Below are positions 1-64,000 of a DNA stretch of 64,000 nt, one piece after another. The DNA is from Corynebacterium simulans (GTDB taxonomy: Bacteria > Actinomycetota > Actinomycetes > Mycobacteriales > Mycobacteriaceae), in contig NZ_CP014634.1 in NCBI RefSeq assembly GCF_001586215.1, positions 1,364,001 to 1,428,000 on the forward strand. The letters are read 5' to 3'. The notes below the pieces were generated by a model that was given only the letters and a program-made list of their open reading frames with translations, was not told where the DNA came from and did no database searches. The first letter of the stretch is position 1; every line of letters starts with the position of its first letter. The position numbers and the translations under genes were made by a program.

Positions 1-574
1 TTTCTGCCCACTTAGGGTCGAAAATCTTGGAAACATTCCAAAAACACACCAAGCAGGGAATCACAACAACAATTAGATAGACTAGAACTATGTACATGAC
101 GGTCTGATCTACCGTGGGTGCTGAATCCTTGGTCACAGTGTCACTACTTTCCATCGATTCATCTGTGGGCATAACAATGTTTACCGTTCGGGAGTCCGTG
201 ACCGCTGTATCTTTGAGTGAGGAAGTACAGTCCAGAGCTTCCGTGTAGTGAATGAACCTGATAGGAGCGTTGTCTCCTGCTCCTGTGGCGCAGTCGAAAG
301 GCTGCGTCTGATCCTGAAAAGGAATTTTATTGAGTCGATCAGTAGTAACGGATGTCAGTTCCAGAACCCCGTCGCCGGAAGCGATTGACCATGTCGACAA
401 GTTCTGCTGGTTAGCGGTATCATCCGGAGATTGCCAGTGGGTACGTTCATCTGCATTAGCAAGCATCATTATTCCCATGAGTGGGAGAAGAATGATCACT
501 AGCAGCGCTAGGTTAAAGAAACCTACGACGAAAACTTCGCTTGTATTCCGCTTTGCTAAGTCACCGAGATACAC
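1..574 (-). CDS. ABC transporter permease (FtsX/MacB-like), partial at window edge
   Basis: The minus strand is open from a GTG at 574 to the window edge, giving about 191 residues without a stop. There is a hydrophobic segment near residues 18-40 (VVGFFNLALLVIILLPLMG), a long polar stretch of about 120 residues with two cysteines, then a second membrane segment (VMYIVLVYLIVVVIPCLV). This TM, outer domain, TM order fits MacB/FtsX-type permeases. The start overlaps the end of the upstream ATPase gene by 14 bases, so the two are probably translationally coupled and form one transporter. Since they follow a defensin-like peptide gene, export of or immunity to that peptide is the likely job (inference). 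The C-terminal part lies outside the window, so completeness is unknown. Confidence 0.6.
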   Translation of the reverse strand, partial: MYLGDLAKRNTSEVFVVGFFNLALLVIILLPLMGIMMLANADERTHWQSPDDTANQQNLSTWSIASGDGVLELTSVTTDRLNKIPFQDQTQPFDCATGAGDNAPIRFIHYTEALDCTSSLKDTAVTDSRTVNIVMPTDESMESSDTVTKDSAPTVDQTVMYIVLVYLIVVVIPCLVCFWNVSKIFDPKWAE

Positions 575-1214
575 GAGAACCACCGATCTCGTAGACGGCG
601 GAGGCATTTCTGGTTACTCGGGCATCGTGAGTAACCACTACCACCGGGATCTGGAACTGCTGAGCTAGCTCTAGAAATAGATCCATCACAGTCCTGGCAG
701 CTTCATCGTCGAGGCTGGAAGTTGGTTCATCCGCAGCAATTAGTGAGGGGCGGTTAGCGAGTGCACACCCAATACTGATGCGCTGACGTTCGCCTCCTGA
801 GAGAGAGCTCGGGTGACGGTCTTCATACGATCTCATGTTTAATCGTGTGAGAATTTCCCTCGCTGTAATGAAACTCTGCTTTCTCCCCCCTCTGGACATC
901 TCAGCAATTAGCCGGATATTATCGCGGCAGGTCAAATCCTCTATTAGATGGTTCTCTTGATCTACCACGCCAATATTCTTGAGACGAAAGTCTCGGCGTT
1001 TTTGCTCAGGATACTTTGAGTAGTCCTTTCCTGAGAGTGAGATCGTTCCAGAGTCTGGTTGGTCGATTCCTATGATGCATCTAAGCAGGGTAGTCTTGCC
1101 ACTTCCGGAAGGTCCAGTGATAGCAATTAATTCGCCCTGGCCAACGGAAAGGTTAACCTTATCTAGGATAGATTTCCCCGAAATGCTCCTGCTGATGTCG
1201 CTAACTTCTAGCAT
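561..1214 (-). CDS. ABC transporter ATP-binding protein (LolD/MacB type)
   Basis: A 217-residue nucleotide-binding subunit. Walker A is GPSGSGKTT, the signature is LSGGERQR, Walker B is followed by ADEPTSSLD, and the switch histidine is in VVVTHD, so all motifs for ATP hydrolysis are present. The open frame reaches 1265, but the ATG at 1214 (MLEVSDISRS) has AGGAG ten bases upstream and gives the normal start just before the first beta strand. It lies 66 bases downstream of the defensin-like peptide gene, separated by a 34-bp perfect palindrome, and overlaps the permease gene. It probably powers export of, or self-protection against, the peptide. The family is clear; the substrate is inferred from position. 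Confidence 0.9.
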   Translation of the reverse strand: MLEVSDISRSISGKSILDKVNLSVGQGELIAITGPSGSGKTTLLRCIIGIDQPDSGTISLSGKDYSKYPEQKRRDFRLKNIGVVDQENHLIEDLTCRDNIRLIAEMSRGGRKQSFITAREILTRLNMRSYEDRHPSSLSGGERQRISIGCALANRPSLIAADEPTSSLDDEAARTVMDLFLELAQQFQIPVVVVTHDARVTRNASAVYEIGGSRVSR

Positions 1215-1235
1215 GTGTTCCGTACTCCTAAAATA

Positions 1236-1269
1236 AATAGTGTGTCGCCGATATCGGCGACACACTATT
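1236..1269 (-). terminator. 34-bp perfect palindrome between peptide and transporter genes
   Basis: Two 17-base arms meet at 1252/1253 without a spacer (core GCCGATATCGGC). In the direction of the peptide gene the hairpin is followed by TATTTT. It starts 12 bases after the peptide stop codon and ends 22 bases before the ATPase start. This position suits a leaky terminator or mRNA-processing stem giving more peptide than transporter transcript. An operator for a dimeric repressor is an alternative. Confidence 0.55.
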
Positions 1270-1280
1270 CCGTCTTTCTT

Positions 1281-1475
1281 TTACACGCAGACGCAGCGCA
1301 GATCGAGGAATCCCTCGCAGTAACCGCCGGCAGAGTTGTAGTTGTCTCGACAGTAAGCCGCACAGCGGCCTTCCGAAGGGCAGCCACAGCATTCTGCCGG
1401 AGCGGTGGTGGCGTGCAGGTTTAGGTTCCGGGCGGACTCAGTAGACTCAGTGCGAAGTGCGAATCCAGGCATCAT
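1281..1475 (-). CDS. Defensin-like (CS-alpha-beta) cysteine-rich peptide, candidate bacteriocin precursor
   Basis: A 64-residue protein with eight cysteines, all in the last 37 residues. The last five show the CS-alpha-beta defensin spacing: CAAYC (CxxxC), then GGYC, then CVC (CxC) at the C-terminus. Animal and fungal defensins share CAxxC, GGYC and CxC, and so does the bacterial peptide actifensin from Actinomyces (from memory). An extra CCGC cluster precedes them and would supply the first cysteine plus a possible fourth disulphide. The first 27 or so residues (to ATTAPAE) would be a leader; it has no hydrophobic Sec core and no double-glycine site. Two ATGs occur at 1475 and 1472; AAGGAG lies two bases before the first and five before the second, so 1472 is the better spaced. 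An ABC ATPase and permease follow. Annotators would easily miss this gene. Function is inferred from cysteine spacing and context. Confidence 0.7.
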   Translation of the reverse strand: MMPGFALRTESTESARNLNLHATTAPAECCGCPSEGRCAAYCRDNYNSAGGYCEGFLDLRCVCV

Positions 1476-1625
1476 TTCTCCTTCTTATCTGGAGCACAGC
1501 TGGTTTGCTATGCACTGTAGATGTTAGAGGAACTTGTTCGATCGCCAGGGCAAAAGAAGGAAACAGGATACAAAAGTCACCACCCCTTCGAGGGGTTGAA
1601 GAAAGAGCAAGAAAACGGGCTGGGC

Positions 1626-1669
1626 CGTCGAAGTAGCCGAGGATGCGCGTATAGACGAGTTGGACGGCA
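1626..1669 (-). mobile_element. istA fragment of an IS21-type element
   Basis: About 44 bases match, with a few mismatches, the istA segment at about 5447-5490 and encode AVQLVYTRILGYFDG in the same sense on the minus strand. It abuts the IS3-type element starting at 1672. It is the trace of an older IS21-type insertion upstream of the peptide gene, so the original upstream part of that operon may be lost. Confidence 0.7.
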
Positions 1670-1709
1670 TGGGGCCTGGCCCCCGGAAAGTGGACACGTC
1701 GGGGGTTAG

Positions 1710-2591
1710 CTATGCTGCTTTGGTCAGTGTAGCTGATGTGAGTGCTTCGAAGTCATCGGGAGCTAGAAGGTTGCACCACGAGTGTCGCCGGCGCGTGTTG
1801 TAGCGCATGCACCACCGGAAGACTTCCTGCCGGCAGATAATGGGATTGTCAAAGACTTTCCTATCACGCAAGACTTCCCGCTTTAAGGTGGCGTTAAAAG
1901 ATTCTGCTAGGGCGTTATCCGCACTCGTTCCTACCGCGCCCATGGATTGGCGCACACCCAACGACGAGCAATAGCTCCTAAAGGCTTGTGAGGTGTACAC
2001 GCTGCCGTGATCGGAATGGAATACAGTCCCGTCAAGACTGCCGCGCACGCCGTGTGCGTGGGCTATTGCATCGACGACCAGTGACACTCGCATGTGGTCT
2101 GCGAGCGCATAACCTGCAAGTTTCCGTGAATACGTGTCAATGACTGTGGCCAAATACATGTTCTTGCCACCCTTACAGGGCAGGTAGGTAATGTCGCCTA
2201 CATAGACGCGGTTCGGCTCGTTGGCTGTGAATTTACGGCCTACTAAGTCCGGCATGACACGGTGGCCAGGCTTGCGCCTGGTAGTGACACATCGGCGGCG
2301 CTTGGTAAAGCCTTTAAGTCCCATGGATTTCATGATGCGTGCGACCTTCTTGTGATTTATCGGGCCGAAATCCGTATCACTGTTGAGGCTTGCAGCGATG
2401 CGTTTAGCGCCATAAAGCCCGTGCTCATCATCGAAGATGGTTGTAATTCTCGCACCAATAAGGGCATCGGAATACATCTTTAGCCTGCGCTTTTCACGGG
2501 TTTGGACCCATTTATAAAACGAGGAGCGATTGAGCTTTAAAACGTGGCACATCCGTGTGAGCCGAGTATTCGGTTTGGTGGTCATAGACAA
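1710..2591 (-). CDS. IS3-family transposase OrfB (copy 1 of type 2)
   Basis: A 293-residue DDE integrase-core protein. The N-terminal helical part contains LKLNRSSFYKWV and the HGLYGAKRI segment. The catalytic core has VYVGDITYLP (first D), VFHSDHGSVYTS (second D) and the ADNALAESFNATLKRE stretch (E). It is normally made as an OrfAB fusion by frameshift with the upstream orfA. The frame is intact, but the element lacks one terminal repeat. Confidence 0.9.
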   Translation of the reverse strand: MSMTTKPNTRLTRMCHVLKLNRSSFYKWVQTREKRRLKMYSDALIGARITTIFDDEHGLYGAKRIAASLNSDTDFGPINHKKVARIMKSMGLKGFTKRRRCVTTRRKPGHRVMPDLVGRKFTANEPNRVYVGDITYLPCKGGKNMYLATVIDTYSRKLAGYALADHMRVSLVVDAIAHAHGVRGSLDGTVFHSDHGSVYTSQAFRSYCSSLGVRQSMGAVGTSADNALAESFNATLKREVLRDRKVFDNPIICRQEVFRWCMRYNTRRRHSWCNLLAPDDFEALTSATLTKAA

Positions 2592-2603
2592 ACTGGAAGC
2601 GGA

Positions 2604-2903
2604 TTACCAGCGTGTCTCTTCGGTAAAATATTTAGCAGCTTTACGTAGAATATCGCGTTCTTCGCGCAGCTTCGCGTTTTCTTTTTCCAGCTGGCGGATT
2701 CGCTCAGAATCAGTCGCCGCTTGGGCTTTATCATGCACGGCTTTAATGCGGGCACGTTTGCCGGTGCCGTACTTCTTGATCCAAGCATGCAGCGAGGCAC
2801 GGTTGATACCGAGCTCTGCTGATGCTGCGTTCAGCGAGAGGTCCTCATTGTTTTCATAGAGGGCCACAGCATCGCGTTTGAACTGTTCGGAGTACCTGGA
2901 CAT
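2604..2903 (-). CDS. IS3-family transposase OrfA (copy 1 of type 2)
   Basis: A 99-residue protein with a helix-turn-helix (SLNAASAELGINRASLHAW) followed by a leucine-rich coiled coil (RIRQLEKENAKLREERDIL), as usual for IS3 OrfA proteins that bind the element ends. It lies 12 bases upstream of orfB. It differs from the copy at 22638-22937 at several residues, so the two copies are not a recent duplication. Confidence 0.9.
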   Translation of the reverse strand: MSRYSEQFKRDAVALYENNEDLSLNAASAELGINRASLHAWIKKYGTGKRARIKAVHDKAQAATDSERIRQLEKENAKLREERDILRKAAKYFTEETRW

Positions 2904-2927
2904 GGTGGTAGATTACCTTTCTTCTCG

Positions 2928-3185
2928 CCAGATGCAGAAGTCCATTGCTCATGGCTTGTTGAGCTCGCACAAGATGTTTCTCCCAGTGATATAACCTTAG
3001 GACGCTTTTTCAACGGGTACTTCTTGAACTTGAGCGGTAGTGCTGTCGCCGCGCTCATGCATTCAAGGATCGGCCCTCAGAAACCCGTGCTTTCGGTTCC
3101 TCCTATTCCCCCAATCCCATCCATCCCTCCTATACCCCCTATCGAACCAGTGCAGTCCGTATGGCCAATCCCTTCATTGAAATAG
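2928..3185 (+). other. Unassigned sequence between two mobile elements
   Basis: This 258-base stretch is bounded by the broken end of the IS3-type copy and the left end of the IS21-type element. A short minus-strand frame runs through it (about 2940-3058, with PLKFKKYPLKKRPKVISL), but it has no clear ribosome site and I do not recognise it. It could be the remnant of a gene broken by the insertions. Nothing else can be supported here. Confidence 0.4.
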
Positions 3186-3525
3186 TGCCGTTTCGGCGTA
3201 GTTGGTAGGGGCAATCCGCGTAGTTGGTCGGGGTTTTCCGGATAGATGGTAGGGCTCTCTGTTTTCGGTCATTGTATAGGTGGCGTTGGCACAACTTGTG
3301 CCGGCGCGTCATCACCTTTCATGACCTTAAGGAGGGCCTTTCATGGCCAACTTCAAAGACATCATGGCGATGTGTTTGGACGGGGGAAGCTATGCTGCCA
3401 TCTCTGCGGCGTTGGGATGTTCCAACCGGGATATTGCCAAAACCAAGACACTGATTGCGGACCTGTGAGGTTACCCTCGTTTAGTGGACACCCTATTTGT
3501 ACGGATCTTGTGTCCGTAAGAGAGG

Positions 3526-3843
3526 ATGTTCATTGTGAGTCAACAGCGCAAGAAGTACACGCCGGAGTACCGGCGTGAAGCCGCGAACCTGGTAATCGAG
3601 TCAGAGCGACCGATCGCTCATGTGGCTAAGGAAATCGGTGTTTCCGCCGGGCTTTTGGGCCGGTGGGTCAAACTCGAACGTGAACGCCGAGGATCCTCCG
3701 ATGGGATGAGCGAGGCTGACCTCCGAGCTGAGAATGCTCGTCTGCGCCGGGAGCTGGCAGAAGCCAAGATGGATAACGAGTTTTTGTCAAAAGCGACAGC
3801 CTTCTTCGCCGCGAAGCAACGCGAGCAGAAAAGTTCGAACTAA
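3526..3843 (+). CDS. IS3-family OrfA, copy A
   Basis: A 105-residue protein with a helix-turn-helix (PIAHVAKEIGVSAGLLGRWV) and C-terminal coiled coil (ADLRAENARLRRELAEAK). The start may be the ATG at 3526 or the GTG at 3535 (MSQQRKKYT). It ends where orfB begins (1-base overlap), the arrangement used for a frameshifted OrfAB transposase. It is the same as in copies B and C. Confidence 0.92.
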   Translation: MFIVSQQRKKYTPEYRREAANLVIESERPIAHVAKEIGVSAGLLGRWVKLERERRGSSDGMSEADLRAENARLRRELAEAKMDNEFLSKATAFFAAKQREQKSSN

Positions 3844-4742
3844 TGCAGCAGGAGAAGGCGAACTACAGCATCAAGCGCATGGCACGACTATTAAAAGTAT
3901 CTCGGTCTGGATACTACAAATGGGCCCATGCGCAGCAGAAACGACTATCCGGCGAAGATGATCGGGCAGCATTTTACGATGATGTTGACCGAAAGATTCA
4001 TCAGATTTGGAAAGACTCCGATGAGGTTTATGGTGCTCCGCGGATCACCGCAGAGCTTGCCGAGCGCTACCAGATCACCTTGAATCGCAAGACTGTGGCT
4101 AAACGGATGCGCATGATGGGCATTGAAGGGATTTCACCGCGTGCCTTTGTCCCGGTGACAACGATTCAAGCCAAGCGTAAGTCAACTCTTCCTGACCTGG
4201 TCAAGCGCATGTTTGATACTGGTCAGCTCAACCGAGTGTGGATGTCAGATATTACCTACCTGCGCACCGGTGAGGGCTGGTTGTACTTGTGCGCGGTCCG
4301 CGATGGTCATTCCCGCAGGGTACTGGGCTGGGCTATGGATAGCGTTCAAGACACACACCTGGTTGAACGGGCCCTGCGGATGGCGCATACGCTACGCGGT
4401 GATGTTCCTGATGGGCTGGTGTTTCACGCTGACCGCGGAACGCAATTTACCAGTGAGAAGCTCTGGGAGGTCTGCCGCAACCTGGGCATTGCCCAGTCTG
4501 TGGGGCGTACTGGTGTGTGCTTCGATAACGCGATGGCTGAGTCGTTCTGGTCGACGCTAAAGACTGAATTCTATGACCGGCAGCGCTGGGCGACCCGTGA
4601 TGCTGCACGCAAGGCCGTTGCCTACTGGATTGAAGTCGTCTACAACCGCCGACGCCGGCACTCTGCACTCGGGATGGTCAGCCCCGTCGACTTCGAAAAC
4701 CACATTGGTCTAACCACCAGTAGAAAAGAAATAGCTGCCTAA
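3843..4742 (+). CDS. IS3-family OrfB transposase, copy A
   Basis: A 299-residue DDE integrase-core protein. VWMSDITYLR gives the first D, VFHADRGTQFTS the second D, and CFDNAMAESFWSTLKTE the glutamate. The frame is intact. The N-terminal segment has RLLKVSRSGYYKW and DEVYGAPRI, typical of the IS3 HTH_21 region. It is probably translated as a fusion with OrfA by ribosomal frameshift near 3840. Confidence 0.92.
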   Translation: MQQEKANYSIKRMARLLKVSRSGYYKWAHAQQKRLSGEDDRAAFYDDVDRKIHQIWKDSDEVYGAPRITAELAERYQITLNRKTVAKRMRMMGIEGISPRAFVPVTTIQAKRKSTLPDLVKRMFDTGQLNRVWMSDITYLRTGEGWLYLCAVRDGHSRRVLGWAMDSVQDTHLVERALRMAHTLRGDVPDGLVFHADRGTQFTSEKLWEVCRNLGIAQSVGRTGVCFDNAMAESFWSTLKTEFYDRQRWATRDAARKAVAYWIEVVYNRRRRHSALGMVSPVDFENHIGLTTSRKEIAA

Positions 4743-6286
4743 CCACTAGGTAGCTCCACTACGTGTCCACGATTTGCGGGCAACCCCACCTGAGCATCAC
4801 CAAGGAGTCGTTTGCTCAGCTGGATCCATCATTCTTCGACGAGCACTTCAGCGACCATCGCGGGGCCCGTCGCAAGCGCTACGACCAGCCAGACTTCGAA
4901 AAGCTCGCCAAGCGACTAGCCAATAACAAGCACTTGACCCGCCACAAGCTCTGGCTGGACTACGTTGCTGCACCTGTCGGTGAAGGCGAGTCGAAGTATC
5001 AGTACTCCCAGTTTTGCGAACGCCTGCGCACCCACATCCGCACCACTGGAATGACCTCGATTATCGAACACGAGCCAGGCCAGGAACTCTATGTCGACTG
5101 AGCCGGCGACAAGGTTTCCATCATTGACAAGGCCATCGGTGAAGTCGGCATGAAAGCCAGCTTATTCGTGGCCATCTGCCCCTATTCTTCACTGTTGTTT
5201 GTGACAGCAACAGCTAACGAGAAGATGGACAACTGGATTTCCTGCCATGTGAAAGCCTTAGACTACCTCGGTAAATGCCCTGGCATCATCGTTCCTGACA
5301 ACGCACCGACCGCGACTTATCGGCCGGTGAAGAACAAGCCCGGCCGGCGCATTCAACAACGCTACGCGGACTTCGCCGACTACTACGACATCCTGCTCGT
5401 ACCGGCCCGACCTGGAAAACCTCGGGATAAGGCCGCTGTGGAACGCGCCGTCCAACTCGTCTACTCGCGCATCCTCGGCTACTTCGATGGGATCACCTTC
5501 TACAGTCTTGATGAACTCAATGAGGCTATCGCCCAGCGCGTCGACGACATCAACATGAATATGCCTAGGCCCGATGGGATAACCCGTAAAGAGTTGTTTG
5601 ATGCTGATGAAGCGCCCATGATGCGTGACTTACCAGATACCCCGTTTACGGAAGTGTCCTGGCGAAACGTCAAAGTCGACCGTAACTGGCACATCTGCTG
5701 CGACTACCAGTACTACTCAGTGCCGTTCCAATACATCGGCAAAACCCTGCGGGCACGGCTGACCAACAGCCTGGTGAGCATCTTCGACGGCGACGACCTA
5801 GTCGCAGAGCACTCACGTATGCACGGGTTCAAGTACCGCTATTGCACTGACCCAGCCCATACCCCGGATAAGGACATTGCCGGGGTCAAACCTCTTACCC
5901 GTGACGAGCTGCTTGCTCGAGCATCATCATTTGGGCCGGCAACGGCCAAGGTCGTCTCCTCAATTTTGGAACGCAACGCCAAAGCCGTACCCCGCGGGCT
6001 ACACACTGCCCGCAACGTGCTCGTCAAGCTGGGCAACAAGCACAACAAGACCACGCTTGAGCCTGCCTGCCAGCAAGTCATTGACCATAGCCTGGCACCC
6101 AACATGCAGGTCATCGCGCGGATTCAGGCCGACATCGCCCGCAACGGTCACACCCTCAACCAAACGCCAGCCGTCCAGGCCGATCACGCCCAGTCGCGCA
6201 TTGTGGATATCACCGCAATCCCTGATGCAGTATTCCTGCGCCCAGCCAGCCACTACGACATCCCGAAGAAGGAGGCCTAGACCATC

Positions 6287-7054
6287 ATGACCACCATCAA
6301 CCTTGACGATGACATCCGAGCTACACTGCGTAAACTGCGTCTTTCCACCTTCGCTGATATCTTTTTCGACCTAGTCGCCGCCGATGACGCCAACACCGCT
6401 CTACCGGAGGAAATCTTCCTCAAAGCCGTGGAAGAAACCGCGGCCAAGCGCCGGCAAACCAACATCGCAAAAGCCATCACCCAGGCGAAATTCCGCTATC
6501 CGGGAGCAACACTCGCCGAGCTGATCAACCCAGATGAACGAGGGTTGAATCTACGCCAGCTCAAACGACTAGCCGCAACACCCTGGCGCGACGAACCTTC
6601 CAATGTGCACGTCCTAGCGCCCACCGGTGCGGGTAAAACCTACATCGCCTGCGCTATCGGTATTGCTGCTTGCCAGGCTGAATACAGTGTCGCGTACTAC
6701 CGGCTGGATCAGCTCGTCGATGAATTAGGGGCCTTCCTGCCAGCAGATGAACGCTATGTAGCTAAAATGCGCAAGCTACAAAACATTGATGTACTCATCC
6801 TCGATGATTTCCTGACCATAGGAATCAACCAGCGCGGACAAGAAGACCTAACCAAGATCATATTCGACCGCGACGGCAGACTGCCGACCATCATCGTCTC
6901 CCAGACAACCGCCGCCTACTGGGTGAAGAAACTACCCGACCCCATCGGCGCGGACTCACTGGTCAGCAGACTCAATGCCGGACAGCGCATCGAACTCGGC
7001 GACTACGACATGCGCCAACACCTGGCAAGCGCCACATATGGCGCCAACGAGTAG
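6287..7054 (+). CDS. istB: IS21-type ATP-binding helper protein IstB
   Basis: A 255-residue AAA+ transposition helper. Walker A is APTGAGKTYIA, Walker B is VLILDDFLTIG, and the sensor region is TIIVSQTTAAYW. It starts six bases after the istA stop with AGGAGG in front (GAAGGAGGCC). The family's usual PIGADSLVSRL end region is present. It seems complete, though its partner IstA is not, so it cannot mobilise this copy alone. Confidence 0.92.
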   Translation: MTTINLDDDIRATLRKLRLSTFADIFFDLVAADDANTALPEEIFLKAVEETAAKRRQTNIAKAITQAKFRYPGATLAELINPDERGLNLRQLKRLAATPWRDEPSNVHVLAPTGAGKTYIACAIGIAACQAEYSVAYYRLDQLVDELGAFLPADERYVAKMRKLQNIDVLILDDFLTIGINQRGQEDLTKIIFDRDGRLPTIIVSQTTAAYWVKKLPDPIGADSLVSRLNAGQRIELGDYDMRQHLASATYGANE

Positions 7055-7183
7055 TCGATCGGATTAGAAGCCCGGCCGCTGGCCCCAACAGGGCCAGCGG
7101 CCCGGCCCTACCACCTAGTCGGAATCCAGCCCTACCACCGTTCCGCAACACCCCTACCAACAAGCCGCTCTCAGCAGAAATAG

Positions 7184-7475
7184 TCCTCTACCAAATGGGA
7201 AGACTTTATACCGGCATAGTTGGCACTTCACCGAATCATCGAAATTAGCCTCTGTTAGGCTCAGCCGGAGCTTCACCAGTCCTAAGAGGCTCTCGCACAT
7301 GAAGACACTCTGAACCTCCGAAACCTTTACTCCACCACCCCGCGAGTGAAGCGAAAGCCCTCGTTACTTACTTTTCTCCAATCACAAGACTCTCGACGGC
7401 TCTTAGATAGTTGGTGCACCTCTTGCCGTTTCAGCAGAGATGTTACGACGGCATCCCGATGCCCATCTTTGGTCT
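7184..7475. other. Intergenic stretch, nothing recognised
   Basis: About 290 bases right of the IS21 element with no supported reading frame on either strand, no clear hairpin with a T-run and no repeat that I can see. It joins directly to the sequence left of 3186 once the IS21 element is removed. Confidence 0.4.
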
Positions 7476-7712
7476 CTACGATTCAATATTTGTGGTCCCA
7501 CTATGTCGTTTCACAAGTTCACTAGCTAGATCAGCAGTAATTTGCACCGCTTCTGGGGGATCGGTGATCCAGATGTGGTCCCCAAACTGAAGCAATTGCC
7601 TTACCCCCTGAATATCCCCATATCCCACCACGATACGGACAAAGTTTTCATCCACGGGTTCATGGTGGATAAGCCGTGATCTCAAAACAGAACCGACCCC
7701 ATCAGGCCCCAC
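7476..7712 (-). pseudogene. C-terminal fragment of a WYL-domain regulator
   Basis: Only 78 residues remain. The pattern VRIVVGYGDIQGVRQLLQFG, then WITDPPEAVQITADLASEL, resembles the C-terminal extension of WYL-domain transcription regulators, where a strand, a VxxLLxLG turn and a Pxx..A..L helix follow the WYL domain. The DNA-binding and WYL domains (about 200 residues) are missing, and stops lie upstream in this frame (TAG at about 7714). WYL regulators often control defence islands, which fits the AbiTii gene beside it. The assignment is tentative because the fragment is short. Confidence 0.45.
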
Positions 7713-8537
7713 CTAGAGAGAATTTCAACGCAGTCTTGATTCAGAATCCAACTTTTCCACTTTTGACCTGTTGAACCTGCGGAACAGGTTTCAACTTAAT
7801 ACTATTTATTCCTGCATGTTTGCAGATTCCATGTGGTTAAAATTGACTTGTTTTCTTTCTTGCCTTTGGTCGTTTAACTCACCGGAGACTCTTGTGTTCG
7901 TAGCACCTTGCATGAAGGTTACATCTCCCATGAACTGTTGGACCAACACTTCCGTCCTCATTCTCCCTCGTTTCAGATCATCGGTCGAAGTTTCTTCAGG
8001 AGAAAGCATCTCGGGAGAAATCTTTTCTAGCTCCAGTGATAGCTTGAGAGCTTCGGTACGAGTCCTAGAAAGCACCTGGCTAAACTGCAGCTTTGAATAT
8101 TGAACCATCGCTCTTTCTAAGACCATCATCGAGAAACCGGACGCTTGACCTTCCTCGAAAAGCTGAGCATACATAGCTACCCATTTCTTTGGAAGCTCAA
8201 TTGAGGGCACCGCTTCGGCATTGACTATCATTTCAAGTTCCGAAATCGAGGCTCCTACAGCAGTCATCTCATCGCTATCAAAGCTAAGACTTTGCGGGAG
8301 ATCGGAGGGAGACAAAATTGTCTGCTTCTGATAACCACCCATGCCTACGTAGAACATCTTGATGCAGTACGAGACATCTTGTCGATAGTTCGGTACTTCA
8401 CTATCTTTCGGATAACCATTTAATTCATTTAGAACCCAAGCTCGCAATGTGTCCGCTCCGGCACGATAACTAAACGTTGAGGTTACCCTCGTTTAGTGGA
8501 CACCCTATTTGTACGGATCTTGTGTCCGTAAGAGAGG

Positions 8538-8855
8538 ATGTTCATTGTGAGTCAACAGCGCAAGAAGTACACGCCGGAGTACCGGCGTGAAGCCGCGAAC
8601 CTGGTAATCGAGTCAGAGCGACCGATCGCTCATGTGGCTAAGGAAATCGGTGTTTCCGCCGGGCTTTTGGGCCGGTGGGTCAAACTCGAACGTGAACGCC
8701 GAGGATCCTCCGATGGGATGAGCGAGGCTGACCTCCGAGCTGAGAATGCTCGTCTGCGCCGGGAGCTGGCAGAAGCCAAGATGGATAACGAGTTTTTGTC
8801 AAAAGCGACAGCCTTCTTCGCCGCGAAGCAACGCGAGCAGAAAAGTTCGAACTAA
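8538..8855 (+). CDS. IS3-family OrfA, copy B
   Basis: Protein of 105 residues, same sequence as the OrfA of copies A and C, with an N-terminal helix-turn-helix and a C-terminal coiled coil. The frame is intact and overlaps orfB by one base. Confidence 0.92.
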   Translation: MFIVSQQRKKYTPEYRREAANLVIESERPIAHVAKEIGVSAGLLGRWVKLERERRGSSDGMSEADLRAENARLRRELAEAKMDNEFLSKATAFFAAKQREQKSSN

Positions 8856-9754
8856 TGCAGCAGGAGAAGGCGAACTACAGCATCAAGCGCATGGCACGAC
8901 TATTAAAAGTATCTCGGTCTGGATACTACAAATGGGCCCATGCGCAGCAGAAACGACTATCCGGCGAAGATGATCGGGCAGCATTTTACGATGATGTTGA
9001 CCGAAAGATTCATCAGATTTGGAAAGACTCCGATGAGGTTTATGGTGCTCCGCGGATCACCGCAGAGCTTGCCGAGCGCTACCAGATCACCTTGAATCGC
9101 AAGACTGTGGCTAAACGGATGCGCATGATGGGCATTGAAGGGATTTCACCGCGTGCCTTTGTCCCGGTGACAACGATTCAAGCCAAGCGTAAGTCAACTC
9201 TTCCTGACCTGGTCAAGCGCATGTTTGATACTGGTCAGCTCAACCGAGTGTGGATGTCAGATATTACCTACCTGCGCACCGGTGAGGGCTGGTTGTACTT
9301 GTGCGCGGTCCGCGATGGTCATTCCCGCAGGGTACTGGGCTGGGCTATGGATAGCGTTCAAGACACACACCTGGTTGAACGGGCCCTGCGGATGGCGCAT
9401 ACGCTACGCGGTGATGTTCCTGATGGGCTGGTGTTTCACGCTGACCGCGGAACGCAATTTACCAGTGAGAAGCTCTGGGAGGTCTGCCGCAACCTGGGCA
9501 TTGCCCAGTCTGTGGGGCGTACTGGTGTGTGCTTCGATAACGCGATGGCTGAGTCGTTCTGGTCGACGCTAAAGACTGAATTCTATGACCGGCAGCGCTG
9601 GGCGACCCGTGATGCTGCACGCAAGGCCGTTGCCTACTGGATTGAAGTCGTCTACAACCGCCGACGCCGGCACTCTGCACTCGGGATGGTCAGCCCCGTC
9701 GACTTCGAAAACCACATTGGTCTAACCACCAGTAGAAAAGAAATAGCTGCCTAA
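8855..9754 (+). CDS. IS3-family OrfB transposase, copy B
   Basis: Protein of 299 residues, same sequence as the OrfB of copies A and C. All three acidic catalytic residues are present (SDITYLR, HADRGTQF, MAESFWSTL), so the copy should be functional. Confidence 0.92.
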   Translation: MQQEKANYSIKRMARLLKVSRSGYYKWAHAQQKRLSGEDDRAAFYDDVDRKIHQIWKDSDEVYGAPRITAELAERYQITLNRKTVAKRMRMMGIEGISPRAFVPVTTIQAKRKSTLPDLVKRMFDTGQLNRVWMSDITYLRTGEGWLYLCAVRDGHSRRVLGWAMDSVQDTHLVERALRMAHTLRGDVPDGLVFHADRGTQFTSEKLWEVCRNLGIAQSVGRTGVCFDNAMAESFWSTLKTEFYDRQRWATRDAARKAVAYWIEVVYNRRRRHSALGMVSPVDFENHIGLTTSRKEIAA

Positions 9755-9910
9755 CCACTAGGTAGCTCCACTACGTGTCCACGATTTGCGGGCAACCCCA
9801 ACGTCAGTAATTGCCTTAACGATTGCGACAATGGTACCGATTCATCAGCGAGATCATCTATTAACTGTTGCAAGCTGCCCATGCGGACATCACTCCATCA
9901 ATCTAGCCGT

Positions 9911-10480
9911 TTAGGAGCCAAATAGAGCTTGAGTCACTAAAGGGCCAATCGCGGCGCTAGCAGCCGGCGCAAGGACATTGTCAGCCATCCAAGCTCTCAC
10001 AGTTTTCAACGCCCCTCTCTTTCCTTCTTTTTCACTTACGCTTTGAAGTTCTTCAGCTCGCCCAGTTTCACCATTCGCGTACAAGGCCAAGATTATCTCT
10101 CTAAGGAGCTCAGACTCATTGTTTTGGTTGACATTATTGCCATCTCCTTGAATGTTGATTGCACTGCCCAAATTGAAATTGACCTGACTATTCACAAAAG
10201 AACTCCTAGTTTGTGGACGACTGATTTCCTTGACGGAAATCCCGTGCTCTACTAAATCAATTCCCCTACGCTTCGCACGTACCGTTGAAATGTCCCCGGG
10301 AAAACTATCAAAAATTTCAATAAACTCTCGCTGGCCTAACCAATATAAATCCACTTGAAGGTCATCAATGTATTCACCCTCCAAATTTTCAGCACGTCGA
10401 AGCTCTGAGAATTGAACAACATCTACGCCAGAATTAACGACGACTTCTAGGATTTTGTCCCGCCGACTCCAAACATCCAT
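9911..10480 (-). CDS. Unrecognised protein, likely operon partner of the AbiTii gene
   Basis: A 189-residue protein I cannot place in a named family. Residues 1-80 look like a winged-helix fold (WSRRDKILEVVVNSG at the start, then YIDDLQVDLYWLGQREFIEI and VRAKRRGIDLVEHGISVKEI). A short asparagine/glycine-rich linker follows (INIQGDGNNVNQNN). The rest is a helical tail ending in APAASAAIGPLVTQALFG, mildly hydrophobic and perhaps membrane-interacting. It lies 28 bases upstream of the AbiTii-domain start on the same strand, so the two were probably co-transcribed. A sensor or effector of a two-gene defence unit is a reasonable guess, not a finding. Confidence 0.55.
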   Translation of the reverse strand: MDVWSRRDKILEVVVNSGVDVVQFSELRRAENLEGEYIDDLQVDLYWLGQREFIEIFDSFPGDISTVRAKRRGIDLVEHGISVKEISRPQTRSSFVNSQVNFNLGSAINIQGDGNNVNQNNESELLREIILALYANGETGRAEELQSVSEKEGKRGALKTVRAWMADNVLAPAASAAIGPLVTQALFGS

Positions 10481-10603
10481 GTAAATAAGATACCAATGGT
10501 TGCAAGCACTACCCAGGACAACAAATCGAAATTTAACAGGCGCAGGTGAGTACCATTCTATGCGCTCCTACAACCCATCGGAGAGCTTTAAACCGGATGT
10601 CAA

Positions 10604-11338
10604 TTGAACAAAGTTTTGGCTGAAACGGGTATCAGTCGATATAACCTTGGCGGCTCAACAACTAAGTGAGCGCGAATTGCACATGCGGTAGAGCGAAAAC
10701 AAGCTAGCCAGAATGACGGCAGGTCACTCGTCAAGTTGTTGTCAGTTGCATTCGATCCACGAAATCTGCTCACTGTGAAGACCGGATGTGACATAAATGT
10801 AGCCCGAGGCGAGGTAACCGCAAATATGTCATTCGACGGGCTTTTCGTTTCAGAGGAGGGAAAAATCAGATGGATCACCAAAACAAATACGCTCAGTGAG
10901 GCAAAGCTTCGAAGCGAACAGCTTCGCACATTGCTTCTGGAACGCGGTGCTCATGAACAAGTCTTGAGGCACTGACGCCCAGAACTTCTTCAGGAAGACT
11001 AATACGAAGCCGTTTTTGAAAGCATCAAGGGATTAGCCGAACGCTTACGTCTTATTACTGGGATGGACTTGGACGCAAGGAAGCTGGCCCAATCAGTCTT
11101 CGGTGGTGATAACCCGCGATTGAAGATCAATCAATTAAATAGCTCAACGGACAGGAACGAGCAAACAGGCACCCAACTTTTAGCTGAAGGGTTTTCTGCT
11201 TTTCGCACCCCTGCGGCCCTCGAAATCCAACTCAAGTGGCATATTAGCGAGCAAGACGCACTCGACATCATGGGTCTCGTTTCACTGATTCATCGTCGCG
11301 TCGACAACGCTGAACATCTTCAGAATCTAGGTATATAG
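10604..11338 (+). pseudogene. TIGR02391 (Ymh)-like protein gene with three in-frame stops
   Basis: One plus-strand frame reads through most of the family pattern: DGLFVSEEGKIRWITKTNTLSEA, then RSEQLRTLLLERGAHEQVLRH, ELLQED, YEAVFESIKGLAERLRLITG, DNPRLKINQLNSSTDRNEQ and DALDIMGLVSLIHRRVDNAE. It is interrupted by TGA at 10667, TGA at 10973 and TAA at 11000. The last two replace residues in the usual fCxELLxxxYxxAVxEA segment. No frameshift is needed, so it decayed by point mutation. The family is found in defence islands; its function is not established. The family call rests on remembered consensus. Confidence 0.7.
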
Positions 11339-11671
11339 AATCAATACCTGCCATATGCCGTAACATTTGCCTGCTAGAAAACCTCGCTTACAGAATTGCT
11401 TGAAAGCTGGGTTCTCTAGCGGTTACTAAGGGTTGTGTCCCGTGTCATACTGCGTCTACCACTTCGAGGTAGACACGTCGGGGTCAGGCCCACCTGCCCG
11501 TTGTGGCAACACTGGCTTACTGCGATTCGTGATTGGGAGGATCCACCAGACCTGTTGTTTCTTCAGTGCACCTAGATAGGCTGGTCGGGGGCTTGTTCCA
11601 GCGAGGCTGCGGTGCGTCTGGAATCTAACAATGCCAACTTGCGGCACCTCAGGTTATGTTTCATCTGACTT
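11339..11671. other. Intergenic stretch, nothing firm
   Basis: About 330 bases without a supported gene. At 11467-11491 a sequence reading GGTAGACACGTCGGGGTCAGG faintly resembles a terminal repeat of the type 2 IS3 elements here, but no element body is attached, so I do not annotate a repeat. Confidence 0.35.
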
Positions 11672-12643
11672 CTATTTAGCAATGGGTGTTGACGACCAGG
11701 AACGGAGGGGGCCGTCGTGGAGCCCTTGGAAAAACTGGTATTTTTCTAGCGGGATACGCGCAGGGGGATCGAAGTCGGGAGCTGCTGTTAACTCATTAGT
11801 GTGTGGGTCGACAACGCATGCTGGTGTTAGGCGGGCCAAATAGCCGTCCGCCCCATAGAAAGCGTCATCATATGGGGATACACCTAGTGGTGCAAGGATG
11901 GCTTCTATCTGATTCTCCCCAAACTGAGACCACATAATCTGCGCGTGTTCTTGTGTAAACGTTTCTTGCGGAAACTCAGTGACCTTTGGCAGGGAGTCAA
12001 AATCAAACCCGTAATCCTTAAAAGGTTCACTTTGATCCTCAAGGTACGACATGGAACGATGCAGCGTACCATCAGCTTTTAACTGTTTGTGGCTGCTAAA
12101 AGATCTGTAGAAGCAGCAATCAAATCGGCCTAAAGGGTCATCGGGTAATTCGGAGGGAAGCGCGCACATTATAAACTCTATTTCTCCGTAGCTTGCCCGA
12201 TGGAAAAAGGCTACATCGTCGGTATCTACCCACGGCGTATGCTTAATTTCGACGTAGTAAGGAACTTGTGACTCAATTTCTTTCTTGCGCGCCAAAAGGT
12301 AGGCAAATTCATCAATCCACGGCATCTTTGGCGCTTTGGTAAAGCAGCAGGGGCTAAACACTGCAGTCCATTCTGACTCGGTGGGGACGAATACAAACTG
12401 CGTAATGTGATTTTGCGGCTTAAGTAGCTCTGCAAGCTGGTTCCTGCCAGCAGATACCTTGTTCGTATGAACCATACATTCGATTGTCTGGCTTTGAAGA
12501 TAAAAATAAGGCTTTGTATACCGACTTTCTATTCCTGATGCCCACTGCTGAAATTCTTCAACCACGGTAGATAGTGGAAACCGAAGAAGCGCCACAGCAT
12601 GGGATACCGGTGCTATGGAATGGGTGTAGAAATACTTCGTCAT
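11672..12643 (-). CDS. Hypothetical protein
   Basis: A 323-residue protein with no motif I recognise, no signal peptide and no membrane segment. It is rich in aromatic and acidic residues (EIESQVPYYVEIKHTPWVD, FDCCFYRSFSSHK, FKDYGFDFDSLP). It starts five bases after the stop of the 277-residue gene upstream on the same strand, so the two form an operon. The cluster of small, acidic, unrelated genes here resembles strings of immunity genes left next to contact-dependent toxin loci, but nothing in the protein itself proves this. Confidence 0.6.
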   Translation of the reverse strand: MTKYFYTHSIAPVSHAVALLRFPLSTVVEEFQQWASGIESRYTKPYFYLQSQTIECMVHTNKVSAGRNQLAELLKPQNHITQFVFVPTESEWTAVFSPCCFTKAPKMPWIDEFAYLLARKKEIESQVPYYVEIKHTPWVDTDDVAFFHRASYGEIEFIMCALPSELPDDPLGRFDCCFYRSFSSHKQLKADGTLHRSMSYLEDQSEPFKDYGFDFDSLPKVTEFPQETFTQEHAQIMWSQFGENQIEAILAPLGVSPYDDAFYGADGYLARLTPACVVDPHTNELTAAPDFDPPARIPLEKYQFFQGLHDGPLRSWSSTPIAK

Positions 12644-12648
12644 TGTCT

Positions 12649-13482
12649 TTAGTTCCCTTCGTGTTCGCGGACCCAGGTGTGTTCACGACGTTCAAATAAA
12701 GCGCATGGCCCGTACTTTTTAGGCAAAGGGTATCCACTATTGATAAGTGTTGCACGCCCGGTGAGGAACTGTCTGTTGAAGGGATCGAGCCCAAAAAGCT
12801 GTGCACACTCGAAGAGATCATCGGTAGTAAACCGCTTGCGTAGTGGACCCTTTTTGGTTTTGAGTCTTTCCAGTCCGGGAAAGGCGAAGTCTTCGCCGTC
12901 AGGCCAGTCGGTAAAAGCCTGGAACCGGGTTTCTCCTTCCCCAATACCTACAATAAAAGTGTCGTATCCTCGGATTTCAGCGGCAGGGGCGCGTTTGCCG
13001 ATAGCGGCATCCATATCGTAGGTGCCGATGATGAGGGACTTGCTGCCTGAGCGGTAATTCCACCCTTTGACGATTTTGCGTTCATCTGGCTCATCCACGA
13101 TACGTAGCTGTGTCATACCGGGAACAAAAGGAATAGAACCATTATACCTAACGGTTGCGAAAAAATCGTAATTGTTGCTCGAGTCATCGCAGATAAACCA
13201 CACCCAATCAGGATTCGTGGTTTCCAAAACTGCTGCCCAACGACGAGGAAACTGCGGATCGTGCACCCCAAGACGCAGCGCATGAGGAAGATCATCGACG
13301 GTAGTATCAATGTCCACATACTGCTGCGACCAGTAACTATTAGCTGTTTCTAAAGGCGTGTGGAAAACACGTGACCGTGCGGCAGCCTCAACCGCATAAT
13401 CAAAAGGCAGCTTCAAAAATAACTGATCATAAGAATACGGGGCTAACAGATAATCAATATCTCGCCGCAGGTACACACTCAT
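12649..13482 (-). CDS. Hypothetical protein
   Basis: A 277-residue soluble protein that I do not recognise. It has strand-rich, tryptophan-containing stretches (TTNPDWVWFICDDSSNNYDFF, FPRRWAAVLE) and a basic C-terminal third (LERLKTKKGPLRKRFTTDDLFE). It begins two bases after the end of a decayed toxin-like fragment at 13485 and is followed by the 323-residue gene. The toxin-then-immunity order suggests it could be the immunity protein for that fragment (inference from order only). Confidence 0.6.
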   Translation of the reverse strand: MSVYLRRDIDYLLAPYSYDQLFLKLPFDYAVEAAARSRVFHTPLETANSYWSQQYVDIDTTVDDLPHALRLGVHDPQFPRRWAAVLETTNPDWVWFICDDSSNNYDFFATVRYNGSIPFVPGMTQLRIVDEPDERKIVKGWNYRSGSKSLIIGTYDMDAAIGKRAPAAEIRGYDTFIVGIGEGETRFQAFTDWPDGEDFAFPGLERLKTKKGPLRKRFTTDDLFECAQLFGLDPFNRQFLTGRATLINSGYPLPKKYGPCALFERREHTWVREHEGN

Positions 13483-13484
13483 CT

Positions 13485-13830
13485 TTAAATCCCTTCCCTG
13501 AGCGAAGCGACATAGTTGTCTACTCCGTCTCGATTAGCTTTGATGACTTTCCAAAGTTCAGAGGACTCATCAAGCTTGTCTAGTGTAAGCAGCCTAAAAA
13601 CCGCATCCGGATTCGTATCCAACTGCTGCTGTGCATGGTGCGGCGCCCTAGACGCAGGTGGCCGGTCGAACTCAATTTTAATTGACACACCATCCTCGTG
13701 GACAATACTAAGATCGGGTCGTCCACGGCTTGTTGTCTTTAGTGCCTTTTACCGCGTTTCTGAGTCAGAAAAGTAGTCAGAATCGCGTCTAAACTGTTCG
13801 TAGTAGCTTTTATTTCCTCTTGACCTGGGC
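13485..13830 (-). pseudogene. Degraded toxin-like C-terminal fragment
   Basis: A frame on the minus strand reads GNKSYYEQFRRDSDYFSDSE, then a TAA at 13749-13751, then ALKTTSRGRPDLSIVHEDG and on through IKIEFDRPP and RAPHHAQQQLDTNP to a stop at 13485. The last 67 residues are open from a GTG at 13688. There is no good start and the upstream frame is broken within 100 bases, so this is the tail of a larger gene. The arrangement suggests the variable C-terminal domain of a polymorphic toxin, but I cannot name the toxin family. Sequence from 13830 to 14018 has only short broken frames. Confidence 0.4.
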
Positions 13831-14018
13831 TGGATGGTATGGGCTACCTAACAAGGTTCAGATCCTTGCCCGCATTACGAGCACAACGACCTTAGCCATA
13901 TACCGCAGTACAAAGCGGGAAACTGGAACCGTCATCAAAGTTGGTGTGCGTTCTAACTACTTGCCGTTAAAGTATGCCGCTGCCGCTTCGTTCGCTAACA
14001 CCTAAGGATTACTTTTCA

Positions 14019-14483
14019 CTAGGCAAGGAACGACGTTTCAAGAAAGTCCTCAAGACTCCAATATTCAGGATCAAACCACGCAACGCCTTCGTCGACTTCG
14101 AGTGCGACTAATTGGTCAGGCAATAAGATGAGGAAATCATTTATCTCGGTGCGGATTCCTTGGCGTTGTAGCTCTTTTGCGACTCGTTCAGTGCTCTCCT
14201 GCGCGGTCTCAGCGGGGCGACGATTAAGGTCAACACCATAGAAAGTATCCGTGATTGGCACCTCCATGTACTTCATTTCAACGGTGACGCACTTACCGTC
14301 CTCCACACAGCACACAATCTTGCGGCCAGGATCACCAGGCTCTAGTGTTTCGATATCGACCCAGCCTTCAAACTGTTCCTCATACGTATCGGCAGTCAGC
14401 TCAGAGTCGTAGCATGCTTTAGTGGCTTGGTTCACCGTCATACCGGGTTTTACGGGCAAGGGACAGGTACGTTCAAGATTCAT
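14019..14483 (-). CDS. Hypothetical acidic protein, possibly an immunity protein
   Basis: A 154-residue, strongly acidic protein with five cysteines (CCVEDGKCVTVEMKYMEVP in the middle) and a tryptophan/aspartate-rich end (DEGVAWFDPEYWSLEDFLE). No signal peptide, membrane segment or known motif. It stands alone on the minus strand among short orphan genes. Small acidic orphan proteins beside toxin remnants are often immunity factors; I have no direct evidence for it. Confidence 0.5.
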   Translation of the reverse strand: MNLERTCPLPVKPGMTVNQATKACYDSELTADTYEEQFEGWVDIETLEPGDPGRKIVCCVEDGKCVTVEMKYMEVPITDTFYGVDLNRRPAETAQESTERVAKELQRQGIRTEINDFLILLPDQLVALEVDEGVAWFDPEYWSLEDFLETSFLA

Positions 14484-14587
14484 TGTCTCGATACGCTTTC
14501 TTCTTCGTCGGTTGTTTAGTACGTCAAGGCCTTCGGTCAGGCTATCGCCAATTCACACGGCGCATTCGCGTGATTGAAATTGACTAG

Positions 14588-14989
14588 CTACCCCCAGTAA
14601 ATAGCCACAACTTTGCCGAATTGGTATGACAAAGCAATTGTCCCATTGTCGTGCGGAATGGTTATGCCGTCACGGTCGTGTTCAAATTCAATCCCCACAT
14701 CTTTTAGGGCTTTTACAAACTTTCGACTCGACAATGACAGTGGGATATCAAGGAAGCTATCTGTCTCCCGCGCGTTTAAGATTTTTATTGAGGTAATCAA
14801 TCCGTCGTTTTCAAAGCCCTTAATGTCGTAGTCGATTCCCCCGATCTCACATTTGCCAAAAATTTGGCCCGTGCTGCCTATCCCGAGATAAGAAATATCC
14901 AGGTATCGGTAATCAGACAGAAGATTTTCATAGTATGAAACAGGTACAGACCGCTGCAACGGTTCAGGGACCTCAAAAGTAAATTTCAT
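14588..14989 (-). CDS. Hypothetical protein, possibly an immunity protein
   Basis: A 133-residue soluble acidic protein (MKFTFEVPEPLQRSVPVSYY at the start, YLGIGSTGQIFGKCEIGGID in the middle). The alternating strand pattern near the C-terminus (TIALSYQFGKVVAIYWG) suggests a compact alpha/beta fold. I do not recognise the family. It lies about 100 bases upstream of the 154-residue gene on the same strand. The AGAAAATG context at 14989 gives only a weak ribosome site. Confidence 0.5.
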   Translation of the reverse strand: MKFTFEVPEPLQRSVPVSYYENLLSDYRYLDISYLGIGSTGQIFGKCEIGGIDYDIKGFENDGLITSIKILNARETDSFLDIPLSLSSRKFVKALKDVGIEFEHDRDGITIPHDNGTIALSYQFGKVVAIYWG

Positions 14990-15251
14990 TTTCTATGGCT
15001 TCCTTAGAGAAGGGGGACTCACAACACAAGATGCTACCTACCTGTTAGAACACGCTGGCAGAGTTTAAGCCCATATGGTGAAAGCCACAGGGCAAAGAAG
15101 CCGCCCCTTCTCAGCACAAAGAAAATGAGCCGCGTGCCGCTAGCGGCCTCCGGTTCTCAGCTAAAGCCACTAGACACTCACCACTAATCCAAGAGCTATT
15201 GCCCCACTAGAAAAAGAGTTCCTGGGAGGTCACCACCGCACCTAGGGACTC

Positions 15252-15431
15252 TCACCGCAATTCTCCACGCTGCTTACGGAGTATATCTTGTGCTTTGCGC
15301 AGCGCAGTCTCGTTCGATTTCGTTAACTTGGAGGAAGCCTTCAGTGCGTCAAAGAACTCTTCTGATTCAGCCCATCGCGCCAATTCTTCATACGAAAATT
15401 CGGAGGCTTCGTCTTTTCTATTTATAGCCAC
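15252..15431 (-). CDS. Small helical protein or gene remnant
   Basis: A 59-residue frame from GTG 15431. It contains SEFSYEELARWAESEEFFDALK, then ETALRKAQDILRKQRGELR, a charged, helix-forming pattern. The frame stays open upstream only to a TGA at about 15467, reading CVWVDESTGEVAI before the GTG, so it may be the end of a longer antitoxin- or regulator-like gene. There is no strong ribosome site. Included at low confidence. Confidence 0.3.
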   Translation of the reverse strand: MAINRKDEASEFSYEELARWAESEEFFDALKASSKLTKSNETALRKAQDILRKQRGELR

Positions 15432-15611
15432 TTCACCTGTGCTTTCGTCAACCCATACACAATGTGTTCAAACATGCTACTTGGGTTAAGGGTTAAAAGA
15501 ACCGAGTTTAGTAGGAAAATACTCTGTTGAGGGTTGAGGGACAGACCCTTTTGACCCCTAACCCTCTGTTGGCACCATCGAAATAAAAACTCGAAAGGCG
15601 AGAGCGGGAGC

Positions 15612-15738
15612 TAGGATGTAAATCCCCACGCTTACAATCCTCGACCACTAAAGTTCAGAAAAAGAAAGAAACCGAAGGTCACGAACCCTTTCGAGTTTGT
15701 TACCTCCGGTGTCACAGTTTGTACAACTGCTCAGCGTG
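15612..15738 (+). repeat. 127-bp direct repeat, left copy (matches tRNA-Leu flank)
   Basis: This block matches 60506-60632 over its full 127 bases with about six mismatches, in the same orientation. At the right copy it ends two bases into the 3' end of tRNA-Leu and includes the hairpin that probably ends the tRNA transcript. Here there is no tRNA. It could be the far attachment site of an element integrated at tRNA-Leu, or a displaced fragment of the tRNA flank. The 15739-15979 stretch beyond it holds no gene that I can support. Confidence 0.8.
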
Positions 15739-15979
15739 TGATGTTCACGATGGCAGCTCAACATGGCTTTTCAAAAAGCGTATCCCGTACTGCGGATTTG
15801 AATTCTCCCGAGAATTAACTACACCCACACCCCACCCTTGTTGGCACAAATACAGCCTTAAAATCACCGTCTCACCGGTCGGCGACAGCGTATAACACAA
15901 AGAGGTGACATGAAAAATGCCCACCTCGAAAAGTCCAGGTGAGCATTAGAACATACGTTTAAGATTATTTCCCAGACAA

Positions 15980-17740
15980 TTAAGTCCGGGGCGGCACCTT
16001 GGCCAGGTCTCGGCCAGTGTCCTCACGGACCATGCGGAGTCGTCGTGTCATCGAGTCCTGACCTGCGGTTTTCCGCTCAAATTGCTCTTGAATTGCCAGG
16101 TTCGTCGAGGCCACCCACAGCGCGAGCGTGATGTAGAGCATCGGCTCACGCCTCACACCGCGCTTGAAAGATTCCATGCCAGTAACGTGCGGGGACTTCA
16201 TGATTGAAAACCGCTGCTCAGTAATGGCGCGAGCTGCTTCATAATAAGTCGCATGCTCCCAGGAACCGGGAACAAGCCCCCACTGCGCGCGTCTCCACTG
16301 CTCAGGGGTAAACGTGTGGGTGATACTCGACTTTGCACAGCATTTATAGTGATCTGCACTCCAGCTGGGTGAAATTTCTGGTGCCTCCTCGGGTGATTGA
16401 GTCATGGACGCCGGTTTGAGTGGGCATCGCACTCGCCCCTGTACGGCGGGGCAGACCAAATCGATTTTCACCGGCTTCTCTGAATTTTCTTCCTGCTTAC
16501 GAGGGCGGCCACGGCCTTGACGCGCACGATAAGGCCGTGAATTAGTCCCCATGATCAGTGGGAATAAGGATTCGAGTCGAGCATCGTGGCGTTCAAAACC
16601 GTCGTCCTCTCCAAGTAGTTCCATCGTGCGTCGAACTATTTTGCCGTCGCCTGCGATCGCACGCGCGGCAGGGCAATAAAACTCACCGGCGACTTGCAGT
16701 GGTCCACTGGCAGGTTCGTCCCCTGCAGCGCTGTCAGATGCGAAAACAGTACGCCAGGATTTGGGATAGCGAACAACGGGAGCATAGCCTGCGGCAAGAA
16801 GCTCGTCGTTAAAGTGCCTTTTGACGTTGTAGCCCATGTCGACGGTTAGCAATGGCAAACGGCCACGCGTAATGCGCTGGTCAAAACCATTTTCTTGATG
16901 AAAACGAATAGCACGCGCCAGACCCTGCACCGAACCTGAGCTGGGTTTATCGATTGAAATTCCTGTGATCACCGGGGCGACCGAGTAGACCGCTTTTGGT
17001 GGTCCGACGCGGCATACCGCAGTAATGCCAACGGCTACCCCGCCTTTGGTACTACGCCGGGTACCCAGCTCGGCGTGCAGGGAGTGGTCTTCGCGATCGC
17101 GGATGTAGTATGCACCCGAGTATGCCGCGCCGCGGTGTTTCGTATCGCGGCTGCCTAGCCCCATTGACTGGCCTGCCAGGTCAATAATAGTCTCGTCGGC
17201 GACGATATCGCCTCGATACCCCTTGGGGGCCTGCTCATGGATTGAGCCTGCCACCAGCGAGTTTACAACCTGATGGAGCCTTTCAGATGCCATCTCGGAG
17301 GCTTGCTCTTGCTCCGGAGAACGCGCAGCAATCATTCGACGATGATCCCCATTTTTCACACGGCGCGCAGGGGCATCTGGCAGTGAATCCAGTGGTTCAA
17401 GCCGCCGTGTTAGCCACATGGCAAAAGCGCGATACGAGCCCTCGCCGCAAGAAAGATCTAGGTCGAGCCGCTCCTGTTGGGCGGGGTCTAGCGTCCATAG
17501 AGTGCGCCAGATCTCCGCCATCGAAGGCACACGCCGAATCCCAATCAAAGCCAAACCCACGGTGAGCACCCCCAGCATTGAGTATTTCGGGCCGGTGGAT
17601 CTCCGTCCGCCCACGCCACGGTCCTGGTGAAAATAGAATTCGATCATCCGGTGCGCACCAGATTTTTCAATCACAGCCGCGCAGCTGTCCATATAGTCCG
17701 GAGAGATCATCACCCTCTGCTCCTGCACTGCAACTGTCAT
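15980..17740 (-). CDS. DDE-type transposase of an unusual two-gene element
   Basis: A 586-residue protein. Candidate catalytic acids are in YRGDIVADETIIDLAGQ (first D), LPLLTVDMGYNVKRHF (second D) and AITEQRFSIMKS (E), the order and spacing of IS4/IS1182-like DDE transposases. A basic insert (RARQGRGRPRKQ) and a cysteine-containing stretch (CPAVQGRVRCPLKP, then HYKCCAKSSITHTF) suggest a DNA-binding region. Its ATG overlaps the stop of the recombinase-like gene by one base (TAATG), so the two are coupled. I cannot see terminal inverted repeats, so the element ends are undefined. The transposase call is fairly secure; the family is not. Confidence 0.7.
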   Translation of the reverse strand: MTVAVQEQRVMISPDYMDSCAAVIEKSGAHRMIEFYFHQDRGVGGRRSTGPKYSMLGVLTVGLALIGIRRVPSMAEIWRTLWTLDPAQQERLDLDLSCGEGSYRAFAMWLTRRLEPLDSLPDAPARRVKNGDHRRMIAARSPEQEQASEMASERLHQVVNSLVAGSIHEQAPKGYRGDIVADETIIDLAGQSMGLGSRDTKHRGAAYSGAYYIRDREDHSLHAELGTRRSTKGGVAVGITAVCRVGPPKAVYSVAPVITGISIDKPSSGSVQGLARAIRFHQENGFDQRITRGRLPLLTVDMGYNVKRHFNDELLAAGYAPVVRYPKSWRTVFASDSAAGDEPASGPLQVAGEFYCPAARAIAGDGKIVRRTMELLGEDDGFERHDARLESLFPLIMGTNSRPYRARQGRGRPRKQEENSEKPVKIDLVCPAVQGRVRCPLKPASMTQSPEEAPEISPSWSADHYKCCAKSSITHTFTPEQWRRAQWGLVPGSWEHATYYEAARAITEQRFSIMKSPHVTGMESFKRGVRREPMLYITLALWVASTNLAIQEQFERKTAGQDSMTRRLRMVREDTGRDLAKVPPRT

Positions 17741-18816
17741 TAGAGGTCCTCCCCTTTACAGTGCAGCAAAGCTCTTGCCCCATCCTCCGGCGAAAACTGC
17801 GGCAGATCCGCTTCCAAATCGTGCAAAACCCGCAGGTCAGCAATGCCTGCCATTTTCATCAGCATCGCAGCCGGCACCCCCGGGTCAGAGGCCAGCTTTA
17901 CCACCCAACGGTTCCGCAGCGCCGCTGCATTAAATCCGGGAAAACCCTGCTCAACGAGCTCTTCTGCCACATGACAAATTGCATTTCGAGGCATGGAATC
18001 CCCCACAATAGGAAAAACGAAACCGCTGCCGACCTCGCGTGCCCGTGTCAAAAGGCGATGCCCTCGAACCGGGCATACCACCGGGACCACGCGAGAGATA
18101 ACTCCTCTTTTTCTCACAGCGATTTGCACTACCGTGCGTTCTGCCAGCTCAAGAGGGGAAATATCGCTGCCCCGCAGATGACGGATCTCCTGAGACGACA
18201 GCCCCGCGCCCGTAGTCAGATCTAAGATCGTCAGCAGTTGCGCGCGCAGCATCGGTCGCAGGCTCGGAGCAATCGCATACAACTCATCTTCCAGTGATGT
18301 TTTCGCAGCTGGGACCGCTTTGCGTCGCGGTCCTCGTTGACGATGAGGCTCAGGGAATTCATGAGGGTACAGCGTCCGGCCTGCAGCATAGAGGATCGTC
18401 CGGTATGTGCGCTGTGACCTGCGAGAAAAGACGTCATCCCGGAACAGCCATTTATCCACTGCAGGTCGTGTCAGCGCTCGTTCTTCGTCAACCGAGCCGA
18501 AAACGATCGCCTCATCGTAGAGGTATCGCGCTACAACGCGGGCCGCCTTGACATCAGCGACCTCATCTATAGCTCGGGTGTGCGCTTGGACAAGGGCTGC
18601 ACGGTCTATGGCGTCACTCCGCAGTGGTCCCGCTGGGCGCTGGATTCCGATCTCCCTCAGTCGCAGATAGCGATCTGTATCAGGCAACGTGCGTCGAGTA
18701 AGGCGGCGCACCCTCGACGGGGATGCCTGACCAATCACCGACACAGCAGGAATACTGCTACGCTTTGATTCCTCGACGACCACTGGTGCTGCTGCAAGAG
18801 CCGTGAATCTACCCAC
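17740..18816 (-). CDS. Tyrosine-recombinase-like protein, apparently lacking the catalytic tyrosine
   Basis: A 358-residue protein. Residues from about 195 look like the catalytic half of a tyrosine recombinase: LTTGAGLSSQEIRHLRGSDI (box I with R), a strand pair VQIAVRKRGVISRVVPVV, and ALRNRWVVKLASDPGVPAAM followed by MKMAGIADLRVLHDLE at the box II position. In canonical enzymes this last segment ends in a GH..xxTxxY pattern; here neither the histidine nor the tyrosine is evident. It may be an accessory DNA-binding protein for the coupled transposase rather than an integrase. It lies in a row with a small RHH-like gene and the transposase. Confidence 0.6.
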   Translation of the reverse strand: MGRFTALAAAPVVVEESKRSSIPAVSVIGQASPSRVRRLTRRTLPDTDRYLRLREIGIQRPAGPLRSDAIDRAALVQAHTRAIDEVADVKAARVVARYLYDEAIVFGSVDEERALTRPAVDKWLFRDDVFSRRSQRTYRTILYAAGRTLYPHEFPEPHRQRGPRRKAVPAAKTSLEDELYAIAPSLRPMLRAQLLTILDLTTGAGLSSQEIRHLRGSDISPLELAERTVVQIAVRKRGVISRVVPVVCPVRGHRLLTRAREVGSGFVFPIVGDSMPRNAICHVAEELVEQGFPGFNAAALRNRWVVKLASDPGVPAAMLMKMAGIADLRVLHDLEADLPQFSPEDGARALLHCKGEDL

Positions 18817-19032
18817 GCGCGCTCACCGCCCTCATGCTTGAGGCGTTGGACCGGGTGACACTGTTGCTAAATATTTTGAGGCATGACAAGATAGGCGTAT
18901 CTCCATTCATGTAACTTGCAGTGAATTGATTGGATTCTTTCGCTCAACGTTTTGCAGAACGTCGGCGACCACAGGGCGCGATCTTGCAGGATCGGGCCCT
19001 GATTATGTTTCGGATTTGTCCGATAATTGCGA

Positions 19033-19248
19033 TTAGGTCACAGGCGCACCCCCACGATCCCCATGTAAGAGCCCTGCCTCAGAAAGCCACTGTGTCATCA
19101 CATGCGACATGGAACACCCACGCTCCGCCGATTCAGCAGAAAGCTTCGCCACGATAGGCGCAGATAAGCGTAATTCGACGCGCACAATCGCGTCGTCAGG
19201 CACTACCCGACTGACCTTACGGCCAAAATGCGCCGACGGGATTTCCAT
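19033..19248 (-). CDS. Small ribbon-helix-helix-like protein
   Basis: A 71-residue protein whose middle reads VRVELRLSAPIVAKLSAESA, then GCSMSHVMTQWLSEAG, the strand-helix-helix pattern of small RHH DNA-binding proteins. It is 217 bases upstream of the recombinase-like gene on the same strand, and probably belongs to the same mobile unit as its regulator. A GTGGCAC/GTGCCAC hairpin about 30 bases upstream (19278-19295) could be its operator or part of the element end. Start ATG 19248 has GGAGG in front. Confidence 0.5.
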   Translation of the reverse strand: MEIPSAHFGRKVSRVVPDDAIVRVELRLSAPIVAKLSAESAERGCSMSHVMTQWLSEAGLLHGDRGGAPVT

Positions 19249-19846
19249 CGAGCCTCCTTCACACAGCTACCAACACGTGGCACGGATGTGCCACGAAAAC
19301 ACAGGCAAAAGCCTGCGCCAGCCGAAAAAACTCCGGCTAGTAGTGACATTGAAGTCACGTCAAATCAGTAGCCCTGTGTGGGCTGTGTCTTTACACGTCA
19401 AAGCGCGATCCGCATTGGGCCTTTGTAGATTGCCGAATCAATGGGCCTTTGTAGATTACCGGCTCCAACCGGCACATAACAAATCACTCAACGACTTTTG
19501 CATTTGCTCAGACTTTCAACACACGGCGATCCCAGTCAGAATTCGAGTTTCGGCCCGCGATCTATCCAGCCGGCAACCCGCCGTCAGAAAATCAAATCCG
19601 CAACCAAGGCTTCAATCATCGCAACGTCAAATGTTTGGCTTACAAAAATTACAGCAACATGTCGAATCGGAATCCCAGGTATCCAGCGGATGCAAATGAC
19701 TAAAGGAATCGCGCGCTTCCTGTTAAACGATGCGGATATACTGAGATGCTAATCAATCTCGACCGATAGAGTGAAGCCCACTCAGGTCGTAAATATCCAC
19801 CAACCTGGCATGTAATGCCACGGGAGTAATCGGAAGAAGCGAATCA
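19249..19846. other. Long intergenic region with two short repeats
   Basis: About 600 bases without a supported gene. It contains small hairpins at 19278-19330 and a pair of direct repeats, GGGCCTTTGTAGATT(A/G)CCG, at about 19416-19434 and 19443-19461, 27 bases apart. They may be transposase-binding sites at the end of the recombinase/transposase unit or operator sites for the RHH-like protein. The promoter of the AAA+ gene must lie in the right-hand part. Confidence 0.4.
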
Positions 19847-21040
19847 TTGGACGAACCGTTAACAACACTCACGGTTAAACTCGATCACTTCACACCCCAA
19901 GGAACGCCGATGGTGCGTTTACCAAATGGGGTGCTATTAGCCGGGGATCAAGAGATCAAGAGATTGAGCCCTAAGGTAGGCGACATCCTCGTGTATTCCT
20001 CGGGCTGGGAAATCGCATCCGACCACAGCTGGGAAGTTAAGGCCCAAATTGGGGTTATCGAACAAAAGGCCGGCCCCGACGAAGTTCTTATAAAGACTTC
20101 GGACGGGTATGCCCAGAAGTTGGTGCATAGAAATACTCGATGGAGTATGGGAGATTACGCCCTCTTCAATGAGAGCTCTTCGATTTTGAAAGTGATCCCA
20201 CAAGAAGCAGCGCGAAAAAGCACTACCGAGGATGAAGACAGCGCCTCGAAGTTTCGTATTGACCTAGACCCCGAGAGATTTCATTGGGACTATTTTGTCG
20301 GCTCGCACGAGATACTGTCCGACGCAAAACGAATAGTAGAGTTGTACACCACGCCCGAGGGACGAGATTTTATCTCACAGATGAAGGTTGATCCTGTACA
20401 CGGGATCCTTTTCGCAGGTCCACCGGGAACCGGGAAGACCTTTTTAGCTCAAATAATGGCAGCCCAGTCCAAGTCCGCCTTCTATTTGGTTACAACCGCG
20501 TCTCTAGGTGGTCAACTGGTAGGGCAAAGTGAAGAACGACTTGAAGCAATATACGAGGACGCAGCTAAACAAGAAATGTCGATCATTTTTGTTGATGAGA
20601 TTGATGTTTTAACTAAAGACCGTTCGAATGCGTATGAACACGGTTCCCGTCTCGTTAATGTATTTCTCACGAACATGGACGGAGTAGGTGCACCTGAAAA
20701 TGTCCTAACTATCGGGGCAACCAACCGTATTTCCGACATTGACCGCGCGCTGCGCCGACCCGGGAGGTTTGACCGCGAAGTATATTTTCGTCTACCGAAT
20801 CAAATGGACCGTCTTGAGATTCTAAAGTCTCGCACGCCAACGCTAGCCAACGATATTGATTTCGATAAAATTTCGTCACAAACCGAAGGATGGACTGCCG
20901 CAGAACTACGGTCGATTCTCCAGTACTCAGGAGAGTTAGCTGTCATCGAAGGTCGTTCAAGAATATATAATGATCACTTTCTTTTGGGATTTGAAAAAGC
21001 AACTACCGCGCGAAATGCTCGAAAGGGCGAAGAAAAGTGA
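19847..21040 (+). CDS. AAA+ ATPase (proteasomal/Cdc48-like) with N-terminal beta domain
   Basis: A 397-residue single-ring AAA+ protein. Residues 1-120 are strand-rich and resemble the OB-like domains before proteasomal ATPase modules (VRLPNGVLLAGDQE, VGDILVYSSGWEI). The AAA+ core follows: Walker A GPPGTGKT, Walker B SIIFVDEIDVL, sensor 1 TIGATN, arginine fingers in RALRRPGRFDRE, and a C-terminal helical domain (TEGWTAAELRSILQ). It would remodel or unfold a protein target. The start is a TTG at 19847 with GGAAGAAG in front. It overlaps the next gene by four bases (GTGA), so they were one translational unit, probably a two-gene defence-type system (inference); the partner is now broken. Confidence 0.85.
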   Translation: MDEPLTTLTVKLDHFTPQGTPMVRLPNGVLLAGDQEIKRLSPKVGDILVYSSGWEIASDHSWEVKAQIGVIEQKAGPDEVLIKTSDGYAQKLVHRNTRWSMGDYALFNESSSILKVIPQEAARKSTTEDEDSASKFRIDLDPERFHWDYFVGSHEILSDAKRIVELYTTPEGRDFISQMKVDPVHGILFAGPPGTGKTFLAQIMAAQSKSAFYLVTTASLGGQLVGQSEERLEAIYEDAAKQEMSIIFVDEIDVLTKDRSNAYEHGSRLVNVFLTNMDGVGAPENVLTIGATNRISDIDRALRRPGRFDREVYFRLPNQMDRLEILKSRTPTLANDIDFDKISSQTEGWTAAELRSILQYSGELAVIEGRSRIYNDHFLLGFEKATTARNARKGEEK

Positions 21041-21743
21041 ATATTAAGAGTTGGTTCCGAAACTATAGGAAGAAGCACGAAAGCTTCCGTCGCTCACGGA
21101 TTCTAAGGAAAATCGAGCGGCTTTCCCGTAAAGCGTCACCGCTGGGCGACATAAGACAGTTCCTCTATCTCGATGAATTGGCTCTTCGTAGCTTGTATAT
21201 CTCCCGGTTCGGTCCTGAGGATGCCCAAACGACCCTTACTCAGACGAGAACAAAGGACTTAGGATTAACACTCGGAGGCGGTGCATCCATTTCTCGCGTC
21301 AATGATCAGACCTCGAATGGCACATCATCTATCAGCTTCCGATCTGGAAAAAGCAAAACCCTACAGATCGAACAAGTCTCTTCAGAACAGTCTCTTTTCA
21401 GAGATTTTGTGTCGAGAGAATCCTATGCCGGAAAAGAAAGTCAAATCTGGGACGGCGTGCCGCAATCCAACAGTCAACCAGAGTTACCGCCTGGTGGACT
21501 AAAACGCGGCCAACTAATTCAGGTCAGAATACGCCTAGAAGCCCATTCAATCTATGCCTATAGCACCATTGCTAACGCGCTTGTCGAAACCTCGGCCAAT
21601 ACTCCAGCGCTCGGATTTTCCCAGGACGACACCCTTATCCAGGCCGCCCAACTAATTCAGCAAATGCTAATCGGCCAAATTCCAATAAACTCGGAGCTCG
21701 TTGATGGGCCCGACCCCCGGAAAGTGGACACATCGGGGGCTGG

Positions 21744-22625
21744 CTATGCTGCTGTGGTCAGTATAGCCGAAGTCTCGGCTTCAAAGACATCAGGAGCTAC
21801 GAGATTGCACCAGGAGTGCCGCCGGCGCGTGTTGTAGCGCATGCACCACCGGAAGACCTCTTGACGACAGCTAATTGGGTTGTTAAAGACTTTCCGATCA
21901 CGCAGTACTTCCCGCTTTAAGGTGGCGTTAAAGGATTCTGCCAGGGCATTATCGGCACTCGTTCCAACCGCGCCCATGGACTGGCGCACACCTAACGACG
22001 AGCAGTAGTTCCTAAAGGCTTGTGAGGTGTACACGCTGCCGTGATCGGAATGGAAAATAGTCCCATCAAGACTGCCGCGCACGCCGTGTGCGTGGGCTAG
22101 AGCATCGATAACTAGTGAGACCCGCATGTGGTCTGCGAGTGCATAACCTGCAAGTTTACGTGAATACGTGTCAATGACTGTGGCAAGGTACATGTTTTTG
22201 CCTCCCCTACACGGCAGGTAAGTAATGTCACCGACATACACACGATTTGGCTCGCCAGCTGTGAACTTGCGGCCTACTAGATCTGGCATGACACGGTGAC
22301 CAGGCTTACGCCTGGTAGTAATGCATCGACGCCGTTTGCTAAAGCCTTTTAACCCCATGGATTTCATGATGCGTGCAACTTTCTTGTGATTGATCGGGGT
22401 ATACGTCGTGTCCTCCTTGAGGCTTGCGGCGATGCGTTTAGCGCCATAAAGCCCGTGCTCATCATCGAAGATGGTTGTAATTCTCGCACCAATAAGGGCA
22501 TCGGAATACATCTTTAGCCTGCGCTTTTCACGGGTTTGGACCCATTTATAAAACGAGGAGCGATTGAGCTTTAAAACGTGGCACATCCGTGTGAGCCGAG
22601 TATTCGGTTTGGTGGTCATAGACAA
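21744..22625 (-). CDS. IS3-family transposase OrfB (copy 2 of type 2)
   Basis: A 293-residue DDE protein with VYVGDITYLP, IFHSDHGSVYTS and the ADNALAESFNATLKRE stretch. It differs from the copy at 1710-2591 by several substitutions (for example EDTTYTPINHKK against SDTDFGPINHKK). The frame is intact. Confidence 0.9.
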   Translation of the reverse strand: MSMTTKPNTRLTRMCHVLKLNRSSFYKWVQTREKRRLKMYSDALIGARITTIFDDEHGLYGAKRIAASLKEDTTYTPINHKKVARIMKSMGLKGFSKRRRCITTRRKPGHRVMPDLVGRKFTAGEPNRVYVGDITYLPCRGGKNMYLATVIDTYSRKLAGYALADHMRVSLVIDALAHAHGVRGSLDGTIFHSDHGSVYTSQAFRNYCSSLGVRQSMGAVGTSADNALAESFNATLKREVLRDRKVFNNPISCRQEVFRWCMRYNTRRRHSWCNLVAPDVFEAETSAILTTAA

Positions 22626-22637
22626 ACTGGAAGCGGA

Positions 22638-22937
22638 TTACCAGTGAGTCTCTTCGGTAAAATATTTCGCGGCCTTACGCAGGATGTCGCGTTCTTCGCG
22701 CAGCTTAGAGACTTCTTTTTCCAGCTGACGGATTCGCGCAGAATCATTCGCCGCTTGGGCTTGATCGTGCACGGCCTTCGTGCGGGCACGTTTGCCAGTG
22801 CCGTACTTTTTGACCCAAGAATGTAGCGAGGCACGGTTGATACCGAGCTCAGCTGATGCTGAGTTCAGCGAGAGATCCTCGTTGTTCTCATAGAGGGCTA
22901 CGGCATCGCGTTTGAACTGTTCGGAGTACCTGGACAT
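22638..22937 (-). CDS. IS3-family transposase OrfA (copy 2 of type 2)
   Basis: A 99-residue protein with an N-terminal helix-turn-helix (SLNSASAELGINRASLHSW) and a coiled coil (RIRQLEKEVSKLREERDIL). It lies 12 bases upstream of orfB on the minus strand. Confidence 0.9.
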   Translation of the reverse strand: MSRYSEQFKRDAVALYENNEDLSLNSASAELGINRASLHSWVKKYGTGKRARTKAVHDQAQAANDSARIRQLEKEVSKLREERDILRKAAKYFTEETHW

Positions 22938-23893
22938 GGTGGTAGATTACCTTTCTTCCCAGCTCGACTGGGCTGGATATCAGGTGTCCACCACATGGGG
23001 GTCAGGTCCGATTGGGACTGGGACAAAAAATCTAGCACACTCATCCGTCGCGCTGATGGCACGGCAAACAGTCCTATCCGCTTAGTCGGTCTTACCCAAC
23101 TCGACAACTATTGGGGAGATGTTCGAAGCTTCCTTTTCGACCAATCCGAGTGCATTGCCCTGGTTCGAATTAGCCAAGATACCCCCTCAACTAGCTGGTC
23201 TCCCCTCAAGCTCTTCGATGCTGCTAGGGGATTGCCTAGCTTCGACGGCTTTGATACAAAAATCGCCGAGTTGAATTCCATATTAAGCAGCAAGCAGAAA
23301 GCAGAAACACCGGTTTCAAATGCAGCGGAAAGAACCCTCAGCCATTACCTACAAATCAGAACCGACAATGAGGAACTCAAGGTTCAACTAGAGCCACAAG
23401 TGAATGAGATAGCTCAAATGGTACCCGATGGTTCTCAACGTCAACTTAATGATGCATTTGACCAAGTTGATTTTTTACTTTCGTCGCAGGGAAGCACAGA
23501 AACCACTCCCGATGAGATCGGAAGCTTGCGAAGCAAGGCAATTAGATTAGAGCAAGGAACCGGAGCGCCACTCAAGAGCGAGGAGAACGTCTTACGCGCA
23601 CCGAACGATGATTCAGATCTCTATTTGGTAGGCGATATCATCGCTCTGTACTGGTAAAGCGTATCTAGTCCGTAGTGACTATTTCACCGTCATTCGCAAG
23701 AGAGGGATCGGAAGCTTTGCGTATGAGGGCTACTTCCTCAATCACGACAGAGAGCGCGCAGCGCGCTCCCCACACGTGAGAAAATCAAGCCTTCCTTTAC
23801 GGCGGAGCAACAGTCTGACAAAAGCGTCATCTACAAGACACAGACAACACAATCCCAACCGGAGCCGTTGCAGGAACAATAGGTCTGTCACCT

Positions 23894-24735
23894 GGTGTTG
23901 TTGCAAAGTTGGGGCAGTAGGAAGAGTGACGTGATGTAATCACAGCCATGGGTATTTTCTCCGGTTGTCATTTCCCCCGTGACATTATTCTGTGGGCAGT
24001 GGGTGGTACTGCCGCTACGGGGTGAGCTACCGCGCTCTGGAGGAAATGATGACCGAGCGGGGCGTGCCAGTCGATCACACCACGATCTACCGCTGGGTCC
24101 AGAAATACGCGCCTGAGCTGGACAAGCAAACACGGTGGTACCGGCAGGTACCTGACTGGCAGGCCAGTTCTTGGCGGGTGGATGAGACCTATATCCGGGT
24201 CGGCGGCAGGTGGTGCTGTCTCTATCGGGCGATTACCGCCGGTGGCCAGACCTTGGACTTTTACCTCTCTTCGAAGCAGAACGTGGCTGCAGCGAAGTGT
24301 TTCCTGGCCAAGGCCGTCAGATCCAATGCGTCAGCCGGGTATCCCAGAGTGATCAACACCGATTAAACACCCTCCCTAGCCAGGGCAATCGCCGAGTTGA
24401 AGTCAGAGGGAATCTGCCCGGCAACAGTGGAACACCGGTAGGTGAAATACCTCAACAACATCCTGGAAGGCGACCATGGTCGGCTGAATCGGATCCTCGG
24501 GCCGAAAGGCGCGTTTAAGAACCGGACATCTGCATATCGGACGTTGAAAGGGATGGAGGCGATGCACTCATTGCGGAAAGGGCAAGGCGCGATGTTTGCC
24601 TACGGGCAACCGAACCCGGACGCGGTGATCGTCAACCAGGTCTTCAAGAGGGCCTAACAACGCCCACACGCAGCGGCCATCAGGGAATGAGAAACTGAGT
24701 CTTCGCTGCTCTCCGCCCAACTTTGCAACAACACC
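23894..24735 (+). mobile_element. Decayed IS6-family element
   Basis: An element of about 842 bases bounded by GGTGTTGTTGCAAAGTTGG and its exact inverse at 24717-24735, an end type related to the GGCTCTGTTGCAAA ends of IS6-family elements. No target duplication is visible. The transposase carries a frame disruption and two stop codons, so the element is dead. Confidence 0.85.
23948..24657 (+). pseudogene. IS6-family transposase, frameshift plus two stops
   Basis: It starts as MGIFSGCHFPRDIILWAVG and loses frame near 23993. The correct frame then continues as WYCRYGVSYRALEEMMTERG, with the catalytic segment SSWRVDETYIRVGG (first D), to a TAA at 24363 after VINTD. It continues again as TPSLARAIAELKSEG to a TAG at 24438 and then VKYLNNILEGDHGRLNRILG. 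These are typical IS6100/IS26-type sequences. Three independent lesions make it non-functional. Confidence 0.88.
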
Positions 24736-24773
24736 TCTTTGTCCTCTACTTTGCCTGACGTATAGGACATGGC

Positions 24774-24923
24774 GTGGCAGCTTTCGAACTAAAAGACGAT
24801 TACGGGTGGAGAGGGGAAAATGTTCCCGAACTGCCGGAAAATATCCATAATTGGAATGGCGGTGAAACTGACCCTGGGCTAACAGATTTCAACCATCCCG
24901 AGAGGATGTGGACCCTACGCTAA
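24774..24923 (+). CDS. Short frame of uncertain coding value
   Basis: A 49-residue frame from a GTG (AAFELKDDYGWRGENVPELP, then NIHNWNGGETDPGLTDFNHP) with natural-looking composition but no good ribosome site. It stands just after the dead IS6 element and ends where the minus-strand gene at 24920 ends. It may be the tail of a gene cut off by the IS6 insertion. I do not recognise it. Confidence 0.3.
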   Translation: MAAFELKDDYGWRGENVPELPENIHNWNGGETDPGLTDFNHPERMWTLR

Positions 24924-25579
24924 AGGAGGGAGTTGATCTTCTCCCACAGGGTCTTTTCGAGTTCACCCTCAATAGCGATGAGCTCTTTGTGGAGTTCCTT
25001 AAGGGCATCGTCTCTCCAGGTAAGAGTCTTAAAAGGGGCGGCGTCCTTCTTGGGTTCCCTTTTCACGGTAATGCGATCACCGGACTGGATGGCATCCACA
25101 GGCGACCCAAGTAACTCATATGCTTCGGTATCCGTTATCTCGCTGTGGAAGCCATGTGCTACTTCATTGCGGAGATCAATTGCAGTTTTCAGCCGATCCA
25201 AGAGGGACTCGGGAACATGGGGCTTCAGGCTCTCCTGCAGTTGAGTTCCTGAGCGTGTCCATGCTTTATCAATTGGCGAATCAAATGGGCCAGACTTTGA
25301 GACTGCAATGATCTGCCCCGCGACGTGTTCTGTCGCAGCTGCCTGAGAGATCACTAGGCCAATTTGGCGTAAATTCTGGTCGTTCAGCATTTCTGAGCTG
25401 CCCCGGTATTTTTCTAAATCTGTTTGGTGGATGATTTTTTCGGATATCGCTTTTAGTATTTGTTTTGCTTGCTTGCGCTTGTTTGGGTCTTGGCCGAACT
25501 GGTCAGCGCATAAGTAGAAGAGAGCTTTTAACGCATCTGTATCATCAGGCAAGTTTTGGGAAAATTCGTTTCCGCTCAT
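24920..25579 (-). CDS. HEPN-like protein (RxxxxH motif)
   Basis: About 219 residues from the ATG at 25579 (MSGNEFSQNLPDD); an upstream TTG at 25621 would add 14. It is all-helical. The segment LKTAIDLRNEVAHGFHSEI carries the R-x4-H signature of HEPN domains, often RNases in toxin-antitoxin, Abi and CRISPR systems. HEPN-like motifs can also occur in non-catalytic helical proteins, so activity is not assured. No partner gene is adjacent; it lies between the dead IS6 element and the IS481-type unit. A similar RNRCAHH motif appears in the gene at 55720. Confidence 0.55.
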   Translation of the reverse strand: MSGNEFSQNLPDDTDALKALFYLCADQFGQDPNKRKQAKQILKAISEKIIHQTDLEKYRGSSEMLNDQNLRQIGLVISQAAATEHVAGQIIAVSKSGPFDSPIDKAWTRSGTQLQESLKPHVPESLLDRLKTAIDLRNEVAHGFHSEITDTEAYELLGSPVDAIQSGDRITVKREPKKDAAPFKTLTWRDDALKELHKELIAIEGELEKTLWEKINSLL

Positions 25580-25776
25580 GAAACGCGCCCTTCTGTCATC
25601 AACGATGGAAAAATATGTCAAAACCTTGTCGGATTAGTTAACCTCATTGTCTAGCTGTTCGCGACATGAATGTTCACTCGGTCCCCCTAGCTGTACTGAC
25701 CGGAGACGTTGATTGAGACGGCTCACAGCAGGGATCAGATTGACAGCCTGTAACTACTGGTATGTACAATCGAGTC

Positions 25777-26343
25777 ATGGACACAAGAAGTCGACTCTTA
25801 GATGCCACCCAGGAACTGCTGTGGGAGCGGGGTTACGCCGCGACCAGCCCGAAGGACATCCTGAGCCGGGCCAACGCCGGGCAGGGCAGCATGTACCACC
25901 ACTTCTCCGGCAAGCAGGACCTTGCGGTAGCGGCGCTGGAGGCCAGCGCGACAGCCATGCGGCAGGATGCTGAAGCGCTGCTCCATGGAGACGGAACGGC
26001 CACGGAGCGGCTCGTCGCCTACCTGGGACGTCAGCGCGACTCCCTCATGGGGTGCCGCATGGGGCGCATGACCTACGACGCGGACGTGCTCGCGACGCCT
26101 AAGCTGCTCACGCCGGTCTCCGAGACCCTCGCCTGGCTTGTCCAGACGATCAAGTTGGTCATCGACGAGGGGATCGTCAACGGTGAGTTCCCGCGCCACA
26201 CCGATGCCCACCGGCTCGCCTCCATGGTAGTAGCCACTGTTCAGGGCGGCTATGTCCTGGCGCGTGCGCAGCAGGATCCTGCCGAGTTCGACGCCGCCGT
26301 TCAGGGTGCGACCGTGCTCTTGTGTGCGTGGAGTCAACGATGA
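25777..26343 (+). CDS. TetR-family transcriptional regulator
   Basis: A 188-residue regulator from ATG 25777 (MDTRSRLLDAT); an ATG at 25762 is possible. The N-terminal helix-turn-helix is typical (ELLWERGYAATSPKDILSRA, then GQGSMYHHFSGKQDLAVAAL), with the family's YHHFxxKxxL stretch. The C-terminal ligand domain contains GCRMGRMTYDADV. It is the first gene of a tight operon with the cupin (4-base ATGA overlap) and DUF4865 genes, so it probably represses its own operon. Its ligand is unknown. Confidence 0.9.
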   Translation: MDTRSRLLDATQELLWERGYAATSPKDILSRANAGQGSMYHHFSGKQDLAVAALEASATAMRQDAEALLHGDGTATERLVAYLGRQRDSLMGCRMGRMTYDADVLATPKLLTPVSETLAWLVQTIKLVIDEGIVNGEFPRHTDAHRLASMVVATVQGGYVLARAQQDPAEFDAAVQGATVLLCAWSQR

Positions 26344-26723
26344 GCACGGTGCCTGTGCACTTCACAGGCACCGTCAACGCCACGACGTTGGCGACACCCA
26401 CGCCCCAGTCTCCTCTGGCTGTCTACGCCGTCACGTTCACCGCTGGCGCGCACACCCACTGGCACACCCATCCCAAGGGACAAGGCCTCTACGTCACGGA
26501 CGGCGTTGCCCTGGTGCACATCGAAGGACAGACGGCCAAGCACCTGACCAAGGGGGAATCCATCTGGATCGACGCCGGCCGGCGGCACTGGCATGGCGCT
26601 GCACCTGGGCAGCCGATGACCCACGTCGCCTACCAGCAAGCCGCCGACGACCTGTCGACCATCGATTGGCACAAACCCGTCACCCCCACGACCTACGCCC
26701 AGGCAACCAAGGAGAACCACTGA
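26340..26723 (+). CDS. Cupin-domain protein
   Basis: A 127-residue single-domain cupin from ATG 26340. Motif 1 is AGAHTHWHTHPKGQGLYVTDG (metal-ligand histidines and the conserved glycines) and motif 2 is near IDAGRRHWHGAAPG. This matches the small cupins often annotated as carboxymuconolactone-decarboxylase-type or quercetinase-like; the substrate cannot be read from the sequence. It is translationally coupled to the TetR gene before it and to the DUF4865 gene after it (TGATG). Confidence 0.88.
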   Translation: MSTVPVHFTGTVNATTLATPTPQSPLAVYAVTFTAGAHTHWHTHPKGQGLYVTDGVALVHIEGQTAKHLTKGESIWIDAGRRHWHGAAPGQPMTHVAYQQAADDLSTIDWHKPVTPTTYAQATKENH

Positions 26724-27280
26724 TGTACGCCATGCAGTATCAGATCACCCTGCCCACCGACTACAGCATGCAGATCATTCGCGACCGCGTCACCCAGACC
26801 GGGCACTTCATGGACGGCTACCCCGGGCTGCAGTTCAAGGCCTACCTCACCCAGGAGAAGACCAAGGGCGCACCGCGCAACGCCTACGCCCCCTTCTATA
26901 TCTGGCGCGACATCGATGGGATGCGGCAGTTCTGTTGGGGCGAGCCCGGCTACTCGGCCATCGTGCGCGACTTCGGCCGCCACTCGATCCAGGACTGGAC
27001 CGTCCACCAGCTCGTCGACGGGCCCGCGGACTACTCCGCTGCCCGCAGCTTGACCGTCAAGACCGCGCACCTGCCAACCAACGCTGCACCGTCCCAGTGC
27101 ATCGACGACATCACCGCTGAGTTCCTCGCTACGACCACAGACTCCACCGTGGCCCGCGTCACCGCCGTCGACGTCACCACCTGGAACGCCATCCTCGTCG
27201 AACTCAGCACCCACGAAGCCGACCAGAGTTCAACAGGTGTCACCGCCTACGAGGTGCTCCACGTCTCCACTACTGCCTGA
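26723..27280 (+). CDS. DUF4865 family protein
   Basis: A 185-residue protein beginning MYAMQYQITLPTDYSMQII. The pattern YPGLQFKAYL, then APFYIWRDIDGM, then SIQDWTVHQLVDGP fits the DUF4865 (putative monooxygenase-like) family, which I recall beside cupins and TetR regulators. It overlaps the cupin stop by one base. With the cupin it may handle a small organic molecule sensed by the TetR protein (inference). Confidence 0.8.
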   Translation: MYAMQYQITLPTDYSMQIIRDRVTQTGHFMDGYPGLQFKAYLTQEKTKGAPRNAYAPFYIWRDIDGMRQFCWGEPGYSAIVRDFGRHSIQDWTVHQLVDGPADYSAARSLTVKTAHLPTNAAPSQCIDDITAEFLATTTDSTVARVTAVDVTTWNAILVELSTHEADQSSTGVTAYEVLHVSTTA

Positions 27281-27323
27281 CCCACCACACATCAGCCGCC
27301 CCACGGGGGGCAACCCGGCCTTC

Positions 27324-28311
27324 ATGTCGCACCCCAATGCCGCTCTCACACCCCGCCACCGGCTGATTGTCGGCCGCCTCGTCGTGGACGAGGGCTGGCC
27401 GATCAGCGAGGTCGCCGCCCGGTTCCAGGTCTCCTGGCCGACCGTGAAGCGCTGGGCCGACCGCTACCGCGCTGGCCAGTCCATGCCGGACCGTTCCTCG
27501 CGACCGCACCGCTCTCCGAACAAGACCGATGCGAAGACGGCCAAGCGCTGCATCCAGCTGCGGCTCCGACTGAGGGAAGGTCCCGTGCAGTTGGCATGTC
27601 GGCTGGGGATCGCGCCGTCGACGGTCCATCGAATCCTGACCGACGCTCACCTGAACCGGCTGTCCCATGTTGACCGCGCCACGGGTGAGCCTGTTCGCCG
27701 CTATGAGCATGACCATCCTGGCGCGATGCTGCATGTCGACGTGAAGAAGCTGGGCCAACATCCCCGATGGCGGAGGCTGGCGCTACGTCGGCCGACGACA
27801 AGGCGAGAGGAACCGCGCCGCGACCCCGGGCAAGCCCAGGAGCAAGTACCGGGACCCGTTGATGGGTAAGGCCTTTGTCCACGCTGTCATCGACGACCAC
27901 TCCCGCGTCGCCTACGCCGAGATCCACGATGACGAAACCGCCCTCACTGCCACGGCGGTCCTCATTAGGGCTGTTGAGTGGTTCAACGCCCGCGGCGTCA
28001 CCGTCGAGCGGGTCCTGTCTGACAACGGTGGCGCCTACCGCTCACACCTGTGGCGAGACACCTGTGCCGAGCTGGGAATCAGGCACAAACAGTCCAGGCC
28101 GTATCGCCCGCAGACCAACGGCAAGATCGAGAGATTCCACCGAACCCTGGCTGATGGCTGGGCCTACGCCCGCTGCTACACCTCCGAGGCGGAGCGTCGG
28201 GGCGAGCTCGAGGACTGGCTGCACTATTATAACCAGCACCGTCCTCACACGGCCTGCGGGAACCAGCGGCAGTTCTCACGGTTGACCAACGTCTCCGGTC
28301 AGTACACCTAA
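27324..28311 (+). pseudogene. IS481-family transposase with a single-base frameshift
   Basis: The first frame, from ATG 27324 (SHPNAALTPRHRLIVGRLVV), has the helix-turn-helix and GAMLHVDVKKLG (first catalytic D). It shifts at about 27753, where GGGCCAAC appears to carry one extra C. In the other frame the protein continues as NIPDGGGWRYVGRRQGERN, then HAVIDDHSRVAYAEI, LSDNGGAYRSHLW (second D) and NGKIERFHRTLADGW (E), ending at 28311. The repair is a single base, so the copy died recently or a programmed shift or sequencing error is possible. Confidence 0.85.
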
Positions 28312-28385
28312 CTGGTTTCGGCTCACTTAATGTGACAGGCAGAGGTTCCGTTCCTCGAGTGCGCATATGTTTTATGGAGTACACC

Positions 28386-28655
28386 GAAGATTTCCATCTT
28401 GATGGTGTAGCCAGTAGTAACGCCCACGACCATGTTGTTGATCAGGGAGCGGGACAGGCCGTGCAGGGAACGGTTCTTGCGGCGGTCATCGGGGCGGGAG
28501 ACGACGAGTTCTTCGCCTTCCTGAGCCACGGTGATTGGTGCCGGAATCTCTTCAGCCAGGGTGCCCTTAGGACCCTTGACTTCAACGTTCTGGCCGTTGA
28601 TGGTGACGGTGACGCCAGAGGGGACGGTCACCGGTGCCTTGCCAATACGAGACAT
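28386..28655 (-). pseudogene. rplF: 50S ribosomal protein L6 gene, 5' half only
   Basis: Codons 1-90 are a normal corynebacterial L6 start ([20 protein letters not shown], then [20 protein letters not shown] and IKMEIFGV). After about 28386 the sequence is unrelated and the frame stops at 28323, giving a 110-residue hybrid in place of about 178 residues. The second L6 domain, with most of the rRNA contacts, is missing. A good GAGGAGG ribosome site precedes it and rpsH lies just upstream, as in the normal spc operon. If this were the only rplF the cell would lack L6, so another copy should exist or this is a displaced operon fragment. About 75 bases of unassigned sequence separate it from the IS481-type unit. 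Confidence 0.9.
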
Positions 28656-28669
28656 GGTTAAACCTCCTC

Positions 28670-29068
28670 TTACCAGACGTAGGCGAGGACTTCTCCGCCC
28701 ACGCCCTTGTTGTTGGCCTCACGGTCAGTCAGCAGACCCTGGGACGTGGAGATAATAGCCACGCCCAGGCCACCGAGAACCTTTGGCAGATTAGTGGACT
28801 TTGCGTAAACGCGCAGACCCGGCTTGGAAACACGACGCACGCCAGCGATGGAACGCTCGCGAGATGGGCCGTACTTCAGGTTAAGCTCCAGGGTCTTGCC
28901 GACGGTCTCGTCGTTAACGGAGTAGTCGGCGATGTAGCCTTCCTGCTTCAAGATTTCGGCGATGTTGGCCTTGATCTTGGAGGATGGCATAGACACGGTG
29001 TCGTGGAACGCATTGTTTGCGTTGCGCACTCGTGACAACATGTCCGCAATCGGATCAGTCATGGTCAT
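28670..29068 (-). CDS. rpsH: 30S ribosomal protein S8
   Basis: A complete 132-residue S8 ([20 protein letters not shown] to GGEVLAYVW), with the family's C-terminal [15 protein letters not shown] and [12 protein letters not shown] segments. It binds 16S rRNA helix 21 and regulates the spc operon in many bacteria. The frame is open upstream to 29137, but MTMTDP is the usual start. Only 14 bases separate it from the truncated rplF. It may be a second rpsH carried with the siderophore locus, or the displaced real one. Confidence 0.95.
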
Positions 29069-29592
29069 GTGAAGTGACCTGTTGCCTTTTTCGTTACGGT
29101 TCCCGTGCTCACCCTTGATGAATCGCGTGTACCGCACGATCGCTGGCTACTCACGCTCCGCCTAACTCAGTAGTTAGGGGTGCTCGCTGCCTTTATCCGT
29201 GCGGCCGCTTCGGGCGAGGGGCCTGTAACAAAGTGGATGTACAGTTTTTCTCCCTTGTAGCGGGAGACTCTTTCCGCAGGTCATGTGGCATTCCCGGGAT
29301 TTTGACGCGTTAGCGTCGAAAAAAAGAACATGGGGGTACCTACCTACGGCAAGACCTGACTAGCCTAGCAACCAGCTAAAACATGTCCAAATCCCTGCTC
29401 AGAAGCATAGAGCTGAGGTGTAGGGTCGGCGCCATTCAGGGCCGACCGACCTCACTAGCCGCACCTGCTGGCTCACACACTCACCTGCACAGCTCCACAA
29501 TCCCTCCTTGTAGTACTTTGATTAGGCTTACCTTGTTCATATAAGCTTGCTCCCGTTAAGATCATGGACTTTCACGCGTCAAGGAGGGATGC
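29069..29592. other. Divergent promoter region between rpsH and the siderophore uptake operon
   Basis: About 520 bases between two divergent genes. The half near rpsH presumably holds its promoter and leader. A GGTCGGC/GCCGACC hairpin lies at about 29423-29447, in front of the uptake operon, and a GACGC/GCGTC hairpin at about 29305-29318 is followed by an A-run. The DtxR-like box and AGGAGGGA ribosome site of the permease gene are at the right end. No gene is seen. Confidence 0.5.
29517..29535 (+). promoter_or_regulatory. DtxR-like iron box before the uptake operon
   Basis: TTTGATTAGGCTTACCTTG matches 13 of 19 positions of the DtxR consensus TTAGGTTAGCCTAACCTAA. It lies about 57 bases before the first permease gene. 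DtxR with Fe2+ would block transcription, giving expression only when iron is scarce. Confidence 0.6.
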
Positions 29593-30711
29593 ATGGCTAT
29601 CTCTACCCCGCATGCGCAATCCCCTTCTCAATCACACCTGGGGTCTCGCGCGGACGCTACTGCGGACGCTTCTGCCAGCGCTCCATCAGGTAAAATCCCG
29701 CGTCGCCTCGTCGGCCTCGGCGTCCTTTTCCTCCTATTGCTCGCCAGCATCGTTGCCAGCATCGTGTTTGGATCACGGCAGATCCCTTTTGGAGAAGTGT
29801 CCGCCGTGTTCCGCGATCTCGGCACGGCGTTCGGCCACGCGGAGGGGCTGAATGTGGATCAGCGCGTGATCGTCGAGCTCCGCATTCCCCGCACCCTGTT
29901 GGGCCTAGTCGCCGGTGCTGCCCTTGGCGCCTCCGGTGCATTGATCCAAGGGCACACGCGCAACCCTCTCGCGGACACGGGCATTCTCGGCATCAACTAC
30001 GGTGCGTCCCTGGCCGTGGTTGCCAGCTTCTCCTTGCTGGGTGTGACGTCCGTGTGGGCTACCAGCATGTGGGCGTTCGGTGGGGCCATCGCTGCTACTG
30101 CGTTGGTGTTTAGTTTGGCGTCCATAGGAGGAGGACAGGCCAATCCAATGACGCTGGTCCTCGGCGGCGCGGCTTTGTCCGCGGTCCTCAGCGCCATCAT
30201 CAGCGGTTTTATCCTCACTGACGATGCCAATCTGGATCGCATGCGCTTCTGGACCGTCGGCTCCATCGCGGGCCGGGATCTCACCGTGTTCTACGGCGTG
30301 CTGCCGTTTATCCTGGTGGGCCTCCTGCTGGCGTTCATCACGGCACCGCAGCTAAACCTCCTGAATCTGGGCGATGACATCGCCTCCGGACTGGGCATCA
30401 ACACCCAGCGCGCCCGCCTGATTGGCATGGCTCTGATCGCACTGCTGGCCGGTGCCGCGACAGCTGCCGCCGGCCCCATCACCTTCATCGGCCTGGTGGT
30501 CCCGCACCTCGTGCGCGCCATCACGGGCCCTGATTACCGCTGGATCCTCCCTTACTCTGCCCTGACGGGTGCGGTGATGATGCTGTTCGCAGACGTGGTG
30601 GGCCGTCTGATCGCTCGTCCGGGCGAGTTGCAAGTAGGCATCATCCTCGCGTTCGTGGGCGCGCCGTTCTTCATCGCCCTTATTTATCGACGCCGGGTGG
30701 TGGCCATTTAA
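29593..30711 (+). CDS. Siderophore ABC transporter permease 1 (FecCD family)
   Basis: A 372-residue inner-membrane permease with a polar N-terminal tail of about 35 residues and some ten membrane segments. Family landmarks are RIPRTLLGLVAGAALGASGA, IQGHTRNPLADTGILGINYG and GLVVPHLVRAITGPDYR (coupling helix for the ATPase). It pairs with the next permease (one-base overlap) and with the ATPase and lipoprotein of this locus to import ferric siderophore. It matches the CchC/CchD type of the coelichelin cluster. An iron box lies upstream. Confidence 0.92.
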   Translation: MAISTPHAQSPSQSHLGSRADATADASASAPSGKIPRRLVGLGVLFLLLLASIVASIVFGSRQIPFGEVSAVFRDLGTAFGHAEGLNVDQRVIVELRIPRTLLGLVAGAALGASGALIQGHTRNPLADTGILGINYGASLAVVASFSLLGVTSVWATSMWAFGGAIAATALVFSLASIGGGQANPMTLVLGGAALSAVLSAIISGFILTDDANLDRMRFWTVGSIAGRDLTVFYGVLPFILVGLLLAFITAPQLNLLNLGDDIASGLGINTQRARLIGMALIALLAGAATAAAGPITFIGLVVPHLVRAITGPDYRWILPYSALTGAVMMLFADVVGRLIARPGELQVGIILAFVGAPFFIALIYRRRVVAI

Positions 30712-31805
30712 TGAGTTCCCTCCTTGCCCGCCCTACCTCTTCCACTATCCCTGGGCGCCCGCCATTCCGCGTGGGCTCATTTTCTGTGGTCTGGCGCCCT
30801 CGCGCGTTGACGGTGTCTCTATTGCTGCTCGTGGCGATCGTCTTGCTAGCGGCGGTCTCCATCGGCCTGGGTGACTATCCTGTGTCCCCGGCTCGTGTGC
30901 TGGAGGTGCTGTTCACCGGCCAGGGCACCCGCATTGAGCGTCTGGTGGTTTTGGATTGGCGCATGCCTCGTGCGCTGACGGCCATTCTGGTGGGCTGTGC
31001 GCTGGGATTATCCGGAGCCCTCACTCAGTCCGTGACTCGCAATGCGCTGGCCAGCCCGGATATCTTGGGCTTCACTACGGGCGCGTCCGCGGCCGCGGTC
31101 ACCGTCATCACTCTGGGTGGTGGCGCTGGTGGTTTCCTCGGCTGGCTCAGCAGCATCGGCATTCCCTTGGCCGCGGTGCTTGGTGCGGCTGTCACCGCAA
31201 CGGTGATGTGGGCTCTGGCGTGGAGGAGATCGACTGATTCCTTCCGGCTAGTGCTGTTCGGCATCATCATCTCTGCTCTGTTGACCTCGTATATCAACTT
31301 CCTGATGATCCGCACGGAGTTGCGCGATGCCGCGGCCGCGCAGTTCTGGCTTACTGGCTCCCTGAGCACTGCGGACTGGTCCAAGATGTGGCCCATCGCC
31401 ATTGTTGTGTTGGTGTTTACACCGCTGCTGGCCTGGATTGGTCACCAACTTTTAGCCACCTTGCTGGGCTCGGATACTGCACGGGCTTTGGGACAAAACG
31501 TCCAGGGTGTGCAGGTGCTTCTGCTCGCCGCTGCCGTGGCTTTGGCAGCAGTGGCGGTCTCGGCCGCTGGCCCCATCGGGTTCGTCGCCTTCGTGGCCCC
31601 ACAGGTGGCGCTGCGCTTGTGCAACTGCTCTGCACCACCGCTTCTGGCCTCTGCGCTGACCGGCGCTGCGCTACTCCTGCTGGCAGATATCAGCACCCAA
31701 ACTCTTCTGCCCGTAGAGCTGCCGGTGGGCATTCTCACCTCGGCAATCGGCGGTGCGTTCCTTATTTATTTGCTGGTCCAACGGAATAGGTCAACCACGG
31801 CATGA
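30711..31805 (+). CDS. Siderophore ABC transporter permease 2 (FecCD family)
   Basis: A 364-residue permease. RMPRALTAILVGCALGLSGA, TQSVTRNALASPDILGFTTG and the AAGPIGFVAFVAPQVALRLC coupling segment are characteristic. Its ATG overlaps the stop of permease 1, and its stop overlaps the possible start of the ATPase gene. It would form the heterodimeric pore with permease 1. Confidence 0.92.
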   Translation: MSSLLARPTSSTIPGRPPFRVGSFSVVWRPRALTVSLLLLVAIVLLAAVSIGLGDYPVSPARVLEVLFTGQGTRIERLVVLDWRMPRALTAILVGCALGLSGALTQSVTRNALASPDILGFTTGASAAAVTVITLGGGAGGFLGWLSSIGIPLAAVLGAAVTATVMWALAWRRSTDSFRLVLFGIIISALLTSYINFLMIRTELRDAAAAQFWLTGSLSTADWSKMWPIAIVVLVFTPLLAWIGHQLLATLLGSDTARALGQNVQGVQVLLLAAAVALAAVAVSAAGPIGFVAFVAPQVALRLCNCSAPPLLASALTGAALLLLADISTQTLLPVELPVGILTSAIGGAFLIYLLVQRNRSTTA

Positions 31806-32638
31806 GAAAAGATCCCACCCTGGAAGTTAGCAGTGCCGCGAACAAAGAAGGACACATGACTCAGAAGCACAGCATGAGCGCACGCGGCCTCGCCGTGGGC
31901 TACGGCGACCGGACGGTCATCGAAGGCTTGGACGTGGACTTTCCTCGCGGGCAGATCACCACAATCATCGGCCCCAATGGCTGCGGCAAATCCACGTTGT
32001 TGCGAGCCATGTCTCGTCTCCTTCCGGCGAATGAGGGCGAAGTGCTGTTAGACGGCGCCGATATCTCATCCATCAGGCGCAAGGACCTCGCACGGACCAT
32101 CAGCGTGCTGCCACAAACCCCTACCGCCCCGGAGGGACTCAACGTGGCTGATCTCGTCTCGCGCGGTCGGCACCCACACCAATCGTGGATCCGTCAGTGG
32201 TCGTCCACGGACGAAGCCGAGGTGCACAAGGCGCTGGAAATGACTGGCTCGATGGGGCTGGCGGAGCGCACCCTGGATTCTCTGTCCGGAGGGCAGCGGC
32301 AGCGTGTGTGGATCTCCATGGTTCTTGCGCAGAACACGGACATCCTGTTCCTGGACGAGCCCACCACCTACCTGGATCTGGCCACGTCGGTAGAGATTTT
32401 GGAGCTGGTGCAGCGTCTACGCCGAGAGCTGGATCGGACTGTGGTGATGGTGCTGCACGATCTCAACTTGGCTGTACGCTACAGCGATAATCTCGTGGTG
32501 ATGAAGGATGGACAGGTCCTCGCCACCGGGCGTCCCAGCGAGGTCATTACCCCAGAGCTACTGCTCGAGGCGTTTGCCCTCAACGCGCTAGTCATCGAGG
32601 ATCCTGTCACCGGCGGTCCGCTGATCGTCCCCAAGTGA
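31802..32638 (+). CDS. Ferric-siderophore ABC transporter ATPase (FecE/FepC type)
   Basis: An ATPase of 278 residues from ATG 31802, or 260 from ATG 31856 (MTQKHSMSARGLAVGYGD), which has GAAGGAC just upstream and is the likelier start. Walker A is GPNGCGKST, signature LSGGQRQRVW, Walker B DILFLDEPTTYLD, switch VVMVLHDLN. It is the energy-coupling subunit for the two FecCD permeases and closes the uptake operon. Confidence 0.92.
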   Translation: MRKDPTLEVSSAANKEGHMTQKHSMSARGLAVGYGDRTVIEGLDVDFPRGQITTIIGPNGCGKSTLLRAMSRLLPANEGEVLLDGADISSIRRKDLARTISVLPQTPTAPEGLNVADLVSRGRHPHQSWIRQWSSTDEAEVHKALEMTGSMGLAERTLDSLSGGQRQRVWISMVLAQNTDILFLDEPTTYLDLATSVEILELVQRLRRELDRTVVMVLHDLNLAVRYSDNLVVMKDGQVLATGRPSEVITPELLLEAFALNALVIEDPVTGGPLIVPK

Positions 32639-32648
32639 CGATCAGGGC

Positions 32649-33287
32649 TTAGTCCTCCATCAGCTCCTGGGCGGGAGTCTTCTTGGACTTCCGCCAGTTG
32701 ATCATCGCGGAAATCACCACCGGAGTCACAGACACCAGCACGATGACGATGGCGATCATGTCGATGCGATCCGCAATGCCCGGGATATCCCCCAGCAGCA
32801 CGCCAATGCCGACCATGCTGACAATCCACAGCACTGCACCCGTGACGTTCCATCCCACGAACTTCTTGTACGGCATCTCCGCGGTACCAGCGGCCACGGG
32901 AATGTAGGTACGCACGATCGGGATGAAGCGCCCCAGTACCAGAGCCAACGGCCCGTACTTCAGGAAGAAAGCCTCGGCTTGTTCGAGGTGCTCGGTTATG
33001 AGGATCTTGGCGTCGGGCTTAAACAACTTGCGGCCAAAGCGGTGGCCGAGCCAGAAACCTACCTGGTCGCCCAAGAACGCCGCGACGATGGCCACGCCCA
33101 CCAGAATCGGAACGTTCAAGCCCAGCTGATCGCGCAAGATTGCCGCGGTGACCAGCATGGAATCGCCGGGGAGGAACGGGAAGAGCACGCCGGATTCAAT
33201 AAAGATAATCAGCGCAATGCCGCCGAGCGCCCAGCCGCCAAAGTTCTGGAGCAGGGTGGTGGCGTCCATGAGGTCGCTTAAGTGCAC
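32649..33287 (-). CDS. DedA-family membrane protein
   Basis: A 212-residue membrane protein with five or so hydrophobic segments and the DedA core: FIESGVLFPFLPGDSMLVTA, DQVGFWLGHRFGR, and GRFIPIVRTYIPVAAGTAEM. DedA/SNARE-assoc proteins act as lipid scramblases or flippases and help in proton-motive-force homeostasis. It is not an obvious siderophore gene. It lies convergent to the ATPase gene, 10 bases away, and downstream of the lipoprotein gene, beyond a terminator. Confidence 0.9.
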   Translation of the reverse strand: MHLSDLMDATTLLQNFGGWALGGIALIIFIESGVLFPFLPGDSMLVTAAILRDQLGLNVPILVGVAIVAAFLGDQVGFWLGHRFGRKLFKPDAKILITEHLEQAEAFFLKYGPLALVLGRFIPIVRTYIPVAAGTAEMPYKKFVGWNVTGAVLWIVSMVGIGVLLGDIPGIADRIDMIAIVIVLVSVTPVVISAMINWRKSKKTPAQELMED

Positions 33288-33408
33288 AGGGAATCCCTTC
33301 TAGAAAACAACTGGTCTATTCTTACCCCGGTTTCTGACCGGAATACAGGCAGCTCGCCCCTAGCGTGCATCCGTTATCCCCATGAGTGCCCGTCCCCTAG
33401 CCAGCAAC

Positions 33409-33445
33409 AGCAAAACCGCCCCAGCACGTTCATGCGGGGCGGTTC
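33409..33445 (-). terminator. Intrinsic terminator after the siderophore lipoprotein gene
   Basis: An AACCGCCCC / GGGGCGGTT stem with an 13-base loop, followed on the minus strand by TTTTGC. It lies 16 bases after the stop of the lipoprotein gene and separates it from dedA. Confidence 0.75.
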
Positions 33446-33460
33446 GGCAGTTGATTCAGA

Positions 33461-34477
33461 CTACTTCGTGGCGTCTGCCAACGGCTGCTCGATCTTGTCC
33501 AGCAGGTAGTTCAGGCTCAGCACGGTCTGCCATCCGAAGGCCTTTTCCAGGTCGCCTTCCAGGTAGACACTGTGTCCGTCCTTCACGGCGGGCAGCTTGC
33601 CCACGATCGGATCCTCGGTCACAGAAGCCTTGCTCTGCTTCGGAGAGTAAGACAGTTGATCCCACACCAGCACGTCAGAGTTGATCTGGTCTGCGTTTTC
33701 CTTGGAGACCTCACCGTAGAACTTGTCCTTGGTGATGCCCGCGTAGGCCGGGTTGATCTTGAATCCCAGCTCGGTGAAGAAGCGGCTACGCGGATCGCCC
33801 TCGGCAAAGACAGCCAGGCTCTCGTCGGAGACAGTGGCCACGCCGAGTTCCTTTTCGGCCCATTCTGGGTGGCGGCCCTTGAGCTCTGCGAACTTCTCCT
33901 TGACCTGCTCCACCTGGCGCTTTGCCTCTTCAGGCTTGCCCACGGCCTGCCCGATCTCTTCCGTGGTCACGTCCCATGGTTGCTGTAGTTCTTCGTATTC
34001 GCCCTTTTGTACGACGACAGGGGCGATCTCAGACAGCTTCTTGTACGTGTCTTCATCGATGTCCGAGTACACGGCCACGATGAGGTCTGGATTGTCCTTG
34101 GCGATGGCTTCCGCGTTGACTTCTGTGTCCTTGTCGATCCGAGGAGTGTCGCCCTCGATCTTGTCATTGGACCAGTTGCCCGCAGCCTGACCATCCGGGG
34201 TCATTCCGTCCCAGTACTTCACGGAGACAGGAGTAACTCCCAGCGCCAGCAGTGCGTCCTGATCCGTGTAGCCCAAGGAGACCACGCGCTGCGGGGCTTC
34301 CTTGATTTCGGTGGAGCCGTAGCGGTGCTCGATGGTGGTGGGGAATGCGCCCTGCTCGGCGTTGACTGCCTGGGAGTCCCCGGAATTTCCGGACTGGTCA
34401 TCAGTCGAGCAAGCGGTCAGTGCCGCGCCCAAGGTCAGCACAGCAGCGGTGCTAACGAGAATCTTCTTGAGTGTCAT
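33461..34477 (-). CDS. Ferric-siderophore substrate-binding lipoprotein
   Basis: A 338-residue precursor with an N-terminal signal and lipobox (TLGAALTAC, lipidated Cys at about residue 23), a serine/glycine/asparagine linker, then a FepB/FhuD-type periplasmic-binding fold (RVVSLGYTDQDALLALGVTP near the start, NPDLIVAVYSDIDEDT in the middle). It captures the ferric siderophore outside the cell and hands it to the FecCD permeases encoded at 29.6-32.6 kb. It lies 65 bases downstream of the formyltransferase gene, probably in its transcript. It corresponds to CchF of coelichelin systems. Confidence 0.92.
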   Translation of the reverse strand: MTLKKILVSTAAVLTLGAALTACSTDDQSGNSGDSQAVNAEQGAFPTTIEHRYGSTEIKEAPQRVVSLGYTDQDALLALGVTPVSVKYWDGMTPDGQAAGNWSNDKIEGDTPRIDKDTEVNAEAIAKDNPDLIVAVYSDIDEDTYKKLSEIAPVVVQKGEYEELQQPWDVTTEEIGQAVGKPEEAKRQVEQVKEKFAELKGRHPEWAEKELGVATVSDESLAVFAEGDPRSRFFTELGFKINPAYAGITKDKFYGEVSKENADQINSDVLVWDQLSYSPKQSKASVTEDPIVGKLPAVKDGHSVYLEGDLEKAFGWQTVLSLNYLLDKIEQPLADATK

Positions 34478-34542
34478 TTTTCTCCGTTGTTACTGGTGAC
34501 GGATTTCCGCGCGAGGCGTGGCCCGTACACAAAAGGGAAAGG

Positions 34543-35487
34543 TCAAACCTTTGGTTGGATATATCCAGCCCTATGTCCAAAGAATTCGGTGGCGGTCAGT
34601 TCCGAGTTGTCGTCGAGACGAACACGATCCAGAACAATCGCCGGCGCCGGCACGTTGGCACGGGGCGATCCACAGACCACCGCGATTCCTCCCTCGTGAG
34701 GGATGGTGACTCGGCCGGGGGTTCCGCCGAAGCGGCCCTGCGAGACGTGCGCGGAAAGCACGCGGACGCGCTGGCCTCGGAATTCAAAGTAAGCATTGGG
34801 GTACGGGTCGGACTGCGCCCTGACCAGCAAGGCGATATCTTCCGCAGGTTGGGTGAAATCTATGCGAGATTCCTGCTCGCCGCGCTTGTGGAAGTACGTA
34901 GCGCGGGTGGGATCTTGAGGTTGCGCAGTGGCGGTGCCTTGGGCGACGTCACTCAATGCGCGTTCCACGAGGGGCTCGATGAGGTCGATGGTCTTGGCCA
35001 CGAGATCCGTGGTGGTGTCCTGCGGACCCACGGGGATCGCGCGCTGGGCAACGATGGGTCCGCCGTCCAGCACTTCATCCATCTCGTGCACAGTGACGCC
35101 CACGTGAGTTTCCCGGTTCAACAGCGCCCACAGGATGGGCGAAAATCCGGCGTACTCGGGCAGGAGACCATCGTGGACATTCAATGCGCCGTGCTTGGCC
35201 AGGCTGAAAACCTCGGGAGGAAGCCAGGTTCGCCAATTGTTGGCCACGATGATGTCTGGTGCAGCATCGCGCAACGCCTCAATGACGTCTTGACCCACGC
35301 GCTCAGTGACACACACCTGGAGCTCATGTTCGCTGGCGAGCTCCTCAACGGAGTCTGCCCACATTTGCTCATAAGGGTGATCGCTGGCAGGGTGCGTAAC
35401 TACCAAAACTACTTCATGACCAGCATTGATGACCGCAGACAACGTCCGGTGTCCCCACGACTGATAGCCGAAAACAGCAACTCGCAT
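34543..35487 (-). CDS. N5-hydroxyornithine formyltransferase
   Basis: A 314-residue member of the methionyl-tRNA formyltransferase fold. The formyl-folate site shows IIVANNWRTWLPPEV (Asn), ALNVHDGLLPEYAGFSPILW (His and the SLLP-like loop) and VTVHEMDEVLDGGPIVAQ (Asp). The C-terminal domain is of Fmt_C type. In coelichelin-type pathways this enzyme (CchA) formylates N5-hydroxyornithine to give the hydroxamate unit loaded by the NRPS. Its neighbours support this over a tRNA role. A DtxR-like box lies just upstream, shared with the divergent esterase gene. Confidence 0.9.
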   Translation of the reverse strand: MRVAVFGYQSWGHRTLSAVINAGHEVVLVVTHPASDHPYEQMWADSVEELASEHELQVCVTERVGQDVIEALRDAAPDIIVANNWRTWLPPEVFSLAKHGALNVHDGLLPEYAGFSPILWALLNRETHVGVTVHEMDEVLDGGPIVAQRAIPVGPQDTTTDLVAKTIDLIEPLVERALSDVAQGTATAQPQDPTRATYFHKRGEQESRIDFTQPAEDIALLVRAQSDPYPNAYFEFRGQRVRVLSAHVSQGRFGGTPGRVTIPHEGGIAVVCGSPRANVPAPAIVLDRVRLDDNSELTATEFFGHRAGYIQPKV

Positions 35488-35497
35488 GCAGGGGATG

Positions 35498-35516
35498 TTA
35501 GCTTAGGTTTACCTAT
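35498..35516. promoter_or_regulatory. DtxR-like iron box between formyltransferase and esterase
   Basis: TTAGCTTAGGTTTACCTAT matches 14 of 19 consensus positions. It starts 11 bases from the formyltransferase start and ends 30 bases from the esterase start, so one bound DtxR dimer pair could repress both divergent genes. Confidence 0.75.
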
Positions 35517-35546
35517 GTAGTCAATGATGAAAGTGGCGCAATTTTC

Positions 35547-36551
35547 ATGCCAGACTCCCCGGACGTGACCACCCTTCACCGAATCTCGGTGCCCGCGGAT
35601 GCGGAAGCCCTCGTTTTCCCGGACCCCTACCGCTCGAACGTCGAGCTCACCGAATCGATGTCCACCGTCGATGTGCGCATCCCGGCGCACTCAGCAGTGA
35701 CCTATAGCTTTCAATCCGGCGAGCTGAAATATCCCGATCCACATAACGCACACGGCGCAGGCCCACAGGCGAGCCTATTGAGCGGCGATTCTGTGGACCA
35801 GACACTCTGGCCGCCTCGCTCCCCAGAAGTCATCGCGGACTTGCCCGGCGCACGCCTGTCCATCGACCGGAAGGTATTCGGCAGGCGCTGCACCGCGCGC
35901 CTCGATGACCGCGGTGCGGATACCACCGTGGTGTTTTTGGATGGCGATGACTGGATCCATCTGCATGACCTCACGGGCGCACTGGACCGGGCAGTCACGG
36001 CAGGGCTTATCCCCCAGATCAACCGCGTCTTCCTGCCGGCAGCCAAAGACCGCAGCGAGGAGTACACCTCCCAAACATTCGCCAGCGCACTGGCCACCGA
36101 GCTTCCGCCGATCATCAACAGCAGCCACATAGTCCTGGTGGGGCAAAGCTTCGGCGGTCTCTCCGCCCTGCGCGCAGCTCTTACGGCTTCCACCGAAACC
36201 ACGCCTGCAATCAAAGGAGCCATCGCCCAGTCCCCTGCCGTCTGGTGGTCCGCTGACCGTTCTGCAGAGCTCGCGGACACGCTCTCGGACGGGCCCGCAG
36301 GAGGCGACATTGCCGCACAGCTCACTGGCCCCTCACTCGAAAATCCTGCGGCTCACAGTGGCTCCGGTCTGGCACGCATCGTACTGACGTGCGGTGCAGA
36401 AGAGCCGCCCATGCAACGACACGTGGATGCAGTGGCCGATGCCCTGACACGCCGCGGCTTTCCCACCACCAATCACCGCACGCCCGGTGGCCACGACCCT
36501 GCGATGTGGCGCCACGGGATCATCCCGGCACTCGCCGAATTGCTGGGCTGA
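35547..36551 (+). CDS. Fes-like siderophore esterase/thioesterase
   Basis: A 334-residue alpha/beta hydrolase related to enterochelin esterase. The N-terminal half has the beta-sandwich typical of Fes; the hydrolase part shows TTVVFLDGDDWIH, the nucleophile elbow GQSFGGLSALRAAL, and the histidine in TPGGHDPAMWRHG. It converges on the NRPS gene with two bases between stops. In the coelichelin cluster the equivalent CchJ is proposed to release or oligomerise the peptide, since the NRPS has no thioesterase; hydrolysis of the ferric siderophore is the alternative role. Confidence 0.88.
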   Translation: MPDSPDVTTLHRISVPADAEALVFPDPYRSNVELTESMSTVDVRIPAHSAVTYSFQSGELKYPDPHNAHGAGPQASLLSGDSVDQTLWPPRSPEVIADLPGARLSIDRKVFGRRCTARLDDRGADTTVVFLDGDDWIHLHDLTGALDRAVTAGLIPQINRVFLPAAKDRSEEYTSQTFASALATELPPIINSSHIVLVGQSFGGLSALRAALTASTETTPAIKGAIAQSPAVWWSADRSAELADTLSDGPAGGDIAAQLTGPSLENPAAHSGSGLARIVLTCGAEEPPMQRHVDAVADALTRRGFPTTNHRTPGGHDPAMWRHGIIPALAELLG

Positions 36552-36553
36552 AT

Positions 36554-39500
36554 CTACGAGCGCGCCTCCACAAACTCCGCCACGCGCTCGACTGTCCGCA
36601 GACCGTAGAATTCGCGCACGCCAACCTCCACTCCCAGCTCTCCACGCAGCAGTGCGCAGAGCTTGATGACCGCCATGGAGTGCCCACCCATGTCAAAGTA
36701 ATCAGCATCCACCGGCACGTCCTCGGGCTCAATATCTAGCGATTCGGCAAACAGCTCCGCCGTGATCTCCTCGGTTTCGTTCGCCGGTTCGCGGCCCTTC
36801 TCCGTGATCCTTTCTCCCTCACCCAGTGCAGCAAGGTCGGTCTTTCCATTCGACGTCACCGGCAACTCATCCACGATCGACCATCGATCCGGGATCATGT
36901 AGCTGGGCAGTTCCTCGCGCAATGCATTACGCACGCCAGTCAGGAAACTCTGCCGCTCCCCCTGGTCCGCATCGCGCAGTTGTGGGGCCACGAGGTGACA
37001 GGCCAGGAGTGTGGCGTCGGATATACGAACAGGAACGGTCACGCAGTGGAGGATGCGGGGATCAACGCCGCGGGACACGGCGGCCGAGACGTCGCCGGGA
37101 TCCACGCGGTGACCACGAATTTTCACCTGATCGTCGCTGCGTCCGAGGTACTCGAACATGCCATCCGCACGCACGCGGACGATGTCTCCCGTGCGATACA
37201 TCCGCTCACCCGGGGCGCCCCACGGGCAGGCGACCATGGAGCTGGCGGTGCGCGCCGCGAGCCCATGATACTCCTGCGCTAAGCCGCTGCCCGCGAGGTA
37301 GAGCTCACCCGGCGCTCCTGTAGGAACGGGGCGCAACCACGGGTCCAAAACGAACGCCGCCGTGCGATCCACCGGCATTCCGATCACGGGCGTGGCGCTC
37401 TCATCCGTGCCAGCACCCAGGGCGTTGATGGTGTACTCGGTGGGTCCATAGAGGTTGTATCCGCGCACGTCATCGGCCTTTCGCAAGGTCTCCCACACGC
37501 CGTGCGAGACAGCCTCGCCGCCCAAGAGCACCAGCCGCGGGCGATGCGCGCCGGATTCCAGCATCCCCTCCGCGAGCAGCTGCTCGGCAACGGTCGGGGT
37601 GACGTTGATGACATCCACCTGATGCGCGCGAATGGCCTCAACCATGGCCGCAGCATCGCGTCGCAAATCCTCGGAGAAGATCCGCACCTCGTGGCCTTCC
37701 ACCAGCCAAAACAGCTCTTCCCACGACATATCGAAGGCGAAGCTGATGGCATGCGCGATCCGCAACGTCCGCCCATCGGCAGCAGCTGGGGCGAAGATCT
37801 TGCGCCGGTGATTGTCCAGCATGTTGTGCAGCCCGCGATGCTTGATCACCACGCCCTTGGGCTTGCCGGTCGATCCGGAGGTGTACATCAGGTAGGCATC
37901 GTCCCCGGGCACCGCCGCAGGCGTGTGGGTGGTGGCGTGGGAATCGGCAGTGGTGACGTCGACGCAAGGAAGCGCACCGATCCGCTCCATGCGCTCCCGA
38001 GAACTCGAGTCCACCAGCGCGGCTGCGGGCTGGCTGTCCTCCACGAGGACCCGGAGCCGCCCATCGGGGTGCGTCAGATCAAGCGGCGCGTAGCGCACCC
38101 CTGCCCACAGGGCTCCCAGCAGAGCCACCACCGAATGCGCGGAGCGCTCCACCGCAATGGCGACAGTATCGCCGCTGGTCACGCCGCAATTCTTGATCTT
38201 TTCCGCAATGTCGGAACAGCGAGCAATCAGCTCACCGAACGTCCACTGCTGTGCGTCATCCGCTAGCGCGATGCGATCTGGGAAGCGCTGGGCGGTGTCC
38301 TTGAGCTCATCCGCAATGGTGCGGTCAATGCCTTCGGCCTTCTGCCAGGAAGCCATCTGCTCCGTCGTGCTTTGCGGGGAAGAATCCTCCGCTCGGGCTG
38401 GCGCCAACTGGGCCAGCTGAGCGAGCGGGACCTCTGGTGTGTCCACAAACGCGGTCAGGACTTCGGTCGCGGCCTTGAGCACGGAATGTGCGAGGGACTC
38501 GTCCACCACGTCGTGGCGGAATTCCAGCTTGATGCCCAGCTTCGGCCCCGGAGTGAATACCCAGGTCAGAGGGAAGTGCGTGGAATCTTCCGCGCGCTCC
38601 TCCACAACCCCGTGGCGTTCCCGAAGTTCCGCTGCTGCCTGCGGATCGAGGAAGTTCTGCACCACCACCATGGAATCGAACAGCGTGCCTACCCCCAGCT
38701 GCCGCTGGATGGCGCCGAGGTCCGCGGAATCGTGGTCCATATCCTCGATGCGCTGGCGATAAACATCCTGGACCAGTTCTTCTATGCTCTGGCCGGGCCG
38801 AGCTGTCACTCGCACTGGCACTGTGTTGAGCAGCACTCCCACCACATCAGACATGGCGGGGTCGCTCAAGGCATCGCGGCCACTGACAGACTGACCAAAC
38901 ACCACATCCGAATCCCCTGTGACAGCACCCAAGGCCACGGCCACGGCTGCGTTGACCACGGAGGTCAACGTCACGGCCTGCGCCCGGATCTTTTCCTGCA
39001 GTGCGCCGGTCAGCTGCTCGCTGACCTCGGCAAACACCTGGCGAGGCAACTCGCTACCAGCGTGCTCTGAAGAGATATCCGCGGCCTGCGGGGCAACGAG
39101 CGTGGGCTGAGACAACGTCTCTAGGCGATGTACCCAATAGTCGCTATCTGCCTGCTCTTTGCGAGTGTCAACGGACTCGAGCAGGGCGTCAGCAATAGAA
39201 CAACCGCGAGGAACCAACTCTCCCGCACCCTGCGTGCGGGCCTGGCCGGACCTCAACGTCAGCCTCTCGAGGAAGGTTTGCAGCATCACTGCACGCGACC
39301 AACCATCGACCAGAACCAGGTGGTAGGTAAGAAGCAGCGTGTCGCCAGGCTGTCCGTCACTTCGGCCGGTGACGATGGTTGCCTTCGCCAGCGGCACGGA
39401 TGCGAGATCGATGCCCGCGCTGCGATCAGCGTGCATGATCGCCTCGAGATCCCCTTCGGTGGTCTCGACGGGGAGGTCAATGCCCTGTCCACTCCACGGC

Positions 39501-42500
39501 AAGTTCTGCACGGGTTGGCCGGAAGCATCGGTGTGGAACTCCGCGCCCATGGCTGGATGCACGGTCACTGTGTCCCGGAAGGCTTCCACCACGGCCTCGG
39601 CATCCAGTCTCCGGTCAAACGTCAACGCAGTCTGTGCAACGTAGGCACCCGGTGCTGCCACCTGTGACTGGAACCAGATTCCGCGCTGCAGCACGCTCAG
39701 CGGAGCGCGGCGTCCTGAGGATTGCTCGCGGCTGACGTGCTCCTGCAACTCGCGAGCAACCTCGCCGATGGCGCTGCGCAAACGCTCGGCGGAAATCACC
39801 GCATTCACCACGGACAGCTCCATGCTTACGGCCCGCTCGCTAGACCACACATCGGCCTCCACCAGGTAATCCGTCCACTGGCAGGCGGCATCGCCCGGCG
39901 CGTGGAGGACAGCGCCAGTCTCTCCCCGTCCGAGGTAGTTGACCAGGATCTGTGCCCCATGGGCCAGGGTTCGCTGCCCTTGCGGGTGTGTGTATCGCAG
40001 TGCCTGATAAGTGCGGCGGTCCGGGGCTGTGCCGTCCTCGTGGAGCGCGCGCATTTCCGCTGCGGCACGTGCTGCATCCGCTGGATCAGCCAACGGGATT
40101 TCCACCGGCGCGATGGTGGTAAACCATCCGAGGGTTCGACCATAGGAATGATCAGCCGGACGTCCGTGGCCTTCTACGTCCACGGCCCAGCTCCGCGCGT
40201 CCGTGCCCATTGTTCGAGCCACCGCGACGGTCACCAGTCCTGCCACGAGGTCCTGAACGTCCACACCCATCACGTCGGGTGCAACGCTCTGCAGGACCTG
40301 CGCGGTCTGTCCGTCAATGTTCACTTCGAGCGTGCTCACATGATCCGTACTCCACTGGTTCGAGTCCTCGACGGGCCGTGGCAGCGTAGCCAGTTCACTC
40401 CAGTGCAGGGCATCCTGAGCTGCTGCGGTGTGAGCATCGTGCAGTTCTTGCAGGCAAAGATCCTTGTAGCTCGCCTGCCCGGAGAGAATCCTGCGCCCTG
40501 CGAGCGCATCGCGCAGATCGTCTTCCAGAATCATCCAACTGGCGCTATCGATCACCGCGTGATGAGCAACGGCCTTGACGTACCCATCCACACACCCGAG
40601 CACCACGCTACGACCAGCAGCAATATCGATGTGATCGATCAATGCATCCACGTCCAAAGCCCGCACAACCATAGGGCCGTCTCCCTCGGCACCAACAAAG
40701 TGCGCGAACGCAGAACTGGTGTCCACGCGCGTACGAAGCATCGGATGTGCCTGCGCTACCTGCTGCAGGGCCTGTTCCAAGTCCTCCACAGCGACTGGCC
40801 CCAGATCCAAGCGGCGCGCCTGCACAAAGCGGTCGCTCATGCCTCTTTCCATCTGCCTGCGCAGCATCGCCGGGATGGGGAAAGCCCCCGAGATCTCCTG
40901 GTGCCCGTCCTTGGGCAGGGCTTCTTCCTGGCTCTGCCTTGTTTCCTGGATTTTCTGCTGGGTGGCCTGCGGCGTGACCCGCTCGGCAATCTTGCGTGGC
41001 GTGCGGCCCAAGAAGAAGTCCCGCGGAGTCACGTTGAGATCAGCGCGCGCCAGCGCGTGAGTAACGCGGATGGCAAGAATACTGTCTCCACCTAAGCGGA
41101 AGAAGTCCGAGTCCGGCTCCACCTCGGCGCGGTCCAAGCGAAGTGCATCAGCAATTGCCTGCGAGATCGCCTCCACCAGATCCGAGGTGCCCGAAGCCTG
41201 CTGAGCAGCAGGAATCTCACCCAGAAGGTCCAGGATCGCGCGCTCATCCCGCTTGCCATTGATGGTCTGCGGCACCTGCGTACTCACCGCGAATAGCTGC
41301 GGAACCATGTAGGCAGGGAGCGCGTCTCGGGCCGCTGCGGCAGCTCGGGAGGTGATCGCCTTTGCGTCGGCACGAGAATCCGTAATCAACAACGCACCCG
41401 GCACCTGGCCTTCGGGCAGATCGACGACCACCACGGTGGCCTCCCGCACACCGCTGACCTTCTCCAGCGCGCTCTCGATCTCCCCCAGCTCCACGCGATA
41501 ACCGCGCAGCTGCACCTGCCTATCGGCGCGGCCCACGTAATCCAGATGACCGTTGTTCAGCACCTTTGCCATGTCATTGCTGCAGTACATCCGCGCGCCG
41601 CCGCCAACGAAAGGATCGGCCACGAAGCGGGAGGCCGTGGTAGAAGCAAGCCCCCAATAACCCGCGGTGACCTGCGGCCCGGCAACGTACATCATGCCGG
41701 TCTCTCCAGGCTGCACCGGCTGTAATTGCGCGTCCAGAACATAGGTACGCAACCCGTCCATCGGGCGGCCGATCGGGCTGCGGGCCTCCCCTGCATTCTC
41801 GGAGCATTCGTGTGCTGTGACGTGCACTGTCGTCTCCGTGATGCCATACATGTTGATAAACCGAACATTCGGATGAGCACTGCAGTAGGCAGCCTCCGCG
41901 CGGGCCTCCAAGGCCTCGCCGCCGAAGATCACCGTGCGCACCGCAGAGTCCTGCCCGAGGTGCGGCTCCAACGCGGCAAAGGCGGTTGGGGTCTGGCTCA
42001 GCACCGTGATGGCTTCGGCACGCAACACCTCTGCGGCATCCTCGGGCGAGCGCATCAGCGCATACGGCATCACCACGGCACGCCCGCCGGAGCTCAGCGC
42101 TGCCCACATCTCCCACACCGAAAAGTCAAAGGCGAAGCTGTGGCTGATCGACCACACGTCCTCCTGCGAAAACTCCACGTGGCTGCGAGCATTGCCCAGC
42201 ATCGCGGTCACGTTGGCGTGTGTGACGGCCACGCCCTTCGGCCGCCCTGTGGAGCCGGAGGTGTAGATCACGTAGGCGATGTCATTGGCACGGGCCACGC
42301 TTGCCGACCGGCCCGCAGGCGGCTTCGCTTCCCCGCTCATCGTCTGTTCACTGACCACGAGGACGGGACAATCTACCAGCTCAGAGACCATTTTTTCCGC
42401 GCTGGGAGACACCAGCACGGCATCGGGCTGGCAATCCTCCAGGATCAATTCCACCCGCGCTTGCGGGGACAACGGATCCACGGGAACGTAGGTGCCGGCG

Positions 42501-45500
42501 GACATCGTGGTCGCCAGAATGGCCGCAACCTGCCACGCATCGCGCTCCATGAGCAGGGCTACTCTCGGGGTGTGGATGGCAACCTTCCGGTCCAGCACAG
42601 CGCGTATACGCTGAGCGGCGTCGTCTAGTTCTTCGTAGGTCCAATGCTCCGCAGCACCGTCTTCTCCGATGCTGGTCAGGGCGGGCCGGTCGCGGGAGTG
42701 CTCGAAGCTGCGTCGCCACAAAGAAGGAAGCGTGTCCACACCAGATACCGCACCCAACGCCTCTGCAACCTCACCCACGGTCGCCACCGCACCGGATTCA
42801 GACAGCAAAGAATCCACACTCACCGCGAGCATCTGCGCGATCCTTTCGGCACGTACCTCGGTGATTCGCTGCGGATCGTAGATCAGGCGCAGTGGGTGCT
42901 CAGCGGAAGGGTTGACCACGACGGACAGGGGAAAGTGCGGCGCGCCATTGTTGCGCACGTCAGCAACCTGTAGTGGCGAGCCGGGGCAGCCCACGTCCTG
43001 TGGAGATAGCGGCACCTCCACCACCATCAACGTATCCAGCAGTTCGCTGGCGTTGGTTCCCAGGTCGCGGGCAATATCAGCCAGGCTGACGTGCTGCACA
43101 TCGCGGACCTGATTGTTGTGATGGACCATGGCGTGCAGCATGCTGGTCACCGGCAGGGTGGGATCAGATTGCCCCGGCGCGACCACCGGGATGGTGTTGA
43201 GCTGCATGCCCACGGCATCGGCCACGCCAAGAACGGGAATGTCACGGCCGGAAACGGAAGTGGCAAACACCACGTCAGCCCCAGGTTCGCAGCCCACCAA
43301 GGTGCGAAGGACCAGCCCCCACGCCGCGTGCACCACATCCGGCAGGCCCACACCCGCTACCCGAGCACGCTCAGACAAGCCAACAGTCCGCGGATCGTCT
43401 ACCAGCAACTCCCGGCGCTCGAGCGAACTCGAAGGATTAGGGCACAGCACCGTGGGGCGTACCTCGCGCATTTCCTCGCGCCAGACGGACATATCGGCTT
43501 CCGCGTCTCTGCGCGCCACCCATCGCACGCTGCCGGCCATTCCGGCGTCCGGGTCGTAGCGCGGGATTCGGGCATCGTCATCCCGGTAGATCTCCAGGAG
43601 ATCCCGCAGCATGATGGGCACGGACCATCCGTCGGCGATCAGGTGATGCACCGTCTGGATCACGGCGATGTCCTGGCCACACACCGCACCATCGACACTG
43701 GTCGGGAGCACAACGGTCCATCGCATGAGCGGCTCGGGCGCGGCATCACCGGGCGGCTGCAAGGAGATTCCCCGCGAGAGGTCATCAGCGGCAATCTCTT
43801 CCGTACGCTGCACGAGCCACCCGTCTAATCCAGGCCCAGCCAACTCGGCAGGCACCGTCACGTCCCGAAAGTCCACCCGCAAATGCTCGGCAATCCCCGG
43901 ATCAATCACGGCAACCACATCGCCACCGTCAGTTTCCCAAGGGCGGGTGCTCAGTGCGGGGTGGCGTCGGATCAAATTACGCGCAGCGCGGGCGAATCGC
44001 TCCCGGTCAAACGGTTCGCTGCATTCCACCCGCAAGACCTGTTGCTCCACATACGAGCTGGCCGATTCCTCGAATAGCGAGTGGAAGTACATGCCGTGCT
44101 GCAGCGGGGTCAGCGGCAGCACGTCCTGCAGCTCCGCGGAGCTCTGCGCAGTGATTCGTGCCAGGTCCGCAGAGTTCACGGGTGCGGGGGCAACGTCGCC
44201 CACGGACAACACGCCGTGATCGGCAAGCGCTGCCACCTCGCGCAATGCCACATCCCAGTGCGCGACCAATTCGTCGATCCGTTCGGGGGAGATCCTGCCG
44301 CGCGCCCAGGAGATCGTGGTGCGCAGGACGTATCCCTCGCCGGTGTCTTCGGCGATCGCGTTGAACTCCAGCTCGCGGACCAACGGCTGGTCCGGGTCGC
44401 GTTGCTCGCCGAGTTGGCCGGTGGAACCCGCGGGAGCGAAATCTTGTGCTCCTGCGGATACGCGCCCCAAGTAGTTGAACAGCACCTGTGCCTGCGGAGG
44501 GGTCTTCGCGGACTGATGCAACCAGGTGTGGGCCTGGTAAGGAACGCCGTTGCCGGGGATGGCCGCGAGCTGGTCTTTCACTGCGTTGAGTGCCAGCGCT
44601 AGCGGGGCGATGCTGCCCTCGACCTCTGTGGAGGCCTCCTGCACTGCCGCCCGGGTGGGGTCGATCAGCATGGGATATAGGCAGGTGAACCAGCCCACCG
44701 TGCGTGAAAGGTCTGCTTCCCTGCCCTGTGGCCCGGGTACGAATCGGGTTTCGCGGCCGTGCCCCTCCATCTCCACCAGGGTCCATGTTTGTTTGTTTCG
44801 ACGCCAACGCGCCAACGCCACGCTCAATGCCGTAAGCAATACGGAATTCGCCCCCGTGCGGAAAGCGTGGGGCACCGCACCCAGTAATTCGTCCGTGATC
44901 TGCACTGATGCCTCATGTACCACGCTGCGCTCCTCACGGACTGTGGGCGCTTTCTCGGGACTATCAGCAAGCGCTGGCACCTGCGGGTCCCGCAGAGGTT
45001 CATCTGCACTCGGCAATGGGGGCAGGGAACTATTGGCATCCTCCGCGAATTCGCCAGTATCAACGGCCTGTTGCAGCAGCTGCGTCCATCGGCGCAGGGA
45101 CGTCCGCTCCGGCGCGAGCTGTTCCCCGCGATACGCCGCGGCGAGGTCCTCGCCGATAATGTTCCATGACACGCCATCGACCACCAGGTGATGCACCACA
45201 AGGCGCAATCTTCCGGGCACCAGCCCAGCCGCTACCACCACTCCGACTGCCGGATCCAGCAGTTCAGAAAGCGCAGCGATGTCCGTGGTGGGGTGGATCG
45301 CCACCGCTTCTTCGGCAGATTCCTCCGGGAGTTCCAGCCGCAAGGGATTCCGCTGCACACGGGCCCGCAGTGCAGGGTGCGCCTGCAGCACGTCAGCCAC
45401 CATTCGCCCGGCCAGCTGCGCATCCACATCTTCTGGAACTGAAAACTCCACGGACTGAATGAAGCCGTCCACGTGATCAGTAATGGAATCGAACCAGCGC

Positions 45501-47410
45501 AGAATCGGCAGCGACTGCACCTCACCGGTTGGTTCATCGTCTGGATCCTGCACGAAGGTTCCGCGCTCTTCGGCGCACCGAGCCAGTTGCTGTGGAGTGC
45601 GCGCAGAGAAAATATCTCCCACACTCACCTCCACCCCGCGCCGTCCCAGAGCCGAGACCAGGGTGATGGCCCGCAGGCTATCGCCACCGATATCGAAGAA
45701 GTCCGTCTCCGCACCCACCGCGCTAACCCCCAATGCTTCAGCCATTGCCTCCGCGAGCAGAGCAACGGTTTCCCCGTCACGTTCAGCATCGGCCGGGGCA
45801 TCAGTGAGCGAGCTCCAATCAGGTTCCGGCAGTGCCTTCCGATCCACTTTTCCGTTGGCCGTCCGCGGCAACTCATCCATGACGGTGATAATCGCGGGCA
45901 CCATGTATTCGGGCAGTACCTCGGCACACCAACTACGGATCGCAGCACCCACGAGGCCCGCAGTCACCGTCACGTAGCCCAGCAGTCGCCCCTCCCGAGC
46001 AATCACGCTCGCCGCCTCCACATCTGGGTGTCCCACCAGCGCAGATTCCACGTCCTCCAACTCCAGACGCATGCCACGGATTTTCACCTGATTATCGGCC
46101 CGCCCCACGAATTCCAGCGAGCCGTCGTTGTGCCGGCGCACCAGGTCTCCCGTGCGGTACATCCGGGTTCCGTCCGACGCAAACACATCCGCAACAAAGC
46201 GGCTGGCCGTGAGTCCTGGGGCATTGATATACCCCTTGGCCAGCAGGAATCCGGCCACATAGAGTTCACCAATTTCTTGGTCTGGAACCACCCGCAGGTG
46301 CTCATCGAGCACATAGAGCCGACAGTTGGGATTGGCCACACCGATGCTCGTGTTGAGGCGATCCTCGTCGTCACGGTAGATGACGTGGGAGACACCGATG
46401 GTAGCTTCCGCTGGCCCGTACCCGTGGTACAGCGGGATGGCCAGCTGCTGGCGAAAGCGACGGAACAGCGCCTGGGTGAGCATCTCTCCGCCACACCAGA
46501 CATGCCGCAAGCTGTCTAATAGATTCGTGCCTTCGGCCTGTTTGAGCATGACGTCGAGAACACTCGAAACCAGATACGCAAACGTCACGCCCTCGCGATG
46601 GATGAGGCGGGCCAAGCGTTGGGGGTCTTGCTCCACGCCCGGCGCGGCCACCACCACGCGGCCCCCGCAAACCAGCGGCAGGAAGATCTCATTGATGGAG
46701 ATATCAAAGGCCAGCGGTGCCTTGAACAGGGAGGCATCATCGCGGCCGAAGAACAGGATCTGATCGCGCTGCCAGAGCAAGCGCTCCACGATCGCACCGT
46801 GGCGGATCATTGCGCCCTTTGGGCGGCCGGTGCTGCCAGAGGTAAAGATGACGTACGCAACGCTGTCCGTGGACGGCGGGGTGAACAGCTCGCGGGTGGC
46901 ATCGAGGTCGAATAGCGCGTCTTCGGTGAGCGCGCAGTTGTCCGGCGTGAGTACGAAGCTCAGGCTGGCATCGTGGGTGACGGATTCCCGGCGCGCCTGC
47001 GGCCACGAGGGGTCTAGCGGGACAAAACTGCCACCGGCGAGCAACGTGGCGACGATACCCACCACCATCTCCGCGCTGCGCGGCAGGGAGATTCCCACAC
47101 TCTGACCAGCGTCAATACCGTGTTCCCGCAAATTTCGCGCTACAGCAGTTGCATGGGCGACGAGCTGCGCATAGGTCAGTCTGTGCCGGTCATCCACCAC
47201 TGCGAGCGCATCCGGGGTCTCCTGCGCATGCTGCAGGAGCAGGCTAATCAGGTCCGGGCGATCGCGATCCTGATCCGTGTCATTCCATATGCGCTGCTGG
47301 GCGATCCGATCCTGTTCACTGCGGCCATGACCGATGACGGCGCCGCCATCTCGAGAAGCAAGCGTATCGCCAGAGGAAAACGGAGTGTGAGCAGACGATC
47401 GGGTGGGCAC
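36554..47410 (-). CDS. Trimodular siderophore NRPS (A-T-E-C-A-T-E-C-A-T), coelichelin-synthetase-like
   Basis: A 3,618-residue peptide synthetase from GTG 47410. Rough domains: A1 30-520, T1 about 577 (GGDSL), E1 640-1080 (HHLVVDG at 743), C1 1100-1530 (HHLIADG at 1257), A2 1560-2050, T2 2107 (GGDSI), E2 2190-2560 (HHAVIDS at 2285), C2 2570-3000, A3 3020-3510, T3 3577 (GGHSM), then the end. There is no thioesterase. My manual reading of the pocket residues gives A1 DINYWGGIGK, A2 DFWSIGMVHK and A3 DMENLGLINK. As I recall, A1 and A3 equal the coelichelin synthetase CchH codes for formyl-hydroxyornithine and hydroxyornithine, and A2 is a threonine-type code. The layout is also that of CchH. Oddities: C2 reads HLVLVDG where HHxxxDG is expected. 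It is transcribed after the hydroxylase gene, in an iron-regulated unit. Confidence 0.95.
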   Translation of the reverse strand: MPTRSSAHTPFSSGDTLASRDGGAVIGHGRSEQDRIAQQRIWNDTDQDRDRPDLISLLLQHAQETPDALAVVDDRHRLTYAQLVAHATAVARNLREHGIDAGQSVGISLPRSAEMVVGIVATLLAGGSFVPLDPSWPQARRESVTHDASLSFVLTPDNCALTEDALFDLDATRELFTPPSTDSVAYVIFTSGSTGRPKGAMIRHGAIVERLLWQRDQILFFGRDDASLFKAPLAFDISINEIFLPLVCGGRVVVAAPGVEQDPQRLARLIHREGVTFAYLVSSVLDVMLKQAEGTNLLDSLRHVWCGGEMLTQALFRRFRQQLAIPLYHGYGPAEATIGVSHVIYRDDEDRLNTSIGVANPNCRLYVLDEHLRVVPDQEIGELYVAGFLLAKGYINAPGLTASRFVADVFASDGTRMYRTGDLVRRHNDGSLEFVGRADNQVKIRGMRLELEDVESALVGHPDVEAASVIAREGRLLGYVTVTAGLVGAAIRSWCAEVLPEYMVPAIITVMDELPRTANGKVDRKALPEPDWSSLTDAPADAERDGETVALLAEAMAEALGVSAVGAETDFFDIGGDSLRAITLVSALGRRGVEVSVGDIFSARTPQQLARCAEERGTFVQDPDDEPTGEVQSLPILRWFDSITDHVDGFIQSVEFSVPEDVDAQLAGRMVADVLQAHPALRARVQRNPLRLELPEESAEEAVAIHPTTDIAALSELLDPAVGVVVAAGLVPGRLRLVVHHLVVDGVSWNIIGEDLAAAYRGEQLAPERTSLRRWTQLLQQAVDTGEFAEDANSSLPPLPSADEPLRDPQVPALADSPEKAPTVREERSVVHEASVQITDELLGAVPHAFRTGANSVLLTALSVALARWRRNKQTWTLVEMEGHGRETRFVPGPQGREADLSRTVGWFTCLYPMLIDPTRAAVQEASTEVEGSIAPLALALNAVKDQLAAIPGNGVPYQAHTWLHQSAKTPPQAQVLFNYLGRVSAGAQDFAPAGSTGQLGEQRDPDQPLVRELEFNAIAEDTGEGYVLRTTISWARGRISPERIDELVAHWDVALREVAALADHGVLSVGDVAPAPVNSADLARITAQSSAELQDVLPLTPLQHGMYFHSLFEESASSYVEQQVLRVECSEPFDRERFARAARNLIRRHPALSTRPWETDGGDVVAVIDPGIAEHLRVDFRDVTVPAELAGPGLDGWLVQRTEEIAADDLSRGISLQPPGDAAPEPLMRWTVVLPTSVDGAVCGQDIAVIQTVHHLIADGWSVPIMLRDLLEIYRDDDARIPRYDPDAGMAGSVRWVARRDAEADMSVWREEMREVRPTVLCPNPSSSLERRELLVDDPRTVGLSERARVAGVGLPDVVHAAWGLVLRTLVGCEPGADVVFATSVSGRDIPVLGVADAVGMQLNTIPVVAPGQSDPTLPVTSMLHAMVHHNNQVRDVQHVSLADIARDLGTNASELLDTLMVVEVPLSPQDVGCPGSPLQVADVRNNGAPHFPLSVVVNPSAEHPLRLIYDPQRITEVRAERIAQMLAVSVDSLLSESGAVATVGEVAEALGAVSGVDTLPSLWRRSFEHSRDRPALTSIGEDGAAEHWTYEELDDAAQRIRAVLDRKVAIHTPRVALLMERDAWQVAAILATTMSAGTYVPVDPLSPQARVELILEDCQPDAVLVSPSAEKMVSELVDCPVLVVSEQTMSGEAKPPAGRSASVARANDIAYVIYTSGSTGRPKGVAVTHANVTAMLGNARSHVEFSQEDVWSISHSFAFDFSVWEMWAALSSGGRAVVMPYALMRSPEDAAEVLRAEAITVLSQTPTAFAALEPHLGQDSAVRTVIFGGEALEARAEAAYCSAHPNVRFINMYGITETTVHVTAHECSENAGEARSPIGRPMDGLRTYVLDAQLQPVQPGETGMMYVAGPQVTAGYWGLASTTASRFVADPFVGGGARMYCSNDMAKVLNNGHLDYVGRADRQVQLRGYRVELGEIESALEKVSGVREATVVVVDLPEGQVPGALLITDSRADAKAITSRAAAAARDALPAYMVPQLFAVSTQVPQTINGKRDERAILDLLGEIPAAQQASGTSDLVEAISQAIADALRLDRAEVEPDSDFFRLGGDSILAIRVTHALARADLNVTPRDFFLGRTPRKIAERVTPQATQQKIQETRQSQEEALPKDGHQEISGAFPIPAMLRRQMERGMSDRFVQARRLDLGPVAVEDLEQALQQVAQAHPMLRTRVDTSSAFAHFVGAEGDGPMVVRALDVDALIDHIDIAAGRSVVLGCVDGYVKAVAHHAVIDSASWMILEDDLRDALAGRRILSGQASYKDLCLQELHDAHTAAAQDALHWSELATLPRPVEDSNQWSTDHVSTLEVNIDGQTAQVLQSVAPDVMGVDVQDLVAGLVTVAVARTMGTDARSWAVDVEGHGRPADHSYGRTLGWFTTIAPVEIPLADPADAARAAAEMRALHEDGTAPDRRTYQALRYTHPQGQRTLAHGAQILVNYLGRGETGAVLHAPGDAACQWTDYLVEADVWSSERAVSMELSVVNAVISAERLRSAIGEVARELQEHVSREQSSGRRAPLSVLQRGIWFQSQVAAPGAYVAQTALTFDRRLDAEAVVEAFRDTVTVHPAMGAEFHTDASGQPVQNLPWSGQGIDLPVETTEGDLEAIMHADRSAGIDLASVPLAKATIVTGRSDGQPGDTLLLTYHLVLVDGWSRAVMLQTFLERLTLRSGQARTQGAGELVPRGCSIADALLESVDTRKEQADSDYWVHRLETLSQPTLVAPQAADISSEHAGSELPRQVFAEVSEQLTGALQEKIRAQAVTLTSVVNAAVAVALGAVTGDSDVVFGQSVSGRDALSDPAMSDVVGVLLNTVPVRVTARPGQSIEELVQDVYRQRIEDMDHDSADLGAIQRQLGVGTLFDSMVVVQNFLDPQAAAELRERHGVVEERAEDSTHFPLTWVFTPGPKLGIKLEFRHDVVDESLAHSVLKAATEVLTAFVDTPEVPLAQLAQLAPARAEDSSPQSTTEQMASWQKAEGIDRTIADELKDTAQRFPDRIALADDAQQWTFGELIARCSDIAEKIKNCGVTSGDTVAIAVERSAHSVVALLGALWAGVRYAPLDLTHPDGRLRVLVEDSQPAAALVDSSSRERMERIGALPCVDVTTADSHATTHTPAAVPGDDAYLMYTSGSTGKPKGVVIKHRGLHNMLDNHRRKIFAPAAADGRTLRIAHAISFAFDMSWEELFWLVEGHEVRIFSEDLRRDAAAMVEAIRAHQVDVINVTPTVAEQLLAEGMLESGAHRPRLVLLGGEAVSHGVWETLRKADDVRGYNLYGPTEYTINALGAGTDESATPVIGMPVDRTAAFVLDPWLRPVPTGAPGELYLAGSGLAQEYHGLAARTASSMVACPWGAPGERMYRTGDIVRVRADGMFEYLGRSDDQVKIRGHRVDPGDVSAAVSRGVDPRILHCVTVPVRISDATLLACHLVAPQLRDADQGERQSFLTGVRNALREELPSYMIPDRWSIVDELPVTSNGKTDLAALGEGERITEKGREPANETEEITAELFAESLDIEPEDVPVDADYFDMGGHSMAVIKLCALLRGELGVEVGVREFYGLRTVERVAEFVEARS

Positions 47411-47510
47411 AAAGAGCCTTTCGGTTGATGGGGAAACAGGGAATCAGACGCGGATGGCGGACGTCGGGCTAGGTGTCAGCCAACCTCAAGCGGAGCACGG
47501 CTCGGGAAAA

Positions 47511-48929
47511 TCAGCCTGCGATCAGGTGCGAAGAATCCCGATGTTGCTCGGAGCGGAGATCTTCATCCGCCGGCGCACGATGCGTGCGTTGCTGACCCGT
47601 GATGGCCTCCACCAGTTCCCCGGAGCGGGTCGCGATGTTGGAGAGCAACGTGGAACCGAGTCCATGCGTGGCCTCAGTTGCTCCCTGCACGAAGAGTCCT
47701 GGCACGCGCTCGCCATTGAGCACGGCGCCGTAATCCCTAGTGACGGTGAATTCTTCACTGCCGTGACTATCAGCGTGAATCCCCGCAAGACCGCGAGATC
47801 GGAAGCCCGTGGCGCACACCACCACGTCAAAGTTTTCTGTCACCACGTCTCCGGTTACTCGGTGGCGAATGTCCACGTCGACGCTGCCGTCGGAACAATT
47901 ACGCGCACCGAGCACCTCCGTGGTCCGGCGAATATCGAGCCGCTGACGCCCGGTGACGCTTTCCCGATACTGACGGTCGTGGAGCTCATCGAGGAGCTCA
48001 GATTCCACGCAGGCGTAATTGGTGTACCGGTGGCGGATCAACAGCTCGTTGCGGATCGCATCGGGCGCATGGAAGAAGTCATCAACGGCCTCCGGGTCGA
48101 ACACCCGATTGGCGAAGGGGCTGTCATCGGCGGGGATGAAGCCGTAGCTGTTCAAGCTGCCCGTGACGGTATCGATATGCGGGCAATCGTGGAAGTACCG
48201 GATGGCCTCGGCTGCGGACTGGCCCGCGCCGATCACCAAAGCTCGGCGGATATCCCACCCACTGTTCAGCAGCTTCTTGGTGCGCGGGAGCAAATCGATG
48301 TTGTGGAAGATGCGCGAGGTGTCCAAGGAGCTGTCCTCTGCCCACGCAGGCATCTTGGCTTCCAGCCCGCGGGCAACCACCACGTTGCGGCAGCGAATGG
48401 ACTCCGACTGCTGAGCTCGCTGCCCTTCGGACTCACCGCTTCCTAACTTCCTGCGGACGTGCACCACAAAACGAGCTCCGTCTGCGGCCAGTTCCGGAAG
48501 CGTCTCGATGGACGTCACGGTGGTGTTGTACTGCGTGTCCACGGTGATGTGATCCGCGATCCATCGGAGGTAATCGGCGAATTCCACGCGTTCCGGGGTG
48601 AAGGTTTGGCGGTTAATGAAATCAATCAAGCGGTCGCTGTGATGCAAGTAGTTGATGAAGCTGAAGCGGCTCTGCGGATTGCGCACCGTAACCAGGTCTT
48701 TAAGGAAGCTGATCTGCATGTTGGATCCTTCGAGGAGCATGCCTGGGTGCCAGTTGAATTCCGGGCGGGCTTCCACAAAGAGTGCATCGAGTTCTGGAGC
48801 TTGCTCTTCGATAGCTACCGCGAGCCCGAGGTTTCCGGGGCCGATGCCGATCCCGACGATGTCGCGGACGGAATTTTCGTGGGTACTGCGCTCTGCGGAT
48901 GTCTGAGCTTGACGATCGATGATGGTCAC
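47511..48929 (-). CDS. L-ornithine N5-monooxygenase (SidA/PvdA family)
   Basis: A 472-residue flavin monooxygenase from GTG 48929 (GAGAGG six bases upstream); a TTG at 48959 would add ten residues. The FAD site is IVGIGIGPGNLGLAV, followed by HPGMLLEGSNMQISFLKDLV; the NADPH site is ALVIGAGQSAAEAIRYF; the C-terminal DVVVCATGF motif is present. It hydroxylates the ornithine side-chain nitrogen, the first step to the hydroxamate. It precedes the NRPS by 100 bases on the same strand. Equivalent to CchB. Confidence 0.93.
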   Translation of the reverse strand: MTIIDRQAQTSAERSTHENSVRDIVGIGIGPGNLGLAVAIEEQAPELDALFVEARPEFNWHPGMLLEGSNMQISFLKDLVTVRNPQSRFSFINYLHHSDRLIDFINRQTFTPERVEFADYLRWIADHITVDTQYNTTVTSIETLPELAADGARFVVHVRRKLGSGESEGQRAQQSESIRCRNVVVARGLEAKMPAWAEDSSLDTSRIFHNIDLLPRTKKLLNSGWDIRRALVIGAGQSAAEAIRYFHDCPHIDTVTGSLNSYGFIPADDSPFANRVFDPEAVDDFFHAPDAIRNELLIRHRYTNYACVESELLDELHDRQYRESVTGRQRLDIRRTTEVLGARNCSDGSVDVDIRHRVTGDVVTENFDVVVCATGFRSRGLAGIHADSHGSEEFTVTRDYGAVLNGERVPGLFVQGATEATHGLGSTLLSNIATRSGELVEAITGQQRTHRAPADEDLRSEQHRDSSHLIAG

Positions 48930-48979
48930 TATGGCCTCTCTGTAGGATGCGCCAACCAACTTCTTAGGGTAGGCAATGC

Positions 48980-48998
48980 AAAGGGTAGGCTAACCTAT
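48980..48998 (-). promoter_or_regulatory. DtxR-like iron box before the hydroxylase-NRPS unit
   Basis: On the minus strand ATAGGTTAGCCTACCCTTT matches 15 of 19 DtxR consensus positions, including 12 in a row. It lies about 50 bases upstream of the hydroxylase start and just after the stop of the ABC exporter gene. Confidence 0.8.
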
Positions 48999-49008
48999 CT
49001 TCTATTGC

Positions 49009-50736
49009 TCAACAACCCCCTAGCGAGAATTGCTCACCCCGCGTCCGCAAACTCCCAGCTAGAGGCTTCACATCAACTACGTCCTCGGCTACCGACTGGA
49101 AGGCCCTCCCCACACACAGGACCACCGTGGTACGCCCGCGGCGAATATCTCTCACCGCACGCGCCACTTTCATGCCCGTCATTGAATCCACTGACGAGAC
49201 CGGATCAACCATCACCAACATCTCCGGCTCAGCCAGTAGCGCTCGTGCCAATCCCAGCCGCTGCCGCTGACCACCGGAAAGATTGCGCGCACCTTCGGTC
49301 AGCTCGTGATCCAATACCCCGGCTGAATGAGCCGCCCCCGGCGCCAGTTCATCGAGCCCTAAGGCGTTAAGAATGTCTACTGCATCCTCCGCCCTGCCCT
49401 CTCCAGAGCTCCGCAGCACCGCCTGCCCCACTGTGTCCCCAAACAATGCCGGCTTCCGAGGCTCGGCAAGCACAGCGGAACGCACATCGTCTACCGAGAT
49501 CTCGCAAATATCGCGCCCCCGGATCCACAGTTGTTGAGTTTGTGGCCTAGTCAGGGAGCCAAGCTCCATCGACTCCCCCGCGACCAACGCATCCACCAGA
49601 GCATCTGCCCATGCGGCTGAACAGTGCACCACCGTCAGTCGCCCCTCTGCGAACGCCACGGAAGCCTGCTCTGATCCCTCGACCTCGCCGTCTCCTTCGG
49701 CCTCACCGTCTCCACCGCGCATGGAAATGGCAGGCGTGCCAATCTGAGCAGATGGCACGCCCTGCCCCTCACGCAGCCGCTGAGCTTCCGCCACGCGCTG
49801 CAGCCTCCGAACGGAAGCCCTCGCCAATCCAATGAAGCGCGGCATTCTGCTGCACTGCCGCATCGGCTCCGCGATAAATTGTGACAGCGCCACCACGGTG
49901 ACCAACTCCCCCAACGTCACATCGCCGGAAATGGTTCGATAGCCCGCGTACAGGCCCACCGCACTCAGCAACAGCACATTGCTGCCCATCGCCACGGCTT
50001 CATAACCTCCGCTGACCCACGCGAGCTTCCGAGCATCCGCACACGCCTCTTCAGATTTACGCGCATATCCACGGTAGGCCGGATGCGCGCCAGCCACTCC
50101 CGAGATCACCGGCAGCCCCTGCAGAATGTCGGTCATGCGCGCGGTCACTCGCGCGAGCAGAGTTTGTTGCCGCTCCGCGCGGCGTTCAATGATCTGAGAC
50201 AGCCGGTGCAGGACTATCAACACCACCGCGCTGAGCACCAACACCACCACTCCCAGTGGCAGATCAATCAGCGCCAGAACAATCGTGCAGAAAATGGCTC
50301 CCACCAGCGCACTGATCCCCACCGGGACCACTTCGATGATGTCTACCGCCTGCACCACGTCTTCACCCACCACCGTGGGCAATTCCTGGCGAGGCAGACT
50401 GTCCGCATCGTCGGAATGCCCACCATGGCTCACCACCTGCGAGGTGATGCCTGCCCGCAATTCACATACGTTCCGAGCCGACGTAGCCTGCAGTATCCGG
50501 AACCCTGTCTGCCAGCTCACAGACACCGTCGCCAGCGTAGCGCCTAAGGCTGCGATTCCACCCACCAGGTGCCACACATTCTCGCTAGCGATAAGACTGT
50601 GCGCCAACCATCCCAGTAACACCGCAATCATGGCTTCTGCCACGTGGTAGATGCTCAGCAACAAGCCACTCAGAGCCATCGCGCGAGAATTTTTTCTGAC
50701 CAGCCCGCGCAGCGTCACCACCTTGTTGTCAGACAC
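49009..50736 (-). CDS. ABC exporter half-transporter with degenerate ATP site (subunit 2)
   Basis: About 575 residues from GTG 50736, which overlaps the stop of the other exporter gene by eight bases; the frame is open to 50781. The N-terminal half has six membrane segments (AMIAVLLGWLAHSLI and on). In the nucleotide-binding half the signature LSGGQRQRLGLARALL is perfect, but Walker A is gone (LTVVHCSAAWADALVDAL in its place) and Walker B ends MVDPVSS, lacking the catalytic glutamate. With its partner it would form one working ATP site. It is the likely siderophore exporter (compare CchI). Confidence 0.9.
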   Translation of the reverse strand: MSDNKVVTLRGLVRKNSRAMALSGLLLSIYHVAEAMIAVLLGWLAHSLIASENVWHLVGGIAALGATLATVSVSWQTGFRILQATSARNVCELRAGITSQVVSHGGHSDDADSLPRQELPTVVGEDVVQAVDIIEVVPVGISALVGAIFCTIVLALIDLPLGVVVLVLSAVVLIVLHRLSQIIERRAERQQTLLARVTARMTDILQGLPVISGVAGAHPAYRGYARKSEEACADARKLAWVSGGYEAVAMGSNVLLLSAVGLYAGYRTISGDVTLGELVTVVALSQFIAEPMRQCSRMPRFIGLARASVRRLQRVAEAQRLREGQGVPSAQIGTPAISMRGGDGEAEGDGEVEGSEQASVAFAEGRLTVVHCSAAWADALVDALVAGESMELGSLTRPQTQQLWIRGRDICEISVDDVRSAVLAEPRKPALFGDTVGQAVLRSSGEGRAEDAVDILNALGLDELAPGAAHSAGVLDHELTEGARNLSGGQRQRLGLARALLAEPEMLVMVDPVSSVDSMTGMKVARAVRDIRRGRTTVVLCVGRAFQSVAEDVVDVKPLAGSLRTRGEQFSLGGC

Positions 50737-52546
50737 GCGCCTGCCTCCCCTGCTCATTCCAGGCGGTCCACATATCGGCATATGTTCCGTTTCTTGCTGC
50801 CAGCTCCTCGTGCGTACCTGTTTCCACCACGCGCCCGCGCTCCATCACCACCACGCTATCGGCGGAGGTTGCTTGGCTGAGCCGGTGCGCAATCACCATC
50901 GCCGTCCGTCCGCGGATCGCCGCGCGGGCAGCGTCCTCCAAGGACATCGAAAAGGCCTCGTGTGATTGCTGTGTTTCCTCGAGGTCACCGTCATCTTCGG
51001 CCGTTGATTCGTCAAGAATGACGACGCCAGCCCGAGACAATGCCACCCTGGCCAGCGCCAGACGCTGTGCCGCCACCGCATCTACGTGCAGGCCCCCTTC
51101 GCCCAGCATTGTGTCTAAGCCCTGCTTGTCGCCATGGGACAAGGATGTGCACCAATCTTCCGCACCGGTTCGGCGCAGCGCATCCCATATTTCTGCGTCG
51201 CTGGCACCTTCGGCTGCCAGCAGGAGATTATCGCGCAAACTCATCGCGAAGACGTAGTTTTCCTGGGAGGCAACGCAAAAGATCGAGCTTCTTTCTTGCG
51301 CACTCATTCCCACCACGTCGCACCCCCCAACGGTGATCACACCCGGCTCTGCCATCTCGAGGGTTCCAGAGACAATTTCCGCAACCGTGGACTTGCCAGC
51401 TCCCGATCCGCCGACCACGCATACCGTGCACCCCGCAGGGATGTGGAACGCCAAGTCATGCAAGATCTCTGGGCCATCCTCGTACCGATAATTCAGGCCC
51501 TTGACCTCTACAGCTGGACTCTGCCGATGCGAGGAGTAGTCATCAATCGGCTGTGGCGTATCCGCACCCGCGGAGCGAATGAGTCCCACGATGCGCCCCA
51601 AGGCCGCCCCGCTGCGCTGCAGTTCATCAAAGGTGAACAGAATCGTGCCGATCGGCACGAACTGACGGTGGAACAGAATCAACGCTGCCGAGATCTCGCC
51701 CACCGTCACCGCATCTTCGCGGAAGAGCAACCAGCCTACGACAGACAGGGCTGACAACCCCATGAACTCCGCGAAGTTCTCCCGCGCCACCAGCCCGGAA
51801 AACACACGAAACGCAGCGATTGATTCGTCCCGCGAAGCCTGCGCGTAGCGCCTGGTGAGACCTTGGCGGCTATCCACCAGCCGATGCGAACGAACCGAAC
51901 GAATGCCCTCCATAGAACCTTGCAAGGAACCGATGACACCGGCTTCTAATTCGCGTTGGCGTCGATACAAAGGGGCAGAACGAGGAAGATACCATCGCAA
52001 CCCCAGCGCATAGAACGGAATCCCGCACAGCCCCGCCAACGCGAGGCGCCAATCCAACCCCGCTATTCCAGCGCTGGCCACCACGACCATCACCAGCGCG
52101 CTGAGGGTCGATGGAACCGACTTGCGGGCACTGCTCACCAGCGCGGCGACATCCGCACCAACTCGGCCCAGCACCTCTCCCCGGCCCAGGGACTCCACCG
52201 TGGTGGAAGGCAGATTCAGCACCGCGGCGACGGCGCGCTCACGCAACTTCGCAACTACCTGGGCAATCGTCACACCCGTCAGCGCCTCCGCAAGGCCAGC
52301 GACAACGGCAGTACCAACACACGCCACGGCAGCCCACACAATCACCTTCAGCACGCCAGACTTGCCGTCACCGGCGGCTACCGCATCGATGACGCTGGCC
52401 AGCAGATAAATGGGCACCAGAGAGAGCAAGGCACCGGCGAAAGTGAACAGCACCGCACTAATTGCTGGAGTTGCGGTGCGACGGAGCAGGCGGCCAATCT
52501 CCGCAGCGGACTCACCAGGCAAAGCAGTGGGAAGTACGGCACTCAC
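50729..52546 (-). CDS. ABC exporter half-transporter with intact Walker motifs (subunit 1)
   Basis: A 605-residue membrane-ATPase fusion from a GTG directly after the mbtH stop. Six membrane segments in the first 330 residues; then Walker A VGGSGAGKST, Walker B VVILDESTAED and switch VIAHRLSQ. The signature that should read LSGGQ is replaced by HVDAVAAQRLALAR. It complements the partner at 49009-50736, which has the signature but not the Walker motifs. Role: export of the newly made siderophore (inference from locus). Confidence 0.92.
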   Translation of the reverse strand: MSAVLPTALPGESAAEIGRLLRRTATPAISAVLFTFAGALLSLVPIYLLASVIDAVAAGDGKSGVLKVIVWAAVACVGTAVVAGLAEALTGVTIAQVVAKLRERAVAAVLNLPSTTVESLGRGEVLGRVGADVAALVSSARKSVPSTLSALVMVVVASAGIAGLDWRLALAGLCGIPFYALGLRWYLPRSAPLYRRQRELEAGVIGSLQGSMEGIRSVRSHRLVDSRQGLTRRYAQASRDESIAAFRVFSGLVARENFAEFMGLSALSVVGWLLFREDAVTVGEISAALILFHRQFVPIGTILFTFDELQRSGAALGRIVGLIRSAGADTPQPIDDYSSHRQSPAVEVKGLNYRYEDGPEILHDLAFHIPAGCTVCVVGGSGAGKSTVAEIVSGTLEMAEPGVITVGGCDVVGMSAQERSSIFCVASQENYVFAMSLRDNLLLAAEGASDAEIWDALRRTGAEDWCTSLSHGDKQGLDTMLGEGGLHVDAVAAQRLALARVALSRAGVVILDESTAEDDGDLEETQQSHEAFSMSLEDAARAAIRGRTAMVIAHRLSQATSADSVVVMERGRVVETGTHEELAARNGTYADMWTAWNEQGRQARV

Positions 52547-52777
52547 TTAAGCGTGAGACTTTCCTGCCGGTTGCAAGGTGGTCCACTCGCGGTCGATGAA
52601 CTCCATCGCCTCGTCCCGCGATACCCCGCCGTCTACGCCACGGGAAGGGTCTCCCAGAGCCACGGTCCATCCGTCTGGCACGGCGGCGAACGTAGGCCAC
52701 AACGAGTACTGTCCCTCGTCGTTGATAAGGGCGAAGAAGCTGCCCTGTTCGTCATCAAACGGGTTGCTAGACAACAC
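52547..52777 (-). CDS. MbtH-like NRPS activator
   Basis: A 76-residue MbtH-like protein with the family signature: SNPFDDEQGSFFALINDEGQ, YSLWPTFAAVPDGW, then FIDREWTTLQPAG with the conserved tryptophans. It binds NRPS adenylation domains and is often needed for their folding and activity. The start is a GTG with AAGGAGC upstream. It is the first gene of the mbtH-exporter unit, behind the best iron box of the locus. Equivalent to CchK. Confidence 0.93.
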   Translation of the reverse strand: MLSSNPFDDEQGSFFALINDEGQYSLWPTFAAVPDGWTVALGDPSRGVDGGVSRDEAMEFIDREWTTLQPAGKSHA

Positions 52778-52860
52778 GCGCTCCTTGTCTCATGATGCGG
52801 AAATAACGGGTTTATGGGCTGCGTTGGCCAAAGTGGTGGCACAAGTGCAGCAAGCGTGAA

Positions 52861-52879
52861 TTAACTTAGCATAACCTAA
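52861..52879 (-). promoter_or_regulatory. DtxR-like iron box before the mbtH-exporter unit
   Basis: TTAACTTAGCATAACCTAA matches 16 of 19 positions of the DtxR consensus. It lies 84 bases upstream of the mbtH start and only 14 bases from the end of the IS1249-type element at 52894, so upstream promoter parts may now be in that element. Confidence 0.85.
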
Positions 52880-53526
52880 TATGCAGCTTTTGAGGGTTAA
52901 GTAAAGAAAAGTGTGTCCGCATGCCACCATAACCCCAGACCACACACCACAAATCACCAAAGAATAGCTCCCCGAAAGCTATTACCCACACCATCCCGCA
53001 CCTCCGGCCACATTTGTGCTAACCGCACACCGGTTGGATTAAAGGATGACCACCAACCGCCCCAGCTGCCCACTATGCGGCAACAACACAAAGAAAAACG
53101 GCACCACCAGCAAATCAACCACCCGTTGGCGCTGCACCCACTGCGGACACTCCTTTACCCGCAACACCCAAACCCACAACAAAAATACCGCCACCATGGC
53201 TTTGTTCATCCAATGGGCCACCGGCACCCAATCTCTAACCACCTTCGCCGCACACCATGGCGTAACCAGGCAAACCATGCACCACCGATTCCGATGGTGC
53301 TGGTGGATCATCCCCACACCCACCATCGACTCATTCCGCATCCATGACCAAATCTTCCTCGACGCGACCTATCTAAAGTCCGGATGCCTCCTGATCGCAG
53401 CCAGTAAAACCCACGTCATCAACTGGACCTGGGCCAGACACGAAACCACCGCCGCCTACACCGAACTGAGGTTACCCTCGTTTAGTGGACACCCTATTTG
53501 TACGGATCTTGTGTCCGTAAGAGAGG

Positions 53527-53844
53527 ATGTTCATTGTGAGTCAACAGCGCAAGAAGTACACGCCGGAGTACCGGCGTGAAGCCGCGAACCTGGTAATCGA
53601 GTCAGAGCGACCGATCGCTCATGTGGCTAAGGAAATCGGTGTTTCCGCCGGGCTTTTGGGCCGGTGGGTCAAACTCGAACGTGAACGCCGAGGATCCTCC
53701 GATGGGATGAGCGAGGCTGACCTCCGAGCTGAGAATGCTCGTCTGCGCCGGGAGCTGGCAGAAGCCAAGATGGATAACGAGTTTTTGTCAAAAGCGACAG
53801 CCTTCTTCGCCGCGAAGCAACGCGAGCAGAAAAGTTCGAACTAA
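53527..53844 (+). CDS. IS3-family OrfA, copy C
   Basis: Protein of 105 residues identical by reading to the other two copies, with the helix-turn-helix and coiled coil. Intact frame, one-base overlap with orfB. Confidence 0.92.
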   Translation: MFIVSQQRKKYTPEYRREAANLVIESERPIAHVAKEIGVSAGLLGRWVKLERERRGSSDGMSEADLRAENARLRRELAEAKMDNEFLSKATAFFAAKQREQKSSN

Positions 53845-54743
53845 TGCAGCAGGAGAAGGCGAACTACAGCATCAAGCGCATGGCACGACTATTAAAAGTA
53901 TCTCGGTCTGGATACTACAAATGGGCCCATGCGCAGCAGAAACGACTATCCGGCGAAGATGATCGGGCAGCATTTTACGATGATGTTGACCGAAAGATTC
54001 ATCAGATTTGGAAAGACTCCGATGAGGTTTATGGTGCTCCGCGGATCACCGCAGAGCTTGCCGAGCGCTACCAGATCACCTTGAATCGCAAGACTGTGGC
54101 TAAACGGATGCGCATGATGGGCATTGAAGGGATTTCACCGCGTGCCTTTGTCCCGGTGACAACGATTCAAGCCAAGCGTAAGTCAACTCTTCCTGACCTG
54201 GTCAAGCGCATGTTTGATACTGGTCAGCTCAACCGAGTGTGGATGTCAGATATTACCTACCTGCGCACCGGTGAGGGCTGGTTGTACTTGTGCGCGGTCC
54301 GCGATGGTCATTCCCGCAGGGTACTGGGCTGGGCTATGGATAGCGTTCAAGACACACACCTGGTTGAACGGGCCCTGCGGATGGCGCATACGCTACGCGG
54401 TGATGTTCCTGATGGGCTGGTGTTTCACGCTGACCGCGGAACGCAATTTACCAGTGAGAAGCTCTGGGAGGTCTGCCGCAACCTGGGCATTGCCCAGTCT
54501 GTGGGGCGTACTGGTGTGTGCTTCGATAACGCGATGGCTGAGTCGTTCTGGTCGACGCTAAAGACTGAATTCTATGACCGGCAGCGCTGGGCGACCCGTG
54601 ATGCTGCACGCAAGGCCGTTGCCTACTGGATTGAAGTCGTCTACAACCGCCGACGCCGGCACTCTGCACTCGGGATGGTCAGCCCCGTCGACTTCGAAAA
54701 CCACATTGGTCTAACCACCAGTAGAAAAGAAATAGCTGCCTAA
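53844..54743 (+). CDS. IS3-family OrfB transposase, copy C
   Basis: Protein of 299 residues identical by reading to the other two copies; DDE residues are intact. Confidence 0.92.
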   Translation: MQQEKANYSIKRMARLLKVSRSGYYKWAHAQQKRLSGEDDRAAFYDDVDRKIHQIWKDSDEVYGAPRITAELAERYQITLNRKTVAKRMRMMGIEGISPRAFVPVTTIQAKRKSTLPDLVKRMFDTGQLNRVWMSDITYLRTGEGWLYLCAVRDGHSRRVLGWAMDSVQDTHLVERALRMAHTLRGDVPDGLVFHADRGTQFTSEKLWEVCRNLGIAQSVGRTGVCFDNAMAESFWSTLKTEFYDRQRWATRDAARKAVAYWIEVVYNRRRRHSALGMVSPVDFENHIGLTTSRKEIAA

Positions 54744-55719
54744 CCACTAGGTAGCTCCACTACGTGTCCACGATTTGCGGGCAACCCCAGAACTCCTACG
54801 CCCCATTGCCGCACCACTAATCGCAGTCACAGACGGCGGACAAGGTGCCCAATCAGCCATCCACCACTGCTGGCCAACAACACGCATCCAACGCTGCCTC
54901 GTCCACGCCCAACGAACAGTCCGCCGCCACACCACCAGCAACCCCCGCACCGATGCCGGCAAAACCCTCTACCGCCTAGCCCTGAAACTCACTCGCATCA
55001 CCGACCTTGACCAAGCATCCACATGGGTCGCCCACCTGCACGAATTCGACCACACCTACCGGGAATGGATGAACGAGAAAACCACCATCAAAGACCCTGC
55101 TACCGGCGCCTACACCAAGGTCTACACCCACCAACGCGTCCGAGCGGCCTATCAATCATTGCTATCTCTGCACCGCAGAGACCTGCTGTTTACCTACCTG
55201 CAACCCCCACCAACAACCATCGACCCCGACAACCTTGCAGCAACAACAAACAGCCTCGAAGGTGGCATCAACGCCCCCATAAAAGAACTAGCCCGCAGAC
55301 ACCGCGGACTATCACTACCGCATCAACGCACAGTGATGGATTGGTGGCTGTATCTACATACAGAAGTCCCTGACGATCCGGTCAAGATCGCCAGGGACCA
55401 ACGATGGGGTCAAGACGCACTTTCCACAGCAACAGACCTGATCACCCACAACACCACAGCCACTACCAATGACATCGGTGCACCAGCAGAATACGACACC
55501 GCCATCGACACCAGCTACCAACACAACCTCGGCATCCAAAAAGGCTGGATCAAATAACCGCAACACGCCCGGAAAAGACACACTTTTCTTTACTTAACCC
55601 GCATTGGCCTGCCGTTATGCGCCCGAGCCTCCCCCAAAAAATCAGTAACCCCGGTGATATGCATCTAAAACGCAGGGATCGCTCCGGGGCTTTCATAGAA
55701 AATCGTAACATTTGTCCCC

Positions 55720-56418
55720 ATGAATTCCAACGAAAATCTGACGATCAATCTTGACAAGTGGTTCTCACCTGCGCGGATGAGCACCTATGCCCACCACCCA
55801 GATCCTGAATCCCTCTACCTCTGGAACACGCGCGTCACCAAGGCCTTCCTGGAGGACCTCCAACATGTCGAGGTGCTGCTACGAAACTGCGTAGACGCCG
55901 CCGTCGCTCCGCGCTACGGACCCAGGTGGTACACCCACCCGGCCATCCCCTTCGAAAAACCGGCCGAGAGAGCCATTAAAAAAGCAGAACGCCGTGCCTG
56001 CACACGAAGAGAGCAAGCCCCACCGCCGGGGCGGGTTATCGCTGAACTCAGCTTCGATTTCTGGGCCTACCTGTTCACCAAAACCTACGCCTCTACTCTC
56101 TGGCCGCTGGTTCGTAAAGATTTGGTCGGCACACAGGCACCTGCCACTGGCGGAAGCAAGCCTGATGTCCTTGTTCCCAGCCTTGACGAGTTCAGAAGTG
56201 AAGTTGGTGTGGTCTACAACCTGCGTAACCGGTGCGCCCATCATGAGCCGATTATCAAAAAGGACCTGCAGGACGAAAACGATAACCTCGATCGAGCGCA
56301 GCAGGCTATAGAGAAGCTGTCTACCTGGATTGATCCCTCTGCGGCGGAGTGGATAGTCGCTAACTCCAGACTTCCCGAAGTGCGGGACGACAGACCGTCG
56401 CCCAAGGTATGGGGGTAA
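55720..56418 (+). CDS. Abi-like (Abi_2) HEPN protein
   Basis: A 232-residue helical protein of the AbiD/AbiF-like group. WFSPARMSTYAHHPD near the start, YLWNTRVTKAFLEDLQHVEV (LRN at its end), ELSFDFWAYLF in the middle and VYNLRNRCAHHEPI near the C-terminus match the Abi_2 pattern. The RNRCAH segment is an R-x4-H HEPN motif, so RNase activity in abortive infection is plausible but unproven. It stands alone, between the IS1249-type and TnpB elements. Start ATG 55720; no strong ribosome site. Confidence 0.8.
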   Translation: MNSNENLTINLDKWFSPARMSTYAHHPDPESLYLWNTRVTKAFLEDLQHVEVLLRNCVDAAVAPRYGPRWYTHPAIPFEKPAERAIKKAERRACTRREQAPPPGRVIAELSFDFWAYLFTKTYASTLWPLVRKDLVGTQAPATGGSKPDVLVPSLDEFRSEVGVVYNLRNRCAHHEPIIKKDLQDENDNLDRAQQAIEKLSTWIDPSAAEWIVANSRLPEVRDDRPSPKVWG

Positions 56419-56429
56419 CTATCGCGGGT

Positions 56430-56650
56430 GATGAGGCTGTGCTCGTAGGTTAGCGTCGGAAACCTTGCCCGGGTCTGCCAGGACAGACCATGGGCAGAGC
56501 ACATCACCGCAGCCAAGAACGTGCAGGGGTTGGTATAGGATTCTCGACTCGTTGGCCCCATCTTGTGGGGCTGTAGCGACCGCGAGGGTGGGGTCCCAGC
56601 TCGGGGTTAAGAGGGGAAGAAGCCCCGTTGCCGCTACGTTTTGGGTCTGG
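56430..56650 (-). ncRNA. Candidate omega RNA region after tnpB
   Basis: TnpB proteins use an RNA made from the end of their gene and the flank beyond it. Directly after the tnpB stop, the minus strand has a dense set of possible stems (GTAGCGGCAACGGGGCTTC, CTTCCCC/GGGGAAG, CTCGGGG/CCCCGAGC) and reaches GAGTCGAGAATCC at about 56540. This is position and structure only; the boundaries and guide start are not determined. Confidence 0.35.
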
Positions 56651-58206
56651 TTAGTCGTGGCTGGGTTTGGGTGACTTAGTGTCTTTCAGGTGTTTCCTTT
56701 CGGCCTCAGCTGCGATGTTCAATGCGGCGTTGTGGTCCCGGTCGAGTGATAGGCCGCATTCTAGACATGTGAATTGACGGTTACTCAGGGAAAGATTCTC
56801 GTTTTTCCAACCACACCTCGAGCAGGTTTTGGAGGATGGGTAAAACCGGTCGATGACCTCTAGAGCAGCGCCGGTGCGCTTGGTTTTGTACTCCAGCTGG
56901 CGACGAAACTCGCCAGGGATCCCCTCAAGCATTCGGCGGTTGAGGGATGATTTCGCCCTCACGTTTGTTCCCGGTGCGTCTACGGTTCCCCTGGCTGAAC
57001 GAGTCATGCCTTTAACATTGAGGTCTTCGATGCCGATCAGGGCATAGTTGCGGGCCAGTTCGGCGGTGATCTGATGAACAAACCCATCGCGCTGCAACTT
57101 CAGCTCGTGGTCGACGCGTTTGATCGTGGCGATGAGCTTTCGACGGCGGTTGGATCCCTTTTGGCTCCGGGCCAGCTTTTTACGTAGGTTTTTCGATCGT
57201 TTGATGTTGCGCTGGAGCAGTGGTGGAAGCTGGATGACTGTGGAGCCATCCGAGAGCGATAGGTAGTTGTGGATGCCGATATCGATGCCCAGGGTGTCTG
57301 CTTGTTTTTGCCGTCGGGTTAGCGATGGTTGGCGTTGAGCTGACTTAACCATCACAGCGACGTACCAGTAGCCGCCTTTTTGGGAGATCGTAAAATTGCT
57401 GATTTTGGCGTCAGGGTGGTTCTGCAGAGCTTTGACCAACCGTCTGGTGGAGCCATGGACGCGTACGCGCAATATCCGGTCTTTTTTATCCGGCTTGGAG
57501 GCATGCGAGAAAAGATTGGCCAGGTATAGATGCTTGTACCCGGTGATCTGGGGCTGCCCTCGGGGTGGAGGGCAGCCTTTTGGCCCCATTCTGCTGTCTG
57601 GGTGAATGGTGACTGATTTCCGAGATCGGTGGGTCTTGCGCTGGGGTTTTCCCATAGCCCGGCCTTTTCTTCGACCAGTTTTACTGGCGTAGTAGTTTTT
57701 CATGGCCTCGGCTGCGTTTTTGATTCCACTGACGGGGCAGCGACGGTTGACGAGATGGAGAAAGGGGCGGGCGCCCTTGGTATCGGGACTCCAGACAGCA
57801 TCAAGCCGTTCTTGGTGTTGAGGTGACCATCGTTTCCCGTGGTCTCGTTGCCACAGCAGTTTTGCTGCCTCCCGGTGACGCCGGATTTCGGGAGTTAAAA
57901 CATCTGTCTCAAATGAAAAACGGTGCGGTTTTTTAGTGCTGGGTTGGTTTCGGCCTCTTTTTTGATCAGCTTGTTCACGCTGCTGGCGTTCACGCCGGCA
58001 GCCAGGAGCTGATCTTTTCTTGCCCGGTAGTTTTCGTCGTACTTCTGCCAGGCTTCGGTGAATGCGTTGAACCCCCAGTGTGCTGCCCGTGTCATCTCCT
58101 CAAACAGGGCTTCTTGCTGAGGGGTGGGAATGAGCCGAAACACGAAGCCTTCGTGGTCATGATTGGTGTTGGGTGAGGATTTTTTAGCTTGTGGTGAATT
58201 GGTCAT
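56651..58206 (-). pseudogene. tnpB: TnpB-type RNA-guided nuclease gene with one frameshift
   Basis: The N-terminal part starts at 58206 (VFRLIPTPQQEALFEEM, then HWGFNAFTEAW) and ends at a TAA at 57895. Shifting by one base at the TTTT run around 57898 continues as LTPEIRRHREAAKLLWQRDH and on, without a stop, through MKNYYASKTGRRKGRAMGKP to 56651. RuvC residues are present (LGIDIGIHNYLSL, LIGIEDLNVKG, LDRDHNAALNIA), as is the zinc finger (CSRCGWKNENLS, then CLECG). So only one base separates it from a full protein of about 517 residues. No tnpA lies beside it. Confidence 0.85.
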
Positions 58207-58732
58207 CCTTGTTGCCCTTTCGTGGTGAGTGGACGAGCAGGATAACTACTGGGGTGGACACCCTCCGATAGCGTCGAACTTAAATTCGAACTGGGTAACG
58301 GTGGTTCACAGGGGCGCAGGGTCCTGTTAGGGTGGCGAGCGTCTCCCCGTAGAGGGGGCCGTCGGCTCCGGACGGAAGCAGACGTTAAAACCGCACGTGG
58401 ATTGCATTACTGAATTTCCGGGCATGGGCCCGGGGAGACGGTTTTGCTTGGAAGCGTGCAGAGTGCAGTTTCGGCTGTATCTCAGCGTCATCCCGCGAGG
58501 GATGTCTCGCCTACTTGAACTTTTTGGGGCGTCTTGATCAGCTTTTTCGCTGCTCAGGAAGAGGTTGCCCATTACGTTGTTAGCAGTTCCACCCCAGGGC
58601 GCCGAAGATTCATAGCCTGTCCACCCGAGTGGGAGGGGCTATGTTTATGTCCGTTCCCGCCGTCCGAAAGGACAGTGGAACTAGTCGCTGGCTTCGGTAT
58701 GGCTTATTCCTGTCCCTGTTAAGAAAATGATC
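58207..58732. other. Non-coding stretch with many stems between TnpB and IS110 elements
   Basis: About 520 bases without a supported gene. It has strong hairpin potential at about 58330-58440 (CGTCTCCCCG with CGGGGAGACG; GCCCGGGC-type stems) and 58625-58680 (GTCCG/GGACAG). It likely contains the left end of the tnpB element and perhaps another transposon end. I cannot assign a known RNA family. Confidence 0.4.
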
Positions 58733-58910
58733 CGGGGGGTGATGCCACCGGAGACAGTGACATACTCAAACAGCTCAATAGGAACCTGACCCGGCCCAGG
58801 CGGCACGAGGTCTCACAGTAATGTGGATGCCAGCGCCAGTATGTCCGACCACCCCAGCGATGAAGCGTAAATAATCCAACTCCCTACTCATCGCTAGGAG
58901 GCACCAACTC
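58733..58910 (+). ncRNA. Candidate bridge RNA region of the IS110 element
   Basis: IS110-family elements make a bridge RNA from the non-coding segment upstream of the recombinase gene. Here that segment is about 178 bases long, the size expected, with CCGG-rich stems (ATCCGGGGGG, CCACCGGAG, GACCCGGCCC) and no reading frame. The target and donor loops were not worked out. Confidence 0.4.
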
Positions 58911-60119
58911 ATGGCCTATGACTTCGTCATTGGAATGGACGTCGGCAAATACTTCCACCACGCCTGCGTCCTCGATCCCCAGGGCAGACAAGTCCTATCC
59001 AAACGCATCAACCAGCACGAAGGCTCGCTACGCAAGCTCTTCGGCAAATTCCTGGCCAATGACGCCGAAGTCCTTGTCGTCGTCGATCAGCCCAACAACA
59101 TCGGCAGGCTAACCGTCGCAGTCGCCCAAGCAATGGGAGCCGACGTTCGCTACCTCCCCGGGCTTGCCATGCGACAGCTTTCACGTATCCACGTCGGCAA
59201 CTCCAAGACCGATGTACGCGACGCTTATGTCATCGCCCATGCCGGCCTCAACCTGCCAGATGCCCTGCGTAGCGTCGACCGCGTTGAGGAAGTCTTCCTC
59301 CAGCTGAAAGTCCTCAACGGTATCGACGAAGACCTCGCCCGCGCCTACACACGCCTGATCAACCAGATGCGATCCGCGCTCGTGGGCACCTACCCCGCAT
59401 TCGAACATGTCCTACGTGGCCAGATGATTCACCGCAAGTGGATTCTCCACCTTCTGGCGAAATACGGTGGCCCCACCAAGATTCGACGCGTCGGCAAAGC
59501 ACGGCTGACAGCTTTCGCACGTGGTCACAGGGCACGTAATCCTGAACCAGTTATCGATGCCATGCTTGCTGCGATCCACGGCCAGACGGTATCCATCGCC
59601 GGCGCAGAATACGCGGAACTTGGCGTAGCAATGTCCGCCAAAGATGCACTAGCCAAGCTGGAGCACCGCAAAGAGATTGAAGCCCAGGTACTCGAGCTGA
59701 TCCAGGACATTCCTCAGACCGAGATTCTCTTGTCCATGCCCGGCATCGGCCCACGTAGCGCCGCGCAAATCCTTATGACCGTCGGCGATATGTCCGACTT
59801 TCCCAATGCAGCGCACCTGGCTTCCTATGCAGGCCTGACGCCGCAGACGAATCAGTCGGGAACGTCGATCATGTCGAATTCGCCCAACCGGGCCGGCAAC
59901 AAGAAATTGAAGAACGCCCTATGGCAATCGTCCTTTGCATCGATCAGATTCCACGAGCGTTCCCGGCAATTCTATGAGCGAAAACGCAAAGAAGGCAAGA
60001 GACATAACGCCGCAGTCGTCGCGCTCGCACGCCGACGCCTCAACGTCCTCTTCGCCATGATGCGCAGCGGAGAGCTCTACAGAGACATCCCCACAGCCCA
60101 GGAGGCCGCTGCGGCCTAG
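58911..60119 (+). CDS. IS110-family transposase (DEDD recombinase)
   Basis: A 402-residue protein. The N-terminal RuvC-like DEDD domain starts FVIGMDVGKYFHHACVLD (first D) and has LVVVDQPNN and the KTDVRDAYVIAH segment (paired D residues). The C-terminal Transposase_20 domain has LLSMPGIGPRSAAQILMTVG, then ASYAGLTPQTNQSGTS with the serine nucleophile, and GNKKLKNALW. Length and domains are normal, so the element looks active. AGGAGG precedes the ATG. Confidence 0.92.
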   Translation: MAYDFVIGMDVGKYFHHACVLDPQGRQVLSKRINQHEGSLRKLFGKFLANDAEVLVVVDQPNNIGRLTVAVAQAMGADVRYLPGLAMRQLSRIHVGNSKTDVRDAYVIAHAGLNLPDALRSVDRVEEVFLQLKVLNGIDEDLARAYTRLINQMRSALVGTYPAFEHVLRGQMIHRKWILHLLAKYGGPTKIRRVGKARLTAFARGHRARNPEPVIDAMLAAIHGQTVSIAGAEYAELGVAMSAKDALAKLEHRKEIEAQVLELIQDIPQTEILLSMPGIGPRSAAQILMTVGDMSDFPNAAHLASYAGLTPQTNQSGTSIMSNSPNRAGNKKLKNALWQSSFASIRFHERSRQFYERKRKEGKRHNAAVVALARRRLNVLFAMMRSGELYRDIPTAQEAAAA

Positions 60120-60134
60120 CCCCTACCAGCCCCG

Positions 60135-60168
60135 GAGCCGATTGCGCAGGAAGCCCAATCGGCTCTTC
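60135..60168 (+). terminator. Hairpin after the IS110 transposase gene
   Basis: GAGCCGATTG and CAATCGGCTC form a 10-bp stem with an 11-base loop, 15 bases after the stop codon, followed by only TTC. A transcription terminator or element-end structure. The following stretch to 60505 holds no gene I can support. Confidence 0.55.
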
Positions 60169-60505
60169 AGCATGCCCGAAAACAACATCCGCAGCGTGAA
60201 GCAGAACCCCTTCACACCCCCAGCAACCTCACCCACGGAGTTGACAACCTATATAGGAACACCCCCCTAGGCGCATGGGCGATCCCACACCTCTTGCACT
60301 TTTTGTTCCACTTGGTTGTTTTCCCTGGCTGCATGGGGGATTTATATCGATGCCGGGGTGGGTCTTTAATCAGGTGTGTCTTTTTGGGGTACGCCCTATT
60401 GTTACACGTGCCTGCGACGGAATGCCGCCTACAAAATAGGACCACTTCGGCCATTGTTTTACATGAACAAATATCGAAAGACGTGCCGAGCGACAAAACG
60501 GGATT

Positions 60506-60632
60506 TAGGATGTAAATCCCCACACTTACAATCCTCGACCGGAAAAGTTCAGAAAAACAAAGAAACCGGAGGTCACGAACCCTTTCGAGTTTGTTACCTC
60601 CGGTGTCACAGTTTGTACAACTGCTCAGCGTG
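60506..60632 (+). repeat. 127-bp direct repeat, right copy (next to tRNA-Leu)
   Basis: Matches 15612-15738 with about six differences in 127 bases. On the minus strand it begins with the last two bases of tRNA-Leu and contains an ACCGGAGGT/ACCTCCGGT stem (60565-60603) followed by TTTCTTTGTTTTT, which should end the tRNA transcript. Confidence 0.85.
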
Positions 60633-60715
60633 CCCGGGGCGGGACTTGAACCCGCACGTCCTATAAGGACACTGGCACCTGAAGCCAGCGCGTCTGCCAA
60701 TTCCGCCACCCGGGC
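60631..60715 (-). tRNA. tRNA-Leu (anticodon CAG)
   Basis: An 85-base tRNA. The acceptor stem GCCCGGG pairs with CCCGGGC before the discriminator A, the D-arm is GGCGGAATTGGCAGAC, and the anticodon loop reads CTTCAGG (CAG). The long variable arm TGTCCTTATAGGACG is typical of leucine tRNAs, and GCGGGTTCAAGTCCCGC is the T-arm. CCA is not encoded. It marks the border between accessory and core sequence. Confidence 0.95.
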
Positions 60716-60869
60716 TGGGTATTAAGTGTCTTGGCGACCAACTAACATTAGCATGCAGGAGCTAAGAATCTACAAATCCGCAGGCAAACACGAAGTTTTC
60801 TGGGGAAAAGCCCCCTAAAAGCATCGGAACTTTAGGCGGCGCGGCTACGTTTAGAAGGGGTAGGCACCC

Positions 60870-60875
60870 TATAAT
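60870..60875 (+). promoter_or_regulatory. Likely -10 box of the fhaA operon
   Basis: TATAAT stands 30 bases before the GTG start of fhaA. The -35 region (around ACGTTTAG) is weak, as is common in corynebacteria. AAGGAGG follows, nine bases before the start codon. Confidence 0.5.
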
Positions 60876-60904
60876 TAGCCTGTCATAGAAAAGGAGGACA
60901 GCAC

Positions 60905-61738
60905 GTGGCAATTTTTGAAAAGCTCGCGAAGCTGGATTCCGCCATGCAACGAGGCTTGGACAATGGCATGGCCTTTGTCTTCGGAGGCAAGGTCGTTCCC
61001 GCGGAGATTGAAGAGCTCCTCAAACAGGAGGCGCAGGACAATCTCGCACGCGGTGATGACGAGAACCTCTACAGCCCCAACGTCATGACAGTAGGCGTAT
61101 CTTCCAAGGACTTGGAAAACCTCTCCCGTGACCCAGATCTGCCCGCAGATTTCGCCGACCAACTCACCCGCTTTGTTAGAAACCACGGCTGGTCATTCGC
61201 CGGCCCGGTCATCGTACGCATCGCGGAGGAATCAGGATTACGTACAGGACAGCTTCGAGTGTCTTCGTTTATTGATCACGAACCCGCCGAGGAAACCGGA
61301 TTCGACGCAATCTTCCACGAAGACGATGGTCAGGAGGACCACATGAGTAACCCGTTTAATGCAGACGAGGCAGCAACCACCACCTTTATGGCACCGGATC
61401 AAAATCCAGAGCAGCCACACTCGCAGGGCCCCGCAGTGAACTTGATGCTGCAGGATGGTTCCTCCCGCGTGTACCACGTGCGGGAAGGTTCCAACATCAT
61501 CGGTCGCAGCAACGACGCTGACCTTCGCCTGCCCGACACTGGCGTTTCCCGCCAGCACGCGGAGATTACGTGGAACGGACAGGATGCCGTCTTGGTAGAT
61601 TTGCAATCCACCAACGGCACCACTGTCAACGAGACGCCAATTGAAAACTGGCTGCTGGCCGACGGAGACGTCATTACCATGGGACACTCCCACATCGAGG
61701 TCCGTATCACCGGCACCGAGAACAACCACAACTACTAA
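60905..61738 (+). CDS. fhaA: FHA-domain protein FhaA
   Basis: A 277-residue protein. Residues 1-115 are the DUF3662 domain (LDSAMQRGLDNGMAFVFGGK). A flexible acidic linker follows with a threonine-rich AATTTFMAP segment, then the C-terminal FHA domain (NIIGRSNDADLRLPDTGVSR, DLQSTNGTTVN), which binds phosphothreonine. In actinobacteria FhaA interacts with Ser/Thr kinase signalling and cell-wall proteins such as MviN. The linker is much shorter than in mycobacteria, as in other corynebacteria. GTG start with a strong AAGGAGG. Confidence 0.93.
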   Translation: MAIFEKLAKLDSAMQRGLDNGMAFVFGGKVVPAEIEELLKQEAQDNLARGDDENLYSPNVMTVGVSSKDLENLSRDPDLPADFADQLTRFVRNHGWSFAGPVIVRIAEESGLRTGQLRVSSFIDHEPAEETGFDAIFHEDDGQEDHMSNPFNADEAATTTFMAPDQNPEQPHSQGPAVNLMLQDGSSRVYHVREGSNIIGRSNDADLRLPDTGVSRQHAEITWNGQDAVLVDLQSTNGTTVNETPIENWLLADGDVITMGHSHIEVRITGTENNHNY

Positions 61739-61766
61739 ACCCCGCCGAGAAAGTAAGGAGGTCACC

Positions 61767-62219
61767 ATGGATTCAGTCGTTTTGCTAGCTCTTCGCATCG
61801 GCCTTCTGGCACTGTTGTGGCTTTTCATCCTGGTGGCCTTGAACGCAATGCGCCGGGACGCCAATAAGGCTGCCGGCGTCTACCAGCCTTCGGCGCAGGC
61901 GAAGGCCACTCCGCGGCGTCGCGAAGCGCCCAAGCAGATCAACATCGTGGACGGGCCCCTGCGTGGCTCCCACATGCAGCTCGGCACGCTCGAAGAGTGC
62001 ACCATGGGCCGTGCGCAGGACTGTGACTTTGTCACCGGCGATGACTTTTCTTCCGGTCATCACGCGCGCCTGTTCCGCCGCGGCAGCGAGTGGTTTGTGG
62101 AAGACCTGGAATCCCGCAACGGCACCTTCGTGGGTGGCGTTCGCATCGATCAGCCGGAGCGAGTTGGCGTTGGCACCGACATCAAACTTGGCCGCACGAC
62201 CGTGAGGTTGATGGCATGA
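61767..62219 (+). CDS. fhaB: FHA-domain protein FhaB (FipA-interacting type)
   Basis: A 150-residue protein with an N-terminal membrane segment (VLLALRIGLLALLWLFILVA), a basic linker (KATPRRREAPK) and a C-terminal FHA domain (CTMGRAQDCDFVTGDDFSSG, EDLESRNGTFVGG). It localises phosphothreonine-dependent signalling to the division site in related species. ATG 61767 with TAAGGAGG in front; the frame is open further upstream, but this is the conserved start. Its stop overlaps the start of pstP. Confidence 0.93.
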   Translation: MDSVVLLALRIGLLALLWLFILVALNAMRRDANKAAGVYQPSAQAKATPRRREAPKQINIVDGPLRGSHMQLGTLEECTMGRAQDCDFVTGDDFSSGHHARLFRRGSEWFVEDLESRNGTFVGGVRIDQPERVGVGTDIKLGRTTVRLMA

Positions 62220-63559
62220 CTTTAAGCCTTAAATTCACCGCGATCACAGATCGCGGTCTAGTACGCCAAAACAACGAGGACAGCGCCCACGCTGGTCCCC
62301 ATCTTTTGTTATTGGCAGACGGAATGGGCGGCCACGCCGCCGGCGAGGTGGCCTCCCAGCTCATGGTTGAGCACTTGGAGCACCTCGACCAAGACCCCGA
62401 AGACAATGACATGCTCGCGCTGCTGGGCGCCGCGGCAGAAGATGCAAACGCGTCCATTTCCGCACACGTCGAGCAGCATCCAGAGACCGAGGGCATGGGC
62501 ACCACGCTTACCGCGATGATGTTCAACGGCACCGAGTTCGGCGTATGCCACGTAGGTGACTCCCGCGGCTATCGCCTGCGCAACGGCAAGCTGACCCAGG
62601 TAACGCGCGATGACACGTATGTGCAGTCTCTGGTGGATGAGGGTCGCCTCGACCCCGAGGACGTTTCCTCCCATCCGCAGAAGTCGCTGATTCTTAAGGC
62701 CTATACCGGCCGCCCGGTGGATCCCACCTTGTTTATGTTGGATGCCAAGGTCGGAGACCGCCTGCTGCTGTGCTCCGATGGTCTTTCGGATCCGGTTACG
62801 GCAGCCACCATCGAACTGGCACTTTCGCAAGGCACGCTTGACGACGCCGCGGTTACCCTCCGCGATCTCGCCCTGCGTTCCGGCGGCCCAGACAACGTCA
62901 CCATCGTCTTGGCCGAGGTAGTCGAGGGCAAAGGCGATAGCTCGCCGGTCAAGGTCGGCGCCATCGCAGGCGTCGTACCTGAGCCGACACACCCGGATTC
63001 CTCCGCCAGCCGCGCGGCTGCGCTAACAAGGCCACGGGAGGCGTCGCCTGCGCCCCAAGAAGAGGAAGACGACACCGAGGAACCTCACAGTCCAAAGAAG
63101 AAAGTTGGTTGGAAGGTAATCGGCGCCCTCGTAGTGGTGCTCGCGCTCGTCATCGGCGGCGGATTCTGGACCAAGAACGAGATTTCTAACAACTTCTACG
63201 TCGCCACCGACGAAGAAGGGGCACTCAGCATCGAGCAAGGCGTAGATTTCTCAGTCTTTGGGCGTTCTTTGCACCACAAATACCAAAATGCGTGCGTCGA
63301 TAAAGCAAACACGCTGCGTCTCGGATCCACTCCGTGTGAGGGGGATTTCGCCCCGTTCAAGGTCACTGACCTGCCAGATTCCGAGCGCGCGGCCGTAGAT
63401 AACCTGCCTTCGGGTTCCTATGCCGAGGTACAAACCCAGCTTTCGAGCCTGTCCTCCAAGGCACTCAAGCCGTGCATCAGCACGCCGAGCAAGAAGACGG
63501 ACGAGAAGCTAGAGAAGAAAACCGCTAAACCAGGAATCACGTGCCGGGAGGTGAGCTAA
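62216..63559 (+). CDS. pstP: PP2C-type Ser/Thr protein phosphatase PstP
   Basis: A 447-residue phosphatase from ATG 62216, overlapping the fhaB stop by four bases (ATGA). The PP2C core has the metal-ligand motifs RQNNEDSAHAG, LLLADGMGGHAAGEVAS, VCHVGDSRGYRLR, LLCSDGLSDPV and GGPDNVTIVLAE. A proline/glutamate-rich linker, one membrane segment (VIGALVVVLALVIGGGFW) and an outer domain of about 120 residues follow. It dephosphorylates the PknA/PknB kinases and their targets, usually encoded further along this operon. Confidence 0.95.
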   Translation: MTLSLKFTAITDRGLVRQNNEDSAHAGPHLLLLADGMGGHAAGEVASQLMVEHLEHLDQDPEDNDMLALLGAAAEDANASISAHVEQHPETEGMGTTLTAMMFNGTEFGVCHVGDSRGYRLRNGKLTQVTRDDTYVQSLVDEGRLDPEDVSSHPQKSLILKAYTGRPVDPTLFMLDAKVGDRLLLCSDGLSDPVTAATIELALSQGTLDDAAVTLRDLALRSGGPDNVTIVLAEVVEGKGDSSPVKVGAIAGVVPEPTHPDSSASRAAALTRPREASPAPQEEEDDTEEPHSPKKKVGWKVIGALVVVLALVIGGGFWTKNEISNNFYVATDEEGALSIEQGVDFSVFGRSLHHKYQNACVDKANTLRLGSTPCEGDFAPFKVTDLPDSERAAVDNLPSGSYAEVQTQLSSLSSKALKPCISTPSKKTDEKLEKKTAKPGITCREVS

Positions 63560-64000
63560 GTGAAGAAGATCTTTTCCCGCGGCACTGAGCTCGGGCTGCT
63601 GATTCTGGCGGCCGTGGTCTTTGCCATCACCACCGTCAGCCTGGAACTTTCCCAGGGCAACATCTTGACCATGGACGTCCTCTACCTCATCGGTGGATTC
63701 ATCGGCGTCTTCACCGTCGCCCACCTGGTGCTGTGCTTTTTGGCACCGCATTCGGATCAGCTCATGCTGCCGATTGTGTCTCTGCTCAACGGCACCGGCC
63801 TGGTCATGCTGGCGCGCCTCGACCTCGTCAATGATGGTGTCCTGGCGCGGCGGCAAGTGATGTGGACGATCGTCGGCCTTATCCTCTTCGTGCTGGTGCT
63901 GGTTGTATTGCGGGATCACCGCTCCCTTACCCGCTACTCCTACATCCTGGGCGCAGCCGGCCTCATCCTGCTGGCGCTGCCGCTGGTGTGGCCGCAGCCG
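63560..64000 (+). CDS. rodA: FtsW/RodA/SpoVE-family protein, partial at window edge
   Basis: A GTG directly after the pstP stop begins KKIFSRGTELGLLILAAVVF and continues with membrane segments (VLYLIGGFIGVFTVAHLVLC, then VGLILFVLVLVVL) and the family's LNGTGLVMLARLD stretch. The 147 codons present are open to the window end. RodA is the peptidoglycan glycosyltransferase partner of a class B PBP; pbpA, pknA and pknB usually follow. Confidence 0.9.
   Translation, partial: MKKIFSRGTELGLLILAAVVFAITTVSLELSQGNILTMDVLYLIGGFIGVFTVAHLVLCFLAPHSDQLMLPIVSLLNGTGLVMLARLDLVNDGVLARRQVMWTIVGLILFVLVLVVLRDHRSLTRYSYILGAAGLILLALPLVWPQP

Follow-up and report, generated by a model that had tools for sequence, protein, structure and literature searches.

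The peptide gene and its homologues

Near the left edge of the window, which is the whole 64,000-nucleotide stretch of Corynebacterium simulans contig NZ_CP014634.1 that was analysed, lies a small gene for a cysteine-rich peptide. It belongs to a reverse-strand operon that runs out of the window, and genes beyond the edge are given in the coordinates of a longer stretch, L009, from which window positions are obtained by subtracting 14000:

1478..1483 (-), Shine-Dalgarno-like AAGGAG 5' of the peptide gene, read from the sequence
1281..1475 (-), precursor of a defensin-like bacteriocin, 64 codons if read from the first ATG, eight Cys
1236..1269 (-), intergenic hairpin with 15-16 pairs, after the peptide gene and before the ABC ATPase
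561..1214 (-), ABC transporter ATPase of LolD/MacB type, 217 aa from ATG, PF00005 at 1.6e-35
1..607, L009 13717-14607 (-), permease-like 1, 296 aa, hydrophobic, runs left of the window
L009 12507-13733 (-), permease-like 2, 408 aa
L009 11402-about 12526 (-), lasso-cyclase-like protein A, about 370 aa
L009 11226-11423 (-), 65-aa ORF
L009 10459-11238 (-), MauE-thioredoxin protein, 259 aa, a MauE-like part and a CNSC thioredoxin-like part
L009 8953-10458 (-), second ABC gene, 501 aa
L009 8516-8953 (-), unknown protein, 145 aa
L009 7854-8519 (-), S9-like hydrolase, 221 aa
L009 7540-7857 (-), lasso-B2-like protein p105, 105 aa

An earlier, sequence-only reading of this DNA had described a 64-codon product with a CS-alpha-beta cysteine array, followed directly by an ABC ATPase and a permease. 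The frame and its eight cysteines are indeed there, as is the ATPase, and a hydrophobic permease-like gene follows it past the window edge. The operon of 561..1475 drawn in that reading is real but incomplete, as it runs about 6.5 kb further left of the window.

Translation probably starts at the second ATG (1281-1472 on the reverse strand, 63 aa), since AAGGAG ends 5 nt before it and most database homologues begin there. The precursor then consists of a leader of about 27 aa ending in PAE and a core of 36 aa, CCGCPSEGRCAAYCRDNYNSAGGYCEGFLDLRCVCV; the leader would be cleaved after the Glu, by analogy with what is described for actifensin (PMC6989792) and for other bacterial defensins (PMC8819291). 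The cysteines are spaced CCxC-x5-CxxxC-x10-C-x7-CxC, and a six-frame scan of the 64-kb window yields the CS-alpha-beta pattern a single time, as do 20 codon-shuffled windows taken together. The region of the hairpin, 1205-1285 (-), folds at -30.6 kcal/mol (z -6.69), a stability equalled by none of 200 shuffles, and could possibly act as a processing site or a partial terminator.

The NCBIfam actinodefensin model NF038042 matches the peptide with an E of 6.2e-8 and 33.1 bits, below its curated cut-off of 65 bits; judging from its sequence, the peptide is homologous to the actinodefensins and lies outside this curated subfamily. Among solved structures, its sequence matches scorpion BmKDfsin3 (7e-6) and mussel MGD-1 (0.0043), and Pfam Defensin_2 gives 0.059, below cut-off. 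Cysteine spacing and similarity to solved members agree in placing the precursor among the CS-alpha-beta defensins. An AlphaFold model from 7 sequences has a helix at 35-46 and strands at 51-54 and 60-63, with modest confidence (mean pLDDT 61.5, core blocks 69-80). In Foldseek its best E is 0.1 and none is at 0.001 or better among the best 50 of 88 rows, of which 48 name peptides that we take to be CS-alpha-beta (defensins, gamma-thionins, brazzein, actinomycesin, a scorpion toxin) and two, 7c2p and 6au7, have titles that are uninformative in this respect. The earlier identification of a defensin-like bacteriocin is therefore upheld by sequence, with weak support from structure. The frame is conserved: nine homologous clusters were found in the protein database, seven with an intact core region and two (P0005 and P0009) that read like frameshifted copies; the working alignment A2 leaves out these two and P0001, the window's own. 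All eight cysteines are present in 10 of the 11 intact precursors compared, and the remaining one, P0003, has seven and keeps the adjacent pair.

The proposal that eight cysteines make this a new four-disulphide subgroup has to be given up, as the form was published in 2021: CBSIN-2 of Corynebacterium sp. KPL1995 has two extra adjacent N-terminal cysteines with a modelled vicinal disulphide, and comes from a survey that mined 48 bacterial defensins, Corynebacterium members and pseudogenes included (Zhu et al., 2021, PMC8819291). The window core shares this trait, two neighbouring N-terminal cysteines in addition to the six canonical ones, a likeness drawn from the published description and not from the letters, so the peptide would add no more than one further member to a group already described. 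In the same paper acidic residues are the usual processing site of actinobacterial members, like the Glu of the window, and ABC genes are described for Actinomyces; its main text mentions neither MauE nor thioredoxin.

Another close relative is the Actinomyces operon for actifensin (Sugrue et al., 2020, PMC6989792; NF038042-44), which likewise encodes a leader-core precursor with a Glu before a CS-alpha-beta core. Both operons hold two ABC gene sets, an alpha/beta hydrolase and genes of unknown function, the synteny being deduced from family models. That paper labels several genes of the actifensin operon as hypothetical or without known function, and it also describes one Corynebacterium homologue. 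The window peptide differs from actifensin in having eight and not six cysteines, CCGCP instead of GXGCP, no His before Cys3 and a net acidic charge, and a subtilisin-like protease is absent from the set of nine scanned L009 proteins. Actifensin binds lipid II (PMC12284004); the GXGCP features linked to this binding are absent from the window core, which starts with CCGCP, has no aromatic residue at core position 2, carries Tyr and not His before Cys3 and has a net charge of -1. Defensin-like bacteriocins are counted as class II, enzymatically unmodified apart from their disulphides (PMC7616364).

With a net charge of -1 and a pI of 4.8, where 80% of bacterial defensins are positively charged (PMC8819291), the peptide might be thought a signal or a metal binder with no antibacterial role. 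Its clear kinship to antibacterial defensins and to actifensin, and the dedicated transport genes beside it, argue for an antibacterial peptide and make such a role rather improbable.

Lasso-type proteins that probably lack lasso chemistry

Left of the window the operon partly resembles a lasso peptide cluster. Where lasso biosynthesis uses B1, B2, C and D proteins and an S9 isopeptidase, we find a homologue of the cyclase C (protein A), a B2-like protein, an ABC gene and an S9-like hydrolase. The homology of A to cyclase C is well supported by hhalign profile comparison and by AlphaFold models with a structure search, which give it a cyclase-like fold. Some results speak against it: none of the A proteins scanned (those of the window, L016, L018, L094 and L095) has a Pfam match, the window A matches the L016 A at only 0.015 and the actinodefensin model NF038043 at only 0.0084, being linked to the latter through the A of Micromonospora, and Foldseek TM-scores, at 0.26-0.48 over the first 17 rows, are low. 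In the cyclase profile search itself, two of eight motif-picked cyclases are missing at E 0.5 and another scores 0.14. The window A lacks the first 90-100 or so alignment residues and the PPi-loop motif; more generally SGGxDS is seen in none of 10 A proteins, against lasso C rows that were chosen by this very motif, and the PPi-loop Asp is missing wherever the loop is visible.

Homology of the small protein to lasso B2 is moderately supported, again from profiles. Five B2-like sequences compared with 14 lasso B2 proteins by hhalign give 59.4 (E 9e-5, 49 columns), where 20 shuffles stay at or below 0.2, and eight sequences give 87.5 (E 3.6e-6), this time run without a shuffle control. Two of four relatives scanned match Transglut_core3 just under cut-off (1.4e-4 and 3.5e-5) and one matches lasso_biosyn_B2 at 0.0011, also under cut-off; the proteins of L016 and L018 (at E 0.1) and p105 of the window match neither PF13471 nor NF033537. 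The first three ORFs of the B2 HMM search are B2s, just one of them below 0.1 (0.0028), and p105 itself matches a protein of an Actinomycetales MAG at 2.6e-6 and one of Micromonospora at 0.055. The loss of catalytic residues in these relatives is directly visible. The column of the catalytic Cys holds Cys in 14 of 15 lasso rows and in none of the eight B2-like proteins, p105 included, and that of the catalytic His holds His in none of the eight, the lasso rows having been picked by HAW-type motifs and so selected for that His. The fifteenth lasso row, L081, looks like a wrong-frame ORF.

The 65-aa ORF is a candidate for the window's B by position only and matches no B protein, and the actinodefensin-associated B was undetected in the window genome. 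As for the small B proteins of other loci, hhalign against lasso B1/PqqD-type elements gives a probability of 0.8 where shuffles reach 3.3, with no significant match, and a lasso B1 identity of these proteins is not supported.

In contrast to lasso clusters, then, this operon has no B2 Cys and His, no visible PPi-loop Asp, a disulphide-rich core, an added MauE-thioredoxin protein and no detected B1 homology; neither of the marks of a lasso cluster, an ATP-dependent cyclase with an intact PPi loop and a Cys-His B2 protease, was found. An active lasso-like cyclase could still be imagined to close, in addition to the disulphides, a macrolactam between Cys1 and Glu/Asp7 of the core: an acidic residue occupies core position 7 in all 11 intact CCG(C/S)P precursors, two of whose cores are identical, and position 7 is permitted for lasso rings. 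We consider this very improbable. The loop Asp that such chemistry uses is missing in every A protein with a visible loop, knottin-pattern cores beside the same genes have no acid at positions 7-9, and purified actifensin could be sequenced from its N-terminus and weighed about 6 Da less than predicted (PMC6989792).

The remaining genes would supply other steps of maturation. The MauE-thioredoxin protein is likely a disulphide oxidase; its MauE-like part matches at 0.0011, below the Pfam cut-off, and relatives in other contigs are 54-76% identical. The second ABC gene matches other exporters through its ATPase domain only. The 221-aa hydrolase has no Pfam match and a weak likeness to one S9 protein (0.002), with Ser, Asp and His kept in the alignment, and its relatives are 527-725 aa long. 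One of these, the L016 S9 hydrolase, matches the Atxe2 lasso isopeptidase model at 2.4e-8, but with 33 bits against a cut-off of 400.

The adjacent ABC module

The sequence-only reading had left open whether the neighbouring ABC genes serve export or immunity. The ATPase scores 1.6e-51 against LolD and 1.4e-49 against the bacteriocin-export model TIGR03608, both below the curated cut-offs, and the two genes beyond it are called permeases because of their position, as no Pfam family fits either protein. Two other genomes, Corynebacterium sp. NML130628 (L015) and NML140438 (L017), carry open copies of the ATPase gene and of both permease-like genes that are 74-82% identical to those of the window. 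The peptide gene is disrupted in both, differently, the L017 copy reading as frameshifted; just 34-35 residues of A match, and the other biosynthesis genes have no match in the fetched flanks (E 0.01), cross-hits between ATPase domains aside. Within the compared stretch, likeness to the window A stops at nucleotide 239 in one and 240 in the other, and the two genomes remain alike for about 30 nt past this breakpoint. The shared position and the common sequence beyond it suggest that the biosynthesis genes were probably lost before the two genomes split.

Retention of the transporter is accompanied by constraint. Across the three genes, a comparison of L015 with L017 counts 72 non-synonymous changes in about 2067 sites and 84 synonymous ones in about 696, with dN/dS values of 0.43, 0.32 and 0.18; against the window genome the values are 0.13-0.20. 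A module that stays intact and constrained where no product is made fits protection from the peptide of relatives, and the LolD-type module is thus probably for immunity, a reading that draws on two genomes and holds only if the breakpoint arose once. The alternative that the ATPase and its two partners export the peptide, not (or not only) conferring immunity, would agree with their position directly 3' of the peptide gene and with the good, if sub-threshold, TIGR03608 score of the ATPase; we find it unlikely, given the two species in which the module outlives a broken peptide gene and biosynthesis genes that were not found, and given the second, exporter-like ABC gene of the operon. Of the two roles first suggested, immunity therefore suits the adjacent module better, and the likelier exporter is the ABC gene outside the window.

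Such losses also raise the suspicion that the locus is a decaying remnant that makes nothing. The peptide gene reads as frameshifted in three cases (P0005, P0009, L017) and is disrupted in a fourth (L015), the window A and hydrolase are short, transposase-like genes flank both sides, and the Corynebacterium homologue of actifensin, with its upstream ABC genes missing, was thought possibly non-functional (Sugrue et al., 2020, PMC6989792). In the window, however, the operon genes have open frames and lie end to end or overlap, the ABC genes are present, the Ser, Asp and His of the hydrolase align, and the MauE-thioredoxin protein has kept its similarity to relatives. We regard decay as improbable and a working operon as the better account.

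One gene set beside several kinds of core

Four loci (L016, L018, L019 and L020) hold CCGCP-core peptides beside a larger version of this gene set: an A of 429-511 aa, a B, a MauE-thioredoxin protein, an ABC exporter, an S9 hydrolase of 527-725 aa and a B2-like protein of about 120-145 aa. B is over the NF038044 cut-off in three of the four, that of L019 being under it with 33.9 bits; MauE matches are below the Pfam cut-off, the L018 protein matching none, and the S9 assignments of L016, L018 and L094 are above it. L094 is a second copy of the set in Saccharothrix algeriensis. Across 115 genomes of the family of this species, itself included, NF038044 matched eight, five of them over the cut-off. 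Ten loci were read, and five (L094, L104, L106, L107 and L112) hold A, B, MauE-thioredoxin, B2-like and ABC genes, the L112 B being under cut-off at 37.4 bits. The other five, L105 and L108-L111, are without the full set; L105 (G657) has a B over cut-off, a B2-like protein and an ABC gene, and A and MauE were not found there. Together with the CCGCP loci this makes nine actinobacterial loci with the set, eight of which have an S9 hydrolase, the ninth (L107) lying on a contig of 9353 bases.

Each of the nine has a Cys-rich precursor nearby, and these are of four kinds: CCGCP defensins at four loci; four peptides with the knottin pattern C6C5CC4C4C or C6C5CC4C11C at three; a six-Cys GGYC/CxC defensin at L107 (NF038042 0.0088); and a 12-Cys peptide at L112. 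They were picked by eye among many Cys-containing ORFs, so that chance may account for some of these pairings, above all at L107 and L112. Written after the peptides had been seen, the exact knottin pattern has four matches in the 149,795 bases of the set-bearing loci and none in 145,347 bases of lasso loci, 78,505 bases of other loci and the window. A loose CS-alpha-beta pattern gave one spurious-looking match each in L104 and L069. The L094 peptide has only weak PDB matches, the best at 0.034 and most of them to what are presumably knottins, to go by their names; it also matches Pfam Conotoxin at 0.0024 and, better, Dickkopf_N at 0.0011, both below cut-off. In 9 of 11 precursors a Glu lies directly before the first core Cys or is separated from it by one residue.

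These loci could represent a new class of actinobacterial cluster, in which a lasso set that has lost its cyclising and cutting chemistry now folds, oxidises (through the MauE-thioredoxin protein) and exports disulphide-rich peptides of unrelated folds, namely defensins, knottins and a 12-Cys peptide; we consider the case for such a class evenly balanced. A precedent is the MauE-containing group of Streptomyces RiPP candidates of decRiPPter, where a MauE homologue, proposed to be a modifier, lies beside precursors with at least eight Cys (PMC7794033). A term search of the main text of that paper returned zero for asparagine synthetase, defensin and knottin. Single bacterial ICK peptides were reported in 2013 (PMC3694633). 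No paper linking actinodefensins to lasso-type genes, or lasso-type proteins to both defensins and knottins, appeared among the matches listed, subscription papers and preprints being outside the scope. The novelty thus lies in the operon rather than in the peptide, the genes left of the window, those for lasso-type proteins included, being new here and the eight-Cys form published.

Our preferred reading, to which we give a probability of about two in three, is that the operon is chromosomal and serves to make a defensin-like bacteriocin, secreted and rich in disulphides, with maturation proteins derived from lasso biosynthesis. A leader-core precursor would be made first, and its leader held by a scaffold of the degenerate cyclase A and the degenerate B2, possibly with the small B. 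Disulphides would then be formed by the MauE-thioredoxin membrane protein, the peptide exported by the second ABC gene, and the leader cut off after the conserved Glu by the S9-type hydrolase. The core would attack the envelope of Gram-positive competitors, perhaps via lipid II as actifensin does, and protection of the producer would fall to the LolD-type ATPase and the two permease-like proteins. As far as sequence can tell, a lasso-derived maturation set for disulphide-rich peptides that no longer cyclises is the simplest account, which we propose as such. If true, it would describe a concrete apparatus, open to testing, by which bacteria make folded defensins and knottins, offer a genome-mining route to such peptides, and add an example of enzymes reused after their catalysis was lost, with lasso-derived pseudoenzymes working beside an oxidase.

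Across 242 Corynebacterium genomes NF038042 has five matches at E 0.01 or better, and the A2 profile 13, three of them clear (5e-38, 2e-23, 3e-15) and ten between 1.5e-4 and 0.009; the first permease-like gene is found in five (E 1e-5) and the MauE-thioredoxin gene in one. Across 394 genomes of the class, NF038042 matches the window's own genome alone and NF038044 matches none, and a near-match search of a plasmid collection found no copy of the operon. A scan of the species collection gave seven loci, two in Corynebacterium and one each in an Actinomycetales MAG, Micromonospora rosaria, Saccharothrix algeriensis, Stackebrandtia albiflava and Nannocystis, the last being myxobacterial. G+C is 49% in the operon against 59% at window positions 15000-64000, which gives only a hint of horizontal transfer, since L009 1-2400 is likewise low, at 51%. 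The transposase-like genes already mentioned lie on both sides of the operon.

Core position 7 of the precursors

Among the defensin-like precursors whose core starts with CCGCP, core position 7 was Glu or Asp in all intact sequences compared (11/11), and this acid could possibly be the site of a lasso-type ring acceptor.

Cysteine-rich peptides at other loci

L112 11124-11540 (-), 12-cysteine peptide, MAG RSA1 genome
L021 10001-10168, six-cysteine defensin frame, myxobacterium Nannocystis

None of the genes of the lasso-cyclase-like set was detected in the fetched flanks of the Nannocystis frame. The full set adjoins the 12-cysteine peptide, for which NCBIfam returned no match.

Surroundings of the operon

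Densely packed transposase-like genes border the operon on both sides, and some of them stand between it and a NarL-type response-regulator-like gene of the same genome (in L009, a locus that extends the window leftwards).

Window 1710-2903, 3526-4742 and 4763-7054, transposase-like genes, assigned by eye
Window 8855-9754, transposase-like gene, Pfam integrase-core matches
L009 3640-7438, transposase-like genes on the other side, assigned by eye
L009 2454-3146 (-), NarL-type response-regulator-like gene
L015 13390-14157 (-), putative response-regulator-like gene, Corynebacterium sp. NML130628
L094 4571-5236 (+), putative response-regulator-like gene, Saccharothrix algeriensis

All three response-regulator-like genes lie close to genes of the set. 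The last two were assigned by sequence reading only, and that of L015 appears similar to the NarL-type one. A 44-bp piece (window 1625-1668) has six further copies elsewhere in the genome.

A synthetase elsewhere in the window

Window 36554-47410 (-), non-ribosomal peptide synthetase, 3618 aa
Window 49009-50781 and 50729-52546, two adjoining ABC transporter genes

The synthetase contains three AMP-binding, four condensation and three carrier stretches.
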